NCBI GenBank assembly: GCA_020152595.1
Contig: JAIGNY010000711.1
Span: 594,001 to 658,000, forward strand
Reading direction: 5' to 3'
DNA: 64,000 nt
Source of the DNA: Chiridota heheva
Taxonomy: Eukaryota; Echinodermata; Holothuroidea; Apodida; Chiridotidae
Shown: positions 1 through 64,000 of the stretch, one piece after another
How the letters are laid out: every line of letters starts with the position of its first letter
Position numbering within the stretch: position 1 is the stretch's first letter
Made by a program: the position numbers and the translations under genes
Notes under the pieces: generated by a model
Databases searched by the model: none
The model's input: the letters and a program-made list of their open reading frames with translations, nothing else
Told to the model about the DNA's origin: nothing

Positions 1-508
1 TCTATCCTTGATATGATAGTCGGTTATTATGTCAACCTTGCAAGAAATATGTAAAGATATTAAGTGAACCATCATTAATATGGGCTGTCATGGTATGAGT
101 AAATCAGATATCAATTGTCATGGACAAAAATATCGCAATATATCTATGTTATGATTATTAATTTTGGAAAACTCCTTAGGTTTTCAGCATGCAGATCTAA
201 TTTATGCCTTTAAAACCTAAAAGTGAAGGAAGGAAGCATAAAAGAAAGAGATACTGCAAATATTATGTTGAAATCTCATTCATTTAAAACATAAAGTTCT
301 GTTTCACAAATTTTGCTGTAATATGCAGTTTATGTGATAATGGCATATCAAGATAAGTTGGTCAGGGTATTTTTGATAAACAATAGCAAGATATCGTGAA
401 AATTGACAGCCGTAATAAATAATTAGGGAGGTATTCCACCACGTTCACAGCTAAAACCATAAAAATATGTGCTGGTCCTAAGTTTTTGAATCTGGGAGGC
501 TGATCCCC
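1..508. other. Downstream flank, no recognised feature
   Basis: AT-rich sequence with no ORF of note, no RNA gene and no repeat that I can define internally. Confidence 0.5.
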
Positions 509-1006
509 TTAAAGGAATATTCCTGTGAATTCTCATATATATTACTGAGGACTATTAAAGAAACAAATTGGTGTAGAAATCATATTGATATCTTTTTTAG
601 TTAAGGAGTTATTGCATTCAAAGATTTTGCAAGTGTGTTGAAAACTGACCTCAAAGTGTTCAGTGTGATGTCGTAAAGCAGATCCAACACAATTCTTATG
701 TATTTCTATAAAACAAAAATTTTATTTTTCCTTCAGTGTGCATTTCACATTCTTGGGCATATCACATTCTTCTAAAGTGTATCTCAATAAGTAAACAAAA
801 ACTTCATTTTCAAAGAAATACACAAAAATTGCCTTGGATTTGCCTTAATGACATCACACTGTTCACTGTGAAGTCAGTTTTCAACACACTCGCACAATCT
901 TTTAAATGCAAGAGCTAAACGGAAAACGATAACATGATTTTGACTCAATTTTTTCTTTCAGTTCTCTATCATACATATGAAAACTCACGGGAATATTTCT
1001 TTAAAG
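509..1006. mobile_element. Palindromic hairpin MITE, copy 1
   Basis: The left arm begins AAAGGAATATTCCTGTGAAT and the right arm ends in its near inverse (cacgggaatatttctttaaa). Matching internal inverted segments include agtgtgttgaaaactgacct versus gtcagttttcaacacact and the gtgatgtcgt/gacatcacac pair. The whole ~500 bp can fold as a long imperfect hairpin. No coding capacity. Related copies are at 17889, 23121 and 41801, with partial arms elsewhere. Confidence 0.75.
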
Positions 1007-1289
1007 GATAACACTTCCAACATTTTATTTCCCTTGTAAGCAGTTGGTTCAGAAGAAAATTATATATAAGAGGGGCATGTTTATTTTTAAAAGCATCACA
1101 TATTTGTGTTCTTTTACTATTTTTTTGGTTGGTATAATTCCTAAAATATGAAAAAGAATTGATTATAAATACTACTGTTTGTTTTCCCATTTTTTAAGAA
1201 TATCCTAATTCAAAAATGTAAAAGAGTGATATAAAGGTATTGATGAGTTAATGACACAATGAGTTTGATGTCATTAACTATATTTTCTC

Positions 1290-2430
1290 CCTCTCGATTC
1301 TCCCATCTCCTCTCTGCCCTAACTCTTACACCTTAATTTTTTTTAAACTGTCTTGGCTAGAGCTGTGACCGTTTAGCGTGTACACGCTACACGCACGCAA
1401 ATCTTGTAAACGTTTACTAAATACTTCATTGCGAGTAATCGTTTTTTATACATCATAGTGTCTTGCAGTTGAAAATCAATATTCATGATTCAAATCACAC
1501 ACACATTCGGCTGACAAAATTCCAATCAATTCGACTTTTTACAAACTGTAAACCCGATTAGCATAATCCTTTTTAAATGTGCGAATCACAAATGCGCAGT
1601 AATCACCAATGAATGGGGAAATTATGCACTTTGATTTCGCCGAAATCTGAGTAATTTAACTTGTAAAATGCACCGCGAATGTGCAGCAGTAAACAGTGAA
1701 ACTAACAATAGGCCTAACGTTAGTCTATAACTTATGAGGCTTTAAATCCAAGAAACACTTGAATCGTGACAATAAACATTTACATGTAAATATTACCTGA
1801 TGAGTCAAATAAATTTTGCAAGAAAGAAAAAATAGTGCAAAATAAACAAACAGAAAAAGGTTTTAACAGAACTGAAATTCTGCATGCTTCGCAAAGATGG
1901 CGGCCATCTTTTCGAGAGGACTGATATTTCAAAACTTCCTGGTGGTGGTAGCGTAGTTTTGAAATGTTTTACGGCGAGGTATATCATAGGCCTAGTATGC
2001 AAGATTTTTACAGAACTTTGAAAGCCGTAGGAATAGGACAAAAAAGTTACGCGATGTTGAGTTTAAATGACATTGAAAGGAAGTTATCTGTTCTTTCTAA
2101 ACTGAATTTCCATGCATATTTTCCATAAAAATGATGATTTATACTGTAGAAGTAAAGTTTTTACGATTTGGAAAGCAAAACTCAGCATCTATTTGGGCAA
2201 TGCAGTCAGTACTTTTGCCATACTGGTTGCGCGATTTTTTTACTTCACCTCGTAGTTTTGGAGCAATTTTGGTGTATTTCCGAAAATTACGGTACTAAAC
2301 TCGTGTGCACGATACACGCTCGCTTTTTTTGGCGTGTACACGTTTACTAAAATCCCTAAACGTTCACAGCTCTAGTCTTGGCACATTTGACACTGTCTGT
2401 TGCGGTGCCGTTAAACATCAAAACCAAACC
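1290..2430 (+). mobile_element. LINE 3' tail fragment, split by a hAT element
   Basis: The segment at 2375-2430 (cacatttgac, tgccgttaaacatcaaaacc) resembles the inverse of the I-type LINE 3' tail seen at 11614, 17501 and 34602, ending in an AAAC-type tail. It lies in the plus orientation and is interrupted at 1358 by a hAT element. The 5' limit is uncertain. Confidence 0.45.
1350..2382. mobile_element. Non-autonomous hAT-type DNA transposon with 8-bp TSD
   Basis: The terminal inverted repeats begin TAGAGCTGTGACCGTTTAG at 1358 and end with the near inverse at 2374 (ctaaacgttcacagctcta); subterminal gtgtacacg motifs are also inverted. An exact 8-bp duplication, gtcttggc, flanks the element (1350-1357 and 2375-2382), the hallmark length for hAT. 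The 1017-bp interior has no transposase ORF, so it would need a partner in trans. Confidence 0.85.
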
Positions 2431-3021
2431 AACCAAAAAGTTGGGGACTCCAAAAATGTTATTTCTGAAATAGTAGGTGGTCTTACTTTAAATTAAAGAA
2501 GTTTATAAAAGCAATTCTTTTCTTATAAGGATGTTTTAGCTGACATCATGAGGTCACATGACTTAGTTTACATCGCCATTATGTAGGACAGATTGTCATC
2601 TGCTGTACACTTACATATAGTCGCATGTTGTTACATAAGATTACTTTTATAAGTAGTATGCGGTAATCGTGCTGTGCCGTTGGTTCCACTAAGTAATAGA
2701 TGTTTAGAATCCACTGATTAAGATTATACTTGAAGGGTAATTTTTGCTTTAAATTAGCATTTTATATTAAAAACATAATTCATCTGGCCAGTTCATTTTA
2801 ACCATCATGTGTTTATATGCCCATCACGTGTTTTACATGCCCAGTGCGTGCTTTCATCACCAGCGCATGCTATCGCATGTTTTAGATCGAGTCTGTTTGT
2901 TTTACGTGTGATGTGACTGAGCTGTGAAGATCAGACGCATGAAATACTCAACGTGCAAAGGTCTTCCATGCAAAATGGCTCCCAGTTGAGTTACAAGCCA
3001 CGTGATGAAATTCCTATATAC

Positions 3022-3153
3022 AAGAACTTGGACCACACAAAGAACTTGGACCACACAAAGAACTTGGACCACACAAAGAACTTGGACCACACAAAGAACT
3101 TGGACCACACAAAGAACTTGGACCACACAAAGAACTTGGACCACACAAAGAAC
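3022..3153. repeat. 18-bp minisatellite, about 7 copies
   Basis: Seven near-perfect head-to-tail copies of aaagaacttggaccacac. The unit is a multiple of three with no stop in several frames, so open frames appear on both strands (KNLDHT, FVWSKF); these are repeat artefacts. No homology to a known protein. Confidence 0.95.
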
Positions 3154-4690
3154 TCATGCAATACAACAGAACACTTCATAACTATTTTATTAAGCAAAGC
3201 ACCTTCAAGTTTATCAGAACATAAACACCATTAAGATGAATTGGAAACAAAATAAAAGCTTACGAGGCAAGATAAAGTAGTTCAACATGGAATATCAGTT
3301 CCAAACTTGAGTTGTCCTTGTATTGTATACCCATAAGAGAGGGGAAATGATGTAATGGTATAGGGACCCCATACCACTGGAAGGGGTGTCTTTCATTAAT
3401 TTCATGGAAAAATTATCTTTGGCATAAAACAAATTTAACGTGTCATTTGTTAAGTGACATATTGTGTGCAAAATAATCTATCTGCAATATGAATTCATAA
3501 TTTCTGATCTTGATATTGTATTTTTAATTTTTATTAACAATATCAGCAATGAAACAAAACATTGGTCTTAGGATAATATGTGGTAAAACGTGGTTGTGAA
3601 ATGGAGGAAAAAGTTATGTTAAATAGACAATGGAAATGCCCATAACAAAGCCCCGTCTATGATTAGGACAGGGTTGGAATACCTTACATTTCTTCCCACA
3701 AACATAAAATGATCGTATTTCCTGATAGTGTTTGTGTAGCATCATAAGTCCAGGGGCCTGGAAGTGCATTAAAATTGATCCCGTTTGTTGGGCATTAATT
3801 TCTTAAATATCTTCATATTATACAGAGTTGGGAAAATACAAAACATGGTTCTTAATAACCGTGGGAAAAATAGGAATTCGCAGGAAGAAATTTTTAGTTC
3901 ATAATATAAATAAAAATTGTTTTTTGCTAATTGACTATTTCTCTTAAAAGATTGACAGTGTCACAAGTTTCTCCAAGCTTGAATTAAGCCCATGCATATT
4001 GATGTAAATCTGACTGGGATTTGCTTCCACTTTATATTCTACTTTTAATATAGAAGAATAAAAAACATGCCTAAATTCAAAATTAAAGCTTTAAAAGATG
4101 GATTTTTGACCCAGACAGAACATGCTCTTAGACAGGTTTTATCTTATACCAAGATTTTAACCAATACTTGGTAGGTTGGGGGCAATCTTTTTCCTTCAAC
4201 CTGGTACTTAAAAGCAAATTTGATATAATATCTATGAATAATTAAAAAAAATTTTTTAATGTAAACGGGATAAAAAGTTGTTCACAATTTTTCAAATATG
4301 AGTGTTCAAACTACTCAATTCACCATCTGCAATAGGTCTCAACAAACCTGAATTCCCCAAAACATTGTGAAAGGTCATGCAATTTTACATTCTGCACAGC
4401 TGCAAACACTGATTTGGATGGTTTGCATCTGTGCAAAAATGTCAAATTGCATGACCTTTTGCAAAATTTGGGGAGATTTGCGGTTCAATTAACAGACAGC
4501 GAATATTCTTAAGAAGATCCATTGCAAAAACTTTGTGATGGCAAGCATCTGATTCCAGCAAAACATTGTAAACTTATTGACTAGACACCATTTTTAGCTG
4601 CTCAAACCTTCAAGTGATTGGCCACTGTGTTAGCCACAACATATTAAACTTGAAAGCTTATACTAGATGGCATTCAAATCATGATCTTTT
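3154..4690. other. Downstream flank, no recognised feature
   Basis: No gene, RNA or clear repeat family seen; short ORFs only. A small inverted pair near 4370 and 4445 (aggtcatgcaattttac versus aaattgcatgacctttt) may be a MITE remnant. Confidence 0.4.
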
Positions 4691-4736
4691 TTTATTTTCA
4701 AACAAACTGCCGAGAATAAATGCCATCAAATTTATT
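4691..4736 (-). promoter_or_regulatory. Candidate polyadenylation signals of EIF2D
   Basis: Two AATAAA hexamers occur on the minus strand at 4736-4731 and 4696-4691, 222 and 262 nt after the stop codon. They are the first such motifs downstream of the TGA, so a 3'UTR of roughly 240-290 nt is plausible. AATAAA is common in AT-rich DNA, so this is suggestive only. Confidence 0.45.
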
Positions 4737-4957
4737 TTTCAAGTCTTTTTACAGAATTAAATACTTCCTATGTTTGTTACAGAAGTTTTAGCTGTCATCC
4801 GTGCAGAGCTGATCAGCGCAGGGTTGCAAATCTTTATATTGCTTTTGACTACGCCATAATTTACAAATACTTCTCCATGATTAAACAAGGCAGCATCTGG
4901 TGGGCGGTGCGTAGTTATTTGAACAGATGAACGGAATTTCTAAGAAATGTTCTGTCG

Positions 4958-5028
4958 TCATCTCTTCTTTCCCTTCTTGGGAGCTAGATCAAGCCCAGTT
5001 ATATGCTTCTTTGGTATGTTGTATTGCT
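4958..5028 (-). CDS. EIF2D: EIF2D exon 13 (C-terminus, stop codon)
   Basis: The terminal exon encodes QYNIPKKHITGLDLAPKKG then KKR and TGA. The human C-terminus is EYQLPRKHIQGLEKALKPGKKK. The acceptor is atttttgcag; joining to exon 12 (CTT G|AG CAA) gives LLLEQY. The basic lysine-rich tail is typical of eIF2D. Confidence 0.95.
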
Positions 5029-8000
5029 CTGCAAAAATAAATAAAAATATTATGGATAAATGTTAATTTCTCTTTCTGACAATCTTTCTCCCCTGTCGTG
5101 TTGTTTTAACACTTCATGTCACCCTCAAGACTATCCTTCTCAAATTTGTTGTTTCTCCAAATATGTCCCATATATTCTTCTTCCCAAAATCTAAAACCAG
5201 GTGAGGAAAATGTGAAGTGTGCTCATTTTCAAACATGTATCTGGAAAGCAGCATTGAATGAAGATTCACTAATATGCCCCCATCTAACTTTGGCTGGATA
5301 AAGGATAAGCAAAACAATTTGCTGCTTACATCAGTGGCAGTGTCGAATGGTGTGCCCACCAGGAATTTTATAATGATTTGATGTGGTGATCAAGGATGAC
5401 TTTCAGCAAGTGTATGTGATCAACTGATCAGCTCACTTGCACAGTATTTTGTGAGTGCTATAAAATGAACAATTGCCAAAGTAATTGGACTTAAAAATAT
5501 GATGATAAAAATGATGCGACGATGATGAAGAGATGGAAGCATAAGCAGTAATGGACTAAAGTTGACTCGAGTAAGCTCTTAATTTACAGAGCAATGCAAA
5601 CAAATTCAAACATTAAGAGGACATTTTGACAGTCAGCTTAATGCTATATTATATTGCCTTGATTGTGCCCACTATTGTGCTCATTAATCATGACAAAACC
5701 ATTTTGTGTTCAAAAAAAGAACAAAATGAAACCTGCCTAAATAACCTACGTATTGGAAGAAAGAGCATATGTGCTCAAAAAGCAATGATATGGCATAGTT
5801 TTAATGGTGACGATCAGGTGAAGATCAATTTGGGCATTCCGTATGTTCCAGATCAGAAATAAAACCTATGCTATGGCTAACCTAGCATTGGATACAAAGA
5901 AGGTAAGATATGCCATGTTTTATGTGATAGCGGCTATCTTGGTGGCCATCTTGGATATCTCAAATTTCTCAAGGTCAATATAGCGGCCACTTTGGATATT
6001 ACAACATTTTAAAAGGTCTCCAAATTCGTCAGTATTGGATGTAACAACCACCCTTATAGGTCTTTATACAGCAAAGATATGACATGTCTTATATGGCGGC
6101 AGCCATTTTGATTATTCTGACATGGCAAAAGTTATTGCATCTATGATATGAATAACCTATACTAGTCATGGACACAAAAATCACTCTATAGAGGTGTTCT
6201 GAAAGCAAAGATACAACATGTTTTGTTTGGTGGTGGCCATCTTGGATATCTCAAAACGCTCCAAGGTCACCAGGGTGGCATCAGGCAGATTCTTAATCAG
6301 TGGGTCTCAAAGATATAAAAAACATTGCGGGCTTATTGATAACCCAAACTTTTGGGTTATCAATATGGGCACTAGACTTAACAGAACAATCATACTTTCT
6401 TGATCTCAGAATCAAGGATCCTCCTCCATGTCATTGCTGGCCTTCCTCTCCTAATTTGCCCTGAGGGTTCAATTCAAGAGCATGATGGGCAATGTTGGAC
6501 TGGTCCTTACATAGCGTGTATCCAACCCATTTCCATTTGTGCTCTTTAACGACATTAAAGATGAGCTTTTGCTTGGCACCTTGCTTAAACCAAAGATCTC
6601 TAAAGATCTCCCTGACCTCCTGAGCCAATTTCCCTGTTTGAAACAGGATTTGCAAATTCCAAGTCCGCAAATTCTAAGTCCCAACTCGTGTAACACTTTT
6701 TTGGAGAAAGTAGATTTAGATTTATTTAGTAGATTTATTTGCAAATCAGCTTCCTTGCGGCATTGACAGGTTTATTTCATAAGTTCCCTCCTAGGTCATA
6801 ATTGTAAAAATATTGAATTTGTCAAATTTCATGAATTATTTGCAGTTTTGGTTTCTGTAGCAGTTAACTTTTTTACATGTTGGGGGTGCTGGCCTAACGC
6901 ACAACCTTCCTTTTTTCCCCTGGACTTGGGACCAGTTGTCGGTAGAGTATCATTTCTAATAGGAGCATTATTCCGTACAAATGGGTAAAAAGAGTTCAAT
7001 TCATATTCAGAAGGTACAGGGTTTCATTCCTAACAAATTGTTTGTTGCGGTTTAAGAGCACTGTGACAGTCAAATGTGCCAAGAGGGAATTATAAAATAA
7101 CGGTGCTAGAATTAAAAGAGAGTAGAAAATTGGGTTTTTACCAGTCTGTTTTTTGTCCTTGAGTGAAAAATAATCAATTTCCTTCAGTCTTATCTGTAAA
7201 TAAGAACTAACACTGCTAGTAATTTGACCTCCAATGGGCCTATGTTCCAATCAGGGAAAGGTATTTACTGAGATCTGTTTCATCTCAGAAACTAGAGATA
7301 AGCACCAGGGATAAGACTTGTGGACCTTCTGGGCTCACAAAAGGATTTACATTTTTTGACAATATTCCAAAGAGTTTTTGTTGTTACACTTTTCGACATC
7401 ATTTACCTGTTTCAGAGAAGAAACCAACTCTAATACCATAGAATTTTTAAATCAAGAAAGAGCATAACATAAACAGGGTTGTAATTAAGTTCATTCTATG
7501 AAATGACAAGGTAAAACACCAATCAATGAAACACAGCTATGGAGATACTTCAGTACAGAAGGGAAGCTGTAAGTTTATGAACCTGTTTATGCACATTTTT
7601 CATACTTGAAATTAGGGAGAACTAGAATGGTAAATAATGTTATGGTTCACATGCCCAAGCAAATTGACACCCATATCATATGACCAGGCCAATTATAAAA
7701 ATGGCATCTCACACTAAGTCCCACATGGCCACCCATGTACCACATGGCATCCGACCCCATGTCCCACATGGCATCCCACCCCATGTCCCACATGGCATCC
7801 CACCCCATGTCCCATATGGCATCCCACCCCATGTCCAACATGGCATCCCACCCCATGTCCCTCATGACATCCAATCTCATCCCTTGTCCCACATGTCATT
7901 CCACAATATCTCCCACATGGCATCCCACCCCATGTCCCACATGACATCCCATGTCCCACGTGGTATTCCATCATATGTCCCATGACATGATGTCCCATGT

Positions 8001-11000
8001 GGTATTCCATCATATGTCCCACAGGGCATCCCATCCTATGACCCACATGGCATTCCACCCTATGTCCCACATGGATCACATCCCATGTCCCAAATGATAT
8101 ACCACCTCATGTCCTACATGACATCCCATTCCTTGTCCCACATGGCATTCCACCATATCTCCCACCATATCTCCCACATGGCATTAAACCATACAGTGTC
8201 TCACATGGCATTCCACCATATGTCCCACATGGCATTTCACCATATGTCCCACATGGATCCCATCCTACATGTATGTCCCACATTAATTCAACCATATGTA
8301 CCACATGACATCCCTCCCTATGTCCCACATGGCATCCCTCCCTGTGTCCTGCATCAGTAGCTTCCCACCTGATGTTCCACATGGCATCCCACCCCATGTC
8401 CCACATGACATCCCATGTCCCACGTGGTATTCCATCATATGTCCCACCAGGCATCCCATGGCATTCCACCCTATGTCCCACATGGATCACATCCCATGTC
8501 CCAAATGATATCCCACCTCAGGTCCCACATGACATCCCATGCCTTGTCCCACATGGCATTCCACCATATCTCCCACATGGCATTAAACCATACAGTGTCT
8601 CACATGGCATTCCACCATATGTCCCACATGGCATTCCACCATATGTCCCACATGGCATCCCACGCTATGACCCACATGGATCCCATCCTACATGTATGTC
8701 CCACATTAATCCAACCATATGTACCACATGACATCCCTCCCTATGTCCCACATGGCATCCCTCCCTGTGTTCCGCATCACTGCCTTCCCACCTGATGTTC
8801 CACATGGCATCCCACCATATGTTCCACATGGTATCCCTATTAATGTCCCAATGACATCCTACTTTATGTCCCACATGGCATCACATCCCATGTCTCCATG
8901 GCCTCCCACATAGCCTCCTACCCTATGTCACACATGGCATCCTACCATATGTCACACATGGCATCCTACCTTAATCACACATGGCATCCTACCTTATGTC
9001 ACACATGGCATCCCAACCTATGTCACACTGTGTTACTTGTGACATCCCACCATGTCCCACATGGCATTCTACTCTGTTCCACATGGTATCCCACCCCATG
9101 TCGCACATGGCATCCTACCCCATGTCCCACATGACATCCCATAGGCTCCATAAGAAGTCTCATCCTAGCTACCACAGTCCCTGATTGAGCAAAATATGTA
9201 TGAAAGTGTCAGTTCATATAATAACTTATATATATGACTTGTTGAAATGGGGTGGACGCCATGTCCCACATTCCATCCCATATCATCCCATGTCCCACAT
9301 GACATTCTATCCCATGGCATTCCACCCTATGTCCTGCATGGCATTCCACCTCATATCCTACATGGCATTCAACTCTGTTCCACATGGCATCCCACCCCAT
9401 GTCCCACATGGCATCCCACCCCATGTTCCACTTGGCATCCCACCCTATGTCTCACATAGGCTCCAAAAGAAGTCTCATCCTAGCTATTACAGTCCCTGAT
9501 TGAGCATACTTATGTATGAGAGTGTCAGTACATATAATAACTTATATGTTAATGACTTGTTGAATAAGAATAAAGGTGGAATCAAATAATTATGCCTGAT
9601 ATAGCCCTTGGTATATACAACATAGTAAACATTATATCATATGTCCCTCATGGCCTCCATCCATGTCCCACATGGCATCCCTCCCTATGTCCATATGCAA
9701 TCACATCCTGTCACACTCCCTGACTAAGTATACTAAATAAAAAAGTCTGGTCAGGTCATATACTGTAGCAACTTTATGCAAATGGGCAACAATAATAAAG
9801 GTGGAGTTTAATAATCATGCCTGATACAACCGTTGGTGCCCAAATATTTTGAAGAATTTTAAGGATTTTAAATCTCAAAATGCTACAAGAGAGACTTTAG
9901 GATCTCTGAAGAATATTGAAAAATTATATCATTTTACTGTAATCTTCTATACAAATATCAAATGTTTTGTAGACTTTTTAAGGAAACTAGTCTTCAATCC
10001 TGTCTTAAGTATCTCATAAAAACTTTAACATTTTATAAGGAAATTCTAACCTTCCATAAGGATATCTGAAGAAACTTTAACTTTTTCTGAGGAACTCTGA
10101 AGAAACTTAAACATTTTCTGAGGAATTCTTAAAAACTTTAACATTTCTGAGGAAATCTCAGGACAAATCTGTGGACGGTGCAGTATTTTCTTTAACAGCT
10201 AAATAAGTCTTAACAGAAATTGACAACCAAAATTAAGTAAATTCCCCACAAAAAAGTAGCATAATCTTCTACAATGGGAGTCATATCTACAAAATCTTGT
10301 CCAATCACAATGCAGAAAACCAGTTCAGATGCGCATGAACTAAATTTCAACCACTAGTGTGAAACATGTGTTAAATATTTGGAGAAAGTTGTAAGATACA
10401 GAAAGGCAGAAAGACATTAATGTACAATGTCTTCAAGCCTTCTAAGAATTAATCGAAAATATATAGTACTGACCAAGAAGTAGCTTGCTGATGTAATGAA
10501 TTTGATTTCCTTGAACTCTGACCTCTACACCTGCCCTTTGACCCTGGGCTTGGCTGATGCTACTGCTAGCTGCAACACCTTTCTGAAGTTTCTGAGAAAG
10601 CACTTTTGGGTCAATCCTATAGGTTCTAAATTGCTGATAACAGTTACCTTGGAAAATGAAAAAATGAAAAAAAACATATACTCAACTTTAAATTGTCTCA
10701 AACTTTTACAAAATGAATCAAAATTAAACGCTGGCACGTATGGTGGCATGGGCACATCCTCAGAATGGATCAAAACCGCAACTAGTTTGGTTGCACCTAG
10801 TTGGTCAATCACCTTCAGGCAAAAGAAAATGTTGGTGCCTGAAAACTTGGACCAAGAAAGTTTTAACAAATTTTGGGGCCGGTCTGGTATGCAGCTTAAG
10901 ACTGGTCCATATAGAGGTATTGTCCTTGCTTTGTGTCTCGATGAAGAGATGCTGTTGTTAACTGCAACATCTTTCTGAAGGTTTTGAGAAGAAAAAAAAC

Positions 11001-14000
11001 ATATTTTGCTTAATCCTGATTATTGATTATTACATATTGACTTCATCTTGTGTGTAGTCTTTACAAAACAATAACAAAGAAAAGTCGCAATTTCTATGAG
11101 TTATACATAAAATATGAATGAAAACATGTTGGGCAGAAAACAACAGAATGGACTGTTGGGAGGTTAATACGAAATAGATTCAACAGATAATGTAAAGGAG
11201 AATAAACTCATATGTTACGTAAATCTGGCCACCTTTTTAAACTTAGCAATTTAAATAGCTGACTTCTTATCAATTAACCTTTCTGGGTTAGATTGTTGAC
11301 AGCTTTTTCAACCAATCACCATATGATATTGACTAGCAACAAAATCTGCAAAACTAAATGGGGCAAAAATCCTATGCGGTACTGGTACAGTACTGCTAGC
11401 TAATGGCACGCTCCAATGCACTTAATGCAATATACTGTACAAGGCAAATTTCTGCACACACAGACTGAGTGACGACAAAATGGTGAGAGAAAAAAATTGT
11501 GCTTGCGGGCCCGCTACAGGCTTTGTAAATCTGATTCCCGTTACCCAGAATGGTTTGCTAGCAAATGGAATTTTGTTTATTCCTTATGCTGAAAACTCTA
11601 AAGATCTGGAGAAAGTTTGTTTGTTTGTTTGATGAGAGCTTAATAGGACCACGACAACGAGGGTCAAATTGTGCCTGAAAGGTTAGATCATTCTAGAGGT
11701 AGGAAGGAAAGAAAACAGGGAGATTGAGAGAAATACGAGAACTTAAAGTCAGAAAGCTGAGATAGAGATAGGAGGTGCATGGGTGAAAAAAGTAGAGAGA
11801 GGGGGTGGGAGAGGAGGACTAAATATGGTTGTAGAAGGAAGCATAATGAAGGAAGGAGATAATTTTATCCAGAGGGTTTTTCTGGAAGAACTCGGCAATT
11901 GAGTTGTGTGGAGTGAGGGAAGCTCTGGGAAGGTTGTGCAGGGAGCAAGCAAGGAGAACGTGTAGACTGTAAGGGTGCAATGGCAATTGTTGCAGAGGGG
12001 TTAAGGGAGCCAATAAGGAGGTGGGAGTGAGTGAGGTGGGTATGACTTATTCTAAGATGGGTAATATGAACGTTGTCGACACGATAGAGGTTGTTGATGG
12101 TGGGTTTGATCGGAATGGTGGGCTGGATGACGTGAAGTTTGTTATCAATTTGGGAGTCCCATGAGTTTTGCCAGCGGTCTTGAACAAGGGAAGTGATAAG
12201 CAGTTTGATGTCGAAAAATGTTTTGGGAAATGGGGTAGGGAAAGGTTGAGGGCAAGGATTCCAACATGGCTGGGTATCCAGAAGAAAAGAATACTTTTCC
12301 TGCAGACGGTGGGCAAAAGGAGTTTCCGGAGGAGGTGGGATGCAGAATTATCCTATTGAAGATTTGAGTAAAGAAGTAAGGACAGCCTTGGAGTCGGAGA
12401 AGATGGCAAAGTGACTGAGAGGAGAGTAGCAGCAGCTGTCTTGTCCCCTTCCTTGGAGCCATCAGTAAAGATTGAGGTGTAGTTTAAGAGTTGGTCTTTG
12501 ATTTGGTTGTGGAGATTGATGGAGAGTGGGTGGGTTTGGGTTTTGTGATAAGTGGGGAGGCCCAGGTGGATAGAAGGGAGGGGAGTGGCCCAAGGAGGAA
12601 AAGTGGGCCAGGAGAAGGTGCCAAGAGTGGCGGGGTTGATGCCAAAATGGAGGTCTAATAAGCTAAAGAGAGGGGATAGGGTTTTAGTCCTAGCAAAGAG
12701 GGTGGAGAAACTGGGGTTCTGGGTGTTGGTGAGGACTCTAAAAGCATAGGAGGGGCTGAGCTTTCTACACCTTAGCAGAAAGGGGGGGGTTTGTTGGCTT
12801 CATTATGAAGGCTGGTGATTGAGGAGGTCGTGTAGCTACCCAGACAAAGCCTTCATTTTGGATGGCGTTGATGTGCTTGAGGTAAGAGTTGTGAGCTACA
12901 GTAGACAATATTGCCGTAGTCAAGCTTGGCACAAATGGTGAGCCTGAAGATTTTGAGAAAAGCATGGCGATTCGCACCCCAAGTGGTGTTTGAGAGGAGG
13001 CGGAGAAGGTTGAGGGAACTGTTGCATTTTTGTTTCAGGTTGGTGATGTGTTGCTTGTAGGAGCCTGAGAGCTAGGTGTCTAGAGTTAAACCCAGGAACT
13101 TAGTGTGTTGAACTTTATCGATGCGATTGCCATTGAACATGAGGTTCGGCTTGGTGTGGAGGTTGTTGAAATGACAGAAGTACATGCAGACTGTCTTGTC
13201 TTTGGAGAATTTAAAACCGTTACTGTTGCACCAGTCTTGCAGCTGTTGAGGCTGAGTTGGAGCCTATTTTCGACAAGAGGAAAGCTAAGGGAGGAGTAGA
13301 AGATGGTGAAGCCATCCACGTAGAATGCACGTTTGATGTTGGGGCCAAAGTTGTCCGCAATGTCGTTAATGCTCGGATGAAGAGAATTTGGGAGAGGATG
13401 CTGCCCTGGGGTTCACCCTCTTCTTGGGGGTAGGGGTTGAAGAGGGTGTTGCCAATACGAACTTGGCACTGCCTGGGTGTGAGGAAGTTTGAACAAAGAT
13501 GGGGAGGTGGCCTCTGAAGCTGATGGTGTAAAGTTTGCAGATAATGCCGTATTTCCAATTAGTGTCGAAAGCTTTCTAGAGGTCGAAAAAGATGGCAATG
13601 AGGAGTTCCGGTCGGTACTGTCCTTCCTCGGTTTAGGGACGGGGGTGACAATAGCTGTCCTCCAGATAGGGGGAAAGGAGTGTGAGGACCATATGTAGTT
13701 GAGGATGGTGAGTAGGGTAGTAGTGGCATTGTTGGAAAGGTGTTTCAGGAACTGGTAGGGGATGTTATCTGGGCCCTCAGAGGTGCAGCCAGTGTCGTGG
13801 ATGGTTTGGTTTAATTCAGAAAGGGTGAGAGGGGTGTTGTAACTCTCGTGGTTGTTGGAGGGAACGGTAATACTCCAGGCTTCATCGCGAGCTTCTTTTG
13901 GTTTTGAGAGCATTGGGGTAGTTGACCGAGGACGAGATGTTGCTGAAAGAAACGGTGAGGTGGTTAACGATGTCCTTTTCCGAGGTGAGAAGGTTACTAT

Positions 14001-17000
14001 TCCAGGAGAGATGGGAGATGGGAGGCTTGCCCACCCTGCCGTGGAAGCTATTAACCATTCTCCAAATCTTCTTAGTGGGGGTCTTGGTGGTGAGAGAATA
14101 GATAAAGTTGTTCCAAGTGTTGGTTTTACTGTCCTTGATAGTGTCCTTGGCACGGCTGATGTGAAATAGGTTGAGGTTGTGGGTGGTCGGTTTAGTTTTG
14201 AAGTTCCTGAGGGCCCTTTTCCCGTTCTTGATGGTAGTTTTGCAGTCATCATAGAACCAGGGGTTGGGGGGTGGTAAGGGGGTTTGGAGGTTTTAAGAAT
14301 AGAGCAGGTGGCGATGTTGATAAGGATGTTACTGAAGTTTGACATGGGATCCTCACCCTGAAGGAGATAGGGGGAGAGGTGCAAGTGACAGAGGGTTTCG
14401 AAAGGGGCCAGCCAGCTTTCTCAAGGTTTTAAGTGGGGGTGTGGTCAGTGGGGGTTTGAAGGTTGGAGTGTATAAGAAGAGGGTAATGGTCACTATCACA
14501 AAGATCAGCAGTGACCTTCCAGCTAAAATCAAGGTTGGAGGAACAGATAGACAGGTCAATACAGGTGAGGGAGCATGTAGCAGGGTGAAGGTAGGTCGGG
14601 GAGTTAGTGTTGAGCAAGGAGAGGCTGTGCTGTCGAAGAGTGTTTTCGATGAGCTTGCCTCTGGGGGTGGTGGTAACAGAGCCCCACAGAGGGTTGTGAG
14701 CGTTGAAGTCACAAAGAAGGATGAAGGGGGAGGGGAGCTGAGAGATGAGGTTGTTAAGGCTGGTCGGCTGAATGTTGGCGTTGGGGGAAGATAAATATTG
14801 CAAAGAGTGAAGGTTTTGTGGAGGGAGATAGACATACAGATGGCCTGGTGTTCACATGAACACGGCTGTGTGGGATATCGTGTCTAATGAGAATGGAGAT
14901 GCCCCCACAGGCCCTGTCGGCGTCCACTTGATGTTCATGATAGCAAGCGAAGTTGTTGAGGGAATAATGGTCAATGGTTTTCAAGAAGGTTTTATGTAGG
15001 CAGAAGACGACCGGATTGAAGGTAGTGGCCAGTAGGGCAATTTTTTCAGAATTGGCCTTCAGCTTCTGATGTTCCATTGTATAATGTTGTGAATGTTATT
15101 ATAATCGTTTATGTTGCATGTCATAAGGAGGCAGGGGGTTATCTGGAGGAAGATTTGTTGGGTCTGAGTTGGCTTATTTTTTCTTTGAATTTGTCCCTGT
15201 TTCTTAGGGAACGGTTGTTTTTTAAAGTTGGACAAGAGGTATGTTCGGTAATCAAACAATCCATGTTATCTTCTGTGTCATATTTGTGGGTTTGAATGGT
15301 GGGCTGTTTGTTGATTGGTTGTTTGTTGGTTTCTTGTTTGTTGGTTTGATAATTGTTAGCCAGGTTGGCTTGAGATTGATGTTTGATGGCATTAGAGGTG
15401 TTGGGGTAGGGGACGGCGGGAATCTTAGAGGAGGAAGGAAGGTTAGGGAGAGAAGTGGTAGTGGTGGAGGTGGTTTGGGTAATGGGTGTGGTTGGGTTGT
15501 TGGCAATGGTGATGGGCTTAGGACTGGGTAAGAAGAGCCAGATGAGGTCGGTTTGGGTATGTGAGTCAGTTTTAGTTGTGTTAGGGAGGGGGAATGGTAT
15601 TGGTGTTAGAGGGGATTGAGCTCAAGTAGGAAGGTTTAGTGTAAAGGGAAGCAAAAAATTGCTTCCTGGCTTACTGGGTAAGTGATGTTGGGATTAAGGG
15701 TTTTTAGTTTGGTTCTTTGCTTTTCTGAAGCCAGGTGGGGCAGTCTTTTGAGAAGGAGGGATGGTTAGTTGGGTAAGTACTGTCGCAACTGGTGCAGAGT
15801 GGGGTGCTGGTGCAGGAGATGCTGTCATGGTCCAGGGCGCCACAGTTGCCACAGCGCGCTTGGCTGCGGCAGGAGTTTTTACCATGGCCATACCTCTGGC
15901 ACTTATGACAACAGAGGGGGTTAGGAATATAAGGGGTGACTGGGATTCTCAGGTAGCCAGCAGTGATGTGGGAGGAAAGGTTGGTGTGGAAAGTCAGGAA
16001 GATGGTATTGGTAGGTGTTTCGGCACCGTCTCTCTTAAGGACGAGACGACGGGCTTCAGTAACATGTTGATTGGCAAGTTGCTCTACGAGATCTTCATCG
16101 GTCAGGTAGGCAAGGTTTCTAATTCTGACCACACCTTTGCTGGAGTTTAGGGAATGGTGGGGGGTGACTGTAACGTCAATACTAGAATTGGCTGGGTTTT
16201 GGCGGTAAGGAGGGTGGCGGCTTGAGTGTCCCTGGTGCAGTGCACCAGAAGATCGCCAGATCTGAGGGTAGAGACCTTGGGGAGGGTACCAACAAGGCCT
16301 TGAAGTGCTTTGTAATTGAGAAAAGGGGAAACTCTTTTAAAACTTTCTTGTTTATTGGTGACCTGTATATTAGAATTTTGGGGACTGGGGCTGAAGAATG
16401 GTCAATGGAGGTAGCAGGTGGGTCACGGGGATGGGAAGGAGGGCCAAGGTCAAGGGCAGAAGCGTTCCATCATGATGGAAAAAGAAAAAAAACAAGGGCC
16501 GAGAGACCTGAGGCAAGTAGAAGAAAACAAATCACGGAACTACTATGGGAGACCCGCTGTACAGGTAACGATAAGGCGCGAAAGTCTGATCAGAATGGGA
16601 GGGAAGAAAAACAAAATAACGATTTCACCGAAAGCAGATGTCCATCCACAGAGAGAGAATCCCGGAAAATGAAGATACAAAACAAAATTTAGGTGGTAAA
16701 GTGAATTGAAATGAAAAGTTGGAGAGAATAGCATAGAATTAGAAGTCACCTTGCTCTCAACACAGTAATCAGATCTAGAGAAAGTGCCATAAATGGATCA
16801 GAACTTGCAGCAGGCCACATGAACATTTGAGGTTTGTTTTCCCCACTTAGTTGCTATGGTGGGTGTGGCTTATTTCCTTAATTGGAAAGGTTAATTAGCT
16901 GTACAAGATAATCAAATTTAATTAACGAAGGTTGATTTTAAAGGATACAAGGAATATGAATCTTACGAAGGTCAATATAACAAGGTCATTTAAGCATAAA

Positions 17001-20000
17001 ATGATACTTGTTAAAATACATTTGAAATCACATAATGTATAAAGTCTCAAATGTCTAGGAATTTTGAAATGGTGGATTGTATTTATGGTAAGGGGGAGGG
17101 TCCCACAGCGGAGGCTCTCAAAGTATGCACAGAAACTAGAATCATCAATGTAACTTAAATATGGTTCAAAAATCAAACTATGCTTAAAAACTGTATAGTT
17201 ATATTAAAGATCCATACTATCAACTTCAGAAAGCCATTCTCAGTGGGAATTAATATCACATAACCTTAAGACAACTTCTTGCAAATGACATCTTTGTAAG
17301 CAAATTATAACCAAACGGCTGTATTGATGTTGTTTTGTGTTCTCTCATCATGATTTCTGATGTTGATTCATATTTCAACCATTTTTTGTTCACTTTTAGC
17401 ATTTTTCTCCTCTGAAAAATACATTTTCTCCTCAATTGAAACTGCTGAAACCATAGTTTACAATCTTCAACAGATTCCATATGACTTATCCCTGTTAAAT
17501 GTTTGTTTGTTTGTTTGATGAGGTCTTAACGGCACCACGACAACGAAGGTCAAATTGTGCCTGAGAGGTCAGATCACTTTAGAGGTAGTAAGGAAAGAGA
17601 CCAGGGGAAGAATGAGAGAAATTCAAGAACAAAAGCCAGAAAGCTGTGATCGAGAGAGGAGGTGCATGGGAAATGTTGATGACAGCTTAGAATTTTTGGG
17701 GAATCACTTTTTACCGCAAACTATCTTTGAATTGCCGTTGCCGTGAGTATAAAGTGAAAAATAATAATGAAAGAAAGGGAAGCGCATAAAAAACTAACTC
17801 AGAGCCATTGTAGTCATGAAATCAGTCTCGGTTTGTCAATGTTTGGTTTATCAAATTGATTTTTGCATCTATTATATTCGTAAATACATTAAAGGAATAT
17901 TCCCATGGTTTTTTGTAAAATTTTATTTGAAAGAGCTTACTTTTAGAGCCAATTTGGTACAAAAGTCAGGTTTATATGTCATATTCCGTTCAGGAAATAT
18001 GAAATTGTAAAAGATTTCCCAATTGCATTTTAAAGTTTTTGTACAGAATGATGAATTCATGTTTCATGATGTCATAGAGGCAATTCCATTGCAAATGTTT
18101 ATGTATTTCTTTGTATGTTAATTGGTTGTTTCTGTATAATTAGAAACAATTTTCCTAAAGTTATTGAAGTAGGGTATATTGACAATGTATATGAATACCT
18201 AACTTTCATTAATTTATTTTTCTAGCAGGTTTTAATAATAAAAAAGGATAACAGATTTTAATGAAATACATGAACTTTGTGGGAGACTGTTGCTGTGATG
18301 TCATACTGAGCCTTTTCCTATTCGTTTATTAACATTTTTTATGAACCCTAAAATTTGAATATCTCCTGGTAGGAATAACATATCAACATGATTTGTGTAC
18401 TAAATTGTTTCTAAAATTCTCTCTCTTATGAAAGGTTACAAAAAAACGTGGGAATATTCCTTTAACTTATATGTCACCTTTACATTTCCATATACCTTTG
18501 CAAGAAAATGCATACAGAATAGAGAACCCAGATGAAAAGAGCAATAACTTCTAAGCAGAACAGTCTTTAAACGGTCACAATAGCACTTATACTTTTTAAG
18601 TTATGACAAACTTTGAAAACAAATTTTCAGCATGTGCAAAAGTGATGGTGTATGAACAGGAATACAGCTAGAATTCTTTAATGTAAATCTTTATATTTTT
18701 TTCCCAAATTTCAGATTTCAAAGAATCTCAAATGGTGTTCTACTATTAAATCTGGGTAAAGGCTGTAATAATATCTAATTTCAGTTTCACTGTAGCCAAG
18801 TGTACCCATTCAAAGTATTTTCAGGGAGGACCGGAAAACAATTAGTTAACATCAACAATTTTTAGTTGTCCCATTCTGAGGTCACAAAATATTGCACAAT
18901 TTATGCAAATTGCATTATTTTAGTATATATTAATTAAAGATTATTGTTGAGGTGGAGTGTTTATATGTGTTTTTAATGCACGGTGCAAAGAAATTTGGCC
19001 CAAGTAGAATGGCCCGACTATAGGAGGAATAATCACAAGTGTAAAGGCCTTTGAACCGTGCAATAAATACGCATATAAACACAATGCCAAAACATTATTT
19101 TTTTCATTTTTTTGTGTTAGATTGTTTAAAATGCATGAAAAAATAACTAAGAAAAATAAAAAGCAAGACAAATTTACAAAAAATGACACTGTTTTGAAAA
19201 ATGGAATAAACCAAATAATCTAGTCCTGCATTAACAGGCTGTTAGCTAGTGTTGTTGTAGAGTATGGCATTGGTAGAGGGAGTGCTGGTAGTGGGGGGCT
19301 TTTGGACTTCTGTGGTGTCAGCAGTTTGTTGGAGACTGGTGCAATTTTTCCACATAAACTTATTCATAGACATACCTGGACTTCCCTGGGAGTTGGTTAT
19401 TTGCTTGTGGCGGGGCGACACAGGGCCTCCATGTTGGACATGGGAGTGGTGGGAGGGGCTGGCGTTTCGGGTGGTCACCGCTTGATGCGGACCAGGATCC
19501 GGTTGGGGCTGAGGGGAAAACCGGTGGCAGAGACATGTCGACCCGGGTGTGATGCCATCAGGTTGCGGTAGCCGGCAGTCAGAGAGGAGTTTTTGGTTGG
19601 ACTGCGAGATGGATGTGAAGTTTTGCGGGGCTGCTGTGATGGGGCTGAAGTGCCTGATAACATTGAAGAAGTTGAGAGTAGGTGGCAGACATTTGGAGAG
19701 GTATACAATCGAGCTGCTAAAGGGGTCCTTGGGTGCAGGGGAGGAGCCAGGGGCCATGAATCAGCAGAGAGGATTGGAGGTGTGTTGGGAGAGAGAGGCC
19801 AGCTGGGAGTTAAGATTGAGAGTGCCAAGACGATTCGGATTGGGGGTATTGTGAGGGCTGGGTGTGTTGAGGGGGACAAAGATGTAGAGAAAAGCTTGAG
19901 GGGAGATGAGGGAGGGTGGGGTTGGAGACCTTGTTGCATCTGCGGGGAGGGTGGGGTTGGAGACCTTGTTGCATCTGTTGAGGAGGCGGCTGGTGGTGGC

Positions 20001-23000
20001 AGGATGAGAGGGCTTTGCGGGATGACCAAAACAATTTGCAATGGGGGGACCAAAGGTTAGGAGTGCTGTAAGGGACAGGGATGGGGGTCTGTTTACGAAT
20101 GAAAGGGAGGAAAGAGAGAGATAGAGGGAGCATTTCGAGGGGATGCTGGATGGACCAGGTCCTGTTTTTTCAGTTCCAGGCATGGCATGTGACCCTGGGG
20201 TGGATGAGGTCAGTGCCAGTTGTATTGCAGAGAATGAGGTGAGGGAGGCATTGGTGGAGCTAGGGAGTGGCAGGGCTGCGGGCAGAAATGGTGTGACTGC
20301 CAGGTTGTTGAAGGCTGGTGTGTGCACATCGGTGTTGTGGCTTGAGGGGCTGTTCAGTGTTGTGTGGGAAAAGGAGGTTATGCCTGAGTCATGGAGGTGG
20401 GGACTGATGGCAGGGATGCCTGAGAAGGGCGGTGCTGCTGTATGCGATGGCTGGCATGGAGAGGCCTTGATGTCCATGCCGGGCAAGGTGTTTGGAAGAG
20501 TTTTAATAGACAGAATTAAAAATGGTATTGATGGTGGAATGAGAGATGGACAGGCTGGATTTGGAAGAGGAGGGAGTGCCACTGAGCAAGTTTTCATCCT
20601 ATGCAGCATACTGGAATGGGTGGCTGGGTGGCAGACAGCCATATGTGTCCCCTGAAGTGATGGCAGCCTATGGTATTCCACAGGGGTTAATATGTTTGAT
20701 TAAAGCATTGTGTGAAGACAGTGGGTGTGTAGTTGTTGATGGTGGTGTGGAGTCTTGAATGGTTTCAAGTCAGGAGTGGTGTAGGGCAGAGTGAAGTGGT
20801 GTCGGGGTTCTTTTTTCTGATGGTGGTTGAGTGGGTGATGGGGAAAGCGACTGATGATGACAGGAGTGGAGTTGGATGGAGGTTCGTGTCGGCCCTTGGG
20901 GACTTGGATTTTGCTGTATTGCTCTGCTTTCATCTGCATGTCAACATGTGTAGGCCAAGGTGGCCAGGCTCGGTCAGTATGCTGCACAGGCTGAGCTGAT
21001 AATTAATAAGGATAAGATGGGACTCATGAAAGTTGACAGCAAATGTGCAAAGAAAGTTTATATCGATGGCCAGTAACTAGATGAAGTAGGCGGAATCAGA
21101 TACCTTGGTGCAACAGTGAGCTTGCTGGGTGGTGGCGGGGAGGGTGTCCAGGATGGGATCTCTGGGGCAAGAGTGACATTTATGAAGTGAGGTAAGATAT
21201 GGAACTCTAGCACGTTCTCAGTATGTGCGGGGATACGACTGTTTGGCTCTCTTTTGGGTCTGTGCTCCTGTGTGGTTGTGGGACATGGGGAGTTGATGTG
21301 GCAGATGGTGAAGGGCTGGATACTTTTATGTTCAAATGCTATAGGAGAGATTTGGGAATCGTATGGCCGTGTGTGGTGTCTAACGATGGGGTACTGAGAG
21401 TCACTAGACGTGGCAGGGTCGGCGTTGAGGTAAAAGGAGGGTGGGGTGGATTAGTCGTGTGGTGCGCATGGGCGCTGTGTGGCAGCTGTGGTGTGGGGGC
21501 CAGAGGGAGAAGAAAAGTTGGTCGTCCTGGGACGATCTGGAGGGGGAAAGTTGGTAGTCCTAGGACGATCTGGAGGGGGCGGTCAGGACGGAGGGGAGAG
21601 TGGTGGGGTGGGGCTCGTGAATGGAGGCCGGATGGGTTGTGGATGACAGAGTCCAGTAGAGAGAGCGCACTGCAGCCTTATGGGCCAGGAGGCCTGAAGA
21701 GACTAGGTGAGGTGAGGTGCACTAATAGGCTTTAATGCACGGGTCATAGCAATGCAAATACTCCTTAGAATTTTTTTTAAGCAATTTAGCTCATGCTGGC
21801 TCTACATTTCCTTTTATCTTTTAAAGACTTTTAAAGACAGCAGCACTCACCACTTTGTTGCCCATCTTCTTCTCTACCTTCAAATTAATGGGTCTGAGTT
21901 TGCCTTTCACTACACCATCCTTCCAAGGAGATGTAGATGCCTTCCCAGAATCCATCTGGTAGCCATGGGTCATGCATCCTAGAAACCTAATGTCAAGAAA
22001 AAGGTTTCCAAACAAAGCAAACTTCATGACATGAGAATGAAACAACTTTCTTTATGATTCATGAGGTTTGTTAGTGCCATATAGATTGTAATTTGAGACA
22101 AAATCGCTAAAAGGTAAACCTTGATAATGATTAAAGCAATTAAAGGAAAATGGACAGTTTCTATATATATGATAGAAGACTATTGAAGAAACAAAATCAT
22201 GTCGATATCTTATTCTGTTTAGAAGTTACTGCATTTCAAAGATTGTGTAAGTGTGTTAAAAAGTGACCTCACGGTGTACAGTATGATGGCATAAAGGAAA
22301 ATCACAATTTTTGTGAACTTCTTTAAAAATTAATTTCTTCTGAATTACTGGATTTTTTTTTTTTTAATTATTGAAATTCACCCAAAACCCTTAATGAGAG
22401 AAACATAAATAATGAAAAATCATGCAGGTTTTAAGTAGATTTCTGAATTGCTAAACAGAAAAATATTTGCTTTCATTTTTAGTGAAGGAAAAAACCGAAA
22501 CTCTGATTGTGACTGGGTTGCTCTTAAATTCTGAATAAAACAAATTACAAGTTTATTACAAGTCAAGATAAGTTACATCCATCCCAGCCATTAGGCTCAT
22601 AGGGCCAGTGCTTATTCCTAATTTCTTTGGTGCATGCAGATGAGAGCACATGACTGCCTCTGGACTGCTGGACGGGGCACCAGTCCATCGCAGGTTGACT
22701 CCCCAGCAGTGCTGCTACCCATTTTACAGTTGAATGGACTGGAACGAGCAGAGTAAAGTGCCTTGCTCAAGGACACAATGTAGCGCTTATGGGGGAAATC
22801 AAACCCGGTACCTTTCGCATACGAGCATGACTCCTTAATCACTGAGCCAATGCACCTCCTAAATTCTGAATAAAACAAATCACCAGCTATAATACTTCAA
22901 TTCGAATTAAAATTAAATTACCTTTTAAATACTTGCTCCCACTGGAGATGAGTGATAGATCCTTCTGTTCTGGGTATCAAAATGTCATGAAGAATAGGGT

Positions 23001-26000
23001 CCAACACAACCAAACTGCAACAGAAAGAAAAGAACATGATTGCACAGGGCACGGCTTGCGTCATGGGGGATGATCTTCTGTAGGTTTGACCTATTTATTT
23101 TAAGTCACAAATCATTTAATTCAAAGGAATATTCCTGTCAATTTATATGATGGAGGACTAATAAAGACACAAATTGGTGAAGAAAACATGTTGATATTTT
23201 ATTCCACCCACTTATGAGTTATTGTGGAGGCAGGTAGCTCATTCGGCTGAGTGTATGGCTGATATGCTGGAGGTCTCAGGTTCAAGTCCAACGGCAATTT
23301 AACCAGCAAATTTTCCACAGATATGCAGAACAATATACATTGACATCAAGTGCAGAGGTTTATTTTCTGCATCACACCTTCTCCCTACCCCACCTTTGTG
23401 AAAAGTGGCCAATGGTTGGGTGGCGCTCACCGTCCTTCGAAGAAGATGTAAAGCCGTCAGTCCCAATGGTGGGAGTTTACCCACTGCCTGGTTTTCTGAA
23501 CACTTCTTGAAAAAAGCAGGGTGTTCACCTGGTGTTCATCCACTTTCCATCCTGGCATATTCATCAGGTACACACTGAAAACAAGTCATTGTAACTTATG
23601 TGTGCTTGAAAGATTTTACCAGTGTGCTGAAAAGTGGCCAGTATAGTATACAGGGGACATCAAACTACAATGCAAAACAATTTTTACAAATGTATTTCTA
23701 GATATAAAATAATGATATTTTTTTTTTCTTTCATTTAGAGAGTAAGGTTGAGCGGATGGACAGAGCTTGTTCTTGTAAAGTACATGTTATACCCCATCTC
23801 AATAATAAAACAAAAAAATTGTTTCCCATAATTTGGAAAAAGGCAATAAGTTTTTTTTAAATTGCCTTGGATCTTTGTTTCTTTAATAGTCCTCTGTCAT
23901 TTAAATGGAAAATCCTTTAAACATACAGAGGAACTCATTAAATCTGTTTTTTACTTTTTGCTGGATGTAGGGGGTAAGGGAGGGAGTGCGAAATGGAATG
24001 TAACTTCCAGGTCGGGATACCATGCAGAGATAACAGGTTAAACACAATGTATAGACTCTCTTGTACATATACTTATCTAAAAAGTTATATATCAGTGGAG
24101 AAATTTTTTTTATTGCAGAATCCATTTCTTTTGCTTGGATATGACCTCTGGCATAGGGATGGGCGGGAATAATGAAAATAACGTTAACAAAGTTGCTTGG
24201 ATGTCCCTTTCCCCAATTGTTGGATCTTGACATCAGATGTCATAGTGAAAGCCCCATTTTTGGATGTGACAGGGGGTGTTCAGGGGTGGAGGAACAGGAT
24301 GGGGTGGGGTTGGGCTCCCCAACAATATATTAAAGCAAAAGCCTGTTTAAATGGCTAAACTATCAATCACTAACCCTTATGTATATACTAATACCTTGGG
24401 AGGTGAAGGTAAAGTTGCATTTATTTCTATCCCAGATATTTCATTCCATTAAATGTATCATACTCAATCTATTAGAAAGGAGTGTTTCTTTGTTAAAGCT
24501 GTCTATCATATAATACACTGAAATTTATGTCAACTTGTGAACACAAAACAAATTGCTTTAATTTCATCTGAATCAAGTAAAATCTACCGAGAACATGAAG
24601 TTAAAGGGTCTGCAGGGTTGGGAGTTAAAACTAATTATCTGCAATAAACAAAACAAGAATACTTGCCTTCTACTTGAAGCCTCCACCAGTTCATTAGATT
24701 TCACGTAGTCTGTAACAACTTTTTTGATATCTTCCACTTTCATCCAAGCTCCTTTCCTGTACAAAAAAGTAAAGTAACTTTAATTCTAAGATTGATTTTA
24801 AATCTATTTAAACCACATTTCCTTTAAAAAAAACATTAATAATTACCACTTTTGTATTGTTGCTAAAAGTTTCTATCATATGATATCACATAATTCAAAA
24901 CTTTTGGAAAAATGGAATTCCAACCCAACTTGAGAACACAAAACTCATCAGGAATTTTCTTGTAGATGATATATTGAACTAGAACGGTAAATACTGTCAT
25001 GCAAATTGACACCCATATCATATCACCTGGCCAATTATACAAATGGCATCTCACACTAAGTCCCACATGGCATCTCATGTCCCACATGGCATGCCACCCC
25101 ATGTCCCACATGGTATGCCACCCCATGTCCCACATGACATCCAATCCCATCCCTTGTCCCTCATGGCATTCCACCATATCTCTCACATGGTATCCCACCC
25201 CATGTCCCACATCCCATCCCATCCCTTGTCCCACATGGAATTACACCATATCTCCTACATGGCATTCCACCATATGTCCTACATGGCATTCCACCATATG
25301 TCCCACATGGCATTCCACCATATGTCCCATGTGGCATTCCCACCATATGTCCCACATGGCATCCCATCCTATGACCCACTTGGCATCCCACCCTATTTCC
25401 CACATGGCATCCCACCCCATGTCCCACATGACATCCCATAGGCTTCATAAGAAGTCTCATCCTAGCTATCAGTCCCTGATTGAGCATACTATGTATGAAA
25501 GTGTCAGTCCATATAATACCTTATATGCAAATGACTTGTTGAATAAGAACAAAAGGCTGAGTCAAATAATTATGCCTGATATAGTCCTTGGTGTATACCA
25601 TATGATATATATTCTATCATATGTCCCACATGGCCCCCATCCATGTCCCCCATGGCATCCCTCATGACTGAAACAACTGTTAGTGCCCAAATATTTTGAC
25701 GATTTTTAAGCATTTTAAACCTCCAATGTTTACGAGATAGAAGCTTGAGGATCTCTGAAGAATTTTGGAAAATTATATCATTTTACACTTATCTTCTAAG
25801 AAAATAGTCTTCAATCTGTCTTAAGTGCTTTTGAAAAACTAATATTTTGTGGGGAAATTCTAACATTCCATAAGGATCTTTTAAGAAACTTTTAACTTTT
25901 TCTAAGGAAATCTGAAGAAACTAACATTTTCTGAGGAATTATCAAAAAACTGGAACATTTCTAAGGAAATTTCAGAAAAAACTGTGTAGTAGAGTCAAAA

Positions 26001-29000
26001 TATGAAAAAAAGTGACCTTACCCCAAAAAAATTGCAAGAAAAGGTTTTTTGGCAGTTTTATCAACTATGGGGTCTGGAGAAGAACATATTAAAAGTTGGC
26101 ATCGATCGGATCTCCGGAAAGGGTTTAAATATGACGTCATAAAAAAGATGGCCGTCGATATAAGAAATCGTTAGAAACTAGACATAAGTCTGTAATTTAA
26201 TAGTTTCTAATCATTTTAATAATGAAAATTATCACTAAAACTAAATATCTTGGCACCAACATAATTTCTGAAACTTTTCTTGGCATCATCAATAACGTCA
26301 GGACGGTATCCGTGACGTCAGGACGTGACATGTGACGTCATGACGTGATCTATGACGTCAGAATATGGTTTATTTCTAATATGTGTGTTCCAGTCCAGAT
26401 TTAATGGCGCAGGGAGACATTTGATGATTTGAAAGAATTCAAGTCATCTCTGAAGGTGGGACCCAAATGTGGAGTACATCATGAGTTCATTCTGTTTGTT
26501 CAGGACCACAATGAGTTGTGTGCATCCACCCACATGTATGTGCATCTTTAAGACAATAAAGAGGATATCTTGATTCTTCTTTCTTTCCATGAAGTAAAAG
26601 TGTTAAATCATAAAGTAGTTGAAACAGACATTCTGTCAAAGTGAGTCAGTCAGTGAGGTAAGTTCACCAAGAAGATAGAGTTGAGATTCGTAAGAAAGGA
26701 GCGGAAGGGATCAACAAAGCGAGTGTTGAGAGAGGTGATGACGTTACTCTAGAGCCTGGAACTTGCGTGCACAAATCTTGTCGCATGATCTACGTAAACA
26801 AAAAGGAAATAGAGAAACACAAGAGAGCCCAACTGAATTCTACCCCACCATTAAAGAGAAATACACGCGTCTCTATTGGGGCTTTCGATAGAAAAACAGA
26901 TTGCTTATACTGTGGCAACAAGGTGGTGTCAAGTACAAAAGGTGCTGACTGTGAAGATTATAGTGGTGTAAAAACATATAACTTTGTGGACAAGATAATT
27001 TTGCTCTGTAAAAGACGACAAGACGAATGGGCTTTTTCTGTACAGGGGCGAATTGAATACTTCAGTAGAGATTTGCATGCTGCTGACTGTTTGTACCATC
27101 ATTCATGTGATGTTCACTTTCGCACCCTCAAAAATATTCCTATACAACACAGGGCAGATGTAGATAGTGACAACAAGCGAAAGAAAGTTGGGCGACCCAT
27201 GGACACCGACCAAGAATATGCATTTCTCAAGACATGCTCCTACTTCGAGGACAACGATGAGGAACAATTAACTGTAACCTTCCTTGCCAACAAGATGAAG
27301 AAATATTTACAAGATAGTGACTCTGTTGCTTATGGCAATCAGTATTTGAAGTCTAAACTGGTAAAGCACTACGGAGAGGCTATTTTTGTGGCTGATGGTG
27401 ATGGATTACATGATATTGTAACTTTCTGGGAGAAGACAAGCAGAATTCTACCCAATTACTTCAATATGCCCAAAGGGGATGGAGAGAAAGCTCAAAAGAG
27501 AGCTATCATAGAAACTGCCACAAAGCTGATCAAAAGTGATATCAAAACTCTTATCCCACATACAAAGGACGAATATCCGAATGCTACAGAACTTGAGTTT
27601 GATTCTGTGTTAGCGTTTGTTCCTCCGAGCTTGCGTCTTATGCTGCAACACCTTCTCGTAGGAAATAACACCAGCAGGAAGGAAGCAAGCATTGGGCAAG
27701 CGATTGTTTAAGCGGTACGTCCAAAAGCAGTGATAGCTCCGTTACAACTGGGGCTGGAGGTTCAAATGCACCATCACTTTCAATCAAGGTTTTCGATAGA
27801 CAGTCTGTCTGCCATGGGTTATTGCTCCTCATATAGTGAAGTGCAAAGGTTTGAGAAAAACGCCGCTTCTTTAGTGGCTCCTGATGTTTTAGGTGAGGAC
27901 AAAGATATGCATGATATGATGCTTTTATTTGCCGCGGATAACGTTGACCACAACATAGTGATCCTGGATGGAAAGGGAACATTTCATGGTATGGGGATGG
28001 TAGCAGCCATAACACCAGGCATAGAACCAGTCACACTATTCCGAGGAGAAAGATGTCTGACTTGAACAGAGTTGATCAGACGAAGATTGAGATCAAGGAT
28101 TACCGCTTCGCAAAGAACACTCTTCGTAGCATTAAGTTCACGTCTCTGCCACTTTTGAATATTGTTGATCATAAGATTGATGTATTGTGGGAGATGTCCT
28201 TCCGCTTCAAGCAAACACTACCAAATTGGCAAGGAGTGATGCACCTGCTACACAAGGACTTTCTCCAACCTGGACAATCATCAGTATTGTTCCTACCAAT
28301 GATTGATATGAACCCTGGAGATAAGACATGTATCTTCTCTACACTCGACAATATATGTGCTCTTGCTTCCAAGCACAGTGTCCCACCAATTGTAACCTTT
28401 GATCAGCCACCCTTTTGGAAAGCTTCTGAGATTTTACATGAAGTTTAAGATGGTAGTCCACTCAGAGATGTTATTTTGTTATTGGGGAGCTTTCATACTT
28501 TTATGAATTTGTTGGGGGCCATAGAAATACTAATGGATGGAAGTGGACTAAGGGAAATCCTGGAGACAGTGTATGGTGAAAACGCTGTAACACATATGAT
28601 GAGCGGCAAAGCTGTGCAACGTGCATTTCGTGGACATCTTCATGTTAAGCAGTGTCTCATGCATCAGATAGTGACCAAGGTAATTGAAGCCAATCCAAGT
28701 TTTGAAGATCTAGTTAAAGAGCTGGAGAGATTGTATACTCAAAAGGAGACTGGTAAAATAAGCTTAGATGCACTGCTGAAAGCAGACTGCATGGAAAGAA
28801 TTTCCAATGCTCTCACTTCAGGAAAGTGTGAATTATCCAACAACTCAAAAACAAGCAAATTGTGGATTAACTATCAACGAATGTTGGGAGTTGCACAGGA
28901 GCTTATCAAGGCTGATCGCAAAGGGTCATGGCAAATGCATCTCCATGCTATATATGACTGTTTGCCAATATTTGCTGCTGCTGGACACCCTAACTATCTG

Positions 29001-32000
29001 AAGTCTTTACTTACAGAAGATGAGGGATCTTGAAAGTGGAAAGTCCCCATTGTTTCAGAAATTCAAAAATGGATTCCATGTTATTCGACACAGCAAAAAA
29101 TTCTGGGCTGGCCTTAGTCCTGACTTGGTGATCGAGCAGACACTAATGTGGTCGTTTAGAAGCACCGGTGGGCTAACGAGGAAGTGGCATGTCAGACCAT
29201 CAGAGGGCCGTTTGGACAATGTCTGCCCCTGTATATTCCGCCTACAACTACGCCATGCAGGAATTCTGTCAGACATTATATGCAACAAGTGAACAGCACA
29301 AGGAGGCATCTGCTTCTCGTATGGACAAGGATATGAGAGACTTAGACAAACTTGCGACGAAGCTGGAACACTATTCTCCATTTTCCAATGAGGCAACCTT
29401 GCGCAACATTATCACAGGGATAGATGCTGATGAGGGTGTCAATGTTGAAGAACTTTTCAATGTAGGCAGAGACACAGTACAACAAATGGAAGGACACCCA
29501 GTCTTGTCATATTCCCACAAAAAGAACACTAAAGTGAAGACATTAGCATCAGCTCAAGCTGTCAAAGTTACAGAGAATCGAACCATTGATCCAGCTCTAT
29601 TGTTTCAGAGGTTTCTTGTGGTATCGCAGTCAGGTGACCTTTGTCTTGATAAAGTGATGCAATATGAGCTCTCCCCCTATACACCATCCTTATTTGAAGG
29701 AAAATATCTCCTGCGAAAACCAGATAAAGCACATCTTCTGGAAGCTTTGAAAGACCATGGAACTTCCTAATCAGATGGTGTTGTTCTTCAGTCCATTCCA
29801 AAGACTGATCACTATGTTCTTGACAGAGGTTCCCTCCTACATCGATTGAAATGGACCGAGGGGAGCACTTACACTTCAATTGCAGATTTGTATGCATCTT
29901 TCACTTCCGAACTGTATGGTAATGCCACTGTTGTCTTTGATGGGTACAATGGAAGACCATCCACAAAAGACAACACCCACCAAAGACAAAGCCGAATTTA
30001 GGTCACCAACAAGGTCGACATTGTGGAGTCAACCAAATTTTCTGGGAAAAAAGAGGATTTTCTTTCAAACACAATGAATAAACAGGCCCTTATTAACCTG
30101 ATGACAAAATACTTGCGCCAGAAAGGCAGCGACGTTATTCAGGCTGAGGGTGATGCTGATGTCGACATCGTAAAAGCAGCAATCACAATGGCATCCTTTA
30201 AGTCAACAACTCTCATCGTGGAAGATGCAGATTTTTGGTTTTGCTCTTGTATCATGGAACCACGAATGACTGCAAAGACCTGTACTTTAGATCAGACAAA
30301 GGTAAACCAAATGTGTATAACATTAAAGTTATGAAACTCTTACTAGGGGAAGAAGTGTGCTCTGATCTGTTGTTTGCCCATGCGTTTTCCGGATGCGACA
30401 CTACCTCACAAATTTTTGGGGTTGGAAAGAAGTCCATCTTCAGAAAGGTCATCAATGGCAAATCTGTCTTGCGTGCTTGTTCCAAGATCTTTCGCACACC
30501 ATAGGCAAATCCAGAGACTGTAGAAACCACCGGCTGCACACAAATGCTTTCATTGTTTAATGGGACTCATTCTGACTCTCTGACAGCTTCCTTTGCAAAA
30601 AAGTGGCCACAGCAAAGACTTTTGTGGCATCCTAAAGGCTGCCCCAACGACATCAGCCACAAAACTTTACTCACGGAGGGTATATTTTCAAGTTATGGTG
30701 TGGATGTGTACAGACGGTGGCATGGATCATACAGACTGGGGCTGGAGTGTACAAGGGGGTCAACTGATTCCACTCATGATGGACAAAAGCCCTGCTCCTG
30801 AAAGTCTGTTGAAAATGATACACTGCAACTGCTCGACAGGTTGCCGCACACTCAAATGTAGCTGCAAAAAACACGGCCTTGAATGTACCCAAGCCTGTGG
30901 ACCTTGTCAAAAAGACACTTGTGATAATATATCCCCCAAGCCAGTATCAGATGATGATGGTAATGAAGGCTGCATGTGACTGTAAAGGTAATATAGTAAG
31001 GATAACGCCAGCTGGTCAGCTGAAACACTAGAAATTACCAAACTAACCAATATGTGCATTTATGTCTTCTAATCTATAACTGCATAAGGAAAACGATAAA
31101 TGTCGATATTATTTAATTAAGTGGTTGATGATCTTGAAATCTATATTGTAATAAACACGAATAGATGACAAAAAGTTAGCCATTAAAACCACAGCTCATC
31201 TAGGGCATCACAGTGAAAGAATCATGATATTAAGAAAAATACATGACATAATGATGTCATAGGACGTCATAGATGACGTCATAGATGACACTATCACAGC
31301 ATAACGTCACACAGGTGCATTGGTCAGATTGAAAAATTAACAATCATGTAAGATACTGATGCCTTAAACTTATTTCCATACTTAAAGATGCCAGAAACCG
31401 TATGCAAATCATTGAAATTAAGCATTTTATTACATTTTGGCAGCCATTTTGTATGACGTCATATTTAGACCCTTTCCGCTTGTCAGATTTTTGCCAACTT
31501 TTAGTATGTTAATCTCCAGGTCAAATAATACCAAAAAATGCAAAAAAACCTTTTCTTGCAATTTTTTTGGGGTTACGTGGTATATTGACTCTACTAGTGG
31601 ATGGCTGGACCGACAAAGTCGCCATTGCATATGTTCGAATTATGCTTCACATGCTCACCAATAAAGGATAGATTTAAGGATGGAGGGGTAGGGAGGAAGG
31701 GGGGGTGGGGGGGGAGGGGGTCATAGAATCATGACAGCTAATGCTGAACTGATAACAGTGCCTGAGAGGTTTTAGCTAAAATGAACAAATCTTATGATGT
31801 AAAATGTATGAGAGAAAAGGTGGAAAGAAGGAATAAAATAAAAGCAAGTGCTGAGGATAATAAATACCTACAATAATTAAATATACTAAGTAAAAAATTC
31901 AGAGAAAAATTCTCCGATACTTGCAAGTAAGACTGAGTTCGATACCCATCTGAAAGGTTAAGTAGAGGGTTAAAAAATAGTGGGTACAGGTACCCTCCAA

Positions 32001-35000
32001 TATTTTTCGAGCTAATGTCAACAATACCCGAGCACTGTCCACATGTTTTGATTTATACACTACAAATAAAAACTTTCTAATTTACAAATGCTTTAAAATC
32101 AAGCTAATGCCTGATTATTGATCGTTTATTCCTTCGTGCATGTCTAATGTTAGAATATTTGTTTAAAGAGTATTTGAACAAAGGATTTTTTTTTTTGACA
32201 TGTTCTTCCCTGAGAATAGGCAATTTCAAGACTAAATATAACTGAATATAATTGTATAAATATTGTTCAATACATGTAATCTTATTGCTTGTAGTTCTAT
32301 AAATATTCAAATTATTGTTTGTTTCCTTAAAGGACTGATGACATGTAGAAACAAGTTTGCTTTTAACTGATGTTTGACATGCACTGAATACTTAGTAACC
32401 CCTATTTCTCCAAAATAATTGGAAAAGTGTGAAATTTGCATTATTTTGAAGTTAGAATAACCACTTTCAGTGACATCCTCAAATTTATTTAAATATATGA
32501 CGTTGCAAGTTGTAGACCCCTGCAGAACTGCCTGTGTAAATGCATACAAAGTAATTACAGACAAACCTAAATTGTCGTCAGCAAAAAGTTCAGAAATTTC
32601 ATCCTCTGATACCTCAGATTCCTTTTGAAGATGCAATCATTATAGACCCCCATAGTACCTAAAGATGCAATCTAACAATAAATGTTTGAGATATTAATGG
32701 GGAAGTTAGCCACTCTGAGCCTGCTGAATGCGAAGTTCTAGGCCTATAAGGCTTACGTACATGTATCACAACAAACCCTTCACAAACACCTTCACAACAC
32801 TGCAGATTTAAGGTAACTTACGAATACATTTTAGAAATGTCTCTCAGTCTCATCTGGTTCATGCACAGATTCATACAATTCTCTCCTTTTCGTCTAAGTT
32901 ATACCATCTTGCAATCTATTTCCTAGAAATCACTAAAAGAAAGCTAAAAATTTAGGCCTACAACTGGACTCTACTGTAGCTAGTAGTCAATAAATACACA
33001 TGATACACACATTGTATGTGTAGTAGGCATATCGGAGATAAATCATATCACTGCACTGTTCAATTTGACACGTCACAAAATTGTAATAATAGAAATTAGA
33101 CTAGGAAGTTAAGTCGTTTATATGAGCGGCAAAAAAAAGTGTTTTTCTAAGACTGCAAAAGACAGACTTTTTTCGAACTACATACAGTATTAAAAAGTTG
33201 TTCCATATTTAAAAATACATCAGTTGATAACAAAATGCTACATGTCACCAGTCCTTTAACAATTAAAATCATTTGTGCCAAATGAGGTTATTTATGAATG
33301 GTCAATTGTTTGGAGCTTGATCTGAGTGCATAGAGAAGTCTTAGTATTGTGGTGGTGCAAGAAGGTTATAGTAAATGATGGTGCTAAGGTTAAAGAGAGA
33401 CATGTAGAGATGGTGAAGGAGTAATACAAAGGCCAATTATGTGCCTCACTGAGAGGTTGAAAGGTTGGGCTGGTCTGGTGGTAATGTTTGACTTGAGAAA
33501 ATGACAGAGGAAAGAAGTCTTGAATATTGTTGATTAGTTGTATATCACTGAGGAAATTTAGTATCTTTTTAATTGTTAATTGTTAGTTTTTTTAACTAAA
33601 CTTTTTCCAGGTACCCAGATAATGGTGGCAGGTACCCAGTTCCAATTTTTTGCTACCAGACACAGGCCTACTTACATAAACCTAAATCAAACAAGGTATA
33701 AGATTTGCTCACTTGTAACCGTAATCTTTGAGGACAGGTAGGACTTGGGTCGTGACTGCGTACATCTCTTGCAGCTTGCCTTGCCACGCACCTCTCTCAG
33801 GTTGACCTGGGTCACCACTAAATAACCTCTGACCCGAGTTTTCAGTCTCCTCCGCAAAGGGGTTAGTATAATCAGGAATCACAAAGTCTAATAACCTAGA
33901 AATAAATGGAGTATATAGCAAGTTATTCAAGACATTTTAAGACTATTCTCTATTGTAATGAGTTCACCTAGATATGTACTGGTGAGTTAAATATCTCTAG
34001 CACAGAATATAACAAAAAAAGTATTTTCATGTATGTTTATCCATCTGTTGCTGCAAAATGTAAGCAGCTTAATGCATCAATCACTGGCGGCACCAGAAAT
34101 TTTATGCTGGGAATATGGGCAACAGAGGGGCAGGTTTGTCTCATTAGGGCCTTTAGATCAGACAAAAAATGTCACCCATATAACATTTTCTGTGGGCAAG
34201 TAGGAGGCAAAGTGATCTTGTGGGAGGAAATTCCCCTTAGCCAATAGAGTAAAATTTGGATTGAAGTTCGAAACGAGAGCTACCAAAGTAAGAAGCAAAG
34301 TTACTAATACATTTCAATTATGTCAAAAACATTTTATCTTGAATTTTGATAATGCAGCAATGGAAGCACTACGAGGAGTCTATAAGCCAAATGCTACACA
34401 TCACACACTGAAACAATCTTATCATCTAGATAACCTTGTGATATCACACAATAAATCTTATCTTATCATCTAAACCTTGTAATATCACACAATAAAACAA
34501 TCTTATCAGCTAAGATAGCCTTGTGATATCACACAATAAAACAATCTTATCATCTAAGATAACCTTTTGATATCACAAAATAAATTAATCTTATCATCTA
34601 AATGTTTGTTTGTTTGTTTGATGAGGTCTTAACGGCACCACGACAACGAAGGTCAAGTTGTGCCTGAGAGGTCAGATCATTTTAGAGGTAGTAAGGAAAG
34701 AGACCAGGGGAAGAATGAGAGAAATTCAAGAACAAAAGCCAGAAAGCTGTGATCGAGAGAGGAGGTGCATGGGTAAAACTAAAAACAAAGTAGAGAGGGG
34801 GTGGAAGAGGAGAGTTAAATATGGTTGTAGAGGGATGCATGCTGAAGGAAGGAGACTATTTTATCTGGAGGATTTTTTTGGAAGAACTCAGCAATTGAGT
34901 TGTGGGGAGCGAGAGAAGCTCTGGGAAGGTTGTACAGGGGCAAGCAAGGAGAACGTGTTGGATTGTGAGGATGCAGTGGCAATTGTTACAGAGGGGTTGG

Positions 35001-38000
35001 GGGGAACCAATAAGGAGGTGGGAGTGAGTGAGGTGGGTGTTACCAATTTTAAGACGGGTAATATGAACGTTGTCGATACGAGAAAGGTTGTTGATGGTGG
35101 ATTTGATCGGGATTGTGGGCTGGATAACATGGAGTTTGTTATCAATTTGGAAGTTCCATAAGGTTTGCCAGCGGTCATGAACAAGAGAAGCGATAAGCGG
35201 TTTGATGTCAGAGAGGGTTTTGGGAAAAGGGGAAGGGAGGAGGTTAAGGGCAAGCTTAGCGGCTGTATCAGCCCTGTCATTGCCAGGGATGCCAACATGG
35301 CTGGGTATCCAGAAGAAAACCTTGTGATATCACACAATAAGTCAATCTTATCATCTAAGATAACGTTGTGATATCACAAAATAAATAAATCTTATCATCT
35401 AAACCCTGTGATATCACACACTAAAACAATCTTATCATCTAAGATAACCTTGTGATATCACAAAATAAATCAATCTTATCATCTAAACCTTGTGATATTA
35501 CACAATAAATCAATCTTATCATCTAAGATAACCTTGTGATATCACACAATAAATCAATTTTATCATCTAAACCTTGTGATATTACACAATAAATCAATCT
35601 TATCATCTAAGATAACCTTGTGATATCACAAAATGAATAAATCTTATCACCTAGACCTTGTGATACCACAAACTAAAACAATCTCATCATCTAAGATAAC
35701 CTTGTGATATCACAAAATAAATCAATCTTATTATCTAAACCTTGTGATATCACACAATAAATCAATCTTATCATCTAAGATAACCTTGTGATATCACACA
35801 ATAAATCAATCTTATCATCTAAGAAACCTTGTGATATCAAAAATAAATAAATCTTATCATCTAAACCTTGTGATATTACACGATAAATCAATCTTATCAT
35901 CTAAGATAGCCTTGTGATATCACACAATAAATCAATTTTATCATTTAAGATAGCCTTGTGATATCACACAATAAATCAATCTTATCATCTAAACCTTGTG
36001 ATATCACACACTAAAACAATCTTATCATCTAAGATAGCCTTGTGATATCACACAATAAAACAATCTTATCATCTAAGATAACCTTGTGATATCACAAAAT
36101 AAATAAATCTTATCATCTAAACCTTGTGATATTACACGATAAATCAATCTTATCATCTAAGATAACCTTGTGATATCACACAATAAATCAATTTTATCAT
36201 CTAAACCTTGTGATATTACACAATAAATCAATCTTATCATCTAAGATAGCCTTGTGATATCACAAAATGAATAAATTTTATCATCTAAACCTTGTGATAC
36301 CACACACTAAAACAATCTTATTATCTAAGATAACCTTGTGATATCACACAATAAATCAATTTTATCATCTAAACCTTGTGATATTACACAATAAATCAAT
36401 CTTATCATCTAAGATAATCTTGTGATATCACAAAATGAATAAATCTTATCATCTAAACCTTGTGATACCACACACTAAAACAATCTCATCATCCAAGATA
36501 ACCTTGTGATATCACAAAATAAATAAATCTTATCATCTAAACCTTGTGATATTACACAATAAATCAATCTTATCATCTAAGATAACCTTGTGATATCACA
36601 CAATAAATCAATTTTATCATCTAAGATAACCTTGTGATATCACAAAATAAATAAATCTTATCATTTAAGATAGCCTTGTGATATCACACAATAAATCAAT
36701 CTTATCATCTAAACCTTGTGATATCACACACTAAAACAATCTTATCATAGCCTTGTGATATCACACAATAAAACAATCTTATCATCTAAGATAACCTTGT
36801 GATATCACAAAATAAATCAATCTTATCATCTAAATCTTGTGATATTACACAATAAATCAATGTTATCATCTAAGATAACCTTGTGATATCACACAATAAA
36901 TCAATTTTATCATCTAAGATAACCTTGTGATATCACAAAATAAATCAATTTTATCATCTAAGATAACCTTGTGATATCACACAATAAATCAATCTTATCA
37001 TCTAAGATAACCTTGTGATATTACAAAATAAATAAATCTTATCATCTAAACCTTGTGATATTACACAATAAATCAATCTTATCATCTAAGATAACCTTGT
37101 GATATCACACAATTAATCAATTTTATCATCTAAACCTTGTGATATTACACAATCAATCAATCTTATCATCTAAGATAACCTTGTGATATCACAAAATGAA
37201 TAAATCTTATCATCTAAACCTTGTGATATTACACACTAAAACAATCTTATCAGCTAAGATAACCTTGTGATATCACAAAATAAATAAATCTTATCATCTA
37301 AACCTTGTGATATTACACAATAAATCAATCTTATCATCTAAGATAACCTTGTGATATCACACAATAAATCAATTTTATCATCTAAGATAACCTTGTGATA
37401 TCACAAAATAAATCAATTTTATCATCTAAGATAACCTTGTGATATCACACAATAAATCAATCTTATCATCTAAACCTTGTGATATCACACACTAAAACAG
37501 TCTTATCATCTAAGATAGCCTTGTGATATCAAAAATAAAACAATCTTATCATCTAAGATAACCTGGTAATATCACACAATAAATCAATCTTATCATCTAA
37601 ACCTTGTGATATCACACACTAAAACAATCTTATCATCTAAGATAACCTTGTGATATCACACAATAAAACAATCTTATCATCTAGATAACCTTGTGATATC
37701 ACACAATAAATCAATCTTATCATCTAAGATAACCTTGTGATATCACACAATAAATCAATCTTATCATCTGAACCTTGTAATATCACACACTAAAACAATC
37801 TTATCATTATCACACAATAAATCAATCTTATCATCTAAGATAACCTTGTGATATCACACAATAAATCAATCTTATCATCTAAACCTTGTGATATCACACA
37901 ATAAAACAATCTTATCATCTCAGATAACCTTGTGATATCACACAATAAATTAATCTTATCATCTAAGATAACCTTTGTGATATCACACAATAAATCAATC

Positions 38001-41000
38001 TTATCATCTAAGATAACCTTGTGATATCACACAATAAATCAATCTTATCATCTAAACCTTGTGATATCACTAAAATATTTTTATAATCCTTTCATTATAA
38101 CTGCAATGATGACTGGAAAGTGCAACAAAACTTTCATGACATTTTTGATATATAAATCATTTAAGACGACAAAAATAATACAAAAAATCCAGGACGTGTA
38201 CTCCTACATTATAATAATAATTACAATAGAAGATATTTGTATAACGTTGAGTCCTGTAATTATAATAAAGGAAATAGCAAAATGCCAACTTGTAAAACTT
38301 TATACAATTCTAATCTATGTAAAAATTGACTGAATAACAGTCTATAAAGAAATGACTTACTCGGAATGCTTGGGTTCAAAGGACACCACACTGTCCACAC
38401 CTTTGGACGTTTCCTTGACCTCAAGTAAGCCTCTGTCCTGAGCAAAAGCCAGGAATTTTCCAAGTTTCTTGTAACTTGATTTTTTTACATCTAGATTTTC
38501 ATTAGGCGGGCTGCCAAAAATAAAAAATACAATCCCTTACAACTATAAAAAGTACACACAAGAATGCAAATGCAAAGGTATCTGGACAGGTAGAGATTTC
38601 ATTACAAGGGGTTTGGGCTTAAAAACTGGCCACTAGCAACCCAAAGTTATTTAAACTTTTCTTTGAAAATGACTTCCAGTTGTAATTTTCTTTTGATTCC
38701 TTTTATTTTCAAACTGCACGATCTGCCATCATATATCACTATCTGTGGAAAACTCAATTGCTCATTGTGTGTGACCAGTGTGTGTGTGTGTGCCATGAAG
38801 TGGAATTGGTGAGTATTGGTTATATTGTGTAATAAAGAGTGAGGTTTCATTTTATTCATGGATAAGTGACAAGTGCGCTTTCACTTTTCTTTGAAAATGA
38901 CTTCCAGTTGTAATTTTCTTTTGATTCCTTTTATTTTCAAACTGCACGATCTGCCATCATATATCACTATCTGTGGAAAACTCAATTGCTCATTGTGTGT
39001 GACCAGTGTGTGTGTGTGTGCCATGAAGTGGAATTGGTGAGTATTGGTTATATTGTGTAATGAAGAGTGAGGTTTCATTTCATTCATGGATAAGTGACAA
39101 GTGCGCTTTCATTTCATTCATGGATATGTGACAAGTGCGCTTTCATTTCATTCATGGATAAGTGACAAGCGGTGTTTCATTTCATTCATGGATAAGTGAC
39201 AAGTGGGATTTCATTTCACTCATGGATAAGTGACAAGTGGGGTTTCATTTTATTCATGGATAAGTGACAAGTGGGGTTTCATTTTATTCATGGATAAGTG
39301 ACAAGTGGGGTTTCATTTCATTCATGGATAAGTGACAAGTGGGGTTTCATTTCACTCATGGATAAGTGACAAACAAGTGGGGTTTCATATTATTCATGGA
39401 TAAGTGACAAGTGGGGTTTTATTTCATTCATGGATAAGTGACAAGTGGGGTTTCATTTCATTCATGGATAAGTGACAAGTGGGATTTCATTTCACTCATG
39501 GATAAGTGACAAGTGGGGTTTCATTTTATTCATGGATAAGTGACAAGCGGTGTTTCATTTCATTCATGGATAAGTGACAAGTGGGGTTTCATTTCATTCA
39601 TGGATAAGTGACAAGTGGGATTTCATTTCACTCATGGATAAGTGACAAGTGGGGTTTCATTTTATTCATGGACAAGTGACAAGTGGGGTTTCATTTTATT
39701 CATGGATAAGTGACAAGTGGGGTTTCATTTCATTCATGGATAAGTGACAAGTGGGGTTTCATTTCACTCATGGATAAGTGACAAACAAGTGGGGTTTCAT
39801 TTTATTCATGGATAAGTGACAAGTGGGGTTTTATTTCATTCATGGATAAGTGACAAGTGGGGTTTCATTTCATTCATGGATAAGTGACAAGTGGGATTTC
39901 ATTTCACTCATGGATAAGTGACAAGTGGGGTTTCATTTTATTCATGGATAAGTGACAAGTGGGTTTCATTTTATTCATGGATAAGTGACAAGTGGGGTTT
40001 CATTTCATTCATGGATAAGTGACAACTGACTAATGAGGCAGCATTCTTACCAACACAATTATTTCAGCTTGTTAAATTTTTTAAGGGCAACTCCCGAGTC
40101 ATGTTTATATTCACCAGAAAAAACTTTAAATTCTGAACAGAATAGTGTTTAAATTATATGTCAGAAGCACCTGCAGATATGGCTATTGTATGTAAACGTT
40201 GTGATGTATGAAAAGAGAGGACAGCTCAAATTCTTCCTTGTAATTCTTAAATTTCTGTCCTAAATTTCAGTCACTAAAAATCATCAGACTGTTTTCTCCT
40301 GCTAACTACTGATTGTGGGTATGATGGAGATTCAATTCCCTCTCATCATATTTAATCTCTCCCATTAAAATAACCTTGGTAAAGGATTGAAAAAAAACTT
40401 ACCATAAGGAACTTAATTGGTTTTGCTGTGTTGATTTCAAAATTATGTATTTTTCAAGTCAATATCATGAAGTTTACTACCCTTAATATTAAATTCAAAA
40501 CAAGAATTCCATATCATAGGACAGTAAATCAGTGAATGCTCGCGTTCAGCATTCAGGTAGATAACAATTTGGCTAAGGAGCAGTATAATTCAGGCAAGAT
40601 TAAATTATTGTATGATTGTGAATGTTCATAAAGACAAATTAGACAAAACAGATATTATCAAAATTACAAATAAATTTAGTTTGGAAAATGACTCAAAAAT
40701 TTCAACATTAGGCAGATTCAGTGAAAACGACATTTAGCAGTTTTAGGGTCTATGTCAAATTGGTTTGCGCTTCATGCCTTCCAAAACATTATTACTATTA
40801 AACATTGTTATTATATTAAGTCACAATTATAATCAGTGTAATTTAAAAAAAATTATCTTAATCACTTCAGCTGATGTCCAAAGGTTAATATTTGTCTATG
40901 ACAATTGTCATTTGATGACAATATGTTATATGAAGCGATGGTCACTTTCCTTAAAAAAAAATTGCCTAATATTAATCAAGGATTTTTAAGTGCCAAAAGC

Positions 41001-44000
41001 CGAGAGATTGCATTTCCTGCCACGAATCTGAAACTCCTTACAGCGCCCCTGGTTTTTTACTCAAGTCACTAACTTGAACTCCACAATTATCTCAATTAAG
41101 CCACACTTTTTTCTTCTTTTTTATTGTGGCCTTGACTTGACTTGTGATCAAACAATTAGTGACTTGACTTGTGATCAAACAATTAGTGACTTGACTTGAC
41201 TTGACTTACCAATAAATGACTTGTATCTTGACTTCAAACATTGTTACAATTTTGGAAAATGTGACATTTATGAAGGAAAGCGGGAATTTGTCCCAACCAT
41301 TGTAGATAACAATCGTCATATAACGTATACGTTCATGCACTTCTGCATGAAAATATTGTTTACCCTCAGTGAGGAAAGAAATTACTCACCAGACTGATCT
41401 CATGTGCGTTCGATATAGATTTATTGTTGTCAACGGTAATTCCGATGGCTTGACTTGTGTTTTCAAGGCATGCAAAAGGCACTGGTAGAACAAGGCGTCC
41501 ATTTTGTCTGTTGAATATTCATAACATTAAAACAGTTTTAAGCTAACAATTAAGGAAACAAGGCTTAAAGAAGTGAAGCTAAAGCAAAAAAAAAATTGCT
41601 TCAATGAGAGAGATTACCATTGCCTTATCTTGTTTGGTGTTGGATTATCACCCAATTTATTTGAAGGATGTTTCCTGAAGGAGAGCAATGACATTTCAAG
41701 ATGGGGCTCTGGGTTAAGGGCCTGTATTTCCCTCTTATTTCCTCTTCATGTTTAATGGATACAATCTTGATAACTAAAGATAACTTGATACAGAAGATGC
41801 AGATGAATTTTATTTTCATATATATGATAGAGGACTATTAAAGAAACAATTTGGTGCAAAAATCATGCAATATCTTATTTCGTTTACCTATGAATTAGTA
41901 TTTCAAAGATTTGACCAGTGTGTTGAAAATAAGCTTGCAGTATAGAGTGTGATGTCATGATTACAGATCCAAGACAAACATTTATTATTTGTAGAAAATG
42001 AAATACATTTTTCTTTCATTTAGAGTGTAAATTAAGGTACAGGAGCAGATGGGCAAAGCACATGCTCTTGTAAAGAACATGTTTTATCCCATGCCAATAA
42101 TTAACAAAATCTATTTCCAATAATTTAGAAAGAGGCAAGTAGTTTTTAAAGAAGTACACAGACGTTGTCCTGCGTCTGCAATCATGACATCACATTGTAC
42201 ACTGCAAGGTAGCTTTCCAACACACCAGTGAAATCTCTGAAATGTACGAACTCCTAAATGCAATTAGATATAAACCTTGTTGTTTTTTACTTCAACAATT
42301 AACCTCTTTAATAGTCCTCTATCATAAATATGAAAATGAAATTCAGATAAATATTCTACTGAGAATGACCTTACTTTACACTTTAGTACTTTTCACTATT
42401 TTTCAAGTGAACATTCTCACCCACGGGGGAAACCTCCTCCTCCTCGTCTATTGCACCTGAGGCTGGTCCACCTGCCGCCCCTCCAGAATCCCTCCTCTCA
42501 TCTTCCTGGTTCAGATCAAGTGATGCCATCTGCGACAGATCAATTTTATCCTTCCTCTCCAACCCACTACCGTTCTCGTTTGAATCAGTCTCCATTTCTC
42601 CGTTTAGATAATTCTCATCCTCCACTCTGCTCTTCCCCTGATCATGACCTTTGGTTTCTAGATGGTCATCTTCATCTTCTTCAACTAGACCATCAGATTC
42701 TTGTGGAATAAAAGGTGGAACAGATTTATCTCCAATTTCCCTGAAAAAGGAATAAAACGAACATATCAAGCATCTTTTGAATTGTCTTTGTAATCTTAGA
42801 AGAAACTTACACTTAACGGTTCTCTCAGTCCTAAAGTCTTTTTCTTTTCCAAGTCATCAGAATTTTGGAACAGTACAGGTTTAAATTTTGATTCTCTGGT
42901 TGTTCAAAAATTAATTGAGTACTCATTAGAAATAGCTAAAAAACTAAATCATTCCGAGCCATTAGGCTCATTGGGCCAGTGCTTATCCCCGGTTTCCTTG
43001 GCACAAATGGATGAGAGTACACAACTCCCCCTGGCCAGTACATCGCAGATTGACTCTGAAGGAAATAAAGTGTCTTGCTCAAGGACACAATGCAGCGCTC
43101 ATGACGGTAATCGAGCATGGTACTTTTTGAATACGAGCATGACTCCTTAACCACCGAGCCACTGCACCTCACTCATTACAAATTATAAGAGTTGATGCTA
43201 AAATTCAAGTCACCTCAAAGGTTATCAATACCATTTCATGCATAAAACGTGTGTTCAAATATTCTTGAGACTCCAGAATAATAGGCTATCATTTTCCAGC
43301 TGCATGCCTCATTGACTGTTTCTAATTTAATGTAATTTATCATAGTTAAAATAAATCAGGATATAAGAAAAAATGCTCTTTTACAGTTATTCATATTTTC
43401 TGACCAACTGGTCCAAAATATTTTTGAACTTTCATTGATGGTGGTCGGTGATATGTTACATCATGATTAACTACACCGAAGTGATGCCCCGCAAAGTTTA
43501 GTCCTAAGGTATTGAGAATGCATGGGCTTGATCTGTGTGGAAGGTTGACTTCTTTGTAAAGGACGTTGTGTGAGCTGTGTCTTACAAAGTACCAAAGTAT
43601 TACTACGTTACATTTTGGATATAAAGATTAATGTTAAGTGCTTATTTTGGGGGCTTGATGACACACATTAATGCAATTGAGTTGAGGAGGGGGAAAATCT
43701 ACAAGGATGTAGAGGTCCACACCAATAGTTTTCAGAAAGAACAGGTTTTGTTTGACTCAACACTTGCATTTTGCATGCATCTTTGATCAAAAGGGGTGTT
43801 AAAAGTATTGAAAAGCTACAGTACTTCACATTAATACATGTTTATCTGCGTATTTAATGCATGGGGCAAGGGACTTTGGCCTCGAGTAGAATGACCTGAC
43901 TTTAGGAGGTTCATTCGCGAGTACAAAGTTATTCAAACCGTGCATTATATGCGCATATAATCATGATGCCAAAACATCAATCTCTTTATAAACTTTCCGT

Positions 44001-44213
44001 GGTAGATTGTTTAAAATGCCTAAAAAAAAACAATTAAAAAGAATGAAAAACAAGAAAAGTTTACATTTGGGTGTCTGTCTTTTGATCAGTAGTTTACACT
44101 GATGTGATTGAGGGCTTGAGCACTCTATAAATAAGAAATTGATTCAGCGACACTGTTTTAGGCCACCCCTGGAAAACTGTTTGCTGTTACCCATCAACCC
44201 AAAAAAATTTTTA

Positions 44214-44265
<52 letters not shown>

Positions 44266-44269
44266 GTGG

Positions 44270-44309
<40 letters not shown>

Positions 44310-46121
44310 TTTTTATGATGATGATGATGATGATGATAATAGCAATAATGATGATGATGATGATAATAATAATAATAATAATAGCAATAATAATAAAATA
44401 ACAATAATTATACTTTTTTAACTCATATAATCTAAATGCTTATTTTAGTGTTTAAAAGTTGTGCCACGTAAACAAACATTATTCTAAGGATGTCCTTTGC
44501 AGATTTTAACAACGACCAGGAGCAACAACAGCTTAAATGTTTTGAAGTACATAAAAGCATGGGAAAAGCAAAATTCACATCAAAATCATAAAACATTATC
44601 CATAGAACATTAATTCTAATAGTTAATTAAATTCTTAGTATGGTATTAGTGACACTTTAAAAGAACAAATTTTGCCCATTTATTCATGTACCAAATACTT
44701 TTAAGGGAAAAAAATGCATTTTCATAGAAATACACAAAAACTTGCAGTTATGACATTACACACTGGTGTATTAGACTTAGTGAACCAGTCCTTTTCAACT
44801 CACTAGTGGAATCTTTGAAATGTAATAGCTATTAGAAGGAATAAGATATCAGAATGGTTCTGCCATAAATTTGTCTGTCTGATTTCAATTTCTGCAAACA
44901 AAAGGAGAAGGTATTTTACCATAAATGGTCTCTGAAACAATGTATGATATCGACTCCCTTGCCCTTCATGGCAGCATCTCTCATGTCAGACGTGGACCAA
45001 TGAGTGCAACCCACTGCCATGGCGGCCTTGTTGCCCACTATGTTGATGGCACATGGCTGGTGTTTCTTAAGATTTGGAAGCCCTGACTGGGGTAATACTA
45101 CACCCGGTAACATCAGATCTGCAAAGGAAATGAAAAATATGGAAATTGGGAATTTTGTGAAGCAAAACAAAAAGAAATTTGTTTTAGACATTTACAACAA
45201 CAAAATGTTAAAAAATCAATAAAAAGAAGAGTAGTAAAATTAAGTGCTTGTCTACTAACTGTGGTGTAGCGATTATCATACCTGTCTACAGACCACGAGG
45301 CCCTGGGTTCAAGCCTGGGTTGGGTGGACACGCCAGTGCACCACAACTGGTTATCAAAGGCCGTGAACATTGACTTGGTTGTCAATGTTATGTCTGTCCG
45401 TACGTCGTACCTGTGTTCTCGTCCGATCGTATTAAGCGTTTCGTAATAGCATTGTTACTATCATATCCGATACGCAGACGACGACCCCTTCATTGTAATT
45501 GTGTGTTCACTCGTCGTCGTCGATTAAGTGCTTATTTTTGGGGGGCTTGATTACACACATTAATGCAATTAAGTTGAGGTGGGGGAAAATCTACAAGGAT
45601 GTAGAGGTCCACACCAATAGTTTTCAGAAAGACCAGGTTTTGTTTGACTCAACACTTGCATTTTGCATGCATCTTTGATCAAAAGGGGTGTTAAAAGTAT
45701 TGAAAAGCTACAGTACTTCACATTAATACATGTTTATCTGCGTATTTAATGCATGGGGCAAGGGACTTTGGCCTCGAGTAGAATGACCTGACTTTAGGAG
45801 GTTCATTCGCGAGTACAAAGTTATTCAAACCGTGCATTATATGCGCATATAATCATGATGCCAAAACATCAATCTCTTTATAAACTTTCCGTGGTAGATT
45901 GTTTAAAATGCCTAAAAAAACAATTAAAAAGAATGAAAAACAAGAAAAGTTTACATTTGGGTGTCTGTCTTTTGATCAGTAGTTTACACTGATGTGATTG
46001 AGGGCTTGAGCACTCTATAAATAAGAAATTGATTCAGCGACACTGTTTTAGGCCACCCCTGGAAAACTGTTTGCTGTTACCCATCAACCCAAAAAAATTT
46101 TTAGATGATGATGATGATGAT

Positions 46122-46156
<35 letters not shown>

Positions 46157-47925
46157 TGATGATGATGATAATAATAATAATAATAATAGCAATAATAATA
46201 AAATAACAATAATTATACTTTTTTAACTCATATAATCTAAATGCTTATTTTAGTGTTTAAAAGTTGTGCCACGTAAACAAACATTATTCTAAGGATGTCC
46301 TTTGCAGATTTTAACAACGACCAGGAGCAACAACAGCTTAAATGTTTTGAAGTACATAAAAGCATGGGAAAAGCAAAATTCACATCAAAATCATAAAACA
46401 TTATCCATAGAACATTAATTCTAATAGTTAATTAAATTCTTAGTATGGTATTAGTGACACTTTAAAAGAACAAATTTTGCCCATTTATTCATGTACCAAA
46501 TACTTTTAAGGGAAAAAAATGCATTTTCATAGAAATACACAAAAACTTGCAGTTATGACATTACACACTGGTGTATTAGACTTAGTGAACCAGTCCTTTT
46601 CAACTCACTGGTGGAATCTTTGAAATGTAATAGCTTTTAGATGGAATAAGATATCAGAATGGTTCTGCCATTAATTTGTCTGTCTGATTTCAATTTCTGC
46701 AAACAAAAGGAGAAGGTATTTTACCATAAATGGTCTCTGAAACAATGTATGATATCGACTCCCTTGCCCTTCATGGCAGCATCTCTCATGTCAGACGTGG
46801 ACCAATGAGTGCAACCCACTGCCATGGCGGCCTTGTTGCCCACTATGTTGATGGCACATGGCTGGTGTTTCTTAAGATTTGGAAGCCCTGACTGGGGTAA
46901 TACTACACCCGGTAACATCAGATCTGCAAAGGAAATGAAAAATATGGAAATTGGGAATTTTGTGAAGCAAAACAAAAAGAAATTTGTTTTAGACATTTAC
47001 AACAACAAAATGTTAAAAAATCAATAAAAAGAAGAGTAGTAAAATTAAGTGCTTGTCTACTAACTGTGGTGTAGCGATTATCATACCTGTCTACAGACCA
47101 CGAGGCCCTGGGTTCAAGCCTGGGTTGGGTGGACACGCCAGTGCACCACAACTGGTTATCAAAGGCCGTGAACATTGACTTGGTTGTCAATGTTATGTCT
47201 GTCCGTACGTCGTACCTGTGTTCTCGTCCGATCGTATTAAGCGTTTCGTAATAGCATTGTTACTATCATATCCGATACGCAGACGACGACCCCTTCATTG
47301 TAATTGTGTGTTCACTCGTCGTCGTCGATTAAGTGCTTATTTTTGGGGGCTTGATTACACACATTAATGCAATTAAGTTGAGGTGGGGGAAAATCTACAA
47401 GGATGTAGAGGTCCACACCAATAGTTTTCAGAAAGAACAGGTTTTGTTTGACTCAACACTTGCATTTTGCATGCATCTTTGATCAAAAGGGGTGTTAAAA
47501 GTATTGAAAAGCTACAGTACTTCACATTAATACATGTTTATCTGCGTATTTAATGCATGGGGCAAGGGACTTTGGCCTCGAGTAGAATGACCTGACTTTA
47601 GGAGGTTCATTCGCGAGTACAAAGTTATTCAAACCGTGCATTATATGCGCATATAATCATGATGCCAAAACATCAATCTCTTTATAAACTTTCCATGGTA
47701 GATTGTTTAAAATGCCTAAAAAAACAATTAAAAAGAATGAAAAACAAGAAAAGTTTACATTTGGGTGTCTGTCTTTTGATCAGTAGTTTACACTGATGTG
47801 ATTGAGGGCTTGAGCACTCTATAAATAAGAAATTGATTCAGCGACACTGTTTTAGGCCACCCCTGGAAAACTGTTTGCTGTTACCCATCAACCCAAAAAA
47901 ATTTTTAGATGATGATGATGATGAT

Positions 47926-47960
<35 letters not shown>

Positions 47961-50900
47961 TGATGATGATGATAATAATAATAATAATAATAGCAATAAT
48001 AATAAAATAACAATAATTATACTTTTTTAACTCATATAATCTAAATGCTTATTTTAGTGTTTAAAAGTTGTGCCACGTAAACAAACATTATTCTAAGGAT
48101 GTCCTTTGCAGATTTTAACAACGACCAGGAGCAACAACAGCTTAAATGTTTTGAAGTACATAAAAGCATGGGAAAAGCAAAATTCACATCAAAATCATAA
48201 AACATTATCCATAGAACATTAATTCTAATAGTTAATTAAATTCTTAGTATGGTATTAGTGACACTTTAAAAGAACAAATTTTGCCCATTTATTCATGTAC
48301 CAAATACTTTTAAGGGAAAAAAATGCATTTTCATAGAAATACACAAAAACTTGCAGTTATGACATTACACACTGGTGTATTAGACTTAGTGAACCAGTCC
48401 TTTTCAACTCACTGGTGGAATCTTTGAAATGTAATAGCTTTTAGATGGAATAAGATATCAGAATGGTTCTGCCATTAATTTGTCTGTCTGATTTCAATTT
48501 CTGCAAACAAAAGGAGAAGGTATTTTACCATAAATGGTCTCTGAAACAATGTATGACATCGACTCCCTTGCCCTTCATGGCAGCATCTCTCATGTCAGAC
48601 GTGGACCAATGAGTGCAACCCACTGCCATGGCGGCCTTGTTGCCCACTATGTTGATGGCACATGGCTGGTGTTTCTTAAGATTTGGAAGCCCTGACTGGG
48701 GTAATACTACACCCGGTAACATCAGATCTGCAAAGGAAATGAAAAATATGGAAATTGGGAATTTTGTGAAGCAAAACAAAAAAGAAATTTGTTTTAGACA
48801 TTTACAACAACAAAATGTTAAAAAATCAATAAAAAGAAGAGTAGTAAAATTAAGTGCTTGTCTACTAACTGTGGTGTAGCGATTATCATACCTGTCTACA
48901 GACCACGAGGCCCTGGGTTCAAGCCTGGGTTGGGTGGACACGCCAGTGCACCACAACTGGTTATCAAAGGCCGTGAACATTGACTTGGTTGTCAATGTTA
49001 TGTCTGTCCGTACGTCGTACCTGTGTTCTCGTCCGATCGTATTAAGCGTTTCGTAATAGCATTGTTACTATCATATCCGATACGCAGACGACGACCCCTT
49101 CATTGTAATTGTGTGTTCACTCGTCGTCGTCGATTAAGTGCTTATTTTTGGGGGCTTGATTACACACATTAATGCAATTAAGTTGAGGTGGGGGAAAATC
49201 TACAAGGATGTAGAGGTCCACACCAATAGTTTTCAGAAAGACCAGGTTTTGTTTGACTCAACACTTGCATTTTGCATGCATCTTTGATCAAAAGGGGTGT
49301 TGAAAGTATTGAAAAGCTACAGTACTTCACATTAATACATATGATAACGAATACAGCTTCAAAATTTTAGCTTGAAGGTACTTAGTTGATGTAGTTTTAA
49401 AATAATTGCAATACCATCTTGAATGTGACTAACTCATATCAGTCATGAAAACACTTCCTGTTCATACATGGGCACTTGACCAGGACAATTTTTTTTCATA
49501 TTTAAGCTACCATATTCGACGAAATAAGCACCCAGGGCACTTACAATAATAGAATTTTGCCAATTTTCACTGCCTAGGTTTCTTCCTTATAAGCGCCCAT
49601 GCTCTGAGTTGTGTACAGTACAGTTAGAACTGCGCTAGTACTGTAAAACTCCCTGCACTGTACATATAAGTGGGAACTGGTTCTAACCCCACAACAAGCA
49701 CCACAAAACCATCGTGAGTGTCACACCTAAAATAAGCAAAGAATGTGACAAAACAATGTTTTAAGTCATCAAATTACTCATTAGACTGACAAAATTATAA
49801 GAAATAAAGTTTCATGGGCCGAACATGTTTTAAGCAGGGGCAGAATTCAAATATCAGCAAGTAAATTTGCTGTGTTTTGCAAGCATTTTCAAATGTTTTC
49901 GAAACTTCTCACCACACTGTACAAATTTAAAGTGTGCCATCAGTGCAGAAAATTTTAATTCCAAAAAATTGCCAAGATCTTTGCAAAGCATCTTTAGAAC
50001 TTTTTTTGTTTGTTTATTTTACAACTTTAGTTCCTTTTTTGTGCAATTTACTAGACTCATTAGGTAATCTTTGCATATGTTTGTAGTGAACATAACAGTT
50101 CAAGCTATTTTGTCTGTGTATTTCTGGGTCATGTTTTACAGCTTGTAAAACGGATCTTAGTCAAACGCTGATTTATGCCTGGGCCAGGCCTACAGTAGTA
50201 ATGTAGCATTGTTTATCGGGAACTACTGCACTTTCATATGCATCACAATTAGCTCCGAATTTGGCGAATTAAAGGGAAAGATATCCCCATTAATGTGTTA
50301 TTACTGCAAATTTCTACTCCCAGCATAAACAGGGATTAAGCCTAGCGTATGAAAAAAAACATGGAACATATTAAAAGATCACTTATTGATGTTGGGGTAT
50401 GTTATGAAGTCAAACTTGAAAATGTTGGGTAAGTGCTTATTAAGCATGGGCATTGACATATCAGTCATGAAGACACTTCCTGTTCATACATGGATGCTTA
50501 CTATGCGGAGTAAGGGACTTTGCAGCTGCTAAGAAATTGTTCTCTATGGATATTATTTCCGAGTGCAAATTTTAGGCTGAAGAAGTCAACATAGTACATT
50601 TTACACTGCAAAACAATTATCAAGAAACATAAAGATGATCAGAAAAGGAACAAAAAGATTAATTAATTTGATTAATTTGCAGATAATATCATATAATCTA
50701 TTGAGAGATTTTATTTCTCCTTACAATAAAATTGCTGCACTCTGATACAGTACATTGCAAATAAAGAATACCCCATTAACAAAATGTGTACCAAAGTAGA
50801 TACTCTCTACAATTAAAAAAACAAATATTCTTGGACAAAAGTTGCTGTGGTCATTTTTCTAATTGAATGTGGTGTGATGTTTGGTACCATTTTTGCCTTC

Positions 50901-53900
50901 TTTAACAACTTTTATAATATTTGTATGACAGTACAAGAAAATTAAGTTAACCTGCTCCATTCTGTAGTTTTTCAATGACCGGCGGCCATGTTGAAAAGGA
51001 TGGTAGAAGGTCTGGGTGATGCCACAAAGTATAAACTACGGAGGAAAAGAAAATCAGTCTGAATATAGAATTGCTGATACTTGGAGTGACATGAACTAAA
51101 CAAAAATAGAGTGCAAATTTCCTTGAAAATGTTGACAAACTATACCAAATTTTTCAATAATTTTCCTTCAATTTTCCTACTTTTTTTTTACAATTTTATG
51201 TTAATCATTTCACCCAACCATGGCCATGAAGAAAGCATGCATACAAGAAGGTAAAATCCTTTAAAAGGGAAAATGTTACCCAACCTGCCCCCCACTTTCT
51301 GCACCTCTGAGCCACCATATTGTATCAACTCTTAAATTGTAATATCCCTTTTAGACATATGTAAATGACAAACTACCTGTAGGGTAAAGCTTCTGTTCTA
51401 TTTCAAAGAAGAGGGGCTGTGACTCATTAGTGTACACTTCACACAATTGGTTTTGGTGAGTTGTTAACTTCATCACATCTACATTCCCTTTATTTGGGAA
51501 CATTTCACTCAGAGTTTCAGCAGTGAGGATGGGGAACTGCCTGGCAAGATCAGCCCTCAGACGCCGCCTGTAACAAAATACAATGAATAAAGATTGATTA
51601 TCACAAAAACGTGCTTTCAGCTCTAACAATAAAGTACAACAAGTGTGAAGGAATGGCCCAACATTGTACAAAAACAATTCACACAAGAAACATATATACA
51701 ACAGTAGATTTCATACAGTACCTCTTCCACCCTGAACAATAACACCTGCTACTTAATTCTTGGAGTTCTTTATTTTAAAAACCTCCAAATACAATCTACC
51801 CCCAAATCCTTGAGGAATTAAAGTTTCATCCCACAAAATCTCTATATCACTTTTGACCTATCTCACTTAAGTGCATTACAAAAAAATTGAGCCTTTCAAG
51901 ATTATATCTTAGATTTTAGTTATATTCTTCCAAAGCATTTATTTTTGGATTTCACTTCAAGTAAGATTCACATTGTAGTATTTCCTTCCAATTGTTCTGA
52001 GTTGTTTTCTTGTCACAAATCACCAATTGTTTTTATTTTACCTTAGGCCAGAAAATGATTGTTTTGACTTCTTTTTAGGGCATTATTTCATTGTTCAAGA
52101 ATCCCAAACAAATGGTTCAACTAAGTCCCCATGAAGAATCTCGTTTCCTTAATTTTCTAAAAATTATGAAACTATCTTTTGATGGAAAAGGTTGATTTTT
52201 TATTTTTTCAAGCCATTGTGGTACATGTTTCAAAAACAAAGGATTTACATCAGAAAATAGAGAAGTAGACCATAGCCAGAAGGGTGGCAATTGCCTCCCC
52301 CCCCCCCCCTTTCCCCCAAATATTTGAATCCGTTGTTTCAGATTTGTACTTTCGATTTAGATTGTACTTGTCAGTTCAGATTTGTACTTGTTGGCTCATC
52401 TTGTCAATTTGACTTATCTTCCCCCCCTCCCCTCACCCTTCTCCCCAATATGGAAATTTGCACTAGATCTTATCGTCCAACCAGCTTTGTAGGCCCAAGT
52501 TCAGAAGTGATCAGGTTATTTGAAATAGTGTTCATATGCGCTACTTGTGACTGTGTAAGTTTAAACCTAGTATAAATCATATTGAGCAATGAAATTTCAC
52601 AAGGAATCAGATAAAAGTCTCTAAACATTAGTTGTTCTGCTCCTTAAATTTTAAACAGTCTGACCCGACCTGATACATAACCAGGTCGGGTCAGATTTTC
52701 ACTCTTTATTTTCTTTATTCTGAAAACCTTAGTTGTTGTGGAAATTGGTGCTGAGTATCATATTAGCAATGAATTAAGTCCTTATTGTGTGGTTATCTTA
52801 ATTAAGATAAAGTGGTCTCACTATTTGCTACAGTAAGTTTGTGATTATGATTTGCTGGAACAAATTTTTAAGGAGAAAGACAAGTCATGAATAGGAAAGA
52901 GTCGATTTTTAAACTATGCAATGACATTAAAGAGTCACAAAAAGAGTCAAACATCGGTCGTCAGTCATGGAACACCCATACGTGCAGAGCATGATTAGTT
53001 GATTGCTTCCTGTCAAGAAAGCCCGGCGTGAAATCTGAGTGTAGTGCCTCTTAGCTACGTCATATAACCAATATAAATGGTACATCTGAGAGCAAGATAT
53101 TGCTTTTTGGACAAAGCTCTGCAGATTATTGAAGTGCTAGCAAGACTTTTACAACCTAACTTTTATGTTCTCAAGTCCTAACTCAGCTATAAAGCACATG
53201 ATATTTCATTAAAACTAGCAAGATATTGCTTTCTGGACAAAGCCCTGCAAATTTTTGAAGCCCTTAGCGGGATTTTTAAAGTCCTAAGCCGAAGAATTTT
53301 GCAGCCCTAGCAGGATTTTTGAAGCCCTATCGAGATTTCTGAAGAAATCAAAATAAAAAAGGGTCACAAAAGCATGGAAAGCAAAGAAAAATGTTACCTG
53401 CACATTGTGCTGGTAGTATTCCACCAATTTTTGTAACACAATTTTTCTTGCAAAAAAGGGGTGAAGCCCCGGAATCGAAAAAGAGTTCTTAATAGTGATG
53501 CCTCTGAATGGCTTTAAATCAAAACACAGACGTGGCAAAAATTGAATTCCAGAAAACAAGAAAATTTTAAATTCTGACTTTAAAATCAACTATGATATAT
53601 TCATTTGGTTTACCATTTCTAAGCAGGCAGAGGAGAAATTTCCCCTGAAAATGGAGAAAGGTCAAGCACAATATCATTGGACATATTACTGTATTTAAAT
53701 AAACAAATTAGAAAAGGGTCACAAAAGCGTAGAAAGCAAAGAAAAATATTACCTGCACATTGTGCTGGTAGTTTTCTGGCAATTTTTGTAACACAATTTG
53801 TCTTGCAAAAATCTCTGGCACACCCTACCAGTCAGCCAGTGTAGAAGTCATCTTATTTGGGGAAGTACTAGTTCCCCTCCCCCACTACTGTTGCAGAAAT

Positions 53901-55485
53901 AATATTATCAAGGTCCCTCGGACCCCCCACGTTTTGGACGTTGACATCAAAATTCATGGTTCATTTTTGGAGGCTGGTTATCCATCCAATATTTCACATC
54001 ACTGCCCGATTAAGCATAGTGACCTGAAAAACATGTTATCAGGATCAAGCTGAGTCGGAAGGACATGGCTGTTATTTTTGAGTCCGGCTTGATTCAGATA
54101 TCACATCTCTGATTTAAACAGTGCATCTGACAATTCATATCTCTGCCCGACTAAGATCGGTGCCCAAGAATCATGTTGTCAGAATCATGCAGAGTAAGGA
54201 GGGCATATCTCAATTTCTAGCCAAGTTGGGCATAATTCCGATAAATCACTGATATAAACAGTACATCTGAAATTTTACATCTCTGCCTGACTAAGATTTG
54301 TGCCTAAGTATGCTAATTTTATGGATACTATGTATGACCCAGATATCTAGGCGAGTCTGGCATGATTCCGATAAATCACAGATTTAAACAGTACATCCAA
54401 TCGTGACATTTCACAATTTTGCCTGACTAAGTTTGGTTCCTGGCCGCCCCCCTCCCCTTCCCCAGCCTCGTACGGCCATGTCAAGACTCACTATGCATCA
54501 GTTATGTTGGCATAATAGGAATGCATGTCTGTCAGTAGTAACCAGGCCTGTAGCCAGCATAGGGCATGGGGGAGGGGGTGTCCCCCTTGTGAAGGTATAT
54601 GCACCCTTATGTAAAATCAAAATATATATATATATATAACACAATGTGCCCCCTCGTTGGGTGCTTGTGCCCCACCCCTCTCCTTTCGAAAATGTCTGGC
54701 AACGGACCTGTTCCTGGTCTTATCCCCTCCAACCTTGGTAGGCCTAAGATCAGTGGCATAGCCAGAGGAGGGGAGGGGTGATCGTCCACCTCCAATATTT
54801 AATCCGTTGGCTGAGATTTGTACATGTCGGCACATCTTCTCGGTTCACTTTCATTACTTGCCTGCACGATCAGTGGTGTAGCCAGAAGGAGGTGGAAATC
54901 GCCTCCCCCCCCCCTACCAAAATGGAAATCCTAGCTATGCCACTGAACTACAAATTTGCATATCAACAACTGGTAGGTAGGTACATTGAGTATTCTACAT
55001 CCGTTTCTCAACAGCTAAGGTTATACTGAGATTCCAATGGCTGTTCAATAAACCAAATGTGAAGCAATGGTGAATCAAATTCAAAAAGCTGTCACATGGT
55101 CCATTTTCAATCAATTTTTATGGAAAATCTGATTAGATTTTCAGTATTTTTGTTGAATATTTTTTAAGTAATGAGATGTATATGAACAATCTATACAACA
55201 CCCTGTGCAAATACAATACTGTACATGTACAAATCATAATTGATGGAATCTGGTAAGAATTCTGTTTCGAACAGAAGAGAGAGGAGGACAATATAAAAAA
55301 AACTCTATTTCTCCTACCAAGAAAAACATATTAAATAAAGATACAGTATATTCAAATGGTGAATCTAATCTAGTCCATTCATATTTTGCACATAGACAAG
55401 TAGACCACCACATTGGAAAGTTCACTCACCTATCTGAACCCCTCATAGCAGTGTTACCTCTGACATGAAATGGTTTTCTGAACAT
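4958..55485 (-). CDS. EIF2D: EIF2D gene, 13 coding exons (plus two extra copies of exon 4)
   Basis: Eukaryotic translation initiation factor 2D is a cytosolic protein that delivers tRNA to the ribosomal P site independently of eIF2 and helps recycle 40S subunits; it is related to MCTS1 plus DENR. The assignment rests on exon-by-exon resemblance to vertebrate eIF2D, for example DLMLPGVVLPQSGLP in the PUA domain, MDALFYQCLLHALKTQV, LDVKKSSYKKLGKFL, LVVLDPILHDIL and VRVQGNQIHYISKLLL. Every intron has GT-AG or GC-AG borders and all phases fit: 56+191+84+199+320+118+150+183+90+93+136+174+71 nt, one base short of 622 codons. The missing base lies in exon 12. Approximate residues: MCT1-like 1-110, PUA 110-177, acidic linker 177-283, winged helix 283-400, SWIB/MDM2 430-515, SUI1 525-621. 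Introns range from 341 bp to 11.2 kb. Expressed protein would need the exon 12 indel to be a sequence error or polymorphism. Confidence 0.95.
5029..5890. other. EIF2D intron 12, 3' part, no recognised feature
   Basis: Intronic AT-rich DNA between exon 13 and a tandem repeat near 5.9 kb. Short ORFs on both strands have no recognisable similarity. Confidence 0.4.
5895..6330. repeat. Imperfect tandem repeat with gccatcttggata core
   Basis: Three or four diverged copies of a ~130-150 bp unit containing aagatatgacatgt and ggtggccatcttggatatct (about 5905-5970, 5970-6060, 6068-6130, 6205-6270). No coding potential recognised. Confidence 0.6.
6370..6670 (-). pseudogene. LINE ORF2 C-terminal fragment
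   Basis: On the minus strand the peptide HKWKWVGYTLCKDQSNIAHH and ALELNPQGKLGEEG resembles the conserved tail of many non-LTR retrotransposon ORF2 proteins (RRWRWIGHTLRK, NPQGKRRRGRP). It is short and frame-disrupted, a dead 5'-truncated copy within intron 12. Confidence 0.6.
6771..7640. other. EIF2D intron 12, no recognised feature
   Basis: No gene or defined repeat seen between the LINE fragment and the minisatellite-bearing repeat. Confidence 0.4.
7641..10165. repeat. Dispersed repeat with internal 24-bp minisatellite, copy 1
   Basis: The flank at 7660-7715 (caaattgacacccatatcat, then ccaattat) is shared with 25003. The core arrays at about 7716-9142 and 9263-9455 consist of a 24-bp unit cccacatggcatcccacccc plus atgt, heavily varied. 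The 3' flank aggctccataagaagtctca occurs at 9141 and again at 9459, and the far tail at 9837-10165 (repeated actttaacattttctgagga) matches 25690-25985. The 24-bp unit equals 8 codons, so many spurious frames (MSHMASHP and variants) are open on both strands. Confidence 0.85.
10474..10647 (-). CDS. EIF2D: EIF2D exon 12 (SUI1 domain), one base short
   Basis: The exon is 174 nt, with acceptor tttccaag and donor CTTG|gtcagt. The first part reads VTVISNLEPIG and the rest, one frame over, reads IDPKVLSQKLQKGVAAS and VEVRVQGNQIHYISKLLL. The human counterpart is continuous (VTVVRNLEAYGLDP, VQIQGNQVHHLGWLLLEEY). The break falls in GGATTGACCC at about 10615-10620, where GLDP is expected, so one base is missing. 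Read as written, translation stops about 30 codons later and loses the SUI1 domain. This may be a consensus error, an allele or a real lesion. Confidence 0.9.
10648..11613. other. EIF2D intron 11, 3' part, no recognised feature
   Basis: Starts directly upstream of exon 12. The open frame that overlaps exon 12 here is accidental. No other feature recognised. Confidence 0.4.
11614..16690 (-). mobile_element. I-superfamily LINE, near full length but decayed
   Basis: Read on the minus strand, from high to low coordinate. ORF1 (about 16480-15700) has three CCHC-type knuckles (PLCCHKCQRYGHGKNSC, ARCGNCGALDHDSISC, PLCTSC). An AP endonuclease follows (about 15070-14430; ILLCDFNAHNPLWGS, DLCDSDHYPL). 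Next is reverse transcriptase (about 14380-13090; SEGPDNIPYQFLKHLS, VTPVPKPRKD, QEEGEPQGSILS), then an RNase H segment (about 12460-12100; FFWIPSHVGI). The element ends with a 3'UTR and a tail of (CAAA)n at 11614-11632. RNase H after RT and gag-like ORF1 fit the I superfamily. Many frameshifts and stops make it dead. It is much more GC-rich than its surroundings and lies in intron 11 in sense with EIF2D. Confidence 0.88.
16691..17500. other. EIF2D intron 11, no recognised feature
   Basis: AT-rich intronic DNA between two LINE copies; short ORFs without similarity. Confidence 0.4.
17501..17672 (-). mobile_element. I-type LINE, 3'-end fragment
   Basis: About 170 bp nearly identical to the 3' end at 34602 and similar to that at 11614 (gaggtcttaacggcaccacg, then aagccagaaagctgtgatcg), with the same (CAAA)n tail on the minus strand. 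Severely 5'-truncated, as expected from incomplete target-primed reverse transcription. Confidence 0.85.
17889..18465. mobile_element. Palindromic hairpin MITE, copy 2
   Basis: The ends are taaaggaatattcccatgg and cgtgggaatattccttta, inverted copies of each other; internal features of the family (gatgtcatagag and tgatgtcatactga in opposite halves) are present. No coding capacity. Confidence 0.75.
18466..18956. other. EIF2D intron 11, no recognised feature
   Basis: No gene or defined repeat seen between a hairpin MITE and the next palindromic element. Confidence 0.4.
18957..19190. mobile_element. Small palindromic MITE-like element
   Basis: The ends of the 126-bp core (18957-19082) are gtgtttatatgtgtttttaa and cgcatataaacac with inner tgcacggtgcaaag versus ctttgaaccgtgca, all inverted. 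About 100 bp further (to near 19180) is also shared with the element inside each 1.8-kb array unit (for example 43830-44070), so both derive from one family. Confidence 0.65.
19240..21735 (+). mobile_element. LINE ORF2 remnant (endonuclease C-terminus, RT, C-terminal region)
   Basis: Plus-strand reading in several frames. The endonuclease end comes first (LLDFCGVSSLLETGAIFPHK at about 19295, SGGHRLMRTRIRLGLRGK). A linker follows (VESRWQTFGEVYNRAAK at 19673), then reverse transcriptase (EVREALVELGSGRAAGRNGV, ESWRWGLMAGMPEKG, MPGKVFGRVLIDRIK near 20240-20540), the LGDLDFA box near 20900 and IRYLGATVS near 21100, and a C-terminal RRKVGRPGTIWRG near 21510. It is 5'-truncated inside the endonuclease and carries many indels and stops. 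The family resembles RTE-like or related non-LTR elements; the exact clade is not certain. It is GC-rich and antisense to EIF2D. Confidence 0.85.
21851..21986 (-). CDS. EIF2D: EIF2D exon 11
   Basis: The exon is 136 nt and encodes FLGCMTHGYQMDSG through VVKGKLRPINLKVEKKMGNK, equivalent to human LQPAYQVTLPG and IVKKGRICPIDITLAQRASNKK. The acceptor is acattag and the donor AAAGTG|gtgagt. It ends at a codon boundary just before the SUI1 fold. A LINE remnant ends about 115 bp beyond its donor. Confidence 0.95.
22135..22330. mobile_element. Hairpin MITE, single-arm fragment
   Basis: One arm of the hairpin family only: gatagaagactattgaagaa, then agtgtgttaaaaagtgacct, equivalent to the left arms at 511 and 23121. 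The other arm is absent. Confidence 0.6.
22525..22880 (-). mobile_element. tRNA-derived SINE with 21-bp target duplication
   Basis: On the minus strand the head at 22859 reads gaggtgcattggctcagtga, with an A-box-like tggctcagtgatta and a B-box-like ccgggtttgatttcc, followed by a conserved core (gtgtccttgagcaaggcac). A perfect 21-bp direct repeat flanks it (22525-22545 and 22860-22880), showing retrotransposition. A second copy is at 42950-43172. Confidence 0.88.
22922..23014 (-). CDS. EIF2D: EIF2D exon 10 (SWIB/MDM2 domain)
   Basis: The exon is 93 nt and encodes LVVLDPILHDILIPRTEGS and ITHLQWEQVFK, like human LVRLDPILCDCILEKNEQ and KLPWDSLLTRCL. The acceptor is ttctgttgcag and the donor AAAAG|gtaatt. 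It has no ATG and was found by homology and phase. Confidence 0.93.
23121..23921. mobile_element. Palindromic hairpin MITE, copy 3, with nested SINE
   Basis: The left arm starts tcaaaggaatattcctgtca and the right arm ends ttaatagtcctctgtcattt then aatcctttaa. It is the same family as 509-1006, but the left arm is split at 23222 by a SINE; the arm resumes near 23605 with gaaagattttaccagtgtgc. Confidence 0.75.
23223..23590 (+). mobile_element. tRNA-derived SINE nested in a MITE
   Basis: The head contains aggtagctcattcggctgag (A-box-like) and ggtctcaggttcaagtcc (B-box-like) at normal tRNA spacing, followed by a tRNA-unrelated body (cccaatggtgggagtttacc). The surrounding hairpin element is interrupted at this point, proving insertion. 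The 3' end is approximate. Confidence 0.7.
23922..24666. other. EIF2D intron 9, no recognised feature
   Basis: AT-rich intronic DNA running up to the GC donor of exon 9; nothing recognised. Confidence 0.4.
24667..24756 (-). CDS. EIF2D: EIF2D exon 9 (SWIB/MDM2 domain), GC donor
   Basis: The exon is 90 nt and encodes KGAWMKVEDIKKVVTDYVKS and NELVEASSR, equivalent to human KKGSFLEGSEVRTIVINYAKKNDLV. The acceptor is tttgtacag. The only donor that keeps the frame into exon 10 is AGAAG|gcaagt, a GC-AG intron with the strong consensus typical of that class. The downstream join gives AG|T = Ser, then LVVLDPIL. Confidence 0.92.
24860..25986. repeat. Dispersed repeat with internal 24-bp minisatellite, copy 2
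   Basis: Shares both flanks with the copy at 7641-10165 but has a shorter core array (about 25050-25440). The tail repeats actaacattttctgaggaat and ends at 25986, where a large DNA transposon has inserted. Open frames (MSHMASHP-type) are artefacts of a 24-bp unit. Confidence 0.85.
25987..31596 (+). mobile_element. 5.6-kb DNA transposon with long TIRs, decayed
   Basis: The ends are inverted: TAGTAGAGTCAA at 25987 and its inverse at 31585-31596. Similarity extends about 165 bp inwards (cccaaaaaaattgcaagaaa, tttaaatatgacgtcat). A 3-bp repeat gtg flanks it (25984-25986 and 31597-31599). It sits inside the tail of a dispersed repeat; the paralogous uninterrupted tail at 10166 reads ctgtggacgg where this locus has ctgtg, the element, then gtggatgg, which supports these limits. 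The interior carries one broken protein gene on the plus strand, and subterminal TGACGTCA clusters lie at both ends. It is antisense in EIF2D intron 8. Confidence 0.8.
26690..30979 (+). pseudogene. Transposon-encoded multidomain protein with CXC motif, frame-disrupted
   Basis: The remains suggest a protein of about 1,400 residues in several frames. First comes an N-terminal Cys/His region (GTCVHKSC, CLYCGNK, HAADCLYHHSCDVHF; to 27708, in-frame TAA). It is followed by FAADNVDHNIVILDGKGTFH near 27925, PPIVTFDQPPFWKA near 28385, and LLGSFHTFMNLLGAIEI near 28485. Next are VVFDGY and GRPSTKDNTHQ near 29935, then DADVDIVKAAI, VEDAD, LLLYHGT and AHAFSGCDTTS (30145-30415), which together look like the acidic positions of a PIN/FEN1-like nuclease. 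The end is DWGWSVQGGQLIP and a CXC motif (IHCNCSTGCRTLKCSC, GLECTQACGPC; 30820-30920). In-frame stops lie at 27709 and 28446, and frames change near 28050, 29010, 29190 and 30230. Similar uncharacterised proteins are, to my knowledge, widespread in invertebrate genomes. Domain functions are inference. Confidence 0.75.
31597..33712. other. EIF2D intron 8, 5' part, with a G-rich tract
   Basis: No gene recognised. A G-run-rich tract at about 31683-31720 (several runs of 4 or more G) could form a G-quadruplex on the plus strand, opposite to the transcript. The rest is AT-rich. Confidence 0.45.
33713..33895 (-). CDS. EIF2D: EIF2D exon 8
   Basis: The exon is 183 nt and encodes LLDFVIPDYTNPFAEETENS through VTTQVLPVLKDYGY, equivalent to human ITSFVIPEPSPTS through YCVPASMTLLFQESGH. 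The acceptor is atttctag and the donor TACAA|gtgagc. The exon leads into the SWIB/MDM2-like domain. Confidence 0.93.
34410..38073. repeat. 40/44-bp satellite, about 3 kb net, in EIF2D intron 7
   Basis: Tandem copies of a unit with core accttgtgatatcacacaat followed by cttatcatctaa, in two length variants (44 bp with an extra gata, 40 bp without) that alternate irregularly. Many units contain the palindrome tgatatca. The array is broken at 34602-35316 by a truncated LINE. It begins about 290 bp beyond the donor of exon 7. No ORF. Confidence 0.95.
34602..35316 (-). mobile_element. 5'-truncated I-type LINE inserted in the satellite
   Basis: Minus-strand copy with the same (CAAA)n tail and 3'UTR as 17501, extending to part of the RNase H region (inverse of gctgggtatccagaagaaa shared with 12269). 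It abuts satellite units on both sides, so it landed after the array formed. Frames are interrupted. Confidence 0.88.
38361..38510 (-). CDS. EIF2D: EIF2D exon 7
   Basis: The exon is 150 nt and encodes PPNENLDVKKSSYKKLGKFL, then EVKETSKGVDSVVSFEPKHS, matching human LDIKKSSYKKLSKFL and VKELSKGVESIVAVDWKH. The acceptor is tttttggcag and the donor CCGA|gtaagt. It lies between a 34-bp minisatellite (5' side) and a 3.7-kb satellite (3' side), both starting within about 300 bp of the exon. Confidence 0.95.
38655..39110. repeat. 228-bp tandem duplication
   Basis: Two nearly identical 228-bp copies begin at 38655 and 38883 (acttttctttgaaaatgact), each with a short (TG)n run and ending in gataagtgacaagtgcgctt, where they grade into the 34-bp minisatellite. 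Hence two near-identical minus-strand open frames, which are not genes. Confidence 0.9.
39070..40024. repeat. 34-bp minisatellite with higher-order structure
   Basis: About 28 copies of a 34-bp unit, ggggtttcatttcattcatg plus gataagtgacaagt. Variant units (ggatttcatttcactcatgg, agtgacaaacaagtgg, ggtttcattttattcatgg) recur in the same order about 420 bp apart (for example gacaaacaagtgg at 39368 and 39780), so the array grew by block duplication. Confidence 0.93.
40025..41389. other. EIF2D intron 6, mostly unremarkable
   Basis: AT-rich intron. The only structure seen is a short ttgacttgtgatcaaacaat direct repeat at about 41130-41215 with runs of (cttga)n. Confidence 0.45.
41390..41507 (-). CDS. 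EIF2D: EIF2D exon 6
   Basis: The exon is 118 nt and encodes KMDALFYQCLLHALKTQVK and PSELPLTTINLYRTHM, equivalent to human QMDELLQQCFLHALKCRVK and LPLLTSTFLGSHM. The acceptor is attcaacag and the donor GTCTG|gtgagt. It begins the winged-helix-like middle domain. It is too short and lacks a usable ATG, so it does not stand out as an ORF; it was found by phase and homology. Confidence 0.92.
41801..42354. mobile_element. Palindromic hairpin MITE, copy 4
   Basis: The left half ttttcatatatatgatagag, then gaggactattaaagaaac, is inverted in the right half ctctttaatagtcctctatc, then aaatatgaaaatgaaattca. Inner inverted pairs include agtgtgttgaaaataagctt versus agctttccaacacac. It ends 67 bp before exon 5's donor side, in intron 5. 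Confidence 0.75.
42421..42740 (-). CDS. EIF2D: EIF2D exon 5 (acidic linker)
   Basis: The exon is 320 nt, with acceptor ctttttcag and donor GTGG|gtgaga. It starts EIGDKSVPPFIPQESDG, matching the human segment after DHLW, and continues as a low-complexity linker rich in Asp, Glu, Ser and Gly (VEEDEDDHLE, AIDEEEEVSPV). Such linkers are poorly conserved in eIF2D. The phase is 2 in (TG|G = Trp) and 1 out (G|AC = Asp). Confidence 0.93.
42950..43172 (-). mobile_element. tRNA-derived SINE, second copy
   Basis: Same family and orientation as 22546-22859: head (inverse of catgactccttaaccaccga), core tgctcaaggacacaatgc and tail cattaggctcattgggccag. Shorter internally. Target duplications were not resolved. 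Confidence 0.82.
43173..43633. other. EIF2D intron 4, no recognised feature
   Basis: Single-copy-looking DNA immediately before the 1.8-kb tandem array; nothing recognised. Confidence 0.4.
44213..44400. repeat. GAT/AAT microsatellite, unit 1
   Basis: A (gat)n tract followed by (aat)n, with a ggtggt interruption and aatttttat break; about 85 bp longer than its equivalents at 46105-46200 and 47909-48003, which carry (gacgat)n instead. The polyaspartate and polyserine frames over it are artefacts. Confidence 0.95.
44920..45118 (-). CDS. EIF2D: EIF2D exon 4, copy C (3'-most)
   Basis: This is the third intact 199-nt copy of the PUA exon, identical in sequence to copy B across the exon. It lies in the array unit nearest exon 5 (2.2 kb away). 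That unit is the most diverged of the three in its flanks (longer GAT tract, several substitutions near 43.64 kb), so it may be the ancestral one; that ordering is an inference. Confidence 0.92.
45250..45522 (+). mobile_element. tRNA-derived SINE at array junction 1
   Basis: A 273-bp element with A-box-like tggtgtagcgattatca and B-box-like ctgggttcaagcctg near its left end and a (gtc)n-type end. It is flanked by the exact 11-bp repeat attaagtgctt (45239-45249 and 45523-45533). Identical elements are at 47055-47327 and 48860-49132. Confidence 0.85.
46725..46923 (-). CDS. EIF2D: EIF2D exon 4, copy B (middle)
   Basis: This is the second intact 199-nt copy of the PUA exon, 1804 bp downstream (in transcription) of copy A. 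Reading frame, acceptor and donor are identical; residues VDIIH replace VDVIH. It lies in the middle unit of the tandem array. Splicing it after copy A would give TG|A, a stop codon, at the junction. Confidence 0.92.
47055..47327 (+). mobile_element. tRNA-derived SINE at array junction 2
   Basis: Same 273-bp SINE as at 45250, with the same 11-bp attaagtgctt on both sides (47044-47054, 47328-47338). It was carried along by expansion of the array rather than inserted separately. Confidence 0.85.
48529..48727 (-). CDS. EIF2D: EIF2D exon 4, copy A (5'-most), PUA domain
   Basis: The exon is 199 nt, with acceptor cctttgcag and donor TTTATG|gtaaaa. It encodes DLMLPGVVLPQSGLPNLKK through CFRDHLW, the PUA RNA-binding core of eIF2D. 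This copy differs from the other two by a single base in the exon, giving VDVIH instead of VDIIH. Splice sites are intact. Because 199 is not a multiple of three, it can be joined to exon 5 but not to another copy of exon 4. Confidence 0.93.
48860..49132 (+). mobile_element. tRNA-derived SINE at array junction 3
   Basis: Third copy, flanked by attaagtgctt at 48849-48859 and 49133-49143. To its right lies only the 205-bp start of a fourth unit. Confidence 0.85.
49339..50951. other. EIF2D intron 3, no recognised feature
   Basis: Single-copy-looking AT-rich intron from the end of the tandem array to the donor of exon 3. A partial repeat cttcctgttcatacatgg occurs at 49454 and 50477. Confidence 0.4.
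50952..51035 (-). CDS. EIF2D: EIF2D exon 3
   Basis: The exon is 84 nt and encodes VYTLWHHPDLLPSFSTWPP and VIEKLQNGA, very close to human VYTLWSYPDLLPTFTTWP. The acceptor is cctccgtag and the donor GCAG|gttaac. It ends in phase 1 (G|), which pairs with the AT at the start of exon 4 to give Asp. The ATG-initiated extension upstream in the same frame is intronic. Confidence 0.95.
51377..51567 (-). CDS. EIF2D: EIF2D exon 2 (MCT1-like N-terminal domain)
   Basis: The exon is 191 nt, with acceptor tgttacag and donor ACAG|gtagtt. It encodes RRLRADLARQFPILTAETL, then LFFEIEQKLYPT, the counterpart of human RRKLRADVTTAFPTL and LFELEKNLYPT. The phase joins exon 1 (AG|G) and exon 3 (G|TT). It completes most of the N-terminal domain that precedes the PUA fold. 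Confidence 0.95.
52270..55000. repeat. EIF2D intron 1: diverged repeats
   Basis: Contents seen: C-rich tract segments following catagccagaaggg (52272, 54755, 54885). A direct repeat of ~110 bp occurs at about 53350 and 53707 (agggtcacaaaagc, tgcacattgtgctggtag). A ~125-bp tandem unit, three to four diverged copies, spans about 53990-54430 (tctctgcccgactaag, attccgataaatcac). A mini-element at 54888-54947 has inverted ends cagtggtgtagccag and ctagctatgccactg. No gene is present. Confidence 0.6.
55430..55485 (-). CDS. EIF2D: EIF2D exon 1 (start codon)
   Basis: The exon encodes MFRKPFHVRGNTAMRGSD plus two bases of the next codon, and matches the vertebrate N-terminus MFAKAFRVKSNTAIKGSDR. The donor is AG|gtgagt. 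The ATG was chosen by this homology; the upstream AAAGAAA context is purine-rich as expected for initiation. This is the start of the MCT1-like N-terminal domain. I could not define a 5'UTR exon border or a promoter. Confidence 0.9.
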
Positions 55486-55570
55486 TTTCTTTAACAGTTG
55501 CTTCTTTATAAGATGATGAGCAGCTTTAGTAGTTCTTGAAACTTTCCACTTGATGATGGTTGCTTCTTTG

Positions 55571-55640
55571 AGGAATATTCCCATGGATTTTCATTTTTTC
55601 ATATATGATAGAGAAAAAGTTTAGAAACAAAGTGATGAAA
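55571..55640. mobile_element. Hairpin MITE fragment near exon 1
   Basis: gaggaatattcccatggatt followed by catatatgatagag, the terminal arm of the hairpin family, 86 bp upstream of the EIF2D start codon. It may lie in the 5'UTR or its intron. Confidence 0.6.
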
Positions 55641-56094
55641 AAACTATATTTAACGTTCTAAATTGAAGAAACTCGATTATACGAATATGGTTCTCTCATG
55701 TTAATTATCTGCATAGGATTTCAAGAAAGTGTTTCACTCTACACTTGGTATATATCAAAAAAATTCACCATATACAAAACTTGTATAAATTTTAAAATCA
55801 GATCACTAAATGTCCATGTGTGCAGATATAACTACAGGGAGAAATCCGACGTAGTTCCGATGCTAACTTTGATTAGCATCGTACAGTATATATACAGTAT
55901 CTTTAAATGTTGTGTTCTTAACTTCTTACACGTTTAGTGCCTGACATGAATAATGATGAAGTCAACAACTCAACATTCTATAGTATACTAAATTATCCTT
56001 GCTTTTATCAACAGCATCATACCAAGTTTGATTTAAATCTGACATTGGTTTGTGGAAATATAAGCATAAACAGAATTTCAGATAGTCCTGCCTT

Positions 56095-56520
56095 CCCATT
56101 ATGTTTATGACATCAGCACCAAAAACAATAGGGATTGTCTGCAGATTACAACACACCCATATGCCAAGTATGGCATAAATCCACCTTAATAATCTTGAGA
56201 TATCTTGTTTACAAGCTTGTTAACAGAATTTTACATTTAGCCCCACCTACTTATTAATATTCAAAACATTAGCACCAATATCAATAGGGCTCATCTACGA
56301 ACAACAGCACATCTATATACCACATATGACATAAATCCACAGCACGGTTATTAAAATATCATGTTTACAAGCTTGTTAAGAGAATTTTACATTTAGCCCT
56401 GCTACTAATATTCATGACATCAACACCAAAAACAGGATCATCTACAGACCACAACACATACCAAGTATGACATAAATCCACCACACGGTTCTTGAGATAT
56501 CGTGTTACCAAGCTTCTGTC
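56095..56520. repeat. Diverged ~145-bp tandem repeat, three copies, upstream of EIF2D
   Basis: Repeated elements: atgacatcagcaccaaaaac, ggcataaatccacc, gatatcttgtttacaagctt, agaattttacatttagcccc, in three successive copies. Upstream flank or 5'UTR intron; no gene recognised. Confidence 0.75.
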
Positions 56521-56628
56521 ATGGACACACATATATACACGCTATAAAGACTACATAGGTCCCTTATGCTATCGCATCGGAACAAATATCACACTTAAAT
56601 ACCTCATGAATACCTTTGGAAGGCACTG

Positions 56629-56630
<2 letters not shown>

Positions 56631-56659
<29 letters not shown>
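56631..56659. repeat. (TG)n microsatellite
   Basis: About 14 TG dinucleotides. No other significance seen. Confidence 0.95.
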
Positions 56660-56661
<2 letters not shown>

Positions 56662-57499
56662 ATGCAATGCAGGTGGGCTGTCCACTATGTGACTTAATTT
56701 AATGTCCAGTAATCTTTGACAATCTCTTTTCTGTTTTGATAGGGGGCTTAATTTCGGACTAGAGTCAGTGCTCTTAAGTTTATTAATCTAAACATCCAAG
56801 TACTGTAGTTTATTGTCAAATACTTTTTTTTATTGTTATAACTGCCGAGTTCTACCAAGTTGAGATTTGATAATCTTTTTATAAATCATCTGAATGGAAT
56901 TGAAGACAAAATAGGAGCTAGTATCAGAAAAATTGACAGCTCTCTACATCATCAGCATTGTTGTGGAATCTTAACATTTTGGAAAAATTTGGAGGTAACA
57001 TACATGTAGATTTGATTCTGTGAATTTGGAGCAATGAATCATGTCTTTTATCACTTTTTCCTTTTCTCATGAATTAAATTAAAGAAAATTATGCCACTTG
57101 TGACATATTTTTCTTCACACATGTTGTAAGATTATACTTATTTCAAAAATCAACAGAAGTGCCATATTGTACAAAAAGTTTGCGTAAATCTATGGCAGGA
57201 TAAAAACAAACTTTCAAGCATGGTCCTGGGGTATGCTCAGGCTCCAAAATTACTCTGAACTGTCTTGACCTCTAAATCAACACAACAGATAGCAAAATTC
57301 CTTGGTAAGAAATGCATCAGGAAAAAATCTAAAAATATTTTCCTCTATTTTAAACAAAAATCAGGTAATTTTGGTCTTAGATTCAAACCAGTAAAGTATT
57401 TAAATTTCTTAACATATTTAATAACAAAAAGGCATGATTGCAGAATACCCTACAACTGGTAGAAGCACCTTGAAGCATGCTCCGAGGTCATATATAGCC

Positions 57500-57760
57500 C
57501 CTTTTACTCTGGAGCTCGTAGCAACCAAATAATACAATCGTACAACTTTGGTTTTGAAAGGTAAATGGGTCCCCCTTCACTACAGAGATCAGAGCTAGCA
57601 GCAACTTAAAAATACAACCATATACCTTGCGCTTTGAAAGGTATATGGAGCTCGTAGCAGCCAAAAAATACAAAATCCCTCTCACTACAGAGCTCGGAGC
57701 AATCTAAAAATACATTTGTATAACTTGGATTTTAAAAGGTAAATGGGTTCCCTCTCATAC
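57500..57760. repeat. Imperfect ~95-bp tandem repeat
   Basis: Three to four copies of a unit with ctacagagctcggagca, aaaaatacaa, ttttgaaaggtaaatggg. It continues after the MITE at 57760-58040 (cactacagagctcaaagctt), so the MITE inserted into it. Confidence 0.6.
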
Positions 57761-58040
57761 ACTTATCAATTGTGTGACTCACCCCTACACCCCCGGACAA
57801 GTCATTGCACCAAAGTAGTTGAACAAAACATGTACACTTACGTGACTGACATTTTTTGTGAAATCAATCATCTCTGTACAAAGTCAATGGTCTGAAGTAA
57901 ATTGACCCACCCAAAAGTCACTCTGGTGACTGACAATTTGGTACAATGATGCACATGTAAGTCACTATTTCATGTCAATGACCCACCTTTGACTGATATT
58001 GCCGGGGGTCAGTAGGGGTGAGTCATACAGTTGACAAGTG
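57760..58040. mobile_element. MITE with ~37-bp terminal inverted repeats
   Basis: The left end cacttatcaattgtgtgact continues cacccctac and is the near inverse of the right end aggggtgagtcatacagttg plus acaagtg. catacac occurs at both margins, giving a 4- to 7-bp target duplication depending on where the repeat is said to start. About 280 bp, non-coding. Confidence 0.7.
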
Positions 58041-58129
58041 CATACACACTACAGAGCTCAAAGCTTGCAGCAGCCTAAAAATACATAAGTATGAAATACA
58101 TTCGTTTAAAAGATAGAAGACATAATCAA

Positions 58130-58370
58130 TGTCTTTAAGCCTTGTACTTATTGATATAATTGTCGGATATCAGAGCCCGAAGCATACGGCGAGGTAGTCA
58201 GATGGACATCTGACCGTAGTATACGCTATATACATCACGACTGCGAAAACTCGGTCAATACTCGGTCAGACATCATCCTATGCATCTAACGGTGGAAACC
58301 GCTACAATACATAGGGCCTAGTCATGTCGCAGAATATTTATGAATCTGAATCTGAATCTGAATCGGTTAA
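58130..58370 (+). repeat. Retroelement-like fragment with (TGAATC)n end
   Basis: A locally CG-containing block (cagagcccgaagcatacggc, ctcggtcaatactcggtcag) ending in four copies of tgaatc at 58341-58366. A simple-repeat tail is typical of SINE or LINE 3' ends, but I recognise no family. Confidence 0.4.
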
Positions 58371-58439
58371 GTCGGCAAAAATCCTTCAAGAGGACATGAA
58401 CGCCAACCGAGCGTAAATAGTATGAGTAAAAAATAATAT

Positions 58440-61400
58440 AAAAAAAACTAGTTAGCAATACAGGTGTTAGTAAGTTTAGCTTTGAAACAGTTGAGACTTA
58501 GTGCATGAACAATGTCTGACGGTTATGATGCACTTGCCAACATCTTTTAAGAATTTTGTACTTTTTTACCTCATTCATTTTACCCTGCAAAAGTTAAGCT
58601 AGATAACTAAAAAAGATTTTAGTATGTAGCTCGTAATCTTAAAATGTAGGCACATAAAAATAAATTCTACAACTAAGAACTAAAACCCGTAAAAAGAAGT
58701 AACTTAGCTACATGTACCTTCTCACAGTCGTGTGCGCCGAAGTGAATGTACCTAATTATTTCAAATTCTGTCGAACATCAGCCATGCCAGCGTAGCGTAA
58801 ATGTTGAACACGGTCATAAAAAAACATGAGTCTAAAATTGTAAATTTGTTGATTTTAATCTGCATTACTTTTCAGGATACAAATTTTCATTTATTGCCAT
58901 TTGTTTTAATTCCATTCAAGGTGTATTTGTTCAAGACTAGGCCTACGCGCATTGCGGGAAGATACAATGCGTATGTAACAAGTTCTACTTAAAAATTACT
59001 TTGATTGATCACGAAATACACGTAAAATGTTTTATTTTGGCTTATTCAATTATTCAATTCCAACAAAACACTTTAATTTGATTTGATCAGAAAGTAGTGC
59101 GCAAAATAGCACTGACCAATGATTTATACATTTTTGGTGATTGTGATTTTTTTTTTTTTTTTTTTTTGCCCAGACCTTAGTGTTACATAAATCATAACAT
59201 AACATAACAAGATTACGGGCTACAAAGGGTTAGTCATCCCATAAAATGCCCAAATTAACACCACCACCACCACAAAAAAAGACGACTAAAGTTAGTAAAG
59301 AACTTAGGCCTATCAATGTTAACCTTGAAATTGTCACCATAATTAGAGCTAACTACCCACTCAGGCAAACCATTCCAAATCAGTCATCAGTCGCAGTGAA
59401 ACCTCATTGACGTCGGTTATTTTCTAAAAATTATTGGTTAAATGAAGGTTTTTAACCTTAGCTGTAGGCCTATCTGGAATTTCGCCTATGCCTAACGCTA
59501 CTAACGTTAGTAATAACGTGAGGCCTATGACTGTATGAGTAGCAGTCGGATAGTGGGCCCCGAAGTTAATGCAGCTAGCCTTAAGGCTTTTTCTTTTTCT
59601 TTATGAATTTTATTTTGCTTTATGATTTTATTTTACCTCGTATCCTACGACTGTTCGATAAATCTTAAAACCATTAAAGCCGTTCACATTTCAATCAGAG
59701 CAGGGAGCAAATATATTCGACCTAGTATTAATTATCCCACTTTCTTTGTAGCATAGGCTAGTAATATGTAAAGTGTGAATGTGTATTAGAGCTCCATATC
59801 GAAAGTCTGTTTGTTTGTGTTGAATAATAGCTGTTAAAAATGTATAATTATGTATGTGAGCAAATTAAAAGTAGATATACCTTCAATAAATTAATTTGCC
59901 TTCACAAAGAATTACCAAATGAAGATAAAATAAAATTTCTTCAAACATGGTGAACATCTGCAGAAAAAACTATCATGTCTGTAAAAATGAATCTGTTCTT
60001 ATACTAGTTTCAGTACCTGAAATGATCTTTATTGAATATTTACAAAACTTAAGTCTACATGCACAACCCTGTTTATAATTAAGCTTGTAAATACATACAT
60101 TACATACATGTTCATTACATAGGCATTATAATTTTACCCTTCAGTAATTATATTTAGTCAAATACGGAATGTATGTGAAGATCTCATAATACATTTCTTG
60201 TAAAGATTAGGCAATTCTTTACAAAAAATGTTGTCTAACTACCGATGCACCATTGTTAAAACTAGATGGGTTACTGCACACAAACAATTTTTCAAGCCTG
60301 GCCTTTTTCTGCAAAAAACAGACATGATTGCCAAAATACATACCGATTTAAACTAAAATACATTTATTAAAAATATATATCATGCACAACAAATGCATTA
60401 TGTTGTGGCTTTTACATTGTTACCCCTAATTCATTTCACGCCAGGTAATACTCAACATTTGTTTTGATAACAGTGGCCATCAACCTTTTTTTTTTTTTAA
60501 CAGTGGCCATCAACCTTTCTTTTTTTAAATTTGTTGTAATTCTTAATGCAGGAAACAAGTTTGAAAACTTGTTATTATTGTACGGTATATAGTTAATGAA
60601 ACTTGCTTTATTCCAAATAAAAATGACTCTGCAACCACACGCCTATTGGCAGTCTCTATATCACATATTGTATGCCTATGTACGTGTATGACCCATTGGA
60701 TTGAGTTTGAAATACTGTACACAATATTACAACTTTTTATCCAATACGGAACAATGTAAAGATTATCCTTAAGATTTTACAGGTTCTTTAAATGCAGAAA
60801 TTTTGAAAAATAATGAGCTGATATATTTAAAGGTATAAAAATATTCGGAAATTGTAAATTAAATCAAAATTAAAACATGTATAGAATTATGTAAAGGCTA
60901 AGTTTAATAGCTGATTTGCATTGGGGTTGTTTTATTGAATCAATTGTTTTGAAGTTGAACTACAATATCAAGCAGATTTTAGAGCTCTACTGTTAACAAG
61001 AAAATTAATTGAGAAACATTTAGGCCGAGTTCGATGTCATGATAATATAAAAAAAAAAAAGTATCAGTATCAAAGTCTATATCAGCTTGTTAGCAAAAAA
61101 TCTTTCTGTCACCATTGACACTCATTTGGCATCTTGACCGGTAAAGTTTGGAGTCATATGGAAACAAAGTTACACTTATTTCTTCATAAGCTTGAATATA
61201 TCATAATGATATCAATCAGGGAGTTGCCATTTTCTACTGCCAACTCCCTGTATAAATACACTATTATTTTATAGGAAGTGTAAATCATTCACTTACAATA
61301 TATTTGTTTCAATAGCTGCAGGCCCACTTCAGTTTTCTATTAAGAAGTTAAACTTACTGTAAGGTACTGAAATGATTGTATTCACTGAATTAACCCATTG

Positions 61401-62395
61401 TCAGCCTGATGAAATGTGCAATATTAATTAAAGGTTCTCTGATTTAAGTGCTGTTCATCTTTCAATGTGTCAAATACTTTTAATATTTGTTCTTGAACAT
61501 CTTTTTAAAAAGAACTATAGAATAGCTGTTAATGTTTAATGTAAAACACTGAAAAATATTTTTGTTTTAAGAGTTGGCTTAATGGCAACCCATGAACAGT
61601 TGTAGCTTTAAAGCAAGGTATTTATACTTTGCTAAGACAGTTAGGCTTAATAAAAGTCATTGGCTATATCATAATGATAGTTTAACAAAAATTTAAACAT
61701 GTGAACTATGCATTAATAATATTTTTCTACTATAAAAAAGAAAATATTGCTGTGAGTTGTATTTACAGGGTGCCTGACATTAACTTGCATATATCCATGA
61801 CATTAAAAAACTTCAATTGTAATAACTTGTCATTCGATGGTGAGGTAATTAATTCTTAATAACAAATTTATTAAGAACTATGCGCTCTCTTTCAGCAATT
61901 ACTTCGGAAATGAGCTATGAAGTGAACTAAATTGTGGTGTTTCCTTTACCTAAAATCAGCAAACTTTGTGAAGTAAAGCTGATAAAAGCATAGTAACTGC
62001 AGTGGGTTTTAATGCTAAGTTTCTTTTTCTTATTTGATCATTTTTCAACTTACTTTTAAATTCCATGTTAAAACATACAAATAATTTAAGTTTTAGACAG
62101 GGACAGGGTGGCACTATGCAGTTAAAGTTGTAAGGTAAATCTGATCGACTTCAGAACAAAATTGATAGTTAGTCTGAGCTAAGATGAACAATGTTTATGA
62201 CTGCTCAGTCTCCCTTCATAATTCAATTCGGATACCTTTCAAAAAAATTCTTTAGAGATTTTGAAATAACCCAACAATTTGTCTAAATTATTCCACTTCG
62301 ATCAAAAAGTTGTCATTTTTGTATAAAGTGACATCTAACCTAGACCTACTAGGCCTACGCCCGCCCGTGGTGGAAATATACCCAGTGCAGTACGT
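58440..62395. other. Upstream flank, no gene recognised
   Basis: AT-rich DNA. Seen: a run of T at 59149-59168; (ataac)n near 59195 that resembles a retroelement tail; and a tandem pair aacagtggccatcaacct at 60470 and 60500. No spliced coding exon could be supported. Confidence 0.45.
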
Positions 62396-62837
62396 CCAGG
62401 GTTGCCACTCTAAATTTTCTGTTCCCCTACCATGCATGCGCATTTCCACTACATCTCCCCTGCACTCTTCGGCCTTTTTTCACCTAAAAAATGGCAGTTT
62501 TCCCCCACAAAAAAAAATCGTTTGTACTGTTTGTACCTACAAAAATTAAGTTTTCCCCTACACACTTATAAAAAATTAAATCAGTGGATCTACCAGCAAT
62601 CTGTGTCACTATACGGGTATGGTACATTAAATTCATAGCAAGAAATATACACGGTAGAGCCTAGGCCCTACATGATTCTCGGACGAGATTTGCTTAAAAA
62701 TCTCTAAGAATTTGGGTGTTTGACTATGACCTCCAGCTTGTTTCCTATTTATCTTGCTTAAAAGACTTTTTTTTTTTTAATTTGTGCATCCCCCTACTTT
62801 CCCCTACAGAATTGTCATTTTCCCTGTAGATGCCCCC

Positions 62838-63680
<843 letters not shown>

Positions 63681-64000
63681 CCCCTCCCCCTTCCCCCTTC
63701 CCCTCCTACATTTGGCTAAAATCCCACACCGGAGGGAGACGGGGTCACAGCGCTTACACAAGGTTAAATCCGTAATAAATGAGAACAAAAATCAGGCTGA
63801 CTACCGAGCTCGAAAATTTGTTGCCGCTTTCGACCCCCCTCACGGCCCAACGGATAGGGATTTGACCCCGACACCCTGTCAGATCTTTAGATCTATGCCC
63901 AGAGAACACCTTACAATAACTACATCTAGATTATTTCGAAGAAAAATGAATTAATAAAGGAAATAAAATTCAAAAAATTGAAAATGAACTCCTATTGACT

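Follow-up and report, generated by a model that had tools for sequence, protein, structure and literature searches.

When exon 2 of human dystrophin is duplicated, untreated patient cells are reported to make mainly the duplicated out-of-frame transcript (PMC3982197), and duplications of exons 44 and 45 are described in the same terms, with dystrophin not detected in the untreated cells (PMC1931584). In Drosophila, a long-read assembly of strain 1570 yielded a forked allele with an intragenic tandem duplication, described as one that probably breaks the reading frame (PMC13322080). The general principle of frame-incompatible duplicated exons is already in print. Here we describe an array of this kind in EIF2D of the holothurian Chiridota heheva, within a window of 64,000 nt (the whole stretch of DNA analysed, from contig JAIGNY010000711.1). 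Our searches found no paper pairing eIF2D with exon duplication, and among the matches listed for eIF2D with splicing terms none names eIF2D.

The gene lies on the minus strand and is identified as EIF2D by matches to all of its Pre-PUA, PUA, winged-helix and SUI1 domains. The Pre-PUA domain scores 92.2–93.6 bits and the winged-helix domain (WH_eIF2D, near 38.4 kb) 47.8 bits; the PUA match (20.9–22.2 bits) is under the Pfam cut-off of 24.8 and is backed by the alignment of residues 1–176 to eIF2D 5oa3, and the three PDB sequences matched by SUI1 near 10.5 kb are all eIF2D. Exon 1 (55430–55485, minus strand), which starts MFRKPFHVRGNTAMRGSDR and aligns from eIF2D residue 1 on, is matched once, and weakly, when its protein is searched against the genome (E 0.0027); exon 2 (51377–51567, minus strand) and exon 3 (50952–51035, minus strand) have one genome match each. 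Downstream of the mapped exons 1–5, the gene is traced by its winged-helix and SUI1 matches, which lie on either side of the interval from ~38.3 to 10.7 kb. Exon 4 DNA matches the 1.1-Gb assembly at three places, all in the array described below, and the first 176 residues, searched at E up to 10, return six matches, namely three copies of exon 4 and exons 1, 2 and 3 once each. Neither search found a second EIF2D copy or haplotype in the assembly, and the 176-residue search, which distant relatives could escape, revealed no MCTS1-like place either.

Between exons 3 and 5, exon 4 and its flanking intron sequence are repeated in adjacent head-to-tail copies, and the array is thus a tandem exon duplication. 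It consists of units U1 (43634–45523; 1890 bp, with a longer GAT/AAT microsatellite), U2 (45524–47328; 1805 bp) and U3 (47329–49133; 1805 bp), followed by the first 207 bp of a fourth unit (49134–49340), which ends abruptly at 49340. For these additional 207 bp we favour a fourth unit that was once complete and has largely been lost. Each full unit also carries a 273-bp SINE-like repeat, on the plus strand at 45250–45522 in U1, where it is flanked by 11-bp target-site duplications (ATTAAGTGCTT; 45239–45249 and 45523–45533), with the same insertion at 47055–47327 in U2 and 48860–49132 in U3. This repeat is dispersed in the genome (3662 first-look candidates, 40 of them scored). The partial fourth unit and the repeat in each unit were absent from the preliminary description.

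Recombination between dispersed repeats was rejected as the origin of the array. The 207-bp segment present at both array ends has four genome matches, all within the array, and is therefore not a dispersed repeat. Matches to dispersed repeats beside the array (40 candidates scored per search) reach neither border: on the left the last ends at 43281, before the border at 43634, and on the right the first begins at 49494, beyond the border at 49340. The SINE-like repeat lies inside the unit at its border and has its own target-site duplication, and so does not explain both ends.

Outside the microsatellite, substitutions between units are few (8/1707 for U1/U2, 9/1707 for U1/U3 and 3/1708 for U2/U3), which suggests that the array is young. 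The pattern would fit amplification in at least two steps, with U1 splitting off first and U2 and U3 separating afterwards, and copy number may perhaps still be varying. Such small numbers, the three between U2 and U3 above all, could be allelic differences or consensus errors, and if those between U2 and U3 were consensus errors, the two remaining kinds of copy could be haplotypes. An assembly artefact was raised at the outset as an alternative; two haplotypes or a mis-traversed loop would have been set head to tail at a true locus with one or two copies of exon 4. In our judgement this is unlikely. A diploid single-copy locus has only two haplotypes and cannot supply three distinguishable copies; the 207-bp partial unit with its abrupt end and the 0 N in the window also count against an artefact. 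Furthermore, the U1/U2 differences are clustered, with 5/7 neighbouring gaps spanning ≤40 columns, a degree matched in 13/20000 shuffles for a statistic picked after viewing the sites; such clustering would be expected from exchange between real copies. Together, three distinguishable copies and an incomplete fourth speak for a duplication that is real, recent and stepwise, and make a simple error of assembly or a simple false duplication less likely.

The three copies of exon 4, all on the minus strand, lie at 48529–48727 (copy C, first in transcription order), 46725–46923 (copy B) and 44920–45118 (copy A). Each is 199 nt long with an open frame, as the preliminary description had it, and all three share the splice junctions TTTGCAG|ATCTGA ... 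TTTATG|GTAAAA. Copies A and B are identical and encode VDIIH; copy C differs at 1/199 bases and encodes VDVIH. This variant had been proposed as a transcript tag but assigned to another copy; it exists, and belongs to the copy that is last by coordinate. The introns between the copies measure 1605 and 1606 nt.

The phases of exon 4 are likewise as first proposed. Exon 3 passes one base to the next codon (G|AT, Asp111), exon 4 leaves TG, and the first base of exon 5, a G, completes Trp (TG|G). We translated all eight inclusion patterns, running exon 5 (42437–42740, minus strand) from the end fixed by its acceptor, 42740, down to 42437, a limit chosen arbitrarily. The three patterns with a single copy are open, whereas all three two-copy patterns and the three-copy pattern meet a TGA at the exon 4–exon 4 junction and stop after residue 176; with every copy skipped, the frame shifts and a TAG follows at codon 129. 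Joint inclusion and full skipping are therefore both frame-incompatible (8/8 patterns), and the arithmetic of the original claim, exactly one copy or no full-length eIF2D, is right.

Joint inclusion had been expected to truncate the protein inside the PUA domain, and here the result differs. The Pfam PUA match extends to residue 171, where it has covered 73 of the 74 profile positions, and the joint-inclusion product runs on to residue 176, so that the stop lies just behind the match and would leave a Pre-PUA+PUA module arranged like MCTS1. With the junction TGA at this domain border, one could picture a gene with two products: eIF2D from single inclusion and, from joint inclusion that escapes nonsense-mediated decay, a free 176-residue Pre-PUA+PUA protein. 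Their ratio would be set by exon copy number and possibly tilted by the palindrome considered below. We regard this as very improbable.

Does the locus choose one copy? The preliminary description spoke of forced mutually exclusive splicing. The spliceosome does not read frame; frame incompatibility filters messages and does not make the choice of exon. To call the splicing "forced" thus goes too far, as the frame merely removes messages afterwards. What could be proposed is that some device picks one copy while frame incompatibility and nonsense-mediated decay clear the mistakes, as in OGDH and U2AF1. The intact copies, the retained splice junctions and the incompatible frame all agree with working mutually exclusive exons; frame-incompatible clusters are reported as common in human (377/629; PMC5740500), and frame with nonsense-mediated decay is a named enforcer in published clusters. 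The locus offers little sign of the device itself. Steric hindrance requires that a donor and the branch point following it lie within ~50 nt of each other; introns of 1605–1606 nt do not permit this through a short intron, though a distant branch point near the donor, as in OGDH, could bring it about. The three copies share the same GT-AG junctions, which do not look U12-like by the U12 consensus, so that no U2/U12 mix was found. A search of 42700–51100 for docking site-selector pairing (exact seed 11, no gaps, with shorter or interrupted elements outside its reach) found 12 inverted pairs of ≥14 nt, and all 12 have both arms inside the units (0/12 with an arm outside). Moreover, choosing between the identical copies A and B would leave the protein unchanged. 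We therefore consider working mutually exclusive exons an unlikely reading, and the further suggestion of a dosage or splice-control switch finds its support ending at the sequence.

We also considered, and rejected, the idea that a complementary element lying 612 nt downstream (14/15 paired) masks the exon 4 acceptor. Its duplex, at −19.3 kcal/mol, is ordinary for this unit, in which random 30-mers (n=60) have a median of −17.4 kcal/mol and at least 10/60 reach −23.2 or below. Twelve exact pairs are rare (14/1787 unit 18-mers, the acceptor-element pair itself counted).

A different means of selection could lie in the array itself. A perfect 18-nt palindrome, ATTATATGCGCATATAAT, occurs in all three units (47640–47657, 45836–45853 and 43944–43961), in each case downstream of the exon 4 copy. 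Pairing of palindromes between units could loop out B and A, which lie between palindromes, and leave C, which lies outside them, so that the duplication itself would yield single inclusion. The duplex is predicted at −21.9 kcal/mol vs −1.0 for the lone hairpin, and such a palindrome appears in only 31/2000 units simulated under a first-order Markov model. Long-range pairing would, however, compete with local folding, since the palindrome with 20 or 40 flanking bases keeps its hairpin and folds at −8.2 and −18.8 kcal/mol; 18 pairs, mostly A-U, over 1.8–3.7 kb are judged short for exon looping, and another 18-nt palindrome in the window, at 52793, shows that chance could account for it. Looping of this kind seems to us quite improbable.

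We thus favour, with about as much confidence as doubt, a recent and ordinary tandem duplication of a frame-breaking exon whose messages are mostly unproductive, leaving a weakened gene rather than a new switch. A 1.8-kb stretch of intron, exon 4 and intron would have been duplicated in tandem in the sole EIF2D copy found in the assembly. Given identical splice junctions and ordinary introns between the copies, joint inclusion is the default expectation, and the spliceosome would mostly join two or three copies of exon 4. Translation of the joined messages would stop at the TGA that follows the PUA domain, and nonsense-mediated decay should remove them; full-length eIF2D would then come from the smaller share of messages with a single copy. 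The exon 4 donor may shift this balance. The donor consensus is (C/A)AG|GTRAGT, and ATG|GTAAAA agrees with it at 6/9 positions by manual count, so that single inclusion may exceed what we assume. All in all we would expect a weak or near-null eIF2D allele. Such an allele could be tolerable, because eIF2D single mutants are reported as viable in Drosophila (PMC7495428) and in C. elegans (PMC8519953). The intact state of all three exons counts against a weak allele, yet little decay is expected at such an age.

If the copies are real, the locus presents an exon array at a very early age: A and B are still identical, their frames are incompatible, and the searches returned no second copy of the gene. 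Such an array would then show how the spliceosome handles duplicated exons before regulation evolves, free of the bias of human disease.

The dystrophin duplications of exons 2, 44 and 45 resemble EIF2D in that a whole extra exon breaks the frame and one copy restores the message, as described for these alleles (PMC3982197, PMC1931584). Those are two-copy human disease alleles with examined transcripts, whereas the EIF2D array has three copies, is described from DNA and, unlike them, forms its stop exactly at the exon junction. As they were found through disease, the dystrophin cases overstate joint inclusion. For dystrophin duplications it was also inferred that RT-PCR across tandem exon copies can yield artefacts resembling the wild-type product (PMC1931584). 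Mutually exclusive human clusters whose exon lengths are not multiples of three share the breaking of the frame by joint inclusion (PMC5740500); they are reported as judged by RNA-Seq junctions, while the EIF2D copies are identical or one base apart. OGDH exons 4a/4b and U2AF1 exons Ab/3 are likewise duplicated exons for which nonsense-mediated decay is named as a filter of joint inclusion, but their choice is described as shaped by distant branch points in OGDH and by repression of one exon in U2AF1 (PMC7969005, PMC5224494). Finally, the forked allele of strain 1570, a 2.7-kb intragenic tandem duplication spanning one complete exon, is like the EIF2D array in form and is reported to go with a visible mutant phenotype (PMC13322080).

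The EIF2D gene lies on the minus strand, running from ~55.5 kb down to ~10.5 kb of the window. Its N-terminal 176 residues match residues 1–176 of PDB 5oa3, which we take to be human eIF2D (E 8.8e-60), and exon 4 alone matches residues 112–176 of this entry (E 5.2e-16). Pfam identifies Pre-PUA in the N terminus, a winged helix of eIF2D type near 38.4 kb and SUI1 near 10.5 kb, where the matching PDB sequences are eIF2D in three of three cases; the N-terminal PUA match falls below the Pfam cut-off. Our mapping comprises exons 1–5, positioned from their splice sites, with exon 5 anchored at its acceptor side. The residue 111 codon is split across the exon 3/exon 4 junction; the corresponding residues of fly (D109) and human (D111) eIF2D lie at the PUA tRNA-binding face (PMC7495428). 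Within the EIF2D span there are also apparent relics of mobile elements: an endonuclease-reverse-transcriptase domain match (Exo_endo_phos_2, ~14.5–14.8 kb, minus strand) and several long open reading frames in succession (27.7–31.0 kb, plus strand).

Exon 4 resides in tandem units arranged head to tail, U1 (43634–45523), U2 (45524–47328) and U3 (47329–49133), with a partial fourth unit adjoining U3 and ending at 49340. Each full unit carries a single exon 4, and its splice junctions are the same in all three. Across the assembly (1.1 Gb, 3744 contigs), exon 4 DNA has three matches, all inside the array, and the first 176 residues as a protein query have six at E ≤10, namely exon 4 three times and exons 1, 2 and 3 once each, all from this gene. 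Thus, within their sensitivity, these DNA and protein searches detected no further EIF2D copy or second haplotype in the assembly. The few differences between units could point to a copy number created in assembly, but we consider this improbable, since three distinguishable copies are more than a single-copy locus could supply from its two haplotypes, a partial fourth unit is present, the differences between copies are clustered, and the window is free of N.

Translation of all eight inclusion patterns bears out the proposal of the preliminary description that only exactly one exon 4 copy keeps the frame. All three single-copy patterns are open across the tested part of exon 5; the three two-copy patterns and the three-copy pattern meet a TGA stop after residue 176, a codon that straddles the junction with TG from the end of one copy and A from the start of the following one, and the zero-copy pattern meets TAG at codon 129. 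The stop had also been placed inside the PUA domain, which does not hold: the PUA match (profile 10–73 of 74) ends at residue 171, and the junction stop therefore sits just behind the domain, leaving an MCTS1-like layout. Indeed, EIF2D residues 16–175 align with MCTS1 19–173 of 181 (E 2.1e-10), and the joint-inclusion product has the Pre-PUA and PUA layout in common with MCTS1.

Of the interpretations considered, we regard as likeliest a recent exon duplication that breaks the reading frame and reduces the output of eIF2D. We assume NMD to be active in Chiridota heheva, following the general rule that it is triggered when a stop codon lies well ahead of downstream exon junctions. An allele of this kind could persist, because eIF2D single mutants are viable in Drosophila, where DENR acts redundantly (PMC7495428), and those of C. 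elegans are fertile as well as viable (PMC8519953).

The spliceosome does not read frame, so copy exclusion would need a device. Short-intron blocking is not applicable, the introns between copies being 1605 and 1606 nt, though a distant branch point might still act; a U2/U12 mix is rejected, as the exon 4 junctions are alike and not of U12 type by consensus. No docking site of at least 14 nt was found outside the array, and an acceptor-occluding element was discarded as energetically ordinary. An 18-nt perfect palindrome lies downstream of every copy and, as a minor alternative, these palindromes might pair between units and loop out the copies at 46725–46923 and 44920–45118, with a predicted duplex energy of −21.9 kcal/mol. 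However, with its flanks the palindrome also forms local folds (−8.2 and −18.8 kcal/mol), and 31 of 2000 simulated units contain one by chance.

With the microsatellite left out, U1 differs from U2 at 8 of 1707 sites and from U3 at 9 of 1707, whereas U2 and U3 differ at 3 of 1708 and by two single-column gaps, located in a T/G run and in an A run. Exon 4 has the same sequence at 44920 and 46725, and the copy at 48529 is one base off (isoleucine to valine). From these unit and exon comparisons U1 would most simply be the first unit to split. Sites that differ between U1 and U2 lie close together (13 of 20,000 shuffles reach the observed clustering, by a statistic picked after the sites were seen), a pattern consistent with exchange between copies. 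In all three full units the same position is occupied by a 273-bp SINE-like repeat, flanked by target-site duplications of 11 bp, which thus most simply predates the amplification. Recombination between dispersed repeats is rejected as the origin, because the 207-bp end segment of the array is not a dispersed repeat. Dispersed repeats at 49494–50100 and 42926–43281 flank the array without reaching its borders; they are 66–93% alike, among the best 40 scored of 2659 and of 4485 first-look candidates.

Tandem duplication is abundant in the EIF2D gene region. Other arrays within the gene span (34400–40025) comprise a 44-bp array (35313–37807, ~59 copies), a 228-bp pair (38655–39111, 99% alike) and a 34-bp array (39066–40025, 28 copies). 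Elsewhere, 24-bp unit arrays (ATGGCATCCCACCCTATGTCCCAC-like) lie at 7701–9457 and 25043–25438, >15 kb apart, and a (TA)n run of ~253 units at 63115–63620.

For dystrophin, joint inclusion is treated as the main outcome of duplication (PMC3982197, PMC1931584), and low wild-type-like products in untreated samples are put down to PCR by the authors (PMC1931584); these cases, however, were ascertained through disease. Human clusters of mutually exclusive exons whose length is not a multiple of three speak the other way, joining reads being reported for 83 of 377 (PMC5740500). Duplicated exons with incompatible frames and an NMD filter are already described in several reports (PMC5740500, PMC5224494, PMC7969005, PMC6071210); what is unusual in the EIF2D array is its youth, its copy number and a stop at the domain border.
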